Origin: Onthophagus taurus | Taxonomy: Eukaryota; Arthropoda; Insecta; Coleoptera; Scarabaeidae | Assembly: GCF_036711975.1 (NCBI RefSeq) | Contig: NC_091968.1 | Location: 27,327,001 to 27,391,000, forward strand | Length of the DNA: 64,000 bases | Reading direction: 5' to 3' | Part shown: positions 1-64,000 of the stretch, one piece after another | How positions within the stretch are numbered: position 1 is the first letter of the stretch | How the letters are laid out: every line of letters starts with the position of its first letter | Made by a program: the position numbers and the translations under genes | The notes under the pieces: generated by a model | What the model was told of the DNA's origin: nothing | The model's database searches: none | Seen by the model: only the letters and a program-made list of their open reading frames with translations

Positions 1-224
1 GCTTTCTATTGGAATTCTTCTTCCCAGGTTCGAAATAAGATTCCTTCCTCTCTTTTTACTCCTTCTCCTCTCTATCTCTTTATCTCCCTCATACCTTTCT
101 TAAAGCATCAGAATTCTTCCTCTCGTTGAAGATCCCTTCATCTCCCCCCTTTTCTTCCTCTATCTCCTCGACTGGTCAATCAGTCAATACTTCCTTCGGC
201 TTCTTCCACGATTTCTCTCCCCCC

Positions 225-838
225 GTTTGGACACATAAGAGGTCTTACTTTTTGAAAAGTTAAAAATTTTACTCTTACCCGGATGGAGGGGATTGCTCCC
301 CTTCTTCCTCCCGGAAATGGAAACACGTCTCTCTACCTCCTACTCCTCCACTCAAACTCCTTCTTCTTCCTCTTCCTTCCACCTCTTCCCTAGTCTCTCA
401 TCGTCCGTTGGGAAACATAAAAGATCTTACTTTTTGAAATATTAAAGTTTTTACTCTTACCCGGTTGGAGGGGATTGCTCCCCTTCTTCCTCCCGGAAAT
501 GGAAGCACGCTTCTGCATTTACTACTCCCTCGTTCAAACTTCCTCTTCTTCTCCCTTCCACTTCTTCCCTGGTCTCTCATCGTCCGTTGGGAGACATAAA
601 TGATCTTACTTTTTGAAATGTTAAAGTTTTTATTCTTACCCGGATGGGGGGATGCTCCCCCTCTTCCTCCCGGAAATGGGAACACCTCTCTCTCTATTCC
701 TCTCTACTCTTTTGTTCCTCCTTCCTCTCTCTCTCCGGTCTATCTCCCGGATGACGCTTTCCCTCCTTCCTCCTTCTTGTCAGGTTGTTCTCCAGTACAT
801 ACAAAATGTTACTTTTTGAAATACTATTAATTCTGTAC
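225..838 (-). repeat. ~180-bp tandem repeats in the 3' tail of an R1-like retroelement
   Basis: Four copies start near 245, 427, 606 and 808, each with a run reading ttactttttgaaat followed by acccggatgg and a short hairpin of the type ggggattgctcccc. The repeat family continues into the 3' end of the reverse-transcriptase reading frame that stops at 839 on the minus strand. The copies therefore look like tandem repeats of the element's own 3' end. The strand is strongly pyrimidine-rich between copies. Nothing else is recognised in 1-224. Confidence 0.65.
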
Positions 839-2292
839 CTACCCGGATGAGGGGGGATTGTGTCCCCCCTCTCGTGTTGCCTCCCATTTGTATTCATCCC
901 TCTCCTTGATCTTCATGATTTCCCTCAGCATTTCCATCACCGCAAGTCCGGAATCCTCACTTCTCACTAACATTTCCGCCACATTTCCCTCGGTCACCTC
1001 TTTACCGACCTTATCCTTTGCCTGTCGCCTAACTTCGTCAAACTTCGGGCACTCGAAAATGGTGTGAGCCGGGGTGTCCGGAACCTCGCAACCGAACCAA
1101 CACTCGTCATTTTCCCTCCTCCTGATCTCTTTCAGGTAAGTCCCAAAGCTGCCGTGCCCTACTATCGCTTGTGTTGCGTAATAGTCGGTCCGGTCAAGGA
1201 AGGGCTAGACTTCCTTCTGCCAGACTCGCACGTCGGCTATAAAAGTGCGCGCCCATCCGCCATACCCCATCCATCTATCCTGCCATCGGTCTAGGATCTT
1301 CGCTCGTGTCTGTTCCTTGCATAGGCCCTTGGTTCGCAAGTTCTCGGCCCGTTCCCAGGCAAGAAGGTCGTATGGTGGGCAGCCCGCTAAGGCCCCTGCC
1401 GCGTCGGTAGATGTTGTTCTATACGCCGACGTGACGCTGATAGACATCTTTCTCTCTATTGTTCGTAGCATGTTGACGTATTTCTTATGTTTCAGCGCAT
1501 CCTCCCAGGCAGGAGCCGCGTAGAGGACGACCGACCTCACCACGGTGGCTAGCAATCTTCTTCTGCTCTGTCTCGGGCCGCCTATCCTGGGCATGAGACG
1601 TGACATGGAGCCCGCGATGCCGGACGCTCGTTCCGTTATTTTCTTGACATGCGTTGTCATTCTTGTGTCTTTATCGATGTTAACTCCCAGGTATTTTACC
1701 GACGGAGAGCTTTGGATGGTATGTTCGCCTATATTTACTTGTAGGTTTGTTAGCTTCCTTCTTCCTTCCAGGATAACCATCTCTGTTTTCTGTAGTGCCA
1801 GTTGGAGGCCCAGTCCCTTTAAGATCTCTTCTATTTGGGATATGCAGTACTGCGCTTTGTCCATTATCTGCGTTCCATCGGAGCCTCGCACAATCACCGC
1901 CAGGTCGTCGGCGTACGCAACTACTCTTACGTTCTCTTCAAGGCGCATTCTCAACACTCTGTCATAGCATAGATTCCAGAGAGTTCCCGCTAATACCGAT
2001 CCCTGGGGTATACCGCGGTAGACAGGTCTCTCCTCGCCGCCTGGAAGTATTATGGATCTCTCCGTTAGGTACGAGGATACAATGTTATACAACTCCTTCG
2101 AGACGCCTTTTTCTCTCATTTCTTTCTTCACCTCTTGCCAGGACACCGTATTAAAGGCGTTTTTTATGTCAAGGAGTATCATCACCTGATATGGTCTGTG
2201 GGTGAATGACACTTTCTTTATCTCTTTGTTTTCGTTAATTACGTCCATCACGGCGTCCACCGTACCGCGCCCTTTTCTGTATCCATACTGGT
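839..2292 (-). pseudogene. R1-clade-like non-LTR retrotransposon, reverse transcriptase to C-terminal zinc knuckle, with one stop
   Basis: The minus frame encodes reverse-transcriptase blocks in order: YGYRKGRGTVDAV, LLDIKNAFNTVSW, GIPQGSVLAGTLWN, the catalytic box AYADDLAV, then KYLGVNID. An in-frame TAG at 1205-1207 interrupts it. The same frame then continues to a stop at 839-841 and includes a Cys/His cluster (CWFGC...H...C near 1040-1110) like the C-terminal knuckle of R1-superfamily elements. The 5' part (endonuclease and ORF1) is missing, and the homology begins directly against a TTGGG-like tract at 2293-2345. This is a 5'-truncated, inactive copy. The clade assignment is from motif style only. 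Confidence 0.8.
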
Positions 2293-2345
2293 AACCCAAC
2301 CCAACCCATCTCAACTCAACTTAACCCAACCCATCTCAACTCAAC
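2293..2345. repeat. TTGGG-like (CCCAA) degenerate tract
   Basis: Irregular cccaaccca and ctcaactcaac runs lie between two reverse-transcriptase fragments. Similar tracts occur at 2666-2700, 7533-7547, 30541-30580 and 31095-31110. They could be simple microsatellite or degenerate telomere-type repeat. Confidence 0.6.
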
Positions 2346-2347
2346 CC

Positions 2348-2665
2348 TCACCCCAGTGAGCTTCCTACCACTTGCAGCGCTTCCGTTGAGCTAGTTCTAT
2401 ATGCACTCAATCTTCTTATCAGAACTCCTCTTTGTATCCTAGTAATCTTTGTTAGATTTTTCTTGACTTCGCACGCGTCCTTCCAAGTCCTGCATGCGTA
2501 TGGTAATTGAGCATAAATAGTCGACCCGATTATCTTTCTTTTTGATGCTGCTGGACCAAAGATGGACCCCATGATTCTGTGCAAAGCATGCACTGTTTTT
2601 TCTGCTTTCTTCACTTTTGCTTCAACATGTTCATTCCATTTTAGGTCTTTTGCCAGTTTTCCCAA
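2348..2665 (-). pseudogene. Second R1-like reverse-transcriptase fragment (thumb region)
   Basis: About 105 codons on the minus strand align by eye with the region after the YADD box of the neighbouring element. Both have a KKITERA/KVKKAEK-like helix, then LYAAPAW/LPYACRTW, then SAYRTTSTDA/SAYRTSSTEA. The catalytic core is absent. The fragment is bounded on both sides by TTGGG-like tracts (2293-2345 and 2666-2700), so it is a separate, more diverged insertion and not part of the first copy. Confidence 0.7.
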
Positions 2666-2700
2666 CCCAATTCAACCTAATCTAACCCAACCCAATTCTA

Positions 2701-3000
2701 GGGATTAAGATGATCAAAAATCATCGGCATTAAAGACCTCCCAAATAGTGTCGTTGTATAACTCTTGATGTTGCTTACATATTACAAACTAATTGATTTT
2801 CATGTCAAAGATGTCGTATGTCTTTTTAACAGTAGTGTTCGAAAGATCTTATGCATGTACAAGAAGGATGAAAAAATGTGTTGAGAGCAGAAGGATTTAT
2901 TAACCTATGATATTTTGGGCTTAGCTGTTCTAGTCTACAGATGGGAAACAATACGATCTAGCGATGAGTAGAATGTTTCAAATTCATAATAATAATAACT
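2701..3000. other. No recognisable feature
   Basis: AT-rich unique-looking sequence with no sustained reading frame or repeat that I recognise. Confidence 0.4.
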
Positions 3001-3009
3001 TTATTAGTG

Positions 3010-3727
3010 CTCTATGCCAAAGGCTTACACACGTCATTTTAAACAGAATATACAACAAAATACAGACGCAGAAGCCGAGAAGAAAATACAATAAAAATAC
3101 ATTCTTACAATGATAATATCACTCCTTATAAACTCCTCGACTGAGTAGAACGCAACCGACATCAAGAAATTCTTTATACCAGTTTTAAATTGCTTGTGTT
3201 GTCGTGCCCTAATAGATTTCGGTAACTTATTATACAAAATCTGACCAGTATACAAATGACCTTTCTGCGTTCTACTCAACCGAAAAATCTACGCACATGT
3301 TCGTACGGTTTCTGGTAAAGTAACTATGCACGTCGGCGTGCGTCTTATACTGTTCATCATTACTATGAATATCTAGCAAACATTTCAGAATAAACAATGA
3401 TGGAAGCGTTAGAATATACCATAGTCAATCATCGAGTGTATCAGCGCATAATAGGCAGTTTTGGCCACCTCGACAGATACCGAGCTCATTAGTCCACGTA
3501 GTAGAAAAATGTTTCTTGAGATTTTTACCAATTTCAGTCACATGAACATCAAATTTCACATCTCTGGAGCTCACCGTTATGCCCAGCAATCTAGCAAGGG
3601 GGAAATCACCCACACAGTCCCGTTTAAGGGTGAAAAGTGTCTGAACCGTTTTGTCTTTGTTCAAACATAGTTCATTAGCCACACACCAGTCGTTTGCAGC
3701 AGTCAACAGTTTGTTTGAGGAAGACAT
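3010..3727 (-). pseudogene. CR1/Jockey-like LINE relic
   Basis: Two minus-strand blocks survive. 3425-3727 encodes a palm/thumb segment (NDWCVANELCLNKDKT, then ARLLGITVSS). 3034-3279 encodes a C-terminal segment with LYNKLPKSIR, a motif typical of the end of CR1/Jockey-type proteins. Reading frames are broken between them and no catalytic box remains. The LNxNKT-FTL spacing resembles the relic at 15120-15850, so they may be one family. Confidence 0.6.
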
Positions 3728-3828
3728 TACCTCCTCGTAGTTTAACCCGTAACTACTTTTAAGTGTAACTACTTTTAACTGTTATTTAACCCGTAGTGAC
3801 AGTACAAGTGTAAAACTAGAACTAACAC

Positions 3829-5545
3829 TATACCTAGAACTAGAAACGTTTGGGTTTAGCCGTCTTTAGAGACGTGCGGCTAAACCCGAATGATTCTAGT
3901 TCTAGGTATAGTGTGAGTTCTAGTGATAGTGTAAGTGTAAAACTAGAACCAACACTAGACCTAGAACTAGAAATTTTCGGGTTTAGCCATCTTTAGAGAT
4001 GTACGGCTAAACCCGAATGATTCTAGTTCTAGATGTAGTGTGAGTTCTAGTGATAGTGTAAGTGTAAAACGGAAACTAGCACTATACCTAGAACTAGATT
4101 CATTCGGGTTTAGCCGCACGTCTCTAAAGACGGCTAAACCCGCATGATTCTAGTTCTAGATATAGTGTGAGTTCTAGTGATAGTGTAAGTGTAAAACTGA
4201 AACTAGCACTATACCTAGAACTAGAATCATTGGGGTTTAGCCGCACGTCTCTAAAGACGGCTAAACCCGAATGATTCTAGTTCTAGGTATAGTGTGAGTT
4301 CTAGTGATAGTAAAACTAGAACTAACACTAGACTCACACTATCATTAGAACTAACACTAGACTCACACTATCATTAGAACTCACACTATATCTAGAACTA
4401 GAATCATTCGGGTTTAGCCGCACGTCTCTAAAGACGGCTAAACCCGAATGATTCTAGTTCTAGGTATAGTGTGAGTTCTAGTGATAGTAAAACTAGAACT
4501 AACACTAGACCTAGAACTAGAAATTTTCGGGTTTAGCCGTCTTTAGAGACGTGCGGCTAAACCCGAATGATTCTAGTTCTAGATATAGTGTGAGTTCTAG
4601 TGATAGTGCAAGTGTAAAACTGAAACTAGCACTATACCTAGAACTAGAATCATTCGGGTTTAGCCGCACGTCTCTAAAGACGGCTAAACACGAATGATTC
4701 TAGTTCTAGGTATAGTGTGAGTTCTAGTGATAGTGTAAGTGTAAAACTAGAACCAACACTAGACCTAGAACTAGAAATTTTCGGGTTTAGCCATCTTTAG
4801 AGACGTACGGCTAAACCCGAATGATTCTAGTTCTAGATATAGTGTGAGTTCTAGTGATAGTGTAAGTGTAAAACGGAAACTAGCACTATACCTAGAACTA
4901 GAATCATTGGGGTTTAGCCGCACGTCTCTAAAGACGGCTAAACCCGAATGATTCTAGTTCTAGGTATAGTGTGAGTTCTAGTGATAGTGTAAGTGTAAAA
5001 CTAGAACTAACACTAGACCTAGAACTAGAAATTTTCGGGTTTAGCCGTCTTTAGAGACGTGCGGCTAAACCCGAATGATTCTAGTTCTAGATATAGTGTG
5101 AGTTCTAGTGATAGTGTAAGTGTAAAACGGAAACTAGCACTATACCTAGAACTAGAATTATTCGGGTTTAGCCGTCTTTAGAGACGTGCGGCTAAACCCG
5201 AATGATTCTAGTTCTAGATATAGTGTGAGTTCTAGTGATAGTGTAAGTGTAAAACGGAAACTAGCACTATACCTGGAACTAGAATCATTGGGGTTTAGCC
5301 GCACGTCTCTAAAGACGGCTAAACCCGAATGATTCTAGTTCTAGGTATAGTGTGAGTTCTAGTGATAGTGTAAGTGTAAAACTAGAACTAACACTACACC
5401 TAGAACTAGAAATTTTCGGGTTTAGCCGTGCGTCCTCAGACGAATGTTTCTAGTTCTAGATCTAGTGTTAATTCTAGTTTTATTTGTTATTTAGCGCCTG
5501 ATTGTTGAATATTTTTATTGATCTATCACCAGAACTAACAGACCT
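3829..5545 (+). repeat. Palindromic ~128-bp satellite, array 1
   Basis: About 12-13 units are spaced 128-129 bp apart. Each unit has two near-perfect inverted arms of ~30 bp (cctagaactagaatcattcg ... and its complement) around a 16-bp loop that reads either gtctttagagacgtgc or gcacgtctctaaagac. Linkers between hairpins read gtgtgagttctagtgatagt, defining + orientation. Around 4300-4395 a linker is partly duplicated and inverted. The right end carries a distinct cap (tagcgcctgattgttgaata, 5494-5513). The array lies 3' of the protease gene on the minus strand at 5674. Confidence 0.9.
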
Positions 5546-5567
5546 AGAATGAAAAAGTTTTTTTCGT

Positions 5568-5631
5568 CGTTTTACGAATGGGTCAAAGATACGATGACAA
5601 AACGGTGATTAGTAAAATTGAGTTTATTATA
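5568..5631 (+). pseudogene. Truncated serine-protease C-terminus at the array edge
   Basis: The plus strand encodes SSFYEWVKDTMTKR and a stop. The following bases (gattagtaaaattgagttta) match the unusual C-terminal extension of the intact gene at 17333-18238. Everything upstream of the last ~15 codons is replaced by satellite array 1. An inverted copy of the same junction lies at 14130-14252. Confidence 0.75.
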
Positions 5632-5673
5632 AAATGATAAGATGTGTGTAAATTGCAATTTTAAAAATTTATT

Positions 5674-6551
5674 TTAATCCATAATCATGTTATCTTCTAT
5701 CCAATCTAAATATAACGGAACTCTCGTGTAAACCTCGGGTTTTGTATTGTTGCAATCATCACCGTAGGACACCAACCCGATTTGAACCAACCCCTTATCG
5801 GTATAAGTAACCAAAGGACCTCCTGAGTCACCATTACAACTCCCCTTCATTGATCCACTCGTCATACAAAGATTAGTCGGATAAATATCCGAGTAATACT
5901 CTCTACATGTGTACCAAGGTATTGTTTTTAATTGGACGTAATTTAAGATTTCCGACGCTACGTTAACTAATTTCTTCCCTGAATTAGTGAACCCCCATCC
6001 AACAACTGTTGCAGAAACTGGTAATCTATCATCATCGATATTTGTAGGGCTCGGCTTAATCGGCTGCACATTCGAATTAAAAATAAAGGGTTTTTTAACT
6101 CTCGCCAAGGCGATGTCGTTTATCACAGCATCGCTATCATAATTTTCGTGTGTTATTATCTTCTCAACAGTGTGGCGCTCACCTTCGCGCCAAATCACAT
6201 TTCCCACCGTTATCATTACATCCTCTTCTTTTAAAACATCGTCACCTTCAACGAAACAATGACACGCGGTTAAAACGTAACGTTGATTTATAATTGCGCC
6301 ACCGCAAACGTGTTGTTCTTCGTTTTGAATGCTTACAACGAAAGGCCATTGCCCATTAATGGCCGGGGTTCCATCGATGATCCGGGTTTTTTTCTTAATT
6401 TTAATCACTAAAATAAAATAAAATAAAAATCGATTTGAATTAAGATTGGAATTAAGTTACAGGGTCGATTTTTTCTGTTAAAATCATAACCATCGATGGA
6501 TTTAATTAATATCGTAATCGCAAAAATAACGAAGATTATTACTTTTAACAT
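5674..6551 (-). CDS. Secreted S1A serine protease (two exons)
   Basis: Exon 1 (6491-6551) encodes a signal peptide beginning MLKVIIFVIFAITILI. An 83-bp phase-1 intron (6408-6490, GT-AG) joins it to exon 2 (5674-6407), giving 264 aa. The activation site is KKKTR|IIDG after residue 29. The triad is present: His in TACHC (residue 70), Asp in INDIAL (118), Ser in GDSGGPL (215). In chymotrypsin numbering the S1 pocket is Gly189, Gly216 and Glu226. The residue before His57 is Cys, not Ala, which is odd. Disulfide cysteines 42-58, 168-182 and 191-220 are present. The gene is head to head with 6689-7504, 137 bp between start codons. The substrate is unknown; Glu226 could favour basic residues. Confidence 0.9.
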
Positions 6552-6688
6552 TTTAAACAAGATATTTTTTTTTGTAACATTTTACTACAATCAACGTGAT
6601 AATTTAAACCTACACGATTTGATTGTTTTGTTGGTCACTTCATGCACACCTTTTATTTTATTTATTTATTAACCCACAAAAAAAAACA

Positions 6689-7504
6689 ATGCACATTACA
6701 AAACAAATCGAAACAATCTTAATCTTCTTGATAATAAAATGTTACTCCGCGGGATTAAACCAAAACGTAAAATCAAAACGAATCATCGATGGCAGATTAT
6801 CACCTCCAGGTCTACACACGTTCGTGGCGAGCATCTCCGTGCATGAGTATCATCGATGTGGAGGAACGATCGTTTCAAAATCGTACATTTTAACCGCCGC
6901 TCATTGTTGTTACGATAAAGATGAAAATGTCCTGAAAGAATCGAAAATTACGGTGTCGTTGGGAAGCGTTTATTGGGAAGAAGGTAAAATTAGAAACGTT
7001 ACGAAAATTATAATTCATCCGTTGTTTGATCGAAAACTTAAAAAGAACGATATTTCCTTGTTAAGGATCGATAAAATTCGGTTAAAAAAGAAGGAGATCT
7101 CAACGATTAAACTTTACCCATCAAGAATTGACCGTAACATAGACGAAGAAAATTTGTTAAAAGCTACAGTCATTGGATGGGGACTTTTTAATGATGGATC
7201 ATCTTTAGGTGATACTCCATCCAATCGATTGCGTTATGTCGATGTATATATTGTGCCTGAATATTATTGTAAGATGATTTATTACAAATTTCATAGCACA
7301 AATCTTTGCGTAAGTAGTGAGGATATGAGAGGTTCTTGTAGTGGTGATTCAGGTGGACCACTCGTTATTAAACGTAGAAATAAATTTTATCAGATTGGAT
7401 TGGTTTCTTATGGTGGTGATTGCAATAACACCCAACCGGAAGTGTATACGAAACTTTTTGATTATATTCATTGGATTAAAGATATTATTTCAATAAAAAG
7501 TTAA
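6689..7504 (+). CDS. Secreted S1A serine protease
   Basis: I chose the ATG at 6689 over the in-frame ATG at 6623 because it gives a normal signal peptide (MHITKQIETILIFLIIKCYS) and a 271-aa protein. A short propeptide ends KSKR|IIDG. The triad is His in TAAHC, Asp in KNDISL and Ser in GDSGGPL. An extra Cys follows Cys58. The pocket is Gly189/Ser190, Gly216, Glu226, with a CNNT sequon after Cys220. It is single exon, unlike its divergent partner at 5674-6551. Satellite array 2 starts ~240 bp downstream. Confidence 0.9.
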   Translation: MHITKQIETILIFLIIKCYSAGLNQNVKSKRIIDGRLSPPGLHTFVASISVHEYHRCGGTIVSKSYILTAAHCCYDKDENVLKESKITVSLGSVYWEEGKIRNVTKIIIHPLFDRKLKKNDISLLRIDKIRLKKKEISTIKLYPSRIDRNIDEENLLKATVIGWGLFNDGSSLGDTPSNRLRYVDVYIVPEYYCKMIYYKFHSTNLCVSSEDMRGSCSGDSGGPLVIKRRNKFYQIGLVSYGGDCNNTQPEVYTKLFDYIHWIKDIISIKS

Positions 7505-7741
7505 ATATTTTTTAATTCAACAAAATCATTGTTCAACCCAACCCAACTTTCTTCCATAGTCCTCGAAAAGGAACTCTAGTTCTTCCTCCTCATATCCAGT
7601 GTTTTATAATGTCCTGGAACTTCTTTTCGACCTTAATGATTCTTAATAATAAGCGTTTTATTGTTTCTTTTTCTCCCTTTCCTAATATAATACAATACAA
7701 TTTATATATACAACCTCCAGATCCTCTACACACATCTTATT

Positions 7742-9622
7742 TTAGCCGTGCGTCTGAGGACGCACGGCTAAACCCGAAAATTTCTAGTTCTAGGTCTAGT
7801 GTTAGTTCTAGTTTTACACATACACTATCACTAGAACTCACACTATATCTAGAACTAGAATCATTCGGGTTTAGCCGCACGTCTCTAAAGACGGCTAAAC
7901 CCAAATGATTCTAGTTCTAGAAATAGTGCTAGTTTCAGTTTCACACTTGCACTATCACTAGAACTCACACTATATCTAGAACTAAAATCATTCGGGTTTA
8001 GCCGTCTTTAGAGACGTACGGCTAAACCCGAATGATTCTAGTTCTAGGTATAGCGCTAGTTTCAGTTTTACACTTACGCTATCACTAGAAATCACACTAT
8101 ACCTAGAAATAGAATCATTTGGATTTAGCCGCACGCCTCTAAAGACAGCTAAACCCAAATGATTCTAGTTCTAGGTATAGTGCTAGTTTCAGTTTTACAC
8201 TTACACTATCACTAGAACTGACACTATACCTAGAACTAGAATCGTTCGGGTTTAGCTGCACGTCTCTAAAGACGGCTAAACCCGAATGATTCTAGTTCTA
8301 GAAATAGTGCTAGTTTCAGTTTCACACTTGCACTATCACTAAAACTCACACTATATCTAGAACTAGAATCATTCGGGTTTAACCGTCTTTAGAGACTTGC
8401 GGCTAAACCCAAATGATTCTAGTTCTAGGTATAGTACTAGTTTCAGTTTTACACTTACACTATCACTAGAACTCACACTATACCTAGAAGTAGAATCATT
8501 TGAGTTTAGCCCCACGTCTCTAAAGACGGCTAAACCCGAATGATTCCAGTTCTAGGAATAGTGCTAGTTTCAGTTTTACACTTACGCTATCACTAGAAAT
8601 CACACTATACCTAGAAGTAGAATCATTTGGATTTAGCCGCACGTCTCTAAAGACGGCTAAACCCGAATGATTCCAGTTCTAGGAATAGTGCTAGTTTCAG
8701 TTTTACACTTACGCTATCACTAGAAATCACACTATACCTAGAAGTAGAATCATTTGGATTTAGCCGCACGTCTCTAAAGACGGCTAAATCCAAATGATTC
8801 TAGTTCTAGGTATAGTGCTAGTTTTAGTTTTACACTTACACTATCACTAGAACTCACACTATACCTAGAACTAGAATCGTTTGGGTTTAGCCGCACGTCT
8901 CTAAAGACGGCTAAACCCGAATGATTCTAGTTCTAGAAATAGTGCTCGTTTCAGTTTCACACTTGCACTATCACTAAAACTCACACTATATCTAGAACTA
9001 GAATCATTCGGGTTTAGCCGTCTTTAGAGACGTGCGGCTAAACCCGAATGATTCTAGTTCTAGGTATAGTGTTAGTTTCAGTTTTACACTTACACTATCA
9101 CTAGAACTGACACTATACCTAGAAGTAGAATCATTTGAGTTTAGCCCCACGTCTCTAAAGACGACTAAACCCGAACGATTCTATTTCTAGGAATAATGCT
9201 AGTTTCAGTTTTACACTTGCGCTATCACTAGAACTCACACTATATCTAGAACTAGAATCATTCGGGTTTAGCCGTCTTTAGAGACGTGCGGCTAAACCCG
9301 AATGATTCTAGTTCTAGGTATAGTGCTAGTTTCAGTTTTACACTTACACTATCACTAGAACTCACACTCTACCAAGAAGTAGAATCATTTGGGTTTAGCC
9401 CCACGTCTCTAAAGACGGCTAAACCGCTAGAAACTAGTAGCTAAAACTAGTTCTAGTTTTACACTTGCACTGTCACTAAAACTAACATTAGACCTAGAAC
9501 TAGAAACATTCGAGTTTAGCCGTGCGTCTCATAAGACGGCTAAAGTCAAATGATTCTAGTTCTTGGTCTAGTGTTAATTCTACTTTTAGTTCAATAAAAA
9601 TATACAACAATCTAGCGCTGCA
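7742..9622 (-). repeat. Palindromic ~128-bp satellite, array 2 (inverted relative to array 1)
   Basis: About 14 units have the same hairpin arms as array 1. Linkers read gtgctagtttcagttttaca, the reverse complement of the array 1 linker. Loops occur in both orientations here too. The right end has a cap (caataaaaatatacaacaat, 9593-9612), the complement of the array 1 cap. The array lies 3' of the plus-strand protease at 6689, so arrays 1 and 2 mirror each other about the divergent gene pair. Confidence 0.9.
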
Positions 9623-9659
9623 TAACAATTAAAACTAGAACTAAAGCGAAGTTTTTACA

Positions 9660-10599
9660 TGCACGGATTACTGGCGCCAATTCATTTGCATATGGAAATA
9701 GCAAAAAATCACTGGCGCCAATAAATTGGTGCCTGTAATCATAGCGCTAATAAAGTTGACGCTACTTCTACCTTTTGGCGCCAGTAACAATGTTTATAAA
9801 GAAAACGTGTAACTATTAACTTGTTCGTCCAACTAAAATGAACAAATCGGCTAATAAATCGTCCAAAAAATGGACATGAGAAGAAACAGTTTAATTTCTA
9901 GAAACGTATGAACAATATTCCTTGTTTGTGGAATCAGAAAATTCCACAATATAAGGACCGACTAGCACGAAATGAAACAGTCAGAAGGATAGTTGAAATT
10001 ATAAAAAGCAAAGTTCCTAATTTTGACGAAACCTCAGCTAAAGCAAAAATACGAAGTATACGTAATGCATATACAATTGAATACCATAAAGTACTTTTCA
10101 CCATAAATCACTTCACATATAAACTTAGAAATTGTGCTTTTTGGCAAATGATACATATGTATATTGTAAGGATGTAGAAGAATCTCTAGAAGCCAAAAAT
10201 CTTAAAATTGCTTGCAGTTTTACGTGAGCTAGGTTGGCATCTCTTATATGCCTATGTTGTTTTTGTATTTTAGAGGATACTTGCCTCAATAAAACATGAA
10301 ACTCACTTCAGTCATTCTTAAATGATTAAAAAATGGTTGTTGATCTTCATGGCATAATTCTCTAATTAAAGTACTAGACGCACCTAGGTTATTTCTACGT
10401 GCAATCCACGATCTAATCCAGCAACTATGTTTTCGCTTTTTCTTGTTAATAACGTGTGCAGTTCCAAGGAGTACATTTGGAGTACCATATTGATGCCAGC
10501 GCGAAGTACATCACTTGACAGCATTTTTATTACTGTGCCAGTACACAATTATAACATTTATGTGGAAACAACTTCGTACTGACGCCAGTAATCCGTGCA
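9660..10599 (+). mobile_element. DNA transposon relic with MADF-domain reading frame
   Basis: Terminal inverted repeats read tgcacggattactggcgcca at 9660-9679 and its near-complement at 10580-10599. The interior (9820-10175) encodes a decayed MADF-type DNA-binding domain: KKWT.EETV.FLETYEQY, then LWNQKIPQYKDRLARNE, then KSKVPNFDE with KIRSIRNAY. Two stops and a frameshift disrupt its start; an open part runs 9908-10177. MADF/Myb-like accessory proteins are typical of PIF/Harbinger transposons, but no transposase is present. It sits within the tail of satellite array 2. Confidence 0.65.
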
Positions 10600-10830
10600 T
10601 TTGGAAACTTAGCTTAACACTAAGACGTCTGAAGACGCACGGCTAAATCTGAAACTTTTTAGTTCTTGGTCTAGTGTTAGTTCTAGTTTTAATTCAATGA
10701 AAAATACACAACAACTCGGTCCAGTATAGTGCTAACTAGCGACATCTAGCACTGTCATTAAAACTAACACTAAACCTAGAACTAGAAACATTCGAGTTTA
10801 GCCATGCATCTGAAGACGCACGATTTTTCC
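10600..10830. repeat. Satellite remnant beyond the MADF transposon
   Basis: Diverged hairpin units (gacgtctgaagacgcacggc) and another cap-like stretch (ttcaatgaaaaatacacaac, 10691-10710) continue the palindromic satellite after the inserted transposon. Confidence 0.65.
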
Positions 10831-11149
10831 ACTTGGGAAAAAAGCTGACACCTCTAAATCCTTCACCCCACCATTAGGCCGTTGATTTATGTACCGGTAA
10901 TGTGTATTTATTACCAGTACTAATTTGTAGGCGTATGGGAGTAGTTTGTGAGTCCTTGAGTATGCTTGATTTCGAAGTGCGTGCATAAACAAGTATTTTA
11001 ATCGATTATATAAAAAACAAATTGAAGGTAAGTGAGCTGCGTTACTGTTTTATTGCAAAAACAGAGTATTCATCAAATTATGAAGCCAGTTCTTTCATAT
11101 TGTTCGCATATTCCTTGATTTTGTCAAAAAAATATCGCGATCTATGTAC

Positions 11150-12005
11150 AGATCACCGGATGCTTACAGTAAATTTTTTTTCTACATTTTAGTATAAGTA
11201 GAAGAGGAGTTTTTAAAAATCTCCAAGATGAAATAGACTACTTGTATTCTGAGCATATTGAAACGAATATATTAGCTTTGGCACAAGAAGTAGATGAGCT
11301 GACAAACGAGGAAGTCCTTGATGAAGAAAGTACTGAGTTTCCTAATGTACGAGATATTGCCGAGTTTGTTGAGATTGAAGCTCACGATTTGGAAGAAAGT
11401 GATGAAGAAGATAATGTACCATTAGCATTTCTCGCACCTGTGCAGAAGAACCGGAAATTGGAAAAACCTAAGAACATAAATGTAAATTGGAGTAAAATGA
11501 ACCCAACTTATAAAACATGCTGGTCAGAAAAATAAACACAAATTTATGATCACAAAAAATGTGATCAAAACTTTTATTGGCTTTATTGCATTTAGCGGCT
11601 ACCACATTTTACCAGCTGAGCGCGATTATTGGCCAGACGACGACGATTTGTGACAGCCTATTGTGAAAAATGTTATGAGCAGAAATGTTTATCTTGACAT
11701 AATGTTTTTGATACATTTTCAGAATAATACCAAAGCTAAATAAAATAGGGGCGATAAATCTTTTAAAATTAGACCGTTGTTAGATATGGTAAATGCAAAT
11801 TTTCAAAATTTTGGTATATATCAAGAAAATCTGTCCATAGATGAAATATTGTACGGTATTATGGACACTACTCACTAAAACAGTTCATAAAGGGTAAACC
11901 AATACGATTTGGTAACAACCTCTGGACACTTTGTGCCGAAGATGGATATTGTTATTTCTTTTTTCCTTTCTACTGGCAAGGAAAGCTGATCACAATCAAA
12001 ATCTT
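11150..12005 (+). pseudogene. piggyBac-like transposase relic
   Basis: A splice-acceptor-like tract precedes SRRGVFKNLQDEIDYL near 11200, followed by an open acidic segment (11242-11535). Downstream in shifting frames come SGYHILPAERDYW, DKSFKIRPLLDMVNANF, LSIDEI (first catalytic Asp region of piggyBac-type DDD transposases) and a CAEDGYCY-like block near 11935. Several frameshifts and stops make it inactive. Related relics lie at 15860-16115 and, on the minus strand, 18514-19530. Confidence 0.75.
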
Positions 12006-13088
12006 GGCTAAATCGGAATGATTCTAGTTCTAGATCTTATGTTAGTTCTAGTGATAGTGCTAGTATAAAATTAGAACTAACATTATACCTAGAACTAGAA
12101 TCATTCGGGTTTAGCTGTCTTTCTATTCCCGAATGATTCTAGTACTAGGTATAGTGTTAGTTCTAGTGACAGTGCAAGTGTAAAACAAAACTAACACCAT
12201 ACTTAGAACTAGAATCATTCGGGTTTAGCCGTCTTTAGAGACGTGCGGCTAAACCCAAATGATTCTAGTTCTAGGTATAGTGTTAGTTCTACATAGTAAC
12301 AGTGCTAGTGTAAAACTAGAACTAACACTAGACCTAGAACTAGAATCATTTGGGTTTAGTCGTGCGTTTGAAGACCGAATGTTTCTAGTTCTAGGTCTAA
12401 TGTTAGTTCTAGTGACAGTGTAAGTGTAAAACTGGAACTAACACTATACCTAGAACTAGAATCATTCGGGTTTAGCCGTCTTTAGAGACATGTGGCTAAA
12501 CCTGAATGGTTCTAGTTCTAGGTCTAGAGTTAGTTCTAGTGACAGTGCAAGTGTAAAACTAGAACTAACACTATACCTAGAACTAGAATCATTCGGGTTT
12601 AGCCGTCTTTAGAGACGTGGGGCTAAACCCAAATGATTCTACTTCTAGGTATAGTGTGAGTTCTAGTGATAGTGTAAGTGTCAAACTGAAACTAGCACTA
12701 TACCTAGAACTAGAATCATTCGGGTTTAGCCGCAAGTCTCTAAAGACGGCTAAACCAGAATGATTCTAGTTCTAGATATAGTGTGAGTTCTAGTGATAGT
12801 GCAAGTGTAAAACTGAAACTAGCACTATACCTAGAACTAGAATCATTCGGGTTTAGCCGTCTTTAGAGACGTGCGGCTAAACCCAAATGATTCTAGTTCT
12901 AGGCATTGTGTTAGTTCTACATAGTAACAGTGCTAGTGTAAAACTAGAACTAACACTAGACCTAGAACTAGAAAGTTTCAGGTTTAGCCGTGCGTCTTCA
13001 GACTCTAGTTTTTTTAGTTTTATACTAGCACTATCACTAGAACTAACACAAGACCTAGAACTAGAATCATTCCGATTTAGCCGTATTG
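12006..13088 (+). repeat. Palindromic ~128-bp satellite, array 3
   Basis: About eight to nine units with + orientation linkers (gttagttctagtgacagtgc). Some units carry an insertion ctacatagtaacagtgctag. The array runs directly into a truncated protease C-terminus at 13100. Confidence 0.85.
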
Positions 13089-13099
13089 AGTATCGACCT

Positions 13100-13250
13100 T
13101 ACAATGATGATTGTAACAATACAAAACCCGTGGTTTACACGAGAGTTCCGTTATATTTAGATTGTATAGAAGATAACATGATTATGGATTAAAATAAATT
13201 TTAAAAATATTGCAATAAACACCCACCTTATCATTTTATCAATTAACCCT
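13100..13250 (+). pseudogene. Truncated copy of the 5674-type protease 3' end
   Basis: The plus strand encodes DDCNNTKPVVYTRVPLYLDC and then IEDNMIMD and a stop. This matches the last ~30 residues of the gene at 5674-6551, with Glu226 changed to Val and the conserved Trp changed to Cys. Similarity continues into the 3' flank to about 13250. The upstream part is replaced by satellite array 3. Confidence 0.85.
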
Positions 13251-13286
13251 CCCACATCATCGCGCCGAATTGATTTCAACACAACA

Positions 13287-14102
13287 ATGAAATTAACTCG
13301 GTGTTATTTTTTCGTAATCTCTCAAATCCTCTTCTTCGAAACAACGAAATCAGTTCAAAATAGAATCATAAACGGCACAATATCTCTCCCAGCTGAACAT
13401 CCCTACACAGCCGCTTTAATTTACTACAACGAATATCATTGTGCAGGGTCGATAATCTCACCAAACTACATTCTAACAGCCGCGCATTGTTTCGTCGATT
13501 TAAACGTTGATAAAACCACATATTTATCGATCCAACATTTTGAAATTTCCGTAGGCAGCGAAGAATGGGACAAAGGAAAACGGTACAAAATCAAGAGAAC
13601 CGTGCAACACCCTCAGTACGTAAACGAATTTCTTTATAACGATATAGTTTTAGCGAACATTGAAACGAAACTTCAATTTAACGATCACGTTAAATGGATT
13701 CCGCTTTATCCGCATTTTTTAAAGGATAATAAAATTAAGGTGGTTGGAAAAGTTATGGGGTGGGGATACACCAACGATGGGTATTTCTTGAAAGCTGAAG
13801 AATCGAAACATTTACGAACAGTCGTGTTAGAATCGATACCGTTGATGGAGTGCAAAAAAATGGCCCAATATATTAGGAAATCCAACATTTGCATGTGGGG
13901 GGTTCAAAAGGGGACTTGTACCGGGGATTCTGGGGGACCCTTAGTCGTAAAAATTAACAAGGTGGTTTATCAAATCGGATTAGTTTCTTATGGCACCGAT
14001 TGTAATAACACCACCCCAGAAATTTACACGAGAATTTCGTCGTTTTATGGATGGATCTCGAAAAATGTGCATTTACCACATCCTTTAACCGGTTATAATT
14101 GA
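13287..14102 (+). CDS. Secreted S1A serine protease
   Basis: 271 aa in a single exon. The signal peptide is MKLTRCYFFVISQILFFETT and activation is at VQNR|IING. The triad is His in TAAHC, Asp in YNDIVL and Ser in GDSGGPL. The pocket is Gly189/Thr190, Gly216, Glu226, with a CNNT sequon. The loop after His57 is longer than in its neighbours (VDLNVDKTTYLSIQH), and a short tail (HLPHPLTGYN) follows the final helix. The start follows an acaacaatg context and no better ATG lies upstream. The gene sits between two truncated relatives (13100-13250 and 14128-14252) and is flanked by satellite arrays. Confidence 0.9.
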   Translation: MKLTRCYFFVISQILFFETTKSVQNRIINGTISLPAEHPYTAALIYYNEYHCAGSIISPNYILTAAHCFVDLNVDKTTYLSIQHFEISVGSEEWDKGKRYKIKRTVQHPQYVNEFLYNDIVLANIETKLQFNDHVKWIPLYPHFLKDNKIKVVGKVMGWGYTNDGYFLKAEESKHLRTVVLESIPLMECKKMAQYIRKSNICMWGVQKGTCTGDSGGPLVVKINKVVYQIGLVSYGTDCNNTTPEIYTRISSFYGWISKNVHLPHPLTGYN

Positions 14103-14127
14103 TTTATTATTTATTTTAATTAAGGTG

Positions 14128-14252
14128 TTAAAGAAAATCATAAATAAAATCTATAAAATGTTTTAATTTATTTATTTTTTTTATAAACTCAATTTTACTA
14201 ATCACCATTTTATCATCGTATCTTTGACCCATTCGTAAAACGACGAAATACT
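14128..14252 (-). pseudogene. Truncated serine-protease C-terminus (minus strand)
   Basis: On the minus strand 14252 to ~14203 reads SSFYEWVKDTMIKW and a stop. The following bases to 14128 match the C-terminal extension of the gene at 17333-18238 (ISKIEF ... DFIYDFL). It is joined to the cap of satellite array 4 in the same way that 5568-5631 is joined to array 1, but inverted. Confidence 0.75.
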
Positions 14253-14256
14253 TGTG

Positions 14257-15110
14257 CATCTCTGAGGATGGCTAAAACCGAAACTTTCTAGTTGTAGGTT
14301 TGTTAGTTCTGGTGATAGCTCAATAAAAATATTCAACAATCAGGTGCTAAATAACAAATAAAACTAAAACTAACACTAGATCTAGAACTAGAAACATTCG
14401 GGTTTAGCCGCACGTCTCTAAAGACGGCTAAACCCGAATGATTCTAGTTCTAGGTATAGTGTTAGTTCTAGTTTTATACTTACACTGTCACTAGAACTTA
14501 CATTAGATCTAGAAGTAGAATCATTTGGATTTAGCCGCACGTCTCTAAAGACGGCTAAACCCGAATGATTCTAGTTCTAGGTATAGTGTTAGTTCTAGTT
14601 CTATACTTGCACTGTCACAAGAACCAACAATAGACCTAGAACTAGAAACATTCGGGTTTAGCCGTGCGTCTCATAAGGCGGCTAAAGCCGAATGATAGTT
14701 AGTTCTAGTTTTACACTAGCACGATTACTATGTAGAAATAACACTATACCTAGAACTAGAATCATTTGGATTTAGCCGCACGTCTCTAAAGACGGCTAAA
14801 CCCGAATGATTCTAGTTCTAGGTATAGTGCTAATTTCAGTTTTACACTTGCACTATCACTAGAACTAACACTATACCTAGAACTAGAATTATTTGGATTT
14901 AGCCGCACGTTTCTAAAGACGGCTAAACCCGAATGATTCTAGTTCTAGATATAGTGCTAGTTTCAGTTTTACACTTGCACTATCACTAGAACTCACACTA
15001 TACCTAGACCGGCTAAAGCCGAATGATTCTAGCTCTTGGTCTAGTGTTAGTTCTACTTTTAGTTCAATAAAAATATACAACAATATAGCATTGCATAACA
15101 ATTAAAACTA
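14257..15110 (-). repeat. Palindromic ~128-bp satellite, array 4
   Basis: Six or so hairpin units with inverted linkers (gttagttctagttttatact). Caps lie at both ends: caataaaaatattcaacaat near 14322-14341 and caataaaaatatacaacaat near 15065-15084. The array lies 3' of the plus-strand protease at 13287. Confidence 0.8.
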
Positions 15111-15119
15111 TTATTATCG

Positions 15120-15850
15120 ATAATAATAACTTGTTCGCGTCATGTCAATACGGATTTCGTCAGAATCGTAGTACACGATTATGGATTTTGTACACCAGGC
15201 AACAGACTGTTATGAAAGAGGCGAGTATATGACAACTACATTTTGCGACCTCAGCAAGGCCTTTGATTATATAAACCATAATTCATTAATAAAGAAGCTG
15301 AGTAGGTATAATTTTGATGACAGTAGTATTAAGGTGATTCAATTGTACCTTGGTGGCAGAAGACAAATAGATAGCTATTCTACATCAGAGTGCATTTCTA
15401 TTGGAGTTCCACAAGGATCAGTGGTGGGGCCTTTGCTTTTCCTCATTTACATAAATGACTTGCCTGCTTCAATATCTAAGTCTTCAATCATATTTTATAC
15501 TGACGACACTATTTTAATCAGCAGACAAAAACTCCTTATTGATGCTGTTGCAGTAAATCGGGCGTCGCTCTGCGTGCAACGGTCTAAATCTGAATTCCAA
15601 CAAAACAGCTGAAGCTATCTTTACACTAAGAGGCGTTCAGAAAGATCTGATGGATGAGCAATATGTAGATTTTTTGGGTGTTCGCTTAGACACCACATTG
15701 ATATGGGACCAGCATGTAGGTATACTTTGCGGAAGGCTGAGCAGCAACATTCTGACCTACTCGGGTTGGTCTAGGATTTTTCGGCTGCAGCGACGTGCCA
15801 TTCGTGTCATATGTGGTTTGAAATATTGAGACGAGTGCCATGAGTTGTTC
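15120..15850 (+). pseudogene. CR1-like LINE reverse-transcriptase relic
   Basis: An open segment at 15181-15612 encodes FCDLSKAFDYINH, GVPQGSVVGPLLFLIYINDL and the catalytic box FYTDDT. A frameshift near 15570 is followed by LNLNSNKTAEAIFTL, VDFLGVRLD and WDQHVG, and then RLQRRAIRVICGL. This is the palm to thumb of a CR1/Jockey-type reverse transcriptase, truncated at both ends and frameshifted. Confidence 0.8.
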
Positions 15851-15859
15851 CTAGATTAG

Positions 15860-16115
15860 AAAGTATTTTAATAGATTATATAAAAAACAAATTGAAGGTA
15901 AGTTAGCTGCGTTATTCTTTGAAATTGTTCGTAGATTCTTTGATTTTGTCAAAAAAATATGCTTACAGAAAAATTTTTTTCTACTTTTTAGTATGAGTAG
16001 AAGAGAAGTTTTTAAAAATCTCCAAGATATAATGGACTACTTGTATTATGAGAAAATAGAAGTGGATATATTAGCTTTGTCGTCAGAAGTAGATTAGCTG
16101 ACTAATGAGGAAATC
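15860..16115 (+). pseudogene. piggyBac-like N-terminal fragment
   Basis: A close copy of the 11000-11330 segment. It has the same leader (gattttgtcaaaaaaatat), a shortened intron-like stretch, and SRREVFKNLQDIMDYLYYE with an in-frame stop soon after. Part of the leader present in the other copy is deleted. Confidence 0.65.
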
Positions 16116-16147
16116 CCTTGAGTGAGTATCTCTTGGCAGTCGAGTTG

Positions 16148-16728
16148 TTTTGAAATTAGGGTTTAGCCGTTTTTAAAGACGTGCGGCTAAACCCAAATGT
16201 TTCTAGTTCTAGGTCTAATGTAAGTTCTAGTGACAGTGTAAGTGTAAAACTAGAACTAACACTAACACTAGACGTAGAACTAGAATCATTCGGGTTTAGC
16301 CGTCTTTAGAGACGTGCGGCTAAACCCGAATGTTTCTAGTTCTAGGTCTAGTGTAAGTTCTAGTGACAGTGTAACTGTAAAATTAGAACTAACACTAGAC
16401 GTAGAACTAGAATCATTCGGGTTTAGCCGTCTTTAGAGACGTGCGGCTAAACGTCTAGTGTTAGTGTCAGTTCTAGTTTTACACTTACACTGTCATTAGA
16501 ACTTACAGTAGACCTAGAACTAGAAACATTTGGGTTTAGCCGCACGTCTCTAAAGACGGCTAAACCCGAATGATTTTTAGTTCCCGGTATAGTGCTAGTT
16601 TTAGTTTTACACTTGCACTGTCACTAGAACTAACACTATACCTAGAATTAGAATCATTTGGGTTTAGCCCCACGTCTCTAAAGACGGCTAAACCCGAATG
16701 ATTCTAGTTCTAGGAATAGTGTTAGTTC
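16148..16728. repeat. Palindromic satellite, array 5 (orientation switches inside)
   Basis: Five hairpin units. The first two linkers are + type (gtaagttctagtgacagtgt). After 16450 the linkers are the reverse complement (cagttctagttttacactta). The switch occurs at a unit lacking part of its right arm. Confidence 0.8.
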
Positions 16729-16734
16729 ACCACA

Positions 16735-17215
16735 TGGTGGTGGACCATCTTGCATAAATTTATTAAATTGGGGATTAGATGTAAAAAATCAAGCTATCGT
16801 AGTCTGTTCAATGTTTCTTCAAAAAAGTAAGGCCAAATAATTTTATTGTTGATAATTCCTGCCCAAACATTAATTTTTTCAGGATACTGAGTGTGTTGTT
16901 CTTTCATCCATCTGGGATTTTCGTCCAAGGTTAATTCATCTAAGAACAAAATGTTTTCAACATGACGAGGGAATATATGGCACATATCCATTAAGGTTTG
17001 ACAAAATTGCATTCATCCGTCCGGGTCGTCTTCAGTTAATTCATGTACCAGTTGTATTTTATAAGGATGAAGGAGGAGTACCATATATGTGATTATCTTG
17101 ACGAATGCTGACATGTGGATTTTCTTCTATAGCTAGTGAAATATTTAGTTTCCTCTCCCCGTTAATTACAGGACGTCCTTTTCTTAGCTTATCTTCTACA
17201 GAACCATATCTCGAA
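16735..17215 (-). pseudogene. Tc1/mariner-superfamily (DDE_3-type) transposase relic
   Basis: The minus strand encodes GRPVINGERKLNISLAIEEN, then HVSIRQDNH. After frameshifts comes ENILFLDELTLDENPRW, then KINVWAGIINNKIIWPYFFE. The LFxDE and INVWAGI blocks are the first and second catalytic regions of IS630/Tc1-type DDE transposases. The C-terminal catalytic region is missing and frames are broken. Confidence 0.7.
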
Positions 17216-17325
17216 ATTTTCTAGTTCTAGGTCTAGTGTTAATTCTAACGATAGTGTTAGCTTTACTTTTAGTTGTTATTCAGTGCTAGATTGTTGTATA
17301 CTTTTTAACTAGAATCTTAACTAGA
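17215..17325. repeat. Satellite fragment and cap
   Basis: A short stretch of satellite linker (tctagttctaggtctagtgt) ends in a cap-like sequence (tagattgttgtatacttttt). It abuts the 3' end of the minus-strand protease gene at 17333. Confidence 0.6.
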
Positions 17326-17332
17326 ATTAAAA

Positions 17333-18238
17333 TTATTTGAAGTAAAGGAAATCATAAATAAAATCAAAAAAATATTTTAATTTATTTTCTTTACTAAACT
17401 CAATTTTACTAATCCTCATCGTGTCTTTAATCCATTCATAAAAAGCCGAAATTCTCGTATAAACCTCTGGAACACTATTATTACAATTCCCCCCATAAGA
17501 AACTAACCCAATTTGCATAATTTTTCTAGTTTCTGTGCTAACAAGAGGACCTCCCGAATCCCCCGTACAACTTCCTCTCATCTTATAACCCGTCATACAA
17601 ATATTCGTCGTTTTTAAATTCTTGTAATATTTTTTGCACTCATTATAAGGTACGCTAAAAATTTCGACCGATTCCAAAACTAAAGAAGCTTTATTTACAA
17701 GGAGTTTCTCGTCGTTTGTGTAACCCCAACCAATAACGGTGGCGGTGATGTTCATTCGATCGTCAAGAACTTTAAGTGGATGTATCTTGACCCAACCCAC
17801 ACCTTTCGTAAAAATAATTTTCTCTTTTAATCTCAATAAAGCGATGTCGTTTACGTTTGTGTTTCGTTCGTAAAATGGGTGTAAATATTTTTTGATTACT
17901 TGATATCGTTGGCCGTCCGCCCAATATTTACTTCCAACTGAAATTTTTAAATTTTCCGGTAAACGTTCTTTATCACGGCTAAAACAACAATGTCCCGCGG
18001 TTAAAATAATAAAATGGCTTATTATTGAACCACCACAAACGTGTTTTTCTTTATGGAGGATGCTAGCGAGAAATTCGAACAGTTCTAATTCAACATTAAC
18101 ACCTTCGATTATTCTGAAACTGAGTTCTTCTTCAACGTTTTCTTGGTTACTTTGTAAATCGGGGTCGTCATCTTCAATTTCATTCGTTCTTGTTAAGAAT
18201 AAAATGTAGCACAAAATGATTTTTAACTTGAATAACAT
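17333..18238 (-). CDS. Secreted S1A serine protease with acidic propeptide and C-terminal extension
   Basis: I chose the start at 18238, not the in-frame ATG at 18352, because it gives a signal peptide (MLFKLKIILCYILFLT) and 301 aa. A ~30-residue acidic propeptide (EIEDDDPDLQSN ...) ends SFR|IIEG. The triad is His in TAGHC, Asp in VNDIAL and Ser in GDSGGPL. The pocket is Gly189/Ser190, Gly216, Glu226 with a CNNS sequon. After the final helix (WIKDTM) comes a ~25-residue extension rich in Lys, Phe and Tyr, which most family members lack. Relics of a close paralogue with this extension are found at 5568-5631 and 14128-14252. Confidence 0.88.
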   Translation of the reverse strand: MLFKLKIILCYILFLTRTNEIEDDDPDLQSNQENVEEELSFRIIEGVNVELELFEFLASILHKEKHVCGGSIISHFIILTAGHCCFSRDKERLPENLKISVGSKYWADGQRYQVIKKYLHPFYERNTNVNDIALLRLKEKIIFTKGVGWVKIHPLKVLDDRMNITATVIGWGYTNDEKLLVNKASLVLESVEIFSVPYNECKKYYKNLKTTNICMTGYKMRGSCTGDSGGPLVSTETRKIMQIGLVSYGGNCNNSVPEVYTRISAFYEWIKDTMRISKIEFSKENKLKYFFDFIYDFLYFK

Positions 18239-18513
18239 TTTTTTAAGACTTAAAAAACAATTATAATCGGAATAATAAATAAATAATATCTTTATTGCGT
18301 TATTTTTTATTGCGATATCGCATTGTAATTGTATTCCAATAACTGTATTCAAAAATTGTATTTGATTTTTAAGTTATGTAAGAACTTTTTACAGTTTCTA
18401 GATCTCAATCAACATCTTTTCTATTACCTCTCTCTTCCATCACCCTTAACATTGCTGAACATCAACCTTAGTACTTGAAATCTCTTTTCCTACAGTTTTT
18501 ATTATTAAACATG

Positions 18514-19530
18514 CTAAAATAAGGTAACATCACATTTTTTGTAAAAAGTAAGCGATCGACTTTTGCACACGACGAGTCTTACACTGTCCAAAACTTTGGA
18601 TTTTGAGGAAGATGGAACACTGAGTTGTATACCGTTCAATACACCAATTTTTAAATATGTCATTGCGATCTGTCTCTCAAAATGTTTGATGGAAATTGAC
18701 TTTCCATGAATTCTTTTATACAGCCAGAATGAGTTTACAACAGCCATATCAATAATCCTTGTGACTAGACACCAGTACCATTTCTTACCCCTTATCGCTA
18801 TAGAAAGTTTTTCTAAGACCCAATCATGGTGGTCTACTCCAACCATGTATCGATTATAATAGTGAATCAGTCTTGGCTGAGCAACTTGCACTTGATTTGC
18901 GTTCTTTGCTCCATCTTGCAATTCATACTACTGGTTCTGCGGTATTAAAATTTGTGACCATAAAAACACATTTGTTATCATTTCATTCTACCAGCAATAT
19001 TTTGTTTTCGTTATCAAATCTATGATCATAGGATTCTCGAGGTAACCTTTCTAAGTCTTTGGTTGGTAGCAATGGATATTTTGCAGTCCTATTTTCTCTA
19101 ATAATATCTGTTGCACGTACTTGTATTTCTTTTAGCTAATGAAACAAGGCATGATTGCTAAAAAAATTATCAAACTATAAATACCAACTTTTTAGACCTT
19201 TTATAGCAATTTCAAAACAACTCTAGTGCCAAAAGGTTCCGATTGTCATCCGCTTTCCTTGCCAGTATAAGAAAAATTGAAGTAGTAATATCCATCTTCG
19301 CCACAAAGTGCCCAGAGTTTGTAACTAAATCATATTGGCAGTAGGGCTTGTACACGTTGCACGTAATATGGATGGAGTTGGTTGTGCGTCAATATTCGCC
19401 AAATTGTGATACCACATGTTGCTCTGCAAGTATCCTAGTACTTAGACCAAGCTGCTCTTCGTCGACATTCAAAATCTCCTCCTCGACATTAACTTAATTG
19501 CTCCTCCTTTCTGCCCATGCCTCGGTCAAA
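18514..19530 (-). pseudogene. piggyBac-like transposase relic, C-terminal half
   Basis: The open part 18514-18921 encodes the conserved piggyBac end: RLIHYYNRYMVGVDHHDW, then IAIRGKKWYWCLVTRIIDMA, then NSFWLYKRI. Further up the minus strand, broken frames near 19250-19340 encode the CGEDGYYY-like block seen in the plus-strand copy at ~11935. It is interrupted by stops and frameshifts. A matching leader fragment occurs at 20870-20985. Confidence 0.75.
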
Positions 19531-19587
19531 TATTGCTATTTTCTCTACCACGTTGCACCACAAGTAAAAACAAACAAGTAAAAACTC

Positions 19588-19630
19588 ATCACCTATTCTA
19601 CAGGTAGAATAGATGATGAGTTTTAAATAT
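19588..19630. repeat. Short near-perfect palindrome
   Basis: aaaactcatcacctattcta is followed directly by its inverted copy. One arm recurs as a direct repeat at about 20628-20652, so the two flank the LINE fragment between them. This may reflect insertion or local rearrangement. Confidence 0.6.
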
Positions 19631-19689
19631 CTAGACTCTATTCAATTTGTCTCTTTGTCTAACTTACAATCCTTTCGCTTTCCATCCAG

Positions 19690-20490
19690 TATCTTTGTCT
19701 TCCTTCTTGGTCAAACTTTTATGCTGCTACGAGCAAGTTCTAAAAAGTTCCCGGGTTTGACAGTGGCGATGTTAATAAACACCGTAACATGTCTCATTTC
19801 AGGAGAACTGGTCCACAGTAGGCAAAGTCTTTCTTCAGCCCACAGTCCAATCCTATATTTGGTCATGGGAAATGCGCTGCCCTCTCATGCTAGCTCATCT
19901 GCCGCTTCATTGCCAGCAACCCCAGAGTGACCCAGGATCCAGATCAGAGAAACTCTGTTATCACAACTCAGCGTGTTTAATGTTTTCTTGCAATCATTAA
20001 CCAGAACCGACACTGCTTGCAGCGCCTGAAGAGCGGCTTGACTGTCTGAGAAAATTCGTACTGTCATGTTCTTCACCCCTCTTTCAAGAAGGATTTTAGC
20101 ACCCATGTCAATAGCAAATACTTCTGTCTAGAATACAGTACAGTACGTACTCAGACTTGCTTAATTCGAACTGTCTGGCAGTATATTCCTGCTCCGACCC
20201 CTTCCGGTGTTTTTGATCAATTTGTGAACATGCAAATATCTGCCTGAACCAGAGAATTTTTATTTTCGATCCAAGACTGCCGCTCAAGCAGCACAATCTG
20301 GCATCGAACATTAATCACTGTTAGTGATCCCTCCAAATTTAACGGCATTGATAGGACAGTATCAGTGCTTATAATGTCCTCCGCAGCTCATTGGTAGGAC
20401 ATTGGTTAAATCTGTAAATGGTTGTTCTAGCCACTTTCTCTATATGCAAATGCAGAGGACATAGGCCAAGCCTCCATTGCTAGTATTTTT
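19690..20490 (-). pseudogene. I/R1-superfamily LINE fragment (RNase H)
   Basis: A minus-strand segment encodes an RNase H core (VRIFSDSQAALQALQ, then LIWILGHSGVAGNEAADELA). It is closely related to the fuller copy at 52945-55528, with internal deletions and an unrelated left edge. Similarity to the reverse-transcriptase end of that copy resumes at about 20370-20490. Confidence 0.8.
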
Positions 20491-20869
20491 AATTCGAAAG
20501 TTAATTTCAAAGATATCTAGGAAACTAAAAAATTTATGCTACAATTTTTTTCACCAATTAGTCATTATTTGTCATGTCATAAGGAATAAATCCCCAAGTT
20601 TATGCGTATAGGTTGAGAATCACCCTGTAGAATAGGTGATGAGTTTTAAATGTCTTGTCATCAATATTAGTTACAAGAAGTTATGGAAGCACCTTATTTT
20701 CTGAATTTCTGTTTTTCTGAGTTTCCTATACAGACTCTATTCAGTTTCTTTTGTTTATTGACAGCCTCTTTTCAGTCTGGTACATCGATAGATAGAGGTC
20801 TCCTTCTTGGCCCTATTCAGTCTCTTTCATCTATTAATAGTCTAATATAGCATAAATAATAGATCTTTT

Positions 20870-20985
20870 TTGACAAAATCATAGAATCTACAAATAATTT
20901 AAAAGATCTGACTTGATAATTTGATAAGTACAAATTGCCAACAGCTAAAACAACGGCCTAATGGTGGAAGTGAAGAGGGAAAACC
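20870..20985 (-). pseudogene. piggyBac-like leader fragment
   Basis: The stretch tttgacaaaatcatagaatc and the block ending acggcctaatggtggaagtg match, in reverse complement, leader sequences near 10840-11140 and 15920-15960. It abuts satellite array 6. Confidence 0.5.
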
Positions 20986-22770
20986 CGAATGTTACTAGTT
21001 CTAGGTCTAGTGTTAGTTCCAGTTTTACACTAGCACTGTTACTATGTAGAACTAATACTATACCTAGAACTAAAATCATTCGGGTTTAGCCGTCTTTAGA
21101 GACGTGCGGCTAAACCCGAATGATTCTAGTTCGAGATATAGTGTGAGTTCTAGTGATAGTGTAAGTGTAAAACTGAAACTATCACTATACCTAGAACTAG
21201 AATCATTCGGGTTTAGCCGTCTTTATAGACGTGCGGCTAAACCCGAACGATTCTAGTTTTAGGTATAGTGTGAGTTCTAGTGATAGTGTAAGTGTAAAAC
21301 TGAAACTAGCACTATACCTAGAACTAGAATTATTCGGGTTTAGCCGCACGTCTGTAAAGACGGCTAAACCCGAATGATTCTAGTTCTAGATATAGTGTGA
21401 GTTCTAGTGAAAGTGCAAGTGTGAAACTGAAACTAGCACTATACCTAGAACTAGAATCATTCGGGTTTAGCCGTCTTTAGAGACGTGCGGCTAAACCCAA
21501 ATGATTCTACTTCTAGGTATAGTGTGAGTTCTAGTGATAGTGTAAGTGTAAATCTGAAACTAGCACTATACCTAGAAGTAGAATCATTTGGGTTTAGCCG
21601 TCTTTACAGACGTGTGGCTAAACCCAAATGATTCTAGTTCTAGATATAGTGTGAGTTCTAGTGATAGTGTAAGTGTAAATCTGAAACTAGCACTATACCT
21701 AGAACTAGAATCATTTGGGTTTAGCCGCACGTCTCTAAAGACGGCTAAACCCGAATGATTTTAGTTCTAGGTATAGTGTTAGTTTTAGTGACAGTGCAAG
21801 TGTAAAACTACAACTAACACTATACCTTGCCGCACCTCTCTAAAGACGGCTAAACCCGAATGATTTTAGTTCTAGGTATAGTGTTAGTTTTAGTGACAGT
21901 GCAAGTGTAAAACTATAACTAAGTTATAGGTATAGTGTTAGTTTTAGTGACAGTGCAAGTGTAAAACTACAACTAACACTATACCTAGAACTAGAATCAT
22001 TCGGGTTTAGCCGTCTTTAGAGACGTGTGGCTAAACCCGAATGATTCTAGTTCTAGATATAGTGTGAGTTCTAGTGATAGCGCAAGTGTAAAACTGAAAC
22101 TAGCACTATACCTAGAACTAGAATCATTCGGGTTTAGCCGCACGTTTCTAAAGATGGCTAAACCCGAATGATTCTAGTTCTAGATATAGTGTGAGTTCTA
22201 GTGATAATGCAAGTGTGAAACTGAAACTAGCACTATACCTAGAACTAGAATCATTCGTGTTTAGCCGTCTTTAGAGACTAGCAGCTAAACCCGAACGATT
22301 CTAGTTCTAGGTATAGTGTTAGTTCTAGTGATAGCGCAAGTGTAAAACTGAAACTAGAATTAGAATCATTTGGGTTTAGCCGTCTTTAGAGACGTGCGGC
22401 TAAATCCAAATCTACCTAAGTGCCACTATCACTTGAACTAACACCAGACCTAGAACTAGAATCATTCGGGCTTAGCCGCACGTCTCTGAAGATGGCTAAA
22501 CCCGAATGGTTTTAGTTCTAGATATAGTGTTAGTTTTAGTGAGAGTGTAAATGTAAAACTACAACTAAGTTCTAGGTATAGTGTTAGTTTTAGTGACAGT
22601 ACAAGTGTAAAACTACAACTAACACTATACCTAGAACTAGAATCATTCGGGTTTAGCCGTCTTTAGAGACGTACGGCTAAACCTAAATGATTCTAGTTCT
22701 ACATAGGTATAGTGTTATTTCTACATAGTAACAATGCTAGTGTAAAACTAGCACTAACACGTGCGTTTTC
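20985..22770 (+). repeat. Palindromic ~128-bp satellite, array 6
   Basis: About 14 units, + orientation linkers, loops in both orientations. There are local tandem slips at 21830-21980 and 22500-22620, where partial units repeat. It ends ~60 bp from the 3' end of the minus-strand protease at 22832. Confidence 0.88.
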
Positions 22771-22831
22771 AAATTGTTAACAAAATCATAAATCAAAACT
22801 TCTTTAACTTTTATATCATTTTCTTTATTAA

Positions 22832-23650
22832 TTAATTAATCTTAAGTCTTTCTTGTCTTATAACCTTTTTAATCCAAGAATAATAATAATTCACATTCGT
22901 GTAAACCTCAGGAATTGTATTACTACAATCCGATCCATAAGAAACGATTCCAATTAGTGTCATTTTATTTTCATTTTTTACAATAAGAGGTCCACCAGAA
23001 TCGCCTTGACAACTTCCTTTCGAATTACCCCCGAATCCACATAAATTTTTCGAGGACATCGTCCCATAATATTTCTCACACATTTTTAAAGCAACCACCT
23101 TAATAACGACGTGTTGCAACTTGTTTGATGGCTCGTAAATCAATTCGCCGTTCGTGTTCATGTAGGAACCCCAACCTATAACAATAGCCTCTTGGTTTTT
23201 AGCGATGTTGTTTTGATTTAGTGGTATGGCAGAAACGGATAAACCGTATTTGATTGTTTTTAATGTTTTAAATAATGCGATATCGTTAATTACATTACTT
23301 GGATCATAAGCTTCGTGCACAAATTTTTTGTTGACCCTGTACAAAGTGCCGTCTCGCCAATAAACGTTTCCGACGGAAATTTGAATGAGATTATCTCCAA
23401 CTTCTTTACCTTCGTAAAAACAACAATGAGCAGCGGTTAGAATCCAATCGTTTGAAATTATAGATCCTCCACATTTATGTCCACCGTGAAAAATTACACT
23501 TGCCATAAATGGGTACGAATTCATTAAGGCTTCCGTGCCGTTCGTTATACGGTTTCCCATTTGCTTGATTTGTTGGGTTAAGCAAATAAGGATTAGGTTT
23601 AAAGAAAAAATTAACGATAATATTTGAAGTAAACATTTTTTTTTAGTCAT
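22832..23650 (-). CDS. Secreted S1A serine protease
   Basis: 272 aa, single exon. The signal peptide is MTKKKCLLQILSLIFSLNLI and activation is at QMGNR|ITNG. The triad is His in TAAHC, Asp in INDIAL and Ser in GDSGGPL. The pocket is Gly189/Ser190, Gly216, Glu226. The loop after Cys220 reads CSNT, so the sequon found in its relatives is not kept. It is the most diverged of the active-type members, with inserts such as MNTNGELIYEPS before the 168-182 disulfide. The satellite array lies on its 3' side, as in the other genes. Confidence 0.9.
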   Translation of the reverse strand: MTKKKCLLQILSLIFSLNLILICLTQQIKQMGNRITNGTEALMNSYPFMASVIFHGGHKCGGSIISNDWILTAAHCCFYEGKEVGDNLIQISVGNVYWRDGTLYRVNKKFVHEAYDPSNVINDIALFKTLKTIKYGLSVSAIPLNQNNIAKNQEAIVIGWGSYMNTNGELIYEPSNKLQHVVIKVVALKMCEKYYGTMSSKNLCGFGGNSKGSCQGDSGGPLIVKNENKMTLIGIVSYGSDCSNTIPEVYTNVNYYYSWIKKVIRQERLKIN

Positions 23651-23939
23651 TTTAAGCGGATTTAAGGTTTAAAACGTCGCAGATTACTGAGTAAAAAGGA
23701 GGTAATCAAAAATAATTTCTAAGTTAATTAAGACGGTTAGTTGGATTTAATTGAATCGTGAAATCGATTTTTTTTAATTCCTCGTTATGTTTGGTACCGT
23801 TTCAGGCATTAATTAAAATTAAAAAAATTTAAATTAAATTTTAATTTATCTTTCTTTTAGTAAGTTAGGATTTTTTTTAATTTTAAACGTTTCCCCGAAT
23901 AAATAGTATTTGCCCTACTCTAGTTAATCCTCTGCTCCA

Positions 23940-26900
23940 TCCTTGTACGTAAAAATCGATGGATATTTTTGAAAATGTGTCTAAATTCCTTAAGATTTTA
24001 AGAAATACCTAGTTGTGCATAAAAAATTTTGGAAATTGATTCAAAATCCCTAAATATGTTTGGAAATTCCTATAAAATCTCCTAAAAACTTGAAATTCTG
24101 TAGAAATTTCTGCAAAATCCTAGATAACCTCAGGTATTCTGAGAAATTTTTATGGTATACTTGAAAATCGGTTGAAATCTTTTGGAAATCTCCTGGAAAT
24201 ACTAAGAAATGCATACATAAGTGTCTGGGAGGAATTAAAAGTTCTGGACTCATTCAAAAACCTTGGATACACTGAAAAATCCTACGATATCCGTAAAAAT
24301 CGATGGATATGTTTAAAAATATGTCTAAATTCTTTAAGATTTTTAGAAATAAGTAGTTGTATATAAAAATTTTTGGAAATCGATTCAAAATCTCTAGATA
24401 TGTTTGGAAATTCTTAAAAAATTTTGTAAAAACTTGAAATTCTGAAGAAATTTCTGCAAAATCCTAGATAACCTCAGGTATTCTGAGAAATTTTTATGAT
24501 GTACTTGAAAATCGGTTGAAATCTTTTGGAAATCTCCTGGAAATACTAAGAAATGCATACATAAGTGTCTGGGAGGAATTAAAAGTTCTGGACGTTCGTA
24601 ATAATCCTTGGAAATCCTTCTAATTCTTTTAAAAGCTCATTCAAAAACCTTGGATACACTGAAAAATCCTAAGATATCCGTAAAAATCGATGGATATGCT
24701 TAAAAATGTGTCTAAATTCTTTAAGATTTTTGGAAATATCTAGTTGTATATAAAAATTTTTGGAAATCGATTCAAAATCCCTAGATATGTTTGGAAATTC
24801 TTATAAAATCTTCTAAAAACTTTAAATTCTGTAGAAATCTCTGCAAAATCCTACATAACCTTAGGTATTCTGAAAAATGTTTATGGTATACTTGAAAATC
24901 GGTTGAAATTTTTTGGAAATCTCCTGGAAATACTAAGAGATGCATACATAAGTGTCTGGGAGGAATTAAAAGTTTTGGACATTCGTAATAATCCTTGGAA
25001 ATCCTTCGAATTCTTTTAAAAACTCATTCTAAAACCTTGGATACACTGAAAAATCCTAAGATATCCGTAAAAATCGATGGATATGTTTAAAAATGTCTAA
25101 ATTCTTTAAGATTTTTAGAAATACCTAGTTGTATATAAAATTTTTTGGAAATCGTTTCAAAATCCCTAAATATGTTTGAAAATTCCTATATAATCTTCTA
25201 AACACTTGAAATTCTGTAGAAATTTCTGCAAAATCCTAGATAACCTTAGGTATTCTGAGAAATTTTTATGGTATACTTGAAAATCGGTTGAAATCTTTTG
25301 GAAATCTCCTGGATATACTAAGAGATGCATACATAAGTGTCTGGAAGGAATTAAAAGTTCTGGACGTTCGTAATAATCCTTGGAAATCCTTCTAATTCTT
25401 TTAAAAACTCATTCAAAAACGTTGGATACACTGAAAAATCCTAAAATATCCGGAAAAATCGATGGATATGTTTAAAAATGTGTCTAAATTCTTTAAGATT
25501 TTTAGAAATAAGTAGTTGTATATAAAAATTTTTGGAAATCGTTTCAAAATCCCTAGATATGTTTGGAAATTCCTAAAAAATTTTCTAAAAACTTGAAATA
25601 CTGTAGAAATTTCTGCAAAATCCTAGATAACCTTAGGTATTCTGAGGAATTTTTAATGGTGTACTTGAAAATCGGTTGAAATTTTTTGGAAATCTCCTGG
25701 AAATACTAAGAAATGCATACATAAGTGTATGGGAGGAATTAAAAGTTCTTGACTCATTCAAAAACCTTGGATACACTGAAAAATCCTAAGATATCCGTAA
25801 AAATCGATGGATATGTTTAAAAATGTCTAAATTCTTTAAGATTTTGAGAAATATCTAGTTGTATATAAAAATTTTTGGAAATCGATTCAAAATCCCTAGA
25901 TATGTTTGGAAATTCCTATAAAATCTTCTAAAAACTTGAAATTCTGTAGAAATTTCTGCAAAATCCTAGATAACCTTAGGTATTCTGAGAAATTTTTATG
26001 GTATACTTGAAAATCGGTTGAAATCTTTTGGAAATCTCCTGGAAATACTAAGAAATGCATACATAAGTGTATGGGAGGAATTAAAAGTTCTTGACTCATT
26101 CAAAAACCTTGGATACACTGAAAAATCCTAAGATATCCGTAAAAATCGATGGATATGTTTAAAAATGTCTAAATTCTTTAAGATTTTGAGAAATATCTAG
26201 TTGTATATAAAAATTTTTGGAAATCGATTCAAAATCCCTAGATATGTTTGGAAATTCCTATAAAATCTTCTAAAAACTTGAAATTCTGTAGAAATTTCTG
26301 CAAAATCCTAGATAACCTCAGGTATTCTGAGAAACTTTTATGGTATACTTGAAAATCGGTTGAAATCTTTTGGAAATCTCCTGGAAATACTAAGAAATGC
26401 ATACATAAGTGTATGGGAGGAATTAAAAGTTCTTGACTCATTCAAAAACCTTGGATACACTGAAAAATCCTAAGATATCCGTAAAAATCGATGGATATGT
26501 TTAAAAATGTCTAAATTCTTTAAGATTTTGAGAAATATCTAGTTGTATATAAAAATTTTTGGAAATCGATTCAAAATCCCTAGATATGTTTGGAAATTCC
26601 TATATAATCTTCTAAACACTTGAAATTCTGTAGAAATTTCTGCAAAATCCTAGATAACCTTAGGTATTCTGAGAAATTTTTATGGTATACTTGAAAATCG
26701 GTTGAAATCTTTTGGAAATCTCCTGGAAATACTAAGAAATGCATACATAAGTGTATGGGAGGAATTAAAAGTTCTTGACTCATTCAAAAACCTTGGATAC
26801 ACTGAAAAATCCTAAGATATCCGTAAAAATCGATGGATATGTTTAAAAATGTCTAAATTCTTTAAGATTTTGAGAAATATCTAGTTGTATATAAAAATTT

Positions 26901-29900
26901 TTGGAAATCGAGTCAAAATCCCTAGATATGTTTGGAAATTCCTATAAAATCTTCTAAAAACTTGAAATTCTGTAGAAATTTCTGCAAAATCCTAGATAAC
27001 CTTAGGTATTCTGAGAAATTTTTATGGTATACTTGAAAATCGGTTGAATTCTTTTGGAAATCTCCTGGAAATACTAAGAGATGCATACATAAGTGTGTGG
27101 GAGGAATTAAAAGTTCTGGACATTCGTAATAATCCTTGGAAATCCTTCTAATTCTTTTAAAACTCATTCAAAAACCTTGGATACACTGATAAATCCTAAA
27201 ATATCCGTAAAAATCGATGGATATGTTTAAAAATGTCTAAATTCTTTAAGATTTTTAGAAATACCTAGTTGTATATAAAATTTTTTAGAAATCGTTTCAA
27301 AATCCCTAAATACGTTTGAAAATTCCTATATAATCTTCTAAACACTTGAAATTCTGTAGAAATTTCTGCAAAATCCTAGATAACCTCAGGTATTCTGAGA
27401 AATTTTTATGGTATACTTGAAAATCGGTTGAAATTTTTTGGAAATCTCCTGGAAATACTAAGAAATGCATACATAAGTGTCTGGGAGGAATTAAAAGTTC
27501 TGGGCATTCGTAATAATCCTTGGAAATCCTTCTAATTCTTTTAAAAGCTCATTCAAAAACCTTGGATACACTGAAAAATCCTAAGATATCCGTAAAAATC
27601 GATGGATATGCTTAAAAATGTGTCTAAATTCTTTAAGATTTTTAGAAATACCTAGTTGTATATAAAAATTTTTGGAAATCGAGTCAAAATCCCTAGATAT
27701 GTTTGAAAATTCATATAAAATCTTCTAAAAACTTGAAATTCTGTAGAAATCTCTGCAAAAGCCTAGATAACCTCAGGTATTCTGAGAAATTTTTATGGTA
27801 TACTTGAAAATCGGTTGAAATTTTTTGGAAATCTCCTGGAAATACTAAGAAATGCATACATAAGTGTCTGGGAGGAATTAAAAGTTCTGGGCATTCGTAA
27901 TAATCCTTGGAAATCCTTCTAATTCTTTTAAAAACTCATTCAAAAACCTTGGATACACTGAAAAATCCTAAGATATCCGTAAAAATCGATGGATATGTTT
28001 AAAAATGTCTAAATTCTTTAAGATTTTTAGAAATAAGTAGTTGTATATAAAAATTTTTGGAAATCGATTCAAAATCTCTAGATATGTTTGGAAATTCTTA
28101 TAAAATTTTCTAAAAGCTTGAAATTCTGTAGAAATTTCTGCAAAATCCTAGATAACCTTAGGTATTCTGAGGAATTTTTAATGGTGTACTTGAAAATCGG
28201 TTGAAATTTTTTGGAAATCTCCTGGATATACTAAGAGATGCATACATAAGTGTCTGGGAGGAATTAAAAGTTCTGGACATTCGTAATAATCCTTGGAAAT
28301 CCTTCTAATTCTTTTAAAAACTCATTCAAAAACCGTGGATTCACTGAAAAATCCTAAGATATCCGTAAAAATCGATGGATATGTTTAAAAATGTGTCTAA
28401 ATTCTTTAAGATATTAAGAAATGAGTAGTTGTATATAAAAATTTTTGGAAATTGTTTCAAAATCCCTAGATATGTTTGAAAATTCCTATAACATTTCCTA
28501 AAAACTTGAGATTTTGTAGAAATCTCTGCAAAATCCTAGATAACCTTAGGTATTCTGAGAAATTTTTATGGTATACTTGAAAATCGGTTGAAATTTTTTG
28601 GAAATCTAGAAATACTAGGAAATGTATACATAAGTGTCTGGGAGGAATTAAAAGTTCTGGACATTCGTAATAATCCTTGGAAATCCTTCTAATTCTTTTA
28701 AAAACTCATTCAAAAACCTTAGATACACTGATAAATCCTAAGATATCCGTAAAAATCAATGGATATGTTTAAAAATGTGTCTAAATTCTTTAAGATTTTT
28801 AGAAATAAGTAGTTGTATATAAAAATTTTTGGAAATCGATTCAAAATCCCTAGATATGTTTGGAAATTATTATAAAATTTTCTAAAAACTTGAAATTCTG
28901 TAGAAATTTCTGCAAAATCCTAGATAACCTTAGGTATTCTGAGAAATTTTTATGGTATACTTGAAAATCGGTTGAAATTTTTTGGAAATCTCCTGGAAAT
29001 ACTAAGAAATGCATATAAATATCTGGGAGGAATTAAAAGTTCTGGACGTTCGTAATAATCCTTGGAAATCCTTCTAATTCTTTTAAAAACTCATTCAAAA
29101 ACCTTAGATACACTGATAAATCCTAAGATATCCGTAAAAATCAATGGATATGTTTAAAAATGTGTCTAAATTCTTTAAGATTTTTAGAAATAAGTAGTTG
29201 TATATAAAAATTTTTGGAAATCGATTCAAAATCCCTAGATATGTTTGGAAATTATTATAAAATTTTCTAAAAACTTGAAATTCTGTAGAAATTTCTGCAA
29301 AATCCTAGATAACCTTAGGTATTCTGAGAAATTTTTATGGTATACTTGAAAATCGGTTGAAATCTTTTTGAAATCTCCTGGAAATACTAAGAAATGCATA
29401 CATAAGTGGCTGTGAAGAATTAAAAGTTCTGGACATTCGTAATAATCATTGGATATCCTTGGAAAACCTTCTAATTTTTTTAAAAACTCATTCAAAAACC
29501 TTGGATACATTCAAAAATCCTAAGAAATTCGTAAATAGCAGTGGATATTCCTTGAAATCTCTAGAAATACTTGTTTATCATTGAAAATTTTAGAAAATTG
29601 CTACAAAATCATTGGATGTATTTGGAAATTTTCATAAAACCTTTTTAAAACCTGAATATCTATAGAAATCTTTGGAAAATAGTTGAATTCCTCAAAAATA
29701 CTGAGAAATTCGGATGGTATCTTTGAAAATGTTATGGGAATACTTGGAAATAATTATATGAATCTTTAAGAATCGTTAAAATCCTAAATATTATTAATGG
29801 ATTTCCTTTTTTCTTGGATATTCTTGGAAATTCGTACAATTTCTGTAAAAATCCTTTAAAAGCTTTCGATTCACTCAGAAATAACAGGATGTCTCTAAAT

Positions 29901-29960
29901 ATTTTAGGAAATTGTTGCAAAATCTCTAGATATATTTGGAAAATTTAACCAACTTCTCCA
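23940..29960. repeat. AT-rich tandem array, 342-bp and ~385-bp units
   Basis: About 15 full copies plus degenerate edges, marked by a stretch reading aatgcatacataagtgtctg. Four consecutive units starting at 25896, 26238, 26580 and 26922 are exactly 342 bp apart and nearly identical. Other units carry an extra ~43-bp segment (ttcgtaataatccttggaaa ...) and are 383-390 bp long. Inside each unit a short motif of the form tggaaatc recurs, suggesting growth from a shorter repeat. The short reading frames in it repeat with the array and are not genes. From 29510 the copies decay. Confidence 0.92.
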
Positions 29961-29984
29961 GCTTCAACTCTTCTCTCACTATTT

Positions 29985-30345
29985 ATCCCGAAATTTCAAG
30001 CCCCTAAAATCGCTTGGAGGAGATGGAATTTTGCCTATTTTTTCTGCAAAAAGGCTTAGAAGACCTGCTCCCACTAATTATATCCCTATATATAGCTAGC
30101 TACAGCCTTAGTTATATACTCACACTATGAAGGAGAGTAAAGGAGGTCTTCATACCTAAAGGTGGTAGGCATTCAAACGCAGACCCCAAGGCATACAGAC
30201 CAATTAGCCTAACTTCATTTCTCCTCAAAAGGATGGAAAAGGTAATCGACCAATACCTTAGGAATGGAGTGCTTTTGTCACTAATCCACTCCACCGTAGC
30301 CAGCATGCTTACCAGAAAGCAAAATCAACCAATAGGTATGGGCAT
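29985..30345 (+). pseudogene. I/R1-superfamily LINE reverse-transcriptase N-terminal fragment
   Basis: Broken plus frames encode KSLGGDGILPIF, PKAYRPISLTSFLLKRMEK, then VIDQYLRNG. This matches the start of the reverse-transcriptase domain in the copies at 32740-34035 and 52945-55528. Frameshifts are frequent. Confidence 0.65.
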
Positions 30346-30399
30346 CAGTGGACCAAACAGCCACATTAAACTGCCCTCGTTCATCAAGGACCTACATTT

Positions 30400-30700
30400 A
30401 CCCTAAATCTTTGGAGAGATAAAGTTACAATACATCTTATAGGTCGCGGTAACGAGGGGGCCGCTCCCCTTAGCCCGGCAGCAATAATAATAATAATGTT
30501 TTCCGATATCTCTCCTGGATCTCCTCTACTATCTTGCATTCCCAAACCAACCCAACCCAACCCAATCCAACCCAATATTCTTTTCCTACATGATTGACAG
30601 CCGTAAAGAAAACTAACCTTACCCAATATTCTTTCTCGGGATGATTGACATTTTCTGACCTTGATGTTTGGCACTGATAGTACCCAACCAAACTTAATTC
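30400..30700 (-). pseudogene. Possible LINE 3' end with TTGGG-like tracts
   Basis: Minus-strand sequence at 30411-30540 (ending in a GGGGAGCGGCCCCC hairpin) resembles in layout the 3' end of the R1-like element at 839. A TTGGG-like tract (30541-30580) lies on its 5' side. The coding assignment is weak. Confidence 0.35.
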
Positions 30701-31049
30701 TTTCTTAGCCTTCGTTTAACTGGGAGTACCACATAGTCTCCATAATAATCTGTCATGGACTTGGTGTTAGTTAATTTAGGCTTATTCAAGTGTTGTACGT
30801 TTGGTTTACTTCCCAAGACATGAAATGAGCGACATGATCTGACATCGCCGAGATCGCTTTGCCTAATTAGATGCCGGGAATTACAACGAATGGCTGAAAA
30901 GGTTGCAGAATCAGTAAATGATAACGTGGAATATAAAAGTGTGCAGAAAACTTTGACACTTTTCTGTATACATAAAACTTCATGGCTGTAAATCGATAAG
31001 ACTAATAATAATGATTTTAATCTTGAATGAATCAAGGTCATGGGCGCAC

Positions 31050-31440
31050 TGCAAAACCTTGGCCTTGAATTAAAAGTTAACCTATGTGTTATCTAACCCA
31101 ACCCAAATAGTAACTCAAAGTCAGCACCTCTTGCTTTTATCCTCCTCTCTATAATGTAACACGAGTGATGGATTTATTTTGGTCGGTCAACGATTCCAAG
31201 ATGGAGGCCAACCCGATATTGTCTGATCGAAGCCTCCTGAGTGATGTCCGTACATCTAATGTTATTTGAAGTTTGCTTCATGTAAGGATTTTAATAGAAG
31301 AGAATCAAGTTGATGTTACTCTACGAAAGGGGAATCACACATGGATATATCTGATTAGTCTTAGATTTTATTCCAAATCCAGTTAAGAAAACAAATAATT
31401 GGGTTCAGATTTTAAATTGAATATAAAACATTTTTATCTT
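31050..31440. other. No recognisable feature
   Basis: Unique-looking sequence upstream of the protease at 31500. A short cccaaccca tract is at 31095-31110. No gene or repeat family was identified. Confidence 0.35.
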
Positions 31441-31443
31441 CAT

Positions 31444-31490
31444 CCCACGTTTAAGATATAAAAATTGAACTTGTTTCTCAACGTAATCGT
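31444..31490 (+). promoter_or_regulatory. Promoter of the 31500 protease: CCCACGT box and TATA-like element
   Basis: cccacgt lies at 31444-31450 and tataaaaa at 31457-31464, 50 and 43 bp before the ATG. The same box, at 39-62 bp from the start codon, occurs at four other protease genes in the window. Confidence 0.5.
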
Positions 31491-31499
31491 TTATTCAAG

Positions 31500-32501
31500 A
31501 TGTACACAACAAAATTGTTCTTACTCCTTTTATATGTAATCGTGGCAGAAATGAAACCTCGACAACGAAAAAAAAACATGCGCATCATCGAGGGCGAGGT
31601 GGTCGATCAAAGTAATTTTCCATTCATCGCAAGCATAATCGAAGAAGGTAACCACGTTTGCGGGGCTTCTATCATTTCGGATCGTTATATTTTAACAGCG
31701 GCTCATTGTACGTATAGCGTAGGATTTATTCCCAGGGATTTAGACACCACCGTCGTTTCCGTTGGAGCTTCAAAATGGCAATTGGGAACTAAGTATAGAT
31801 TATCAAAAACTTACGCCCACGTTAATTATAATGCAGTTGCAACCACGAATGATATTGGGTTGTTTAAAACTGCCAAGAAAATCGAGTTTACTTCTAACGT
31901 TCAACCGGTTAAATTAAATAAGAAAGATTTACCTCAAGAATCTGGGTTGGAATGTATCGTGATTGGATGGGGTTATACAAGTAATGGGGGTTTTATGATA
32001 GATGAAGCAGCTGATGTTTTGAATGTTGTTAAAATTAATACGATAAGTACAGAAAGTTGTCAAAAGTATTATGAAAATATCGATGAAAGGAATATTTGTT
32101 TAACTGGGACGGGAAGAAAAGGAACTTGTAGTGGAGATTCCGGTGGGCCTCTTTTATATTATGATGGAGGTGATTTAATCCAAATTGGATTGGTTTCTTA
32201 TGGTGGTGATTGCAACAACACCTCACCTGAAGTCCATACAAGTGTTTCTTATTTTGAAGATTGGATAACAGAATCGATGAGGTTATTAGACTCAGATAGT
32301 GACGATAATCAAGATTTTAACTACGATCACCATCATCACGATAACGGATATAGTTACCCTTTAATTTTCGCTTGGGTACGAAATAATCGTACTCGAGATT
32401 TCGTCGTTGAACCAATTTACCCCAAAATACGACGAAAGGGGGGATTTCGTAAAGCAAATGCTATTTATTCGGGGAGACGTTTAAAATTAAAAAAATCCTA
32501 A
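31500..32501 (+). CDS. Secreted S1A serine protease with basic C-terminal extension
   Basis: 333 aa, single exon. The signal peptide is MYTTKLFLLLLYVIVAE. A basic propeptide (RQRKKNMR) precedes IIEG. The triad is His in TAAHC, Asp in TNDIGL and Ser in GDSGGPL. The pocket is Gly189/Thr190, Gly216, Glu226 with a CNNT sequon. After the final helix comes an ~70-residue tail absent from its closest relatives (36705 and 37611). The tail has an acidic stretch (DSDSDDNQD), a His cluster (DHHHHD), then a basic end (RRKGGFRKAN ... RRLKLKKS). The tail may bind metal or polyanions, but that is inference. Confidence 0.9.
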   Translation: MYTTKLFLLLLYVIVAEMKPRQRKKNMRIIEGEVVDQSNFPFIASIIEEGNHVCGASIISDRYILTAAHCTYSVGFIPRDLDTTVVSVGASKWQLGTKYRLSKTYAHVNYNAVATTNDIGLFKTAKKIEFTSNVQPVKLNKKDLPQESGLECIVIGWGYTSNGGFMIDEAADVLNVVKINTISTESCQKYYENIDERNICLTGTGRKGTCSGDSGGPLLYYDGGDLIQIGLVSYGGDCNNTSPEVHTSVSYFEDWITESMRLLDSDSDDNQDFNYDHHHHDNGYSYPLIFAWVRNNRTRDFVVEPIYPKIRRKGGFRKANAIYSGRRLKLKKS

Positions 32502-32593
32502 TTTACTAAAAAAAAGATAAATAAAAATTTAATTTATATTACTTTAATTTTAATTAATGCCTGAAACGGTATATAAATCTATATAAAACTAAT

Positions 32594-32700
32594 ACTAGGG
32601 TCTAGCGCCTCGCCCGCAAGTGACCTTGAATGAGAAATCGTTTATTCTCACTTCGCCGAGGTCGTTTGCGGGCGAGGCGCTGGATATGCTATTATATCAA
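32594..32700. repeat. Inverted-repeat element of the GCCTCGCCCGCAAG family
   Basis: agcgcctcgcccgcaagtga at 32604-32623 is answered by an inverted copy ending ggcgaggcgct near 32688, around a short spacer. The same CpG-rich core appears inverted at 35025-35055 and at 36386-36600. Confidence 0.6.
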
Positions 32701-32739
32701 TATAGCTTAGTATAACATAGACAATACGCCTATAATTGC

Positions 32740-34035
32740 TCGTTTGCATAAGATCTTGGCAAAAGATCACAACACTGATCTAGGCCACCTATGCAAACAA
32801 GATGGTAAATACACTGAGGATGCTAAGGAATCGTTGGAGCTCCTACTTCCCTTCCTCAAAAGTCTGCCCCCACGTATATGCCGACCCTGACTAATGGATA
32901 ATAGCTGGGAATATTTTTACACCCAACAGAGTAAGGTGGGTTATTCCCTAAAATCGCCTGGAGGAGGAATTCTGCCTATTTTTCTGCAAAACGACTTAGA
33001 AAACCTGCTCCCAGTAATAATATCCCTATATACAGGGTGATTCAAAAAAATATTTTAGACAATATTTAGCGTAGACAATATTTTTAAAAAAGTGCTTTTT
33101 ATTACAGATAATGTTTAATTTTAAAGAAACTTTGATCCGCTATATCTCGCCAACGAGGCATTTGCGACCCCATGTATATTAAGAAAACTCAAAGGGTTGG
33201 AAAAGGTAATCGATCAATACCTTAGGGATGAAGTGCTTGTCACTAATCCACTCCACCCTAGCCAACATGCTTACCAGAAACCAAAATCAACAATTACTGC
33301 TCTCCATGTTTTGACTAGCACTTTAGAGAAGGCAATTGCAACCAAAGAGATAGCCCTATGTGCTTTCATAGACATAGAGGGTGCGTTTGATAACACCTCC
33401 TATGAATCCATAGAGAAGGCTCTAAACGTAGAAGATACACATCCGTTGACTATAAATATTACTATAAAGGCGCTAAGAGGATGTCCCCAAAGGGGAGTGC
33501 GATCACCTCTATTATGGTACCTGGTAGTTGATGACTTGATTCAAGATTTAGGGGTATGCTGATGACCTGGTAATCACAATCCGAGGTAAATATGATACAA
33601 TCATAACTCAACTAATGCAGAAAGCCCTACTACTCACCAGTACGTGATGTAGAAGGAATGGGCTCAGCATCAATCCAAATAAAATCGAAATAGTCCTTTT
33701 CACTCGGAGAAGGAAGCTACAAATAAAAACACCCTCCATTGAAAGCAGAATTATTAACCTCAAAACAAAAATTAAATACCTATGGGTAATACTAGACAGT
33801 AAAGTAACCTGGACCTCACACTTAGATAAGGTGAGGAAAAAGGCTATCATGGCAAACCAGATCTGCCGCAGACTCCTATGAAGGAACTGGGGTCTCAAAC
33901 CACGAATGGCTCATTGGGCCTACGTAGCAATAATCAGACCCATGGTCGCCTACGTCTCATTGGTTTGGTGGCCAAAAACAAAACATAAGACAGCACAACA
34001 ACAGCTGGAACAAATCCAGCGGTTAGCATGTCTTA
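32740..34035 (+). pseudogene. I/R1-superfamily LINE reverse-transcriptase relic
   Basis: Plus-strand blocks in order: SPGGGILPIF (near 32950), MEKVIDQYLRDE, HAYQKPKSTITALHVL, CAFIDIEGAFDN, CPQRGVRSPLLWYLVVDDL, then after a frameshift GYADDLVI (33555), LSINPNKIEIVLFTRRRKL, and MAHWAYVAIIRPMVAYVSLV. Residues of the YxDD box survive. Stops and shifts make it inactive. An unrelated repeat (tacagggtgattcaaaaaaa, 33035) interrupts the 5' part. Confidence 0.8.
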
Positions 34036-34094
34036 ACAGTGATGGGCGCTGGGTAAATACCCAGCGGGTAGGTGTTTCTAAAATGAGTATTTAT

Positions 34095-34720
34095 TCGGGT
34101 ATTTACCCCGATCCAGTACTTCGCCTGTTCCGTCGCGGTATCCACTCAAGCAACCGTTTTGTCCACTGCTCATTCTTCATTCGCGCGACATGACCCGCCC
34201 AGTTCCACTTAAGCTTTGCCACAATGTTTATCACATCATTTACGCCAGTTCTTCTTCGTAGGTCTTCATTTCGTATGTAGTCCCTCAGAGTTAAATCCTG
34301 GATCGACCTCTCCATCTATCTTTGCGTTACATTTGCGGACCCCTCCTGGAAGTGGCTACCGTTAATGTTAAAGTTTCGGGGATCTATGTCATAACCGGAA
34401 GTACGGATTGATTGAAAGCCTTTCTTGTGTCCTTCTGTTTAGTTCGCTTTTTTGATTATCTCTCGATACACGAACCTCATAGCCAAGATATACATAGCTG
34501 TCAACCCTCTCAATCTCATTATCCCTAATGTTGATGTTAGAGCTGGGAACAAGATTTATCATAAATTTTGATTTTTCGTTGATATTTAGCCCGACTCTTG
34601 CACACACCTCCTTTATACAGGGTGTATCTGAATGACTGCAACAAATTTCAAGGGGTGATTCTTTAGTGAATTTTAAGGGTACTTTAATACATGGACCATG
34701 GGCGACTTCGGTTCCCATAA
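34095..34720 (-). pseudogene. RTE-like LINE relic
   Basis: The minus strand encodes a thumb-like segment (VGLNINEKSKFMINL, IERVDSYVYLGYEV) at 34389-34620. After a break comes a C-terminal segment (RRRTGVNDVINIVAKLKWNW, then AGHVARM) at 34103-34315. Both are characteristic of RTE-type reverse transcriptases. It is truncated and frameshifted. Confidence 0.7.
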
Positions 34721-35059
34721 GACGCTACGCCCCTCCAAAATTGGCAAAAAAATTTGGTTTAATTTTTTTTTTCTCAAGAACTATAAACACCAGGAAAATG
34801 AAATTTGGGGAATAAGTTTAGTTCATAATAGAACACGTTTCTAGCTTATTTGTACTTTCGATATTCACTTCTAACTTTTTTTATGAAGATGATCATAAAT
34901 AAAAATATTTCTGACAAAGCCTACTAAAATTTTTTCATTAAAAATTTGTTTGTAAAAGTTTGCTTAATTGATTTTTTTCTCAGAAATTATAAAATTTTCA
35001 AAGAACACCAGACATGACTTCACATCGCCGAGGTCGCTTGCGGGCGAGGCGCCCGACTA

Positions 35060-36377
35060 TACTGTTGGAAATAATTCACGAGCACACCCTATATAATCTG
35101 AACGCGTGAAGATAAATCCATAATATTTGCGGAGCACAAAGGTTTACTGTAGACGAGTTTAATGAGGGAGTTTCGAGTTGTTCCGTCGCGGCATTGTTGA
35201 CTGAGCCGCCGTTCCAAGTGGAACATTCCGTCGCTATGGAGACCGAAGTGGATGGAAAATACCGGTCGTTTTTAGTGTGGTGTGAGGGACCATATTGTTA
35301 TCGTACTCTGTGCGCAATGGATGGGCGATCGCGTTACTTAAGCGAGTTTGAGCGAGGAATGTTTGTGGGTATGCACATTGAGGGTGTATCGTTCTGTGAA
35401 ATTGCACGTCGTTTGGAGCGGTCGTTATCGGCAGTGCAACGGGCATGGCGAGAATGGTCTGAGGTAAAACATAGGTACCTCCAGCCGCGGCCGGGACGGC
35501 CCTGCGCGTCCCCAGCACACGAGGATCGCGCTCTTGTGCTCAGTGCTTTAGCGTCGTGTGTGTCCTCCTCAAGGCAACTTGAAGCTATTTGGCCACCGGC
35601 AGGGGAAGGCGCACTCACTACACGAACTGTACGGCAGCGTTTGGTAGATAGTGGACTGCGCGCGCGTCGTGCGATACAGCGGATTCCAGTAACACCCGAG
35701 CACCGCAGCATACGTCACAGGTGGGTCGACGCTAGGCATTAGTAGGTTGTCGAGTAGAGGGACATTTTGTTTTCCGACGAATCAAGATTCGAATTGAGCA
35801 CCGGTGATGCGCGAATTTTAGTTCATCGGAGCCATGGTGATCGTCTACTCGAGCAGTGTGTGCAAGAACGCCCTATCCACCGACAACCGAGCATTATGGT
35901 ATGGTCTGTTATAGGGTCTGCTATACATGCACGACAACGTACGACAACACATCGGGCGTGTTGTACAGACTTTTGTGGAAGAGCACCGTATACCAATGCT
36001 TCCATGACTAGCTCGGTTTCCGCATCTAAATCCAATAAAACATGTGTGGGAAATGACTGGTCGGAGACTTCTACATTATCCGGCTTCCTCGGCTAACGTT
36101 GAGGAGCTATGGAGGCGAGTTGAGGTGGCATGGTTGGCCATCCCTCTTGCTACAATACAGCGACTTATAGACTCCATGCCACGTCGTGTAGCGATAGTAC
36201 GCGAAGCTCACGGGGGATACTCTCGCTATTGATGTTTCTCCTCCCAGCAGAGTTGTGCTGCTCTCCATGTGAGAGTAAGTTACACTACTTTAGTACTACT
36301 TCCATACCAAATTTTATTGCGCTAGACACACGCGTTCAGATTATACAGGGTGTGCTCGTGAATTATTTCCAACAGTG
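35060..36377 (+). mobile_element. Tc1/mariner-family transposon, inactive
   Basis: The 1318-bp element has inverted ends of ~50 bp (actgttggaaataattcacg ... cacaccctgtataatctgaa) flanked by TA (35058-35059 and 36378-36379). The plus strand encodes a paired-type helix-turn-helix region (LSEFERGMFVGMHIEGVSFC, 35330-35500) and, after a stop, LFSDESRFELS (first catalytic Asp). A second block, DNVRQHIGRVVQTFVEEHRI, has the second Asp. The third block reads HLNPIKHVWE where families have Asp, and is preceded by a stop. The transposase is therefore broken. The element is inserted into a CpG-rich inverted repeat, whose halves lie on both sides. Confidence 0.85.
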
Positions 36378-36385
36378 TATCAATA

Positions 36386-36600
36386 CGATTCCTCGCCCGC
36401 AAGCGACCATGGCGAAGTGAGCATAAACGCTTTCTCACTTCAGTGTTACACATTTGGTTCAGTTTTCATGATATCACATAAACGATATCATCTAATACTG
36501 CAGAGGTCGCTTGCGGGTGATGCACTAGAGCCTAGTATTACCTTCATATTAATATAATAGCATATTCAGCGCCTCGCCCGCAAGCGACCTCGGCGAAGTG
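36386..36600. repeat. CpG-rich inverted repeats (GCCTCGCCCGCAAGCGACC family)
   Basis: Copies at 36390, 36500 (inverted) and 36570. The last is close to the 3' end of the minus-strand protease at 36705. Confidence 0.55.
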
Positions 36601-36704
36601 AGAATTTCGTATACATAACTTTAAAGGTAACTTAATAAAACTCAACTCATTAAAAAGTGTAATATTTTTATGCCATCACATAATTGATCCTTTAAGAGGA
36701 TCAA

Positions 36705-37505
36705 CTAATTTGCATCTAATAATTTTACAGAGTTTAATATCCAGTCTTTAAAATAAGAGATTTTGGTATAAACTTCAGGCGCGGTGTTGTTGCAATCACC
36801 ACCATAAGAAACCAACCCAATTTGCACTAAATTACCGTCAATATCAGTTAAAAGGGGCCCCCCAGAGTCGCCACTGCAAGATCCTTGTCTCCCAATTCCA
36901 GTTAAGCAAATATTTCTTTCATCAACATTTCTATAGTAACGCCGACATCTTTGTGGACTTATCGTTGTGATTTTTACCTTATTCAAAACATCAGCAGCAG
37001 ATTTTACTAAGTAACCATTATTACTTGTGTAACCCCATCCGATTACGATGCATTCCAAACCAGATTGTTTTGGTAATTCGTTCCCATACAACTTACCCGG
37101 CCGAATATATGTACTAAATCGGACTTTTTTGTCAGTTTTTAACAATGCGATATCATTTACGACTCTATCATTATTGTATTCATCGTGAACGTATATTTTT
37201 GAAACCCCATATTTGGTGCCTTCCTCCCATCTCGAAGATCCAACGGATATAAAGGTGTATCGTTCATCTATTAATTGATGTCTTGAGTATGCACAATGAG
37301 CTGCCGTTAAAACATAACGACTCGTTATCAAAGAAGCCCCACAAGTATGATAACCATTATAAATTATGCTCACAATAAACGGAAAATTACGTTGATCTGC
37401 TGGCCCACCCTCAATAATACGAACTATCCTGCTTTTTAAACATTTACTTTTTGATTCGACCACGAATAAAAACAAAAAAATGAAAAAATAAAGTTTGATG
37501 TGCAT
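36705..37505 (-). CDS. Secreted S1A serine protease
   Basis: The start at 37505 gives a signal peptide (MHIKLYFFIFLFLFVVES) and 266 aa. Upstream in-frame ATGs would place ~20 residues ahead of it. Activation is at SRIVR|IIEG. The triad is His in TAAHC, Asp in VNDIAL and Ser in GDSGGPL. The pocket is Gly189/Ser190, Gly216, Glu226 with a CNNT sequon. It is most similar to 37611 and 31500, sharing DERNICLTG before the active-site loop. It is head to head with 37611; 105 bp separate the start codons. Confidence 0.9.
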   Translation of the reverse strand: MHIKLYFFIFLFLFVVESKSKCLKSRIVRIIEGGPADQRNFPFIVSIIYNGYHTCGASLITSRYVLTAAHCAYSRHQLIDERYTFISVGSSRWEEGTKYGVSKIYVHDEYNNDRVVNDIALLKTDKKVRFSTYIRPGKLYGNELPKQSGLECIVIGWGYTSNNGYLVKSAADVLNKVKITTISPQRCRRYYRNVDERNICLTGIGRQGSCSGDSGGPLLTDIDGNLVQIGLVSYGGDCNNTAPEVYTKISYFKDWILNSVKLLDAN

Positions 37506-37610
37506 TTTCGATAATAATATGAGAAAACAAAGAAAACTTTTTAACGTGGGATCAATTAAACCCACGTTTAACTCATAAAATCATCTTGGTTTTTACATCG
37601 TTTATTCGAA
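37506..37610. promoter_or_regulatory. Bidirectional promoter with mirrored ACGTGGG boxes
   Basis: acgtggg at 37544-37550 faces the minus-strand gene and cccacgt at 37561-37567 faces the plus-strand gene, 38 and 43 bp from the two ATGs. Each gene therefore sees the box in the same orientation. A TATA-like ataaaa follows at 37575-37580. Confidence 0.55.
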
Positions 37611-38408
37611 ATGTACATTATAAAATTTTACCTACTTTTTTTATTTTTAATTTTAACGGAAAGTAAAAAAATTCGAAGAAGAAAAAAAGTTCGAATTATT
37701 GAAGGCGAAGTAGCGAATCAGAAGGATTATCCATTCGTGGTTAGCATAATTTACAACAACAGACATATTTGCGGAGGTTCTTTGATTTCGGAACGTTACG
37801 TTTTAACAGCGGCTCATTGTACTTATTCAGGAAGCGAACCAAGAAATATAGAAAACATTTTAATTTCCGTCGGATCCTCCAAATGGGAAACCGGAACGAA
37901 ATATGAAATATCTAAATCGTATGCTCACGAAGATTACGATAAAGCTACGACAACCAACGATATCGGATTATTTAAAACCGAAGAAGATGTCGAATTTACT
38001 CAAAATGTACAACCGATTAAATTGTATCTTAATGATTTACCCAAAGAATCTGATTTGGAATGTATGGTAATCGGTTGGGGATTTACAAGCGATAATGGTT
38101 TTATGGTCAGAAAAGCTTCGAGTGTTTTGAATTTGGTCAAAATTAAAACGATAAGTATTGAAAGTTGTCGAAAATTTTATAGGCACATTGATGAAAGGAA
38201 TATATGTTTAACTGGATCGAGTAGGAAGGGAACTTGTAGTGGAGATTCTGGTGGGCCTCTTTTCATTCAAGTTTACACTGAATTAATGCAAATTGGATTG
38301 GTTTCTTTTGGTGGTGATTGCAATAACACATCACCTGAGGTTCATACAAGAATTTTTTATTTTAAGGATTGGATATCATATGCTATGACATTGTTAGATG
38401 TAGATTAA
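37611..38408 (+). CDS. Secreted S1A serine protease
   Basis: 265 aa, single exon. The signal peptide is MYIIKFYLLFLFLILTES. A basic propeptide (KKIRRRKKVR) precedes IIEG. The triad is His in TAAHC, Asp in TNDIGL and Ser in GDSGGPL. The pocket is Gly189/Thr190, Gly216, Glu226 with a CNNT sequon. Residue 215 sits in SFGG, not SYGG. It is closest to 31500-32501 but ends at the final helix, without that gene's 70-residue tail. Confidence 0.9.
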   Translation: MYIIKFYLLFLFLILTESKKIRRRKKVRIIEGEVANQKDYPFVVSIIYNNRHICGGSLISERYVLTAAHCTYSGSEPRNIENILISVGSSKWETGTKYEISKSYAHEDYDKATTTNDIGLFKTEEDVEFTQNVQPIKLYLNDLPKESDLECMVIGWGFTSDNGFMVRKASSVLNLVKIKTISIESCRKFYRHIDERNICLTGSSRKGTCSGDSGGPLFIQVYTELMQIGLVSFGGDCNNTSPEVHTRIFYFKDWISYAMTLLDVD

Positions 38409-38629
38409 TAAATTTCTCAACCATTTATTTTTTTTTATTCATTTCAAAATTCAAAATGTTAATCAGAAATTGATCACAAATAACTCATATCAGTTTGAAC
38501 TTTACTTGAATTAGAAAGAATAAATCCAAAGAAATATTTTGTACCAGTATAAAAGGACCAGGAATCAGTCGAAGAAGATTTCAACAACACTTTTCCCATA
38601 AGAGGAGAATGAACAAAAAATTATAAACA

Positions 38630-39050
38630 ATGAGGACTGAAGAGGATAAGATTATTTGAGGTAAAGATAAAGAGCTGCTCAAAACGACTGTTAGGAAACT
38701 TAACTTGATGATTAGCAAGCTAAGCTCATCGTTTATGACATACATGTATAGAAAAGAAAATGGTTTTTGACAAAGATTTCCAGAAAAAACATCATATAAT
38801 CTCCAGGGCGATGTTGATGGATATCAGAGGTTGCCAGAAAAAATTGATAAGAATTTCTTAAGGATATCAAAGATTGTCATAGATAGCATAGCATGATGCC
38901 CAGAATGATATAAAAGATTATTAGAATCGGAATTGTGTGCTGGCGAGGACCATGTTATAAATGGTAATGTAAAATGTCAAAAACGATGTTGGGATATGCC
39001 AAAAAAAATACAAAAGGATGTTTGTAATGATGTTAGTTGCTAGGAAAGAT
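38630..39050. repeat. Degenerate left edge of the 196-bp array
   Basis: Recurrent gatgttg and atgccag motifs without a stable period. No gene is seen in 38409-39050. Confidence 0.5.
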
Positions 39051-41860
39051 GTTGAGATATGTCGGAGACCACGCCAAGGATTGTCAGACACAACATTGTA
39101 TTGCTATTAAGATATTGAGAGTGTTAAGGGTTATTAAAGACGGAATTGTATACAACCGAGGATGATTTTGAGAGATGCCAGGAATGATAGTTTATGATGA
39201 GATGGATGAATAATGTTGAGGAATGTCCGCGATGATGTCAAAGATGGTCAGAAACAACATTGTATTGCTATGAAGATATTAAGAGTGTCTAGATTAATAC
39301 AAGGATGTTCACAGTGATGTTAAGGGTTATTAAAGACGGATTTATATACAACCGAGGATGATTTTGAGAGATCCCAGGAATGATAATTTACGATGAGATG
39401 GATGAATAATGTTGAGGAATGTCCGCGATGATGTCAAAGATGGTCAGAAACAACATTGTATTGCTATGAAGATATTAAGAGTGTCTAGATTAATACAAGG
39501 ATGTTCACAGTGATGTTAAGGGTTATTAAAAACGGAATTGTATACAACCGAGGATGATTTTGAGAGATGCCAGGAATGATAAGTTATGATGAGATGGATG
39601 AATAATGTTGAGGAATGTCCGCGATGATGTCAAAGATGGTCAGAAACAACATTGTATTGCTATGAAGATATTAAGAGTGTCTAGATTAAAACAAGGATGT
39701 TCACAGTGATGTTAAGGGTTATTAAAGACGGAATTGTATACAACCAAGGATGATTTTGGGAGATGCCAGGAATAATAATTTATGATGAGATGGATGAATA
39801 ATGTTGAGGAATGTCCGCGATGATGTCAAAGATGGTCAGAAACAACATTGTATTGCTATGAAGATATTAAGAGTGTCTAGATTAATACAAGGATGTTCAC
39901 AGTGATGTTAAGGGTTATTAAAAACGGAATTGTATACAACCGAGGATGATTTTGAGAGATGCCAGGAATGATAAGTTATGATGAGATGGATGAATAATGT
40001 TGAGGAATGTCCGCGATGATGTCAAAGATGGTCAGAAACAACATTGTATTGCTATGAAGATATTGAGAGTGTCTAGATTGATACAAAGATGTTCACAGTG
40101 ATGTTAAGGGTTATTAAAGACGGAATTGTATACAACCGAGGATGATTTTGAGAGATGCCAGGAATGATAATTTATGATGATATGGATGAATAATGTTGAG
40201 GAATGTCCGCGATGATGTCAAAGATGGTCAGAAACAACATTGTATTGCTATGAAGATATTGAGAGTGTCTAGATTGCTACAAAGATGTCCACAGTGATGT
40301 TAAGGATTATTAAAGACGGAATTGTATACAACCGAGGATGATTTTGAGAGATGCCAGGAATGATAATTTATGATGAGATGGATGAATAATGTTGAGGAAT
40401 GTCCGCGATGATGTCAAAGATGGTCAGAAACAACATTGTATTGCTATGAAGATATTAAGAGTGTCTAGATTAATACAAGGATGTTCACAGTGATGTTAAG
40501 GGTTATTAAAGATGGAATTGTATACAACCGAGGATGATTTTGAGAGATGACAGTAATGATAATTTATGATGAGATGGATGAATAATGTTGAGGAATGTCC
40601 GCGATGATGTCAAAGATGGTCAGAAACAACATTGTATTGCTATGAAGATATTAAGAGTGTCTAGATTAATACAAGGATGTTTACACTGATGTTAAGGGTT
40701 ATTAAAAACGGAATTGTATGCAACCGAGGATGATTTTGAGTGATTCCAGGAATGATAATTTACGATGAAATGGATGAATAATGTTGAGGAATGTCCGCGA
40801 TGATGTCAAAGATGATCAGAAACAACATTGTATTGCTATGAAGATATTAAGAGTGTCTAGATTAATACAAGGATGTTTACAGTGATGTTAAGGGTTATTA
40901 AAAACGGAATTGTATGCAACCGATAATGATTTTGAGTGATTTCAGGAATGATAATTTACGATGAAATGGATGAATAATGTTGAGGAATGTCCGCGATGAT
41001 GTCAAAGATGGTCAGAAACAACATTGTATTGCTATGAAGATATTAAGAGTGTCTAGATTAATACAAGGATGTTTACAGTGATGTTAAGGGTTATTAAAAA
41101 CGGAATTGTATGCAACCGAGGATGATTTTGAGAGATGCCAGGAATGATAATTTATGATGAGATGGATGAATAATGTTTAGGAATGTCCGCGATGATGTCA
41201 AAGATGGTCAAAAACAACATTGTATTGTTATGAAGATATTGAGAGTGTCTAGATTAATACAAGGATATTTACAGTAATGTTAAGGGTTATTAAAAACGGA
41301 ATTGTATACAACAGAGGATGATTTTGAGAGATGCCAGGAATGATAATTTACGATGAGATGGATGAATAATGTTGAGGAATGTCCGCGATGATGTCAAAGA
41401 TGGTCAGAAACAACATTGTATTGCTATGAAGAAATTAAGAGTGTCTAGATTAATACAAGGATGTTTACAGTGATGTTAAAAGTTATTAAAAACGGAATTG
41501 TATGCAACCGACGATGATTTTGAGAGATGCCAGGAAGGATAATTTATGATGAGATGGATGAATAATGTTGAGGAATGTCCGCGATGATGTCAAAGATGGT
41601 CAGAAACAACATTGTATTGCTATGAAGAAATTAAGAGTGTCTAGATTAATACAAGGATGTTTACAGTGATGTTAAAAGTTATTAAAAACGGAATTGTATG
41701 CAACCGACGATGATTTTGAGAGATGCTAGGAAGGATAACTTAGGATGAGATGGATGAATAATGTTGAGGAATGTCCGCGATGATGTCAAAGGTGGTCAGA
41801 AACAACATTGTGTAATATTCGGGGTGTCTAAATTGATGTAAGGATGTCCTCGATTATACC
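39050..41860. repeat. 196-bp tandem array
   Basis: The marker gaatgtccgcgatgatgtca recurs at 39221, 39417, 39613, 39809 and onward every ~196 bp to about 41770, roughly 14 copies. Copies are very similar to each other. Blocks at 39240-39900 alternate small variants (gacgg/aacgg, tatacaacc/tatgcaacc). No coding potential is evident. Confidence 0.92.
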
Positions 41861-41886
41861 ATATTAAGATGTTCAAAATTATCTTA

Positions 41887-42070
41887 AAGTTTAATTATTT
41901 CCCATTCAATTAAGCTAGAAAAATAGCAATAACCACGCGTAACCATAGCAACCAATTGTTTCAGATATTAAATATAATCATTGTCTTTAATAAAATATCT
42001 GAAACAATTGGTTGCCATGGTTACGTGCTGCTATTTTTCTAGCTCAAAAGAATGGGAAATGATTAGACTT
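41887..42070. mobile_element. MITE, hairpin type
   Basis: A 184-bp element with ~78-bp inverted arms (aagtttaattatttcccatt ... and inverted copy) around a short AT-rich centre. It lies within the degenerate right edge of the 196-bp array. Confidence 0.75.
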
Positions 42071-44550
42071 TTGGGAAACACTGTATTGCTATGTGGAATG
42101 ATGTTGAGAAGTATCTAGATTGATACAAAGATGTCCGCCATCATGTCAAAGGTGATCAGAAACAACATTGTGTGTTATTCGGGGTGCCTAATTGATGTAA
42201 GGATGTCCATGATTATACTATATTAAGAGATACTCAAAAACAATATTATCTTCTGCCCGGCACGATGTTGAGAGAGTACCAGAGATGATATTGAGGAATA
42301 CCAGGAATGTAAGGGGTGATGTTGGGATGTGTCAAGAACAATATACAAAGATATCCGCCACAATGTCGAGGTTTATCAATGATGGCATTGTATGTTGTCC
42401 AGGACGATTTTAAAGTATTAGTGATAATGAGAGATGTCCGAGATGATGTTGAGATACATCTAAGACGATATTAGAACCTCAAATTCACGAACATCTTTCG
42501 AGAGTGTCAGAAATGATACAATGTTGTGTGTAAACATCCAAAACTATGTTAATGGGTGTAAGAGACAATATTGACAGATACCCGCAACAATGTTGCAGGC
42601 TGCTAAGGATGATATTATATGTTGTCCGAGATGGTGTTGGGTGTCTAAATGTATGTAAGGATGTCCACAATTATATCATATTAAGAAATGTTCAAAAACG
42701 CTATTATATATTGATAATACGATGTTGATGGGTACCAGAGATGATACAATGTTGGGTGTAAGCATTCAAAACTATGTTAAGGATGTCCATGATTATATCA
42801 TATTAAGAAATGTTCAAAAACGCGATTATACAGGTGTTTCATGTTTTTGTAGCAGGACTTTATCAGTCGATAGATCTTTTAAAATTAGCGCAAAAACTTC
42901 ATATAAACATAGATCGAATGCTTTGTTTTGAAGATACAGGGTGTTTAAGTTAAATTTTTTAATTGATTTTTATTTAATATTAGACGTGTATTTCAACCGA
43001 TTCTATTCAAATTTGGTACACAGGTTTATATGAAGTTTTTGTGTTAAAGTCCTGCTACAAAAACCTGAAACACCTGTATTCTGATAATACGATGTTGATG
43101 GGCATCAGAGATGATATTAAGGATCAATGACAGTATTATATGCTGTCGAACACGATTTTGAGGGATACCAGGTATGATAACTTAGGATAATGCCATGAAT
43201 AATGTTGAGGAATGTCCGCGATGATGTCAAGGGTGGTGAGAAAGAACAATTTGTGTTATCCGGGGTGTTTAAGTTGATGTAATGATATCCGCGATTATAC
43301 CATATTAAGAGATATTAAAAAACAAGATTATATACTGCCCGGTACGATGTTGATAGCTATCGGGGATGATATTAAGGGACACCAAGAATGTAAATGAGGA
43401 ATGTTAGGACGTGTCAAGAACGATATACGGGGATATCTACGACAATGCCGTGGTTTGTCAATAGCGGCATTGTATTTTGATCAGGACGATTTTGAGGAAT
43501 TGTTGGTCATGGGCGATATCCGAGATCATGTTAAAATATATCTAAGACGATATAAGATGTTGTGCAAAAGTATCCGTAACTATGTTAATGGGTGTCAAAG
43601 ACGATATTGATGCTTGCGATGAAGTTGGAGAGGTTGCTAAAGATGATATTATATGTTGTCTGGGATGATATTGGGTGTCTAAATTGATTCTCACCAACAT
43701 ACATATTGTAATACAGTACAAACTAACTTATCTGCCAGATAACGCTGTCTGGAAATTTATCGGTATATTGTACAACCGGCCCTAAGAGATGTTCAGAAAC
43801 GAGATTATGTACTGCCGGGATACACGGGAGTTGTCAATAACGGTATGGTATACTGTTGAAGACGATTTTAAGGTATCGTTGGTAATGAAGGATGTCCGAG
43901 ATGATGTTAAGATATGTCTGAAATGATATTAAGACAATATTAAGATTTCATTATTGCAAACATTTCTTGAGATTGTCAGAAACGATACAATGTTGTGTAC
44001 AAAAATCCGAAACTATGTTAATGGGTGTCAAAGACGATATTGATGCTTGCGATGAAATTGGAGAGGTTGCTAAATATGACATTATATGTTGCCTGGGATG
44101 ATATTGGGTGTCTAAATTGATTCTCACCAACATACATATCCATACATTGTAATACAGTACAAACTAACTTACCTGCCAGATAACGCTATCTGGAAGTTTA
44201 TCGGCATATTGTACAACCGGCCCTAAGAGATGTCCAGAAACGAGATTATGTACTGCCGGGATACACGGGAGTTGTCAATAACGGCATGGTATGTTGTTGA
44301 AGACGATTTTAAGGTATCGTTGGTAATGAAGGATGTTCCAGATGATGTTAAGATATGTCTGAAATGATATTAAGACAATATTAAAATTTCATTATTGCAA
44401 ACATTTTTCGAGATTGTTAGAAACGATACAATGTTGTGTACAAAAATCCGAAACTATGTTAATGGGTGTCAGAGATGATGTCGGATGTTGCCAAAGATGT
44501 TGAGAGTTTCTAAGAATAGTAATGAAGGATTTCTACCACGGTAAATGTTG
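42071..44550. repeat. Degenerate GATGTT-type repeats with a 428-bp tandem duplication
   Basis: Irregular relatives of the 196-bp unit. A block with aatgggtgtcaaagacgata and ttgtacaaccggccctaaga at 43570-43860 recurs at about 44000-44290, offset ~428 bp. Short reading frames here are not supported as genes. Confidence 0.65.
42831..43076. mobile_element. TA-flanked MITE
   Basis: A 246-bp element with ends caggtgtttcatgtttttgt and its near-complement, ~30-bp arms, and TA at both edges (42829-42830 and 43077-43078), as for Tc1/mariner-derived MITEs. Confidence 0.7.
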
Positions 44551-44789
44551 CAATGTTGCGAGATGAACCAAAAAAAATTGTTAATCAGAGAAACGAAAGT
44601 TTCCAATTTATCAATACAGTCCTCGTTCTCATTATATTTGAAACTCAACCATTGAATGATGAGTTGCTGGTTATCTATATTAGGTGTAAAAGCGATACAA
44701 CGCTGTTCATAAAGTCTGTTAAGAATTGTAAAACTTAGTCTTCATTTTATTTTTTTTACATTCATAGCATCAATCTCTTACCCCTCTAA

Positions 44790-46273
44790 GGCCCACTACT
44801 ACCACTCATAGTTAAAGTCTCTGATAGCGTTATCTATCGGATAGCTTAAAAATTGGTTACTACCACTGTATTTATCTTATAGATACCGCTATCCAAAAGA
44901 TAACTTTTGAAATATCTGTAACCCGTGGATTGGGTGTGGGATAAGTTGCTATCTAAGGGATAACTGCGGATACCTAACCTCAAATAGAATTTATGCTGAC
45001 GTATAAAATTCGAGCGTAAAAAAACTATTAACAATTAACATTAGATAAAATCATTATGGATAATTTCTTCGACATTGGAGATGGAGAACAAATTTTTGAA
45101 GAAATCAACGAATTATTTCCTATAAGAAGCGAAAGGATAATAAGGAGTAGAGTTGACCATTTAAATATTCATTCAGATGTTGAATTTGTGACGAGATTTC
45201 GTCTCTCGAAAAAAAGTTTTCATCACCTTTTGAATCAAATAGAAGATGTAATAAAACCTCCATCCATGATGTAAGCAATTTGTTGATTGCTATTATTTAA
45301 TGTAAAATTCATCAAAATTTTAGTAATAATGCTGTACCTCCTTCAAACCGTTTGTTGCTAACACTTCGGTTTTATGTAAAAAGTAACATGTTGCTATCCA
45401 TAGCAGATTTTGCAGGAGTGAGTGTACAATTGGCATCTTCAGTCGTATAATACGAGATATACATAGTTTTTGCTTTCCTTGCCATGTAACTGCATCACTT
45501 TTTTTCTTTTCTATTACATTTTTATGTTTGATAACGAATTCAAGAAGATGTTCGCATTCCTCTTTGATGAAATTGGTGGTTCGTTGCCTTTTCTCAGTTT
45601 CCAAATTTTAATTTTAAGATTTGAACAGGTTAGAATATCTTCAAAATACCTAATAGTAGGTCTTTTGACCTACATAGTACTGTTAGTTTAACATAATAGA
45701 CCAAAAAATCCCTAGATTCCTTGGCTATCTCAAGGATTTCTTAACTATGAGATAAATGGAGGTGGTAGTACGCACGACCCTGTTATCTACGAGATAAATT
45801 GTATCTTATAGATAGCTTAACTGACAGATAGCATTGGTTTGGTAGTAACGGGCCTAAGACCCACTTTTACCACCTCTTGATAAATTTATCCGATAGATAA
45901 TTACCATGGTTACAGCGGTTTTAAGCGCTCTCATTGGCTAAGGTCCATTACTACCATCTTTTAGTTAAATTTATCTTATAGATAAACCCATCTACTAGCC
46001 AATCAGAGCGCGTAAAATAGCCGTAACCTTGGTAATAATCCCTTAGATAGCTTAACCAGAAGATGGTAGTAACGAGCCTTAGGTCCATTACTACCATCTT
46101 TTAGTTAAATTTATCTTATAGATAAACTCATCTACTAGCCAATTAGAACGCGTAAAATAACCGTAACCGTGGTAATAATCCCTTAGATAGCTTAACCAGA
46201 AGAGGTAGTAACGAGCTTTAGAGCGCCAATTTATCTATCGGTTAAATTTATCAAGAGGTGGTAAAAGTGGGCC
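44790..46273 (+). mobile_element. PIF/Harbinger transposon, decayed
   Basis: The 1484-bp element begins ggcccactactaccac and ends with an inverted copy (gtggtaaaagtgggcc). It is flanked by TAA at 44787-44789 and 46274-46276, the target duplication typical of PIF/Harbinger. The plus strand (45056-45274) encodes a transposase N-terminus (RSRVDHLNIHSDVEFVTRFR, then LSKKSFHHLL) cut short by a stop. The minus strand (45320-45604) encodes the start of a Myb/SANT-like accessory protein (KRQRTTNFIKEECEHLLEFV). The catalytic DDE region is deleted. Subterminal segments at 45890-46260 are repeated and partly inverted. Confidence 0.85.
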
Positions 46274-46405
46274 TAAAAGACTAAAAAATCTAACAAAAGC
46301 AGAATAAGATTCTACACAAATTTGAGTTTTTAATGTTACAAAAAATATTCGTTTTTACATATTTTAAAATTAAGAAAAAAAAAACAAAACAATTTTATAT
46401 TTTTA

Positions 46406-46412
46406 ACGTGGG
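46406..46412 (+). promoter_or_regulatory. ACGTGGG box upstream of the acidic-repeat gene
   Basis: acgtggg, 61 bp before the ATG at 46474, followed by gataaaaat at 46418. The same heptamer is found near the starts of four other family genes. Confidence 0.45.
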
Positions 46413-46473
46413 TTGACGATAAAAATTAAAACCGTTTCAAAAACTCGAACATCCTTTTTCTCAACACACTACA

Positions 46474-48420
46474 ATGAAAAACCTCAATATAGGAGGTAAA
46501 TTGGTGATTCTTTTAGTTTTATTTTATGAAGTGGAAAATAATATTTATCAAAACGATCGAAATCATGAAAATGACCCAAATTACGATTATAATCCAGGAA
46601 ATAATGTTGATCAGAACTATGACAATCAAGAAAATTCTAACAAAAGCAATTATAGCGAAGAAAATCCTAATCTAAGTGATTACAACGAAGAAAATCTTAA
46701 TTTGAGTGATTACAAGAAAGAAAATTTATATGAAAGTGACAGCAACGAAGAAAATTCTATTGAAAGCGATTATAACGAAGAAAATTTTAATGAAGAAAGC
46801 GATTACGGCAAAGAAAATCCAAATGTGAGTGATTACAACGAAGAAAATTCTAATGAAAGCGATTATGGCAAAGAAAATCCTAATGTGAGTGATTACAACG
46901 AAGAAAATTCTAATGAAAGCGATTATGGCAAAGAAAATCCTAATGTGAGTGATTACAACGAAGAAAATTCTAATGAAAGCGATTATGGCAAAGAAAATCC
47001 AAATGTGAGTGATTACAACGAAGAAAATTCTAATGAAATCGATTATGGCAAAGAAAATCCTAATGTGAGTGATTACAACGAAGAAAATTCTAATAAAATC
47101 GATTTTGGCAAAGAAAATCCAAATGTAAGTGATTACAACGAAGAAAATTCTAATGAAAGCGATTATGGCAAAGAAAATCCTAATGTGAGTGATTACAACG
47201 ATGAAAATTCTTATGAAAGTGACAATGACGAAGAAAATTTTAATGAAAACAATATCAACCAAGAAAATTCTTATGAAGGTGATTACGGCAAAGAAAATCC
47301 TAACGTGAGCGATTACAATGAAGAAAATTTTAATGAAGAAAGCGATTACGGCAAAGAAAATCCAAATGTGAGTGATTACAACGAAGAAAATTCTAATGAA
47401 AGCGATTATGGCAAAGAAAATCCTAATGTGAGTGATTACAACGAAGAAAATTCTTATGAAAGTGACAACAATGAAGAAAATTCTAATGAAAGCGATTACG
47501 GCAAAGAAAATCCAAATGTGAGTGATTACAACGAAGAAAATTTTAATGAAATCGATTATGGCAAAGAAAATCCTGAAAATTCTTATGAAAGTGACAACAA
47601 CGAAGAAAATATCAACCAAGAAAATTCTTATGAAGGTGATTACGACGAAGAAAATGCTTATGAAAATAATTACAACAATGAAAACTCTGATGAATATGAA
47701 ACTGAAGAAATTAATTATTATCCATTTATAGCAAGTATACGATTAGGAGCCCTTCATTATTGTTCGGGTTCAATAATTACCCCAATGTTTATTTTAACCT
47801 CAGCGTTTTGTTGTTATGCAAACGATGGGAAATTGTTGCCAAAGCATCAAATGCTGGTTTACGTTGGTAGTATGTCATTAAAAAATTCGCAAGTTTACCC
47901 AATTTATGAAATCCACATCCATCCATCTTACAACCTTTTGGATCAACAAGGAAACGTGGCTTTATTACAAATGGATATTCCGATTCCCCCACTAGAATCA
48001 TCAAAATCGATCATATTAAATCAAAATTATTACAACGTCGATTTGTTTAAGATTGAACCGGTCGCGATTGGTTGGAGTACGATAAGTCCTAAAGGAAAAT
48101 TTTCCACGCAGGAAATTTCTGATGATTTAGCCGCGATTTCTTTAGCTTCTGTTAGTTCGACGGTTTGTAGCGTGGTTTATAATAGGATTTATCCGGAGGA
48201 ATTTTGTATGATCGATGAGAAATTTCGCGAAAACTTTTATGGTTGTGCCTTAGATTTTGGGGCGCCTTTATTTATGCAAAGTAATGGAAAATATATTCTA
48301 ATCGGAATCGCTTCTTACATTAGCGATTGCAAAACGCAAATTCCGACTGTTTTTACAAGAATTTCAACTAATTATCCGTGGATTAAGTCAACGATTGATT
48401 TGGCAAGAAAAAATTTATAA
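46474..48420 (+). CDS. Acidic-repeat protein with a catalytically dead S1A domain
   Basis: 648 aa, single exon. Residues 1-23 form a signal peptide (KLVILLVLFYEVE). Residues ~25-410 are low-complexity and very acidic, built on a 20-residue unit of the form YGKENPNVSDYNEENSNESD. GKENP occurs 12 times, and the DNA repeat is exactly 60 bp in the tandem part. Residues ~415-648 form an S1A fold domain: CSGSIITPMFILTSAFC at the His site, GNVALL at the Asp site, CALDFGAPL at the Ser site, and PTVFTRI near the end. His57, Asp102 and Ser195 are replaced by Phe, Asn and Phe, and there is no activation site. It cannot be a serine protease; it may be a binding or structural secreted protein. The minus strand is open only because of the repeat. 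Confidence 0.88.
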   Translation: MKNLNIGGKLVILLVLFYEVENNIYQNDRNHENDPNYDYNPGNNVDQNYDNQENSNKSNYSEENPNLSDYNEENLNLSDYKKENLYESDSNEENSIESDYNEENFNEESDYGKENPNVSDYNEENSNESDYGKENPNVSDYNEENSNESDYGKENPNVSDYNEENSNESDYGKENPNVSDYNEENSNEIDYGKENPNVSDYNEENSNKIDFGKENPNVSDYNEENSNESDYGKENPNVSDYNDENSYESDNDEENFNENNINQENSYEGDYGKENPNVSDYNEENFNEESDYGKENPNVSDYNEENSNESDYGKENPNVSDYNEENSYESDNNEENSNESDYGKENPNVSDYNEENFNEIDYGKENPENSYESDNNEENINQENSYEGDYDEENAYENNYNNENSDEYETEEINYYPFIASIRLGALHYCSGSIITPMFILTSAFCCYANDGKLLPKHQMLVYVGSMSLKNSQVYPIYEIHIHPSYNLLDQQGNVALLQMDIPIPPLESSKSIILNQNYYNVDLFKIEPVAIGWSTISPKGKFSTQEISDDLAAISLASVSSTVCSVVYNRIYPEEFCMIDEKFRENFYGCALDFGAPLFMQSNGKYILIGIASYISDCKTQIPTVFTRISTNYPWIKSTIDLARKNL

Positions 48421-48523
48421 AAAAATCCTTGTAATAAAAAAACAGAAAAATCTTTATCGTTTTTATTCCATCCTACGTCATAATTAAAATGAATGGTGAT
48501 AACTTTTTATAATCGCACTCGAA

Positions 48524-49437
48524 ATGTACTCAAAACGATTTTTTTATTTTATTTTTATTTTTTCGTGCATGGGTAAGTTTTTGATTTTGAAATGAATGTT
48601 TTTATTTCGAATTTTTTTGATTTAGTTTTTCGATCGGATCAGAAAAAATTAACTCGAATGGTCGGCGGGCAATTAGTTAAAGAAAATGAGTATCCTTTCG
48701 TGGCAAGTATCCAGCACGATAACAAACACATTTGCACCGGTTCTATAATTGGTTCAAAAGCAATTTTAACAGCGGCGAGCTGCTTTTATTTGAACGATAC
48801 TACCAAAATTTCGACGTATACGCTTATGGTTTCCGGAGGAAGCTCGTTTTGGAGGTACGGAGATAAATACGAAGTTGATAGATTAATTATTCATCCTCAA
48901 TTTGATTATGAAACTAAAATTAACGATATAGCAATTATAAAAATTTCAAAAACAATTTCGCTGATTTCTTCGGTTATTATTAAACTTTTATCGACCCAAA
49001 TTCCTGATAATCAAACAGTTGTGGATGGTTTAACTTTCGGTTGGGGACATTCCATATATTCCGGACATTCAATAGAATCGCCATCAGAACAATTAAATTC
49101 TTTAAAAACAAAAACTGTCCCAGCGAGAGTTTGTTTATTAGAATACCAAACTTTTGGGGAAAACCAAATTTGTTTGGCAAGTACAGAGGGTAAAGGGATA
49201 TGCCACGGTGATGTTGGGGGGCCCTTAATTATCCAACCATCAGCAATTTTTTTACAAATCGGTATTAGTTCTTATGGTGGCGCTTGTAATTCAACCAAAC
49301 CTGAAGTATATACGAGAATATCATCTTATCATGATTGGATCGATATCGTTCTTAAAAAAGGATTAGATAACAGCGAAGAAATTAAACTACCAACACAAGA
49401 TAAAAAGAAAAAAAGGCGAAAAAATAACAAATACTAA
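48524..49437 (+). CDS. Secreted serine protease homologue lacking His57 and Ser195
   Basis: Exon 1 is 48524-48572 (MYSKRFFYFIFIFSCM). A 53-bp phase-1 intron (48573-48625) leads to exon 2 (48626-49437), giving 286 aa. The activation-type site LTR|MVGG is kept. The catalytic sites read TAASC (His to Ser), INDIAI (Asp kept) and GDVGGPL (Ser to Val). The rest of the fold is intact, including Glu226 (KPEVYTRI), a CNST sequon and the disulfide cysteines. A ~25-residue Lys-rich tail (DKKKKRRKNNK) follows the last helix. This is a pseudoprotease that could still bind ligands. Confidence 0.88.
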
Positions 49438-49539
49438 ATATAAACACCTAAAATATGTTATCAAAAATTAATTTAAAAATATCGTATAATTGTTGATATA
49501 TTATGTTGTTATAAATGTTATCTTTTGCAATAAATGAAC

Positions 49540-49546
49540 ACGTGGG
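49540..49546 (+). promoter_or_regulatory. ACGTGGG box upstream of the lysine-rich protease homologue
   Basis: acgtggg, 45 bp before the ATG at 49592. It is part of the shared set described for the other family promoters. Confidence 0.45.
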
Positions 49547-49591
49547 TGTTGAAGAGGGGCTATTATTTCATTAAAACAGTGTTTTGTAACA

Positions 49592-52500
49592 ATGAAAATC
49601 TTCAATTTGTTGTTAATCTTTGTTCTTTGTACAATAATTCCTGGTAAGATTCATTCGTTTTTATATCAATAGTACGATTAGGGTTTTTAAAATTAAGCCG
49701 AGGCATTAGAATTGAAACCATATTCCCATAAAGCTAAGCCAAAGTCGCTTGCGGCCGAGTTAACACCATAATGACAAAATATTATATAATGTACACCTTC
49801 TCTATAAAGTTAAGCCGAGGTCGCTTGCGGCCGAGGCACTAGAGTTTACACCATATTGACATAATTTGATACAATATACACCATCACTATAAAGTTAAGG
49901 CGAGGTCGCTTGCAACCGAGGCATTAAGGTTAACACCATAACGACAAAATATTATACAATGTACACCTTCTCTATAAAGTTAAGCCGAGGTCGCTTGCGG
50001 CCGAGGCATTAAAATTAAACGATATTGATGCAATATTATACAACACACACATTTCCTATAAAGCTAAGTCGAGGCAGCTTGCAGCCGACGCATTAAGATT
50101 AACACCATAATGACACAATATTATACAGAGTGAGTTATTATTAGTGATAGTAAACTATCACTATGTTTGAAAAACAAAAAAATATTTTATACAAAAGTTG
50201 TTTGACTCATCACTTTCTATTACGTCAAATTATTTTCACTTATACAGGATGTTCCATTTAAGCGTAACGGAGAGTACGTAAATTTATTTAAATGGAACAC
50301 CCTGTATATTTTATCATATGAATACAATTAAATTTGTTTATATAACCGTGTATGTTACCAATACCCAGCGTTTATAGTTCGTGAGATATTCAATTGTTCT
50401 TCCAAAATGTGCCCATTACAGGATTTTTTTAAAAACGATGTAAAAACGACATTTTTTCCGAATTTACCTTGAAACTACCTCAGACAGTAGTCAAAGCCAG
50501 TAGATAGATCATAATGTTCAAAGATATTAGATACACTATACAGGTTGTTTAAAAAGCTCGGTTACTTTTGATGTTTTTTAAATGGAACATCCTATATATT
50601 GCGTGCTTGTTGAATTACTCATCAAGTTCCCTTTAATTAATGATAAGTATGTCATATATCTAACTTTAATAGTTTTCCTGATATTTAGAATTTAAAGAAA
50701 AAGGTGTAATAAAATGTCATTATTGTACTTAAAAAAGTGACAGAATGTAATATATTCTGTTCTTTTTCTATCACTTTTTTTTTGTTTTTCTGTCATTTGT
50801 AAATCAGTAATATTATATTAAAATACAATTAAAAAAAAACTTTAATAAATAAATAATCAAAACGTGATAAAAATACAAAAAATACTATTAAATGGCAGAA
50901 CAATAAATCCCTTTTTTAATTACTAAAATATTTGAAGGAAATGCAGCAACAAACTATAAACAATTACTAGACGTTGCTCAATAAGTAGATATTAATTTAA
51001 TTAATATTTAGAAGTTGTTCAAAATGCCGCCCATTTTCTCTTCTATAAGCATTAATGCGCTGTCTAAAAGATTTTGAGGTATTTCTTAACATGTGCAACT
51101 TATTTACTCTAAAGTCATAAATTATATGGCAGAACAATTGCAATGTAACATGCTTTTTAAATCTCATAAAGTACCAAGTCGCATTAAAATCTGGTATATG
51201 ACAACAAAATCATTTTACATTATAAAATATTAATCAAATAATAAAAAGAAAAACAAAAAAAAATAGACAGAATAATAATATTAAGTACAATAACGCATAT
51301 TTTATTATACATTATTCTTTAAATTGTAAATATATCATTAATTAAAGGTAACTTGATGGGCAATTCAATCAGCACATAATATACAGGTGGTTCCATTTCA
51401 AAAACTTATGAAAAAGTCATTTGAAAAACATCAAAAGTAACTAAGCTTTATGAACACGCTGTATAACATATCTAATATCTTTGGATACTATCATTTATCT
51501 ACTGGCTTTGACTATTATCTGACATAGTTTCAAAGCAAAATTACAAAAAAATGTCGTTTTTACATCGTTTTTAAAAAGATTCTGCAGTGGACACATTTTG
51601 GAAAAATAATTGAATATCTCAGGAACTAAGAACGCTATGATTTAGTAATATATACGGTTGTATAATAGTATATTATTCAACAAGCGTATAATGGCGGCTG
51701 TTACCCACGAAGATGAAGTTGCGACACAAGCGAGTGAAGCGAACGAGTGTTGTAATCTGAGTGGGTAACATCCATTACACGCAAGTTGAATACTATACTT
51801 TATCTACAACTACTTAATTTTGAAAAAAAAATCAAAAAAAAGGAAAAAAAATAAACTTGACAGACATTTCAGACATAACCTCAATATAAGAAAGCTGTCA
51901 TTTCTGTTAAAATTTAATTTTTTGATTAGTAGGCCGTGTCAGAACTGTGAAATAATGGCTTCATTATTCAACACTTTGTCAGTCATGAGTAATAGGTGTC
52001 ATTACCCATCAAAAATCAAATGTATAACGAATAGATAATTCAATAGTTGTAGATAATACTATATTATTCAACAAGCGTATAATCTGAGCGATAAATCTGA
52101 GTGGGTAACATCCATTATACGCAAGTTGAATACTATACTTTATCTACAACTATTTAATTTTGAAAAGAAAATCAAAAAATAGGAAAAAAAATAAACTTGA
52201 CAGACATTTCAGACATAACCTCAATATAAGAAAGCTGTCATTTCTGTTAATATTTTATTTTTTGTTTAGTAGGCCGTGTCAGAACTGTGGAATAATGGCT
52301 TCATTATTCAACACTTTGTCAGTCATGGGTAATGCGTGTCATTACTCGTCAAAAATCAATTGTATAACGAATAGATAATTCAATAGTTGTAGATAAACAA
52401 ATTTAATGCTATTCATAATATGATAAAATATACAGTGTTCCATTTAAAAAAATCTACATACTTTCCGGTACGCCTAAATGGAACATCCTGTATGAGTGAA

Positions 52501-55500
52501 AATAATTTTACGTAATAGAAAGTGGTGAGTTAAACAACTTTTGTATAAAACATTTTTTTTCTTTCTCAAACGGTTTAACAACTATCGTCCACCGGGATAT
52601 TAATAACTCACCCTGTATAATATACATCTTCTCTATAAACTTAAGTCGAGGTTGCTTTCGGCCGAGGTATTAAAGTTAACACAATAATGTCACAATATAC
52701 ACCTTCTCTATAACGTTAATCCGAGGACGCTTGCGGCTGAGGCATTAGAGTTAATACCATTTTGGAACCTCGGCTATTATTTAATATTGTATCTCTTTGA
52801 AGTAAATTGTAATGCCTCGCCCGCAAGCGACCTCGGCTTATGTTTATAGGAAACGTGTGTGTTGTATAATATCGTATCGATAAGGTTCCAACTTTAATGC
52901 CTCGGCCGCAAGCGACCTCGGCTTAACTTTATTCGAAAGGTATACATTACATTACATTACATTACATAGAATACATATCGGGTAGGCGGACCAACCAACC
53001 TTGCACCGCGACCCTAAGGATCTATTGTACCCCGATAGATATCATTATCAAATTTCACCGTGCAGTCCAATGCTCTTAACGAACATTAATACCTTGCCCG
53101 GCGAAAGGTCATTCAGATCTTTTGAGGAGATAAACTGCAACCCAAAAATCGAGAATCTGATACGGTTAACGGCAGGGCAGTGGCATAAAACATGCTCAAC
53201 CGTCTCTGCTTCCTCCGCACATAGTCGGCATTCAACATCGTCGGCTAAACCCAACAAGTTGAGGTGTGCTTTTAATCGGCAGTGCCCAGTAAAAACACCC
53301 ATTAGAACTTTTATGCTACTAAGGGCAAGTCCCAAAATATTCCCGGGTTTGACAGTGGCGATGTTGATAAACACCTTAGCATGTCTCATTCCAGGAGAAC
53401 TGGTCCACAGTAGGCGAAGTCTCTCTTCAGCCCACAGTCCAATCCTATATTTGGCCATCGCAAATGATACACCAACTGCTGGTTCCGGTCCCACAAACGC
53501 TTCAGCGCTGCCATCTCGTGCTAGCTTATCTGCCGCTTCATTGCCAGCAACACCAGAGTGACCCGGGACCCAGATCAGAGAGACTCTGTTATCACAACTC
53601 AGTGTGTTTAATGTTCTCTTACAATCATTAACCAGAGCCGACACCGTTTTCACGGCTTGCAGCGCCTGGAGAGCGGCTTGACTGTCTGAGAAGATTCGTA
53701 CTGTCATGTTCTTCACCCCTCTTTCAAGAAGGATTTTAGCACCCATGTCAATAGCAAATACTTCCGCCTGGAATACAGTACAGTACGTACCCAGGCTGTA
53801 GGCTTGCTTAATTCGAGGTGTCTGGCAGTATACTCCTGCTCCTACCCCTTCAGGCGTTTTTGATCCATCTGTGTACAAGCAAATGTCTGTCCGAACCAGA
53901 GAATTTTCATTTTCGATCCAGGACTGCCGCTCAGGCAGTACAATCTGGTATCGAGCATTAATCACTGATAGTGATACCGCCAAATCTGACGGCATTGATA
54001 GCACAGTATCAGTGCTTATAATGTCTTCCGCAGCCTATTGGTAGGACATGTCGGAACAGTTTTGAGCATATTGCTTAAATCTGTAAATGGTTGTTCTAGC
54101 CACTTTCTCTATATGCAAATGCAGAGGAGATAGGCCAAGCAGAACCTCCATTGCTAGAGTTGGCGTTGTGCCTGTCGCACCAGAGATTGCCAATCCAGCT
54201 ACTCGTTGAATTCGTGAAAGTTTACTGATAGCTGAAGTCTGTCGGACTTTCCTATACCAGGCTGCTGCTCCGTATGTGATCATAGGTCTAACCACAGTCA
54301 CATAGAGCCAGTACAGTCTTTCAGGGGTAAGACCCCAACTTTTTCCACAAAGACTACGACAAGTCCACAAGGATAGTCTAGCTTTGTGCAAAACTCCCTC
54401 CAAATGTCCATTCCATGACAGGGTTTTGTCTAGGATTACTCCTAGATATTTGACTTCCTTTGAGAAAGGAATTTCTTCACCTTGGATAGTTGGGCGGATT
54501 AGTCCATTCAACTTTCGCTTCCTGGTGAAGGGCACAACAATTGTCTTTTGCGGGTTTATTGAGAGATTCTCTCCCTTACACCAAGCGCAAATGGTATCTA
54601 GGGTCACCTGGAGGACTTTAGATATCCTCGGCAAACAGGTTCCTTTGACCATAACGACAATGTCATCAACATAAGCTTGTATTTCCACACCAACGGCTTC
54701 GACTATCGCAATCAGATCGTCAACTAGGAGGGACCAAACCAGGGGAGATAACACCCCTCCCTGCGGGCAGCCACCTCCCGGCCTGAAGCGTATCGTATCA
54801 CCGTGGAGTGAAGTAGAAACTATTCTACTATCTAGCATATTGCGGATCCAACCCGCTATAGTTGCTTCCACTCCCCTGTCAAGGGCGGCTCTTTCAAGAG
54901 ATTGTGGTATTGCGTTGTTGAACGCTCCCTCTATATCCAGAAACGCACAAACCAAGATTTCTTTATCCTGCAGCGTCCTGGATACTCTACCAACTAAGTT
55001 GTGTAGAGCCAATTCTGCTGATTTTCCCGCTTGATAAGCATACTGGTGGCGACTCAGTGGACCAGATACCAATGGCACCGTACGGATATACCGTTCCAGA
55101 ACTTTTTCAAGGGTTTTCAGCAGAAATGACGTTAGGCTGATGGGTCGAAAGGCATTAGGAGTAGGGACCGAACGGCCCGCTTTGGGTAAGATACCCGTAC
55201 CTTAGTCCATTCTGCCGGCACATATTTCCAGGCGACACTCGCTCTGAAAATTTTTACCAAAATTGGCAACAACAAAGACCTCCCCTGCTGTAACAAAGCA
55301 GGAAAGATATTGTCTTCTCCAGGCGATTTGAACGGCTTAAACGTTTGAATTGCCTGGTCCACGGATGTGTAAGTAACGACTTTTCTAGCCACACTCCAAT
55401 CCGTATTTGAGGGGCGCTTTGCCATGCAGGAATAGCCCGCTGTGGCATTATCGGCCCTCATCATCAGGCTTCCTGGGAAGTGAGTCTGCATGAGAAGCTC

Positions 55501-57034
55501 CAACGAGGCTCTGCTAGAGTCCGTAAAACGAAAGGTATATGTTGTACTATGTTATATCAATATTGTGTCAACTCTAGTGCCTCGGCCGCAAGCGACCTCG
55601 GCTTAATTTTATTCGTAAGGTTTATGTTGTACTATATTATATCAATATTGTGTCAACTCTAATAGATCGGTCGCTAACGACCGCGGCTGTTATTTAATAT
55701 TGCATCTATTTGGTATAAATAGTAGCGCCTCGCTCGCAAGTGACCTTGGGTTAACTTTATGGGAATGATATATGCTGTATAATTTTGTGTTATTATAATA
55801 TGAAAATTTTCAATGATTAAATATAATACACATAAAATATAAATGTTTTCTTTTTATTATAGAAAGTCACGAAAAATTAAAGAGGAATAATGGAAAATCC
55901 ATCCAAAAACAAATTTCAAACTCAACAATCGAAGAAAACGAGAAGACACAAAGAAAAATAAACGAATCTAAAACAGATACGAATATAACAAATTCCAAGA
56001 AAGTTATTGGTAAATCGAAAGGTAAAATTAAAAAGCAAGCCGGAAAGAGTGTATTAAAAGATAAAAAACATATTTACAAATCGTCACCGAGAAAAAATCA
56101 AGGGAAAAGCTCAAAAAAAAAGATGCAACCTAAGTCAATGAATAGCACGAAAAATCAAGAAAAAAATCAAATACCAAAATCAGCATCAAAGAAATTACAC
56201 CAACCCAAACAAAATCAACCTTCTAAATTACGCCAGAAGAAAACCGTTTCAAAATCAAATAAAAAAACTAAATCCAAAAAGAATTTAGCAAAATCAAATT
56301 TACGATCGAAATTACCAAATAAATCTAAACCACAAGGGATAATGATAACGGAATCGGTTTTATTGCCATCGTTAGCGAGTATAACTTATATTGGAATTCA
56401 TATTTGTTCGGGAACGATCTTAACAGATCGATTTATTTTAACGGTGGCTCATTGCGCTTACGATGGTCTTCATGAAATCCTCCCAAAAGAAAACATGAAA
56501 ATAGTCCTTGGGAAAACCTCCACTGAAAACGGAACAATTTATGATATTCAAGGTTTAATAATTCATGAAAATTTTGATAACCTCACTTACGCCAACGATA
56601 TTGGTTTAATAAGAACGTTAAATTCGATTATTTTTGGTAAAAATGTTGCGCCTATGGTGTTAAGAAAAAAAGCTGTTATAGATAAAAGTTTTAATGATAA
56701 CGCAACGGTTTCTTGGTTTGGATTTAATACATCTGAAATGAATTCGAGCGATGAAACTTTTCTTATAGCTAATGTTCGTTCGATTCCAATCGATGTGTGT
56801 AGAAACACGTTTGTCGCGGTCAGTTTAAGACATATTTGTATGAGTAGTGTTGCGACTGATGGTAATTGTAATGAAGATTCAGGGGGGCCGTTAGTTATTG
56901 GAAGTTATGGTAAAATTGAACAAATTGGAATTTTATCTTTCAGTATAAATTGCGGAATTAATAAACCCGAAGTTTATACAAGAATTTCTTGGTATTTTGA
57001 ATGGATAAAAAAAGTTATGGAGAGAGTGAAATAA
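49592..57034 (+). CDS. Lysine-rich secreted protease homologue with 6.2-kb intron
   Basis: Exon 1 (49592-49643) encodes the signal peptide MKIFNLLLIFVLCTIIP. The GT at 49644 joins an AG at 55861-55862 in phase 1. Exon 2 (55863-57034) continues the same frame, giving 407 aa. Residues ~18-175 are a Lys/Ser/Asn/Gln-rich leader (KKTKSKKNLAKSNLRSK and similar). The S1A domain keeps His (TVAHC), Asp (ANDIGL) and Ser (EDSGGPL). The oxyanion-hole Gly193 is Glu, and the activation site is replaced by QGIMITES with no Arg before it, so activity is doubtful. Glu226 is kept. The intron is filled with repeats, a foldback element and a LINE. The gene ends 11 bp from the convergent gene at 57046. Confidence 0.85.
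49690..50110 (+). repeat. CpG-rich ~85-bp repeats in the intron (left block)
   Basis: Five copies of a core reading gccgaggtcgcttgcggccg, spaced 75-90 bp, separated by AT-rich sequence with caccttctctataaagttaa. They have the opposite orientation to the array at 59870-60740. Confidence 0.8.
50126..52615. mobile_element. Large foldback (inverted-arm) element in the intron
   Basis: The ends are cagagtgagttattattag and, inverted, ttaataactcaccctg, with TA on both sides. The left arm (50126-50850) is matched in reverse by parts of the right arm (51300-51680 and 52400-52615), including an embedded small hairpin (tacaggatgttccatttaag) on each side. The right arm is split by two ~390-bp direct repeats (51670-52400). 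The two similar 72-codon frames within them are repeat-derived. No transposase is seen. Confidence 0.7.
52620..52930. repeat. CpG-rich repeats, orientation switch
   Basis: Two or three copies face as in 49690-50110, then two copies (52810 and 52900) are inverted. The last copy is interrupted by the LINE insertion and resumes at 55540. Confidence 0.7.
52945..55528 (-). mobile_element. 5'-truncated I/R1-superfamily LINE with reverse transcriptase and RNase H
   Basis: The element is flanked by an 11-bp direct repeat, cgaaaggtata (52934-52944 and 55529-55539), a target-site duplication. The minus strand reads: a segment before the palm (FKPFKSPGEDNIFPALLQQG, 55132-55503); the reverse transcriptase (CAFLDIEGAFNNA, GCPQGGVLSPLVWSLLVDDL, AYVDDIVV) at 54035-55078; then RNase H (LYTDGSKTPEGVGAGVY, FSDSQAALQ, WVPGHSGVAGNEAADKLA) and a terminal Cys/His cluster at 53048-54004. 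A frameshift near 55197 and an in-frame TAG at 54035 interrupt it. The 3' tail is a pentamer repeat (ttaca)n at 52945-52966. It lies antisense in the intron of the gene at 49592. Confidence 0.88.
55570..55760 (-). repeat. CpG-rich repeats, right of the LINE
   Basis: Three copies of the gcctcggccgcaagcgacct core, the last two diverged, continue the block interrupted by the LINE. Confidence 0.75.
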
Positions 57035-57045
57035 ATCCAAAAATA

Positions 57046-57966
57046 TTAACGCCAATTTATTTTATTATTAATTATAAAAAGTGTATAAAATGTTAAGTAA
57101 AAGAATAAATAAAACGTTGAAATCTTTCTAGCGCCACCATTACGTCTATGTAAAGGTTGAATCGTCGGAATCCGATGATTAACATTAACTAAAAACGCGT
57201 ATTTAGCATCTTTACATTTACTTAAATTCCACAAAACTATTCCCATTAAATGAGATTGATAAACTCCAATTGCTCCGAAAACATTCTTACAATTACTATT
57301 ATTAACCATCCAATTATTAACGCAAATGTAGTCGTCACTTTTATTTAAATCTACACCTTGTTTATCAAACAAATCTCGACACATTTCTCTTTCAGAATAA
57401 ACCACGTGGCCACAAATCAAATTAAAAATTGTCGCATCTATTTTCGTTACATTCAAACTTGTCGTTATATTTAAATCTTTATTTTTCACTCTCAACGTTC
57501 TTTTATTCAAAATCGGTACAAATCCCAAAACGTCGATAAAAACGGACTCTTTTCTTTTGGCGATTTGAAGGAACTCGATATCGTTCATAATCGGCAATGA
57601 TTTCGTCTTTAACGTCATCCTTAACGTTAACTCTAACAAGCATATCTCGAGTTTGTTCATTTCGACTTGGTTTTTTAACCGGACATCTGAAACGTGTTCG
57701 ATTTCTTGTTCCCAATTCGACATTTTCAAATCGAAACCGGCGAAAACGGTGATGTTTATCGCGTTTTCGCAACAATATCCCGCTGTTATTATGTAATCGG
57801 TACTCATTATCGCTCCGGTACAATATCTGGTGGTGATATTTGTTGTTGTTACAACCAAAGTTGTTGATGCCAAATGTTCAGCGTCGCAACCGGTATATTC
57901 TTTGTGGTATTCGGCGGATTCTTTAGAAAACGTTGATAAAATAATAAAAATTAATGTCAATTTCAT
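57046..57966 (-). CDS. Diverged secreted S1A homologue with hydrophobic C-terminus
   Basis: 306 aa. The signal peptide is MKLTLIFIILSTFSKESA. The fold is recognisable from YCTGAIMSTDYIITAGYCC (His site changed to Tyr), KLEICLLEL (Asp site changed to Glu) and CKNVFGAIGVY (Ser loop lost). There is no activation motif. It has many N-glycosylation sequons (NIT, NTS-like, NNS, NLS). The last ~33 residues hold a hydrophobic segment (FYLFFYLTFYTLFII) after RRNGGAR, which could be a membrane anchor or a GPI signal; the polar ending INNKINWR is less typical of GPI. It is convergent with the gene ending at 57034. Confidence 0.75.
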   Translation of the reverse strand: MKLTLIFIILSTFSKESAEYHKEYTGCDAEHLASTTLVVTTTNITTRYCTGAIMSTDYIITAGYCCENAINITVFAGFDLKMSNWEQEIEHVSDVRLKNQVEMNKLEICLLELTLRMTLKTKSLPIMNDIEFLQIAKRKESVFIDVLGFVPILNKRTLRVKNKDLNITTSLNVTKIDATIFNLICGHVVYSEREMCRDLFDKQGVDLNKSDDYICVNNWMVNNSNCKNVFGAIGVYQSHLMGIVLWNLSKCKDAKYAFLVNVNHRIPTIQPLHRRNGGARKISTFYLFFYLTFYTLFIINNKINWR

Positions 57967-58100
57967 GACGTTTATGACATTAATTAAAAAATTAATAAAA
58001 TTAAAAGTTAAAAAGAATAATAGTAAATTAATGATGGATGTGGCGCCATCTGTTAAAATATATTAACGCTAAAATAAGTTATTTAATGAATTAAATTAAT

Positions 58101-58970
58101 TTATACAAAAATTGTTTAATATTTTATTTGCCATAATAGGATTGCATTCAATTGTTTTTAATACAGAAAACAAATGAGTAACGAATAACACTTAAATTTT
58201 TTTAAATGGCAATGTTGGGCAATATTAGGCTCATTTGATAGAGCTTACTTTTGTCTTTACAATGACGTAAAATTTTTGTACCGTTACATCAGACAATTTT
58301 TGAAAAAAATGTAAAAACTGTTTATTAAGAAAATTTACCCAATAACATTAATCTAGATATCCGAGAAAATTCAAATAAATCTAAAAAATAGTATATTAAA
58401 AAACTAGTTTCGTAAGAAATCGCTACTTTTTGTAATTCGCGTTTTTATCGTTTTTTTTTAACAAAAATAAAATACATTTTGACAATGTAGGGAAATAGGT
58501 ATGTAGCAGTTGGTAACACAGTAACACTTGAAAACAGAAAATATATTCACCTGAAAAAAATGTTTCATGTACAGTTCCCAAAATAAGAGACATTATTCAG
58601 AATTCAATGTCCTCATCATTGTGCACCTTGTATTCGATGCTAAGAACGTATTTAAATATCCATAGACAAACATTGTCACATTGACAACTAGAAAGATTAA
58701 TGACCGAATGTCACCAACTTGAACTGGTTCCATAAAATGTTACTAAAATCTTATTACAGCATCGGATGTTGTAAGCAATCTCATTACAGCACCCGTTTGA
58801 GTACTGTAATAGCTTTCATTACCGTCGCGAATTACAAAAAACTCTTTACGTCATCGTAAAGCCATTTAAAGAGCTTTAAACATTATTCGTTGCTCATTTG
58901 TTTTCTGAAATAAAAACAATTGAATGCCGTCTTATTATGGCAAATAAAATATTAAACAACTTTTGTATAA
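58101..58970. mobile_element. Non-autonomous element with ~85-bp inverted ends
   Basis: ttatacaaaaattgtttaat at 58101 and the following ~85 bp are mirrored by sequence ending in aacaacttttgtataa at about 58970. The interior is AT-rich with no coding signal. Confidence 0.6.
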
Positions 58971-59007
58971 AATGTTTTTTTATAAAGTTGATATCTACCA
59001 AGATATA

Positions 59008-59256
59008 CAGTGTCCGCCAAAAAATCGGAAACACCCGTTTTTTTCTGTTCCATTGCATCTACATTTCTGAAATTTAGTTTGTATGGGAGGTTCATATCGA
59101 TCTTTCGATCTAAAATATGTTCGAAATGGCTGCCACTTTCAGTCTACGAAGTAGACCATAACTTCGTTATGTTAAATGGAATGCTACACTTTTTATTGCA
59201 CCTTTTATTTATATGCGAAAAAAAATCGGGTGTTGCTGACTTTTTGACGGACACTG
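59008..59256. mobile_element. TA-flanked MITE
   Basis: A 249-bp element with ends cagtgtccgccaaaaaatcg and its near-complement, flanked by TA (59006-59007 and 59257-59258). The open frame across it is incidental. Confidence 0.7.
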
Positions 59257-59867
59257 TATACTATATTCCATACATAATGGGTACGCTGTATTTTATAATT
59301 GTTAAGTAGTTATTAAGTAGTGTTTATACAGGGTGTGTCAAATGTCTGGAATATAGCCAATAACTTCGCCATTTGTGGTTTTAAAGAAAAATGTTTCAAA
59401 TACAAGTATCATTATTAATCGTGGCGCATTTTTTGTCGGTATTTGCTTGTTTGTATTGTTTTTTGTTTCGTTGCTATGGCAACCAATATTGTTATTTTAA
59501 ATGGGATGCATATGTTTTTTTTGCATACTTTGATAATTGGATAAGTCCCTCTATACGATGAACATATCAAATTATATGGTTGTATGAGAAAAAAATCGAG
59601 AAAAATGCGTTGTCTGAAAATATTAAATCAGTAATTGTGTCAATCAAAAAATGTCAAAAAAACAATTGACAAGGGGTCAGCAATTCTAAGGCATAGGACT
59701 CAACTATTTAAGAAATCATTTTTATACAAGGTTGCAAAGTATTTCATTGATCTTAATTGTTGCTTTTGTTTTAAGTCGAGATATGAATTTAAAAAGGCCG
59801 TCATAAAATATTAATCTGATGTGAGTTGTGCCAATAAACATTATTATTATTATTATTATTAAAATTA

Positions 59868-60745
59868 AGCCAAGGTCACTCGCGGCCGAGGCATTAGAGT
59901 TGACACCATTTTAGAACTACAGCTATTATCTACTATTGCATTTCATTGAACTAAATTGTAGCGCCTCGCCCGAGAGCGACTTCGGCTTAGCTTTATAGGA
60001 AAGGTGTATATTGAATAATATTTTGTCATTATGGTGTTAACCTTAATGCCTCGGTCGTAAGCGACCTCGGTTAGCTTTATAGGAGAGGTATATGTTATAT
60101 ATTATTGCATTAATATAGGTTCAACTTTAATGCCTCGGCCGCAAGCGACCTCTGCTTAGATTTATAGAAAAGGTGTATATTGTATAATATTGCATTAATA
60201 TGGGTTCAACTTTAATGCCTCGGCCGCAAGCGACCTCGGCTTAACATTATAGAGAAGGTATACATAGTATAATATTGTGTCATTATGGTGTTAACCTTAA
60301 TGCCTCGGCCGCAAGCGACCTCGGCTTAACTTTATAGTGAAGGTGTATATTATATAATATTGTATCATTATGTGGTGTTAACCTTAATGCCTCGGCTTAA
60401 CTTTATTGTGAAGGTGTATATTATATAATATTGTGTCATTATGGTGTTAACCTTAATGCCTCGGCCGCAAGCGACCTCGGCTTAGCTTTATAGGAAAGGT
60501 GTGTGTTGTATAATATTATATCAATATAGTGTTAACTCTAATACCTCGGCCGCAAGCGACCTCGGCTTAACTTTATAGTAAAGCTGTATTTTGTATAATA
60601 TTATATTAATATGGTGTCAAGTCTAGTGCCTCGGCCGCAAGCCACCTCGGCTTAACTTTATAGTAAAGCTGTATTTTGTATATTATATTAATATGGTGTC
60701 AACTCTAGTGCCTCGGCCGCAAGCGACCTCGGCTTAACTTTATAC
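59868..60745 (-). repeat. CpG-rich ~85-bp tandem array
   Basis: About ten copies of gcctcggccgcaagcgacct followed by an AT-rich linker (cggcttaactttatagtgaa ... attatggtgttaaccttaat), spacing 83-88 bp. One copy near 60391 has lost the middle of its core. The first copy (59868-59890) is inverted. It is the mirror of the intron copies at 49690-50110. Confidence 0.88.
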
Positions 60746-60757
60746 GAAAAGTTAAAA

Positions 60758-60822
60758 AAGATGTGGCGCCATCTCTTAAAATATATTAACGCTAAAATAA
60801 ATTATTTAATGAATGAGTTAAT
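60758..60822. repeat. Direct repeat of 58037-58106
   Basis: gatgtggcgccatctcttaa and the following ~50 bp repeat almost exactly the block at 58037-58106 in the same orientation, 2.7 kb apart. The region between (MITEs and the CpG array) thus lies between two copies. Confidence 0.75.
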
Positions 60823-61038
60823 TTTAAGATTACGAGAAAATTAAGAAAAAATGAATCAACTTATTATGTATTCCTTGTAAAACCTCATTAAATATTCTTG
60901 AAACGTATTTTCTACGTTACGAGCCTTGTAACGAGTACGTGGCTCTTTTTGGCCGTCAAAACAAAAAAAATATTGCGTAAACTATCGAATAATAGGCCAA
61001 TGTTGAATGAATAAATTTGTTATTATAAAAAAAATAAG

Positions 61039-61073
61039 TATAAATACCCCGACGTATTTCATTAAAAATCAGT
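61039..61073 (+). promoter_or_regulatory. TATA box and initiator of the YGPP-type gene
   Basis: tataaata at 61039-61046 and an arthropod-type initiator tcagt at 61069-61073, about 30 bp apart, give a start site ~43 bp before the ATG at 61114. Confidence 0.7.
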
Positions 61074-61113
61074 TTCAATTAAGACACCATAACAACAAAA
61101 ACAACAATCAACA

Positions 61114-61689
61114 ATGTTTAAAATAGTGCTTCTTTTAACCATCTTTACCATCGCATCATCAGAAAAATTAGATGGCTACAACTATAATAGACCAACAATA
61201 GCATTTCTTTTACCACGCCAACAGCTAGTTTTACCACGTCAACAACAACTTCCTGAAATTTATGGCCCCCCACAAAGTTTTTCTTCCCCTCAAAGCGAGT
61301 ATGGACCACCACTTCCAACTGAATTAACTCCACCGGAAGTTGATTTAGAACCAAGAGAAGAAAGTGAAGATGTTTTAACAACCACTGAGATGCCAACGAC
61401 AACCGAGGAGGTTCCAAAAGAAGCGGAAGAAATTAAAGAAAGTAAAGACGTCGAAGAAATTGAAGGTGACGTTGAAAATAAAGAAGTTGAAGATGCGAAA
61501 AACGAGGAAGGTGTTTATTATATTTATCACCCATCTGGGTTGTTACAAAGAATCATTTATACGACTAACAACGATGTGAGAAATATGGCTTATACCGCTC
61601 AATTTAGATACAAAGATGTCGAACCGATTAGAGATCCAGTTTATACTTATGATCCAGAAACTTTAGTTTTGAGACAAATTGTGGCTTAG
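61114..61689 (+). CDS. Secreted YGPP-motif protein, cuticle-like
   Basis: 191 aa. The signal peptide is MFKIVLLLTIFTIASSE. Residues ~25-75 are rich in Pro and Gln with IYGPP and EYGPP motifs and a repeated LPRQQ. Residues ~80-130 are acidic (Glu/Asp/Lys with a TTTEMPTTTEE segment that could be O-glycosylated). The end is a conserved-looking block (VYYIYHPSGLLQRIIYTTNN, then YTAQFRYKDVEPIRDPVYTY). This layout matches small insect secreted proteins with YGPP motifs (possibly the DUF4794 group, from memory and unverified). No enzyme motif is seen. The function is unknown; an extracellular matrix or cuticle role is a guess. Confidence 0.8.
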   Translation: MFKIVLLLTIFTIASSEKLDGYNYNRPTIAFLLPRQQLVLPRQQQLPEIYGPPQSFSSPQSEYGPPLPTELTPPEVDLEPREESEDVLTTTEMPTTTEEVPKEAEEIKESKDVEEIEGDVENKEVEDAKNEEGVYYIYHPSGLLQRIIYTTNNDVRNMAYTAQFRYKDVEPIRDPVYTYDPETLVLRQIVA

Positions 61690-61791
61690 TTTTATTTTTA
61701 TTTATTTTATTGTAACCTTGGTGGATGTATTTAATTAAAAAGAGCACTTATTATTTACGCATTTTTATTTCAATTTTAATTCAAAAAATTT

Positions 61792-62607
61792 TTAATTTTG
61801 TTGTTCGTTGATCCAAGAGACGAAAGAAGAAACTCTGGTGAAAACATCTGGACGTCCGTTAGCGCATGGGTTTCCCCAGGAAACGATACCGATTTGTTTA
61901 CCATTAGCAGCTAATGGACCACCAGAGTCACCATGGCAGACACCTTCTCCTCTTTGGGTGAGGGTGCAAATGTTACTGTCGAAGATGGTGTTGCTTCCCC
62001 AAGATGATTGGCATTCTTCGTTGCTGATGGTTTTCAAGGCGAGGTATTGCAAGTTATTTGGAGCAGATCCAGGGTAACTGGTGGTTCCCCATCCGGAGAT
62101 GACACAATCTCCAGTTCCGGTAACATCGGATTCGGGTTCAATGGCTTTAACATTGTCGTTGAATTGAATTGGGGAGGAGACTCGGAGGAGGGCAATATCA
62201 TTTTCGATGGTGTTAGGATTGTATCCGGAGTGGGCAATGATTTTGCTAACGCTGTATCTGTCACCACCACTGTTCAAAGTGGTAGATCCAGTAACAACGG
62301 TGTAAGAACTAGCAGATCCACCATAAACGCAATGGGCAGCGGTCAAAACCCAGTTTTCGTTAAGGATGGAACCACCACAAGTGTGACTTCCGGAGGATCC
62401 TCTCAAAGAGATTTGGTAAGGGAATTGACCAACAGCGGCATCATCACCACCAACGATACGCCAGTTGTAGCTGTCATCGATTTTGGTATCGATGGCGTAG
62501 CCTGATATAAATGACAAAGTAAAAAAGCGAATCAAAAAAATTAAAAATTTTATCTTACCAAAGGCAACAGCGAAAAGAGCTGAGAATGCAACGATGAATT
62601 TGACCAT
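61792..62607 (-). CDS. Brachyurin/chymotrypsin-like serine protease
   Basis: Exon 1 (62559-62607) encodes MVKFIVAFSALFAVAF. A 57-bp phase-1 intron (62502-62558, GT-AG) happens to be open in frame. Exon 2 is 61792-62501, giving 252 aa. A propeptide ends YNWR|IVGG. The triad is His in TAAHC, Asp in ENDIAL and Ser in GDSGGPL. The S1 pocket is Gly189/Val190, Gly216, Asp226 (RPDVFTRV), the arrangement of crab brachyurin collagenase, which cleaves with broad specificity. Codon use is more GC-rich than in the cluster genes, as often seen in highly expressed gut enzymes. Midgut digestion is a reasonable inference. Confidence 0.92.
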   Translation of the reverse strand: MVKFIVAFSALFAVAFGKIKFLIFLIRFFTLSFISGYAIDTKIDDSYNWRIVGGDDAAVGQFPYQISLRGSSGSHTCGGSILNENWVLTAAHCVYGGSASSYTVVTGSTTLNSGGDRYSVSKIIAHSGYNPNTIENDIALLRVSSPIQFNDNVKAIEPESDVTGTGDCVISGWGTTSYPGSAPNNLQYLALKTISNEECQSSWGSNTIFDSNICTLTQRGEGVCHGDSGGPLAANGKQIGIVSWGNPCANGRPDVFTRVSSFVSWINEQQN

Positions 62608-62642
62608 TTTGAATATTCTGCCATTGGAATGAATTGGTGCCG

Positions 62643-62650
62643 TTTATATA
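62643..62650 (-). promoter_or_regulatory. TATA box of the brachyurin-like gene
   Basis: On the minus strand tatataaa at 62650-62643 lies 36 bp before the ATG at 62607. The implied 5' leader is very short. Confidence 0.6.
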
Positions 62651-62699
62651 GTATATTTCAACAAAAAATTGAAATAGATTACATTGTTTTTAGGCGAAA

Positions 62700-64000
62700 C
62701 CTTTATCAGCATATCGGAAGCATAGAGTAAATCCCCTCATAAATCTATAAATAATAACTGACAAAATGAAGTGTTTTAAATGATGTGTACAGAAAAAATA
62801 CTGAAAGATGACAATACAGTTTTGAAATGCATATATTGCACTAATAAAAGGAATAATTTCAAAATTGTAATCCAACACTTCAAGAATTACAACATCACAT
62901 GAGTTCAAATTTAGGACTACATACTGAAGTATTCTTCCTTTATTTATGTCAAATGAGAATACATTTGTTCTGCGTGGAAGCCCTAAGAGTAAAAAAGGCT
63001 CATTTCGTGAATGACCAAACTTCATAGACATTATCAGAACGCCATGCCACAACGCCTCATATCATTGTGAACATTTTTGGTGAACTCTAAACAAAACTAA
63101 GGTGGAGATTATCTTCTCTTGCTTTTATGTCAACCCAGGTGGTACGAATAACGTTTAGAAAATGCTGGTTTTCTCGTTAACTCGCTTAGATTTGATTCGG
63201 TAACTCATTCAGAAACATACAAGGCTAGTGATCAGGATTTCGTTGCTTAATACATTTCCTTTACGACACAAACAGTTTATTTATGGCAGAGGTTTTTACC
63301 AACCGTTCTTTGACATTTCAGATTTCGCCAATTCTCTAATTTATTTAAATTAGCACAGCGTTTTGTGAATCCCAAACAAATCCAGAGTCATAACATCGTT
63401 GATAACATTGACAGAAAGATTCTCGATTTAGTGTATTTAGTGCCATTTATAGCATAAAGGATTCCTCCTTAGATGCAATATTCCAAATTTGAGCTACGCT
63501 TGTTGAAGTCTTCTTTAGATGTGACTAATCTATGGAAAGTATTCCTGCAGTCACCATTAAATCTGATTGCAACATTTTTACAAAGTTACGAATGGAGTAT
63601 AGTGAGATTGCCAAAACTATATAGTTTTGTAATGATGTGTTTTGGATACAATGAAAATTCATACTTCTAATCTTTAAAGATAAGCTACTCGCTACAGATA
63701 ACCTAAAACTTTTCCGGAAACAGCAGTTCCATTTAGGACGTCTCTGAACAATGTTTAGAAGCTTTATTGATAAAAAACCTTATTGTGCAAAAAGTTTCAA
63801 AAACTGTAAGAAATGGAAATAGCCAACATTTAAATACACACATGTATGCTAATGATTTAAAAACAAGATTTTCCCACATCTCCTCACCTCTTGATTGTTT
63901 GAGATTGCAATCTAATTTAAATAATCTTCATAAATTAACACTAATTCAATCAGTTATATGTATTTTTTATTGGAAACTTGCTTTATATTTTCAAGTTCAA
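62700..64000. other. No recognisable feature
   Basis: AT-rich sequence with only short reading frames. No domain, repeat family or transposon end was recognised. Confidence 0.4.

Follow-up and report, generated by a model that had tools for sequence, protein, structure and literature searches.

Serglycin packs cationic serine proteases in mast-cell granules; its Ser-Gly repeats bear glycosaminoglycans, and it lacks a protease fold. In a beetle, Tenebrio molitor, 125 of 269 S1A proteins are SPHs; according to the sections of that survey drawn on here, most of them are predicted to be secreted and anionic, 102 lack any regulatory region in the propeptide, 21 of the remaining 23 carry clip domains, and Asp102 is substituted in only 13 (PMC11172050).

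Here, we describe a gene for a 648-aa protein in a window of 64,000 nucleotides of Onthophagus taurus DNA (the whole stretch that was analysed), in which a long acidic repeat tail is predicted to be joined to a dead S1A fold. This architecture, as read from the predicted protein, is well supported. O. taurus is a laboratory model whose genome and RNA-seq data have been published. The features of the gene and of its downstream neighbours are collected in Table 1.

Table 1. Features of the 648-aa gene and its downstream neighbours; positions are those of the window.
Feature	Position	Strand	Basis
Open frame, 648 codons, ATG to stop, single exon as read	46474..48420	+	
Predicted signal peptide, MKNLNIGGKLVILLVLFYEVEN	46474..46539	+	hydropathy; end inferred
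Polyanionic Asn/Glu/Ser/Tyr/Asp-rich repeat region, 12 GKENP units	46546..47703	+	
S1A (trypsin-like) fold, triad replaced	47704..48417	+	
His57 position, TTT (Phe), F445	47806..47808	+	alignment to paralogs
Asp102 position, AAC (Asn), N494	47953..47955	+	alignment to paralogs
Asp194, kept	48253-48255	+	
Ser195 position, TTT (Phe), F595	48256..48258	+	alignment to paralogs
AATAAA, possible polyadenylation signal just 3' of the stop codon	48433..48438	+	
Neighbouring dead S1A gene, 286 aa, predicted exons 48524-48572 and 48626-49437	48524..49437	+	
Polybasic sibling, 407 aa, predicted exons 49592-49643 and 55863-57034	49592..57034	+	
Further dead S1A frame	57046..57966	-	Pfam E 1.7e-8; alignment

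The S1A part is recognised by Pfam Trypsin (PF00089) at residues 412-637 with an E of 1.2e-19, above the curated cut-off, which bears out the fold that the earlier note had read there. That note had also taken all three catalytic residues as replaced and the activation site as missing, and both readings hold in the alignment to paralogs: the triad reads Phe, Asn and Phe, and neither the R-I-x-G motif nor any R/K followed by an I-V-G-G type N-terminus is present before the domain, which is directly preceded by ETEEINYYPF. The protein thus has an S1A fold with at least one triad residue replaced, as an SPH does, and lacks the triad and the activation site of an active S1A protease. It retains the fold and the Cys pattern at only 21-31% identity to its siblings. 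The 7 Cys of the protein all lie at residues 430-619, within the domain; six correspond to the three usual S1A disulfides and one is extra. No clip domain was matched by Pfam up to an E of 1, and a search of NCBIfam gave 0 matches. AF2, run on the full-length protein without an alignment, returned a pLDDT of 33.6, too low to be informative.

The protein had further been called secreted. What stands of this is a predicted signal peptide, suggested by hydropathy, from which secretion itself would follow: the signal core has a best 9-residue hydropathy of 3.29, where six siblings have 2.34-3.16 and the polybasic sibling 3.32, and a search upstream for a signal exon of similar quality reached no more than 1.79.

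The tail spans about 390 residues and is as acidic as first described, residues 25-415 having a net charge of -104 and consisting of Asn (25.8%), Glu (20.7%), Ser (11.5%), Tyr (10.5%) and Asp (10.2%) in the main. The count of twelve GKENP units ahead of the S1A domain is exact, whereas the claim of a perfectly 60-bp repeat has to be given up. TRF finds a 30-bp period (30.8 copies at 46628-47558, 69% matches) as well as a 60-bp period (13.5 copies at 46649-47462, 85% matches); the underlying repeat is one of 10 residues (30 bp), and pairs of it form the 60-bp unit, which is mostly imperfect. Between successive GKENP units, 51 to 60 of 60 bases agree, with only one of 10 comparisons perfect (11 of the 12 units were compared, the 12th, at residue 360, being dropped as a truncated unit). 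Two stretches in the tail DNA recur letter for letter, one of 135 bp 543 bp away and one of 119 bp 60 bp away; together with the near-identical units, these repeats are consistent with recent duplication, as the earlier note had supposed. A protein search of the own genome, in which 107 of 152 candidates were scored, gave a single match for the tail repeat. A hit of DUF1942 on the repeat, with an E of 0.0044, is below the family cut-off and was set aside as a composition effect, and a reverse 297-aa frame over the repeat, 46726-47619 (-), was taken as its mirror image.

N-X-S/T sequons number 21 in residues 25-415 and 0 in the S1A domain. In 2000 shuffles of residues 25-415 the mean was 10.9 (sd 2.7) and the maximum 21; the high frequency arises partly because N and S are common in the tail. 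NVS stands directly after GKENP in 11 of the 12 units, and the other sequon type, NES, occurs only 6 times.

Whether the tail sequence appears constrained depends on how its units are picked. With units picked by peptide motif (n = 11), pN is 0.039 and pS 0.183 over 55 non-independent pairs, and 7 of 14 distinct changes are silent where 2.3-3.5 are expected (P 0.002-0.025); this comparison is biased towards silent changes because the units were selected by their peptide. With units picked by DNA similarity alone, silent changes are 3 of 9, 8 of 22, 11 of 37 and 11 of 41 distinct changes at four thresholds, and the silent excess has a P of 0.012 to 0.39 over 12 settings (the four thresholds times three transition weights). 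Because of this range we make no claim of clear purifying selection; constraint on the tail is possible, the signal being weak with the DNA-picked units.

The gene is one of 17 S1A genes clustered within about 95 kb of contig C3 (C3:27298838-27393365), a count made of 16 S1A matches of the genome search and the further dead frame of Table 1, which came from the frame list and was confirmed by Pfam. Triad residues are replaced in 4 of the 17: the 648-aa gene; its immediate neighbour, with His57 to Ser, Ser195 to Val, Asp102 kept and a basic C-tail; the further dead frame, with His57 to Tyr, Asp102 to Glu and Ser195 to Phe; and L018, just upstream of the window, whose product is identical to the chymotrypsin-2-like protein P0002 of O. 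taurus (287 aa). Another upstream gene, L014, encodes the O. taurus protein P0001 except at 2 of 250 residues. Both the further dead frame and the 648-aa gene have Phe-Gly-Ala where active members have Ser195-Gly-Gly, through either shared ancestry or convergence. On a tree of 24 rows, which comprises 23 of the 30 S1A loci and the further dead frame (L020, L021, L025, L027, L028, L030 and L031, being partial or with stops, were left out of alignment and tree), the dead label requires 4 changes (bootstrap 3-4) against 3.8 with shuffled labels. Separate origins of the dead siblings are not supported by this, since the changes are no more than with shuffled labels and a single origin is compatible with the well-supported branches. 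Many cluster members have Gly instead of Asp at position 189 of the alignment; they are thus probably not trypsin-like in specificity.

Between the S1A genes, a satellite-like unit of ~127 bp forms dispersed arrays (3794-5428, 7764-9563, 12128-12991, 14363-15008, 16155-16728 and 21050-22357), and further long tandem arrays are present at 23948-29535 and 39122-41811, their units measuring about 340-390 bp and 196 bp. The transposable-element frames in the window are two reverse transcriptases, a DDE_Tnp_1_7 piece and a Tc3-type transposase piece, at 1205-2314 (-), 54035-55078 (-), 18514-18921 (-) and 35194-35742 (+).

The polybasic sibling is the second gene downstream of the 648-aa gene and starts 1.2 kb away. 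Its first predicted exon encodes a predicted signal peptide, and its 6219-bp intron contains tandem repeats and a reverse-transcriptase frame. Its predicted Lys-rich extension of 158 residues has 49 basic and 9 acidic residues, a net charge of +40; this extension, too, has a single match in the genome (protein search; 24 of 24 candidates scored), and a match to Ndc1_Nup, below the family cut-off, was set aside as a composition effect. In the alignment, the S1A domain of the sibling keeps the triad, has Gly193 changed to Glu and shows no canonical activation site. Among the 56 S1A matches listed, the longest stop-to-stop frames are those of the 648-aa gene (665) and of this sibling (405).

We tentatively propose that the 648-aa protein is a secreted, non-catalytic SPH whose disordered polyanionic tail binds cationic partners, possibly its siblings. 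With the triad replaced and no activation site, the S1A head would be non-catalytic and may serve as a specific docking site, while the tail, disordered and glycosylated once the protein is secreted, would act as a flexible polyanion for multiple binding of cationic proteins or ions. The likeliest partners would be cationic proteins of the same secretion, with the Lys-rich sibling as the prime candidate; the protein may thus be a scaffold or regulator, not an enzyme, its tail having presumably grown via duplication of the 30/60-bp units. The intact frame, the signal peptide, the AATAAA, the kept fold and the confinement of sequons to the tail argue for this proposal, as do the polybasic sibling nearby and the six cluster domains of 17 that are cationic (net charge +5 to +10). 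Most siblings are not obvious partners, because the other 11 domains are neutral to anionic (-1 to -12). The weak signal of constraint on the tail and the partly compositional frequency of its sequons also speak against the proposal, as does the lack of similarity between the tails of the two charged siblings, whose nearness among 17 genes is not improbable. If the proposal is right, a digestive-type protease gene has turned into one for a possible scaffold or structural protein by losing catalysis and growing a charged repeat, with a sibling of opposite charge alongside. A bolder form of it, which we consider improbable, is that the polyanionic dead protease and the polybasic, probably non-activatable one arose as adjacent copies of a single S1A gene and became an oppositely charged pair, the tails of which would associate with one another in a secretion of the beetle as an electrostatic complex or coacervate. 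Were the pair real, both halves of an adhesive or packaging material would have been made from protease folds.

It is likewise quite possible that the gene is a dead S1A copy from a cluster in rapid change and that replication slippage or unequal exchange expanded its acidic propeptide, the tail being a tolerated spacer with no charge-dependent role. The three longest end branches of the tree (9.69, 3 and 2.73, against a median of 1.21) indeed all belong to dead members, the fourth of which has 1.38, and the near-identical units, the long exact repeats and the lack of a clear silent excess among DNA-picked units fit such an expansion. A possible starting point is at hand in the intact S1A gene at 17333-18352 (-), which carries a short acidic propeptide, IEDDDPDLQSNQENVEEEL, before its domain, possibly the precursor type of the long acidic tail. 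A mere spacer is harder to reconcile with a frame that stays open from end to end of the repeat, where every one of the 15 units in the loosest DNA-picked set is in one frame, and with the retention of the S1A fold and Cys pattern. The acidic, Tyr-rich and repetitive composition would also suit a tail that buffers calcium or another cation, or that forms part of the matrix in a secreted coat (egg, brood-ball, glue or mating secretion), with the S1A head only as its anchor; no calcium-binding family was matched in the protein, Trypsin being the only Pfam family above the cut-off, and we regard this role as rather unlikely.

Non-catalytic insect SPHs have been published in immune roles, and the protein might likewise be a cofactor of a hemolymph protease cascade, like the clip-domain SPHs in melanization (PMC6901238, PMC10540698, in the parts drawn on here). 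This role appears doubtful, since the protein has no matched clip domain and no canonical cleavage site before its S1A domain, while clip SPHs need cleavage according to the part of PMC6901238 consulted. The gene model itself could mislead if the mature mRNA spliced out the repeat, so that the 648-aa protein was not made. In a scan by simple motifs rather than a trained model, the frame has 6 acceptor-like sites (Y-AG, 11 or more pyrimidines out of 17); the donor-like site at 46496 can be joined in frame to 5 of these, the first being 47731 with 1236 nt removed, and 10 GTRAGT donor-like motifs lie inside the repeat. Joining from 46496 would, however, also remove the core of the signal peptide together with the beginning, or more, of the S1A domain, and in the same scan none of the 10 repeat motifs is in frame with any of the 6 acceptor-like sites, which makes such splicing very improbable; from a donor-like site at 47870, in-frame joins lead to 3 sites within the S1A domain.

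Among the 91 S1A proteins in an alignment search, the best two are from O. taurus and match paralogs outside the window. Protein database searches, restricted to proteins of similar total length, gave 0 of 821 candidates at E <= 0.001 with the S1A domain and 0 of 7988 scored candidates at E <= 0.01 with the repeat, the query itself being absent in both; because of this restriction and the absence of the window's proteins, these negatives say nothing firm on orthologs. In the parts drawn on here of a paper on male reproductive genes of another dung beetle (PMC8382682), trypsin or chymotrypsin does not occur. In the literature searched, mostly papers free of subscription, no fully dead S1A domain joined to a long polyanionic repeat was seen.

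Against the known systems, the locus compares as follows. Tequila, a mosaic insect S1A protease, also has low-complexity repeats joined to an S1A domain, but in the sections of its description drawn on here the repeats are of uncharged residues and are accompanied by chitin-binding, SRCR and LDLr-type domains, whereas one polyanionic repeat and a dead domain are found here (PMC1761132). The T. molitor SPHs resemble the 648-aa protein in their S1A fold and replaced triad; in the portions of the survey used, none is described with a long acidic repeat (PMC11172050). The earlier note had called the architecture unusual, which holds for the polyanionic tail with its single genome match and not for the dead S1A domain, which by the same portions of the survey is routine in beetles (PMC11172050). 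The sequons, the S1A cluster with its other dead members and the polybasic sibling go beyond that note. The likeness to serglycin would be that of a polyanion co-secreted with cationic S1A proteins, provided that the 648-aa protein is secreted; the difference is that its charge sits in the peptide, on a protein of the S1A fold itself. The 648-aa gene thus belongs to the SPH kind, in which a dead S1A domain is already ordinary for beetles, and its new part is the long polyanionic repeat tail.
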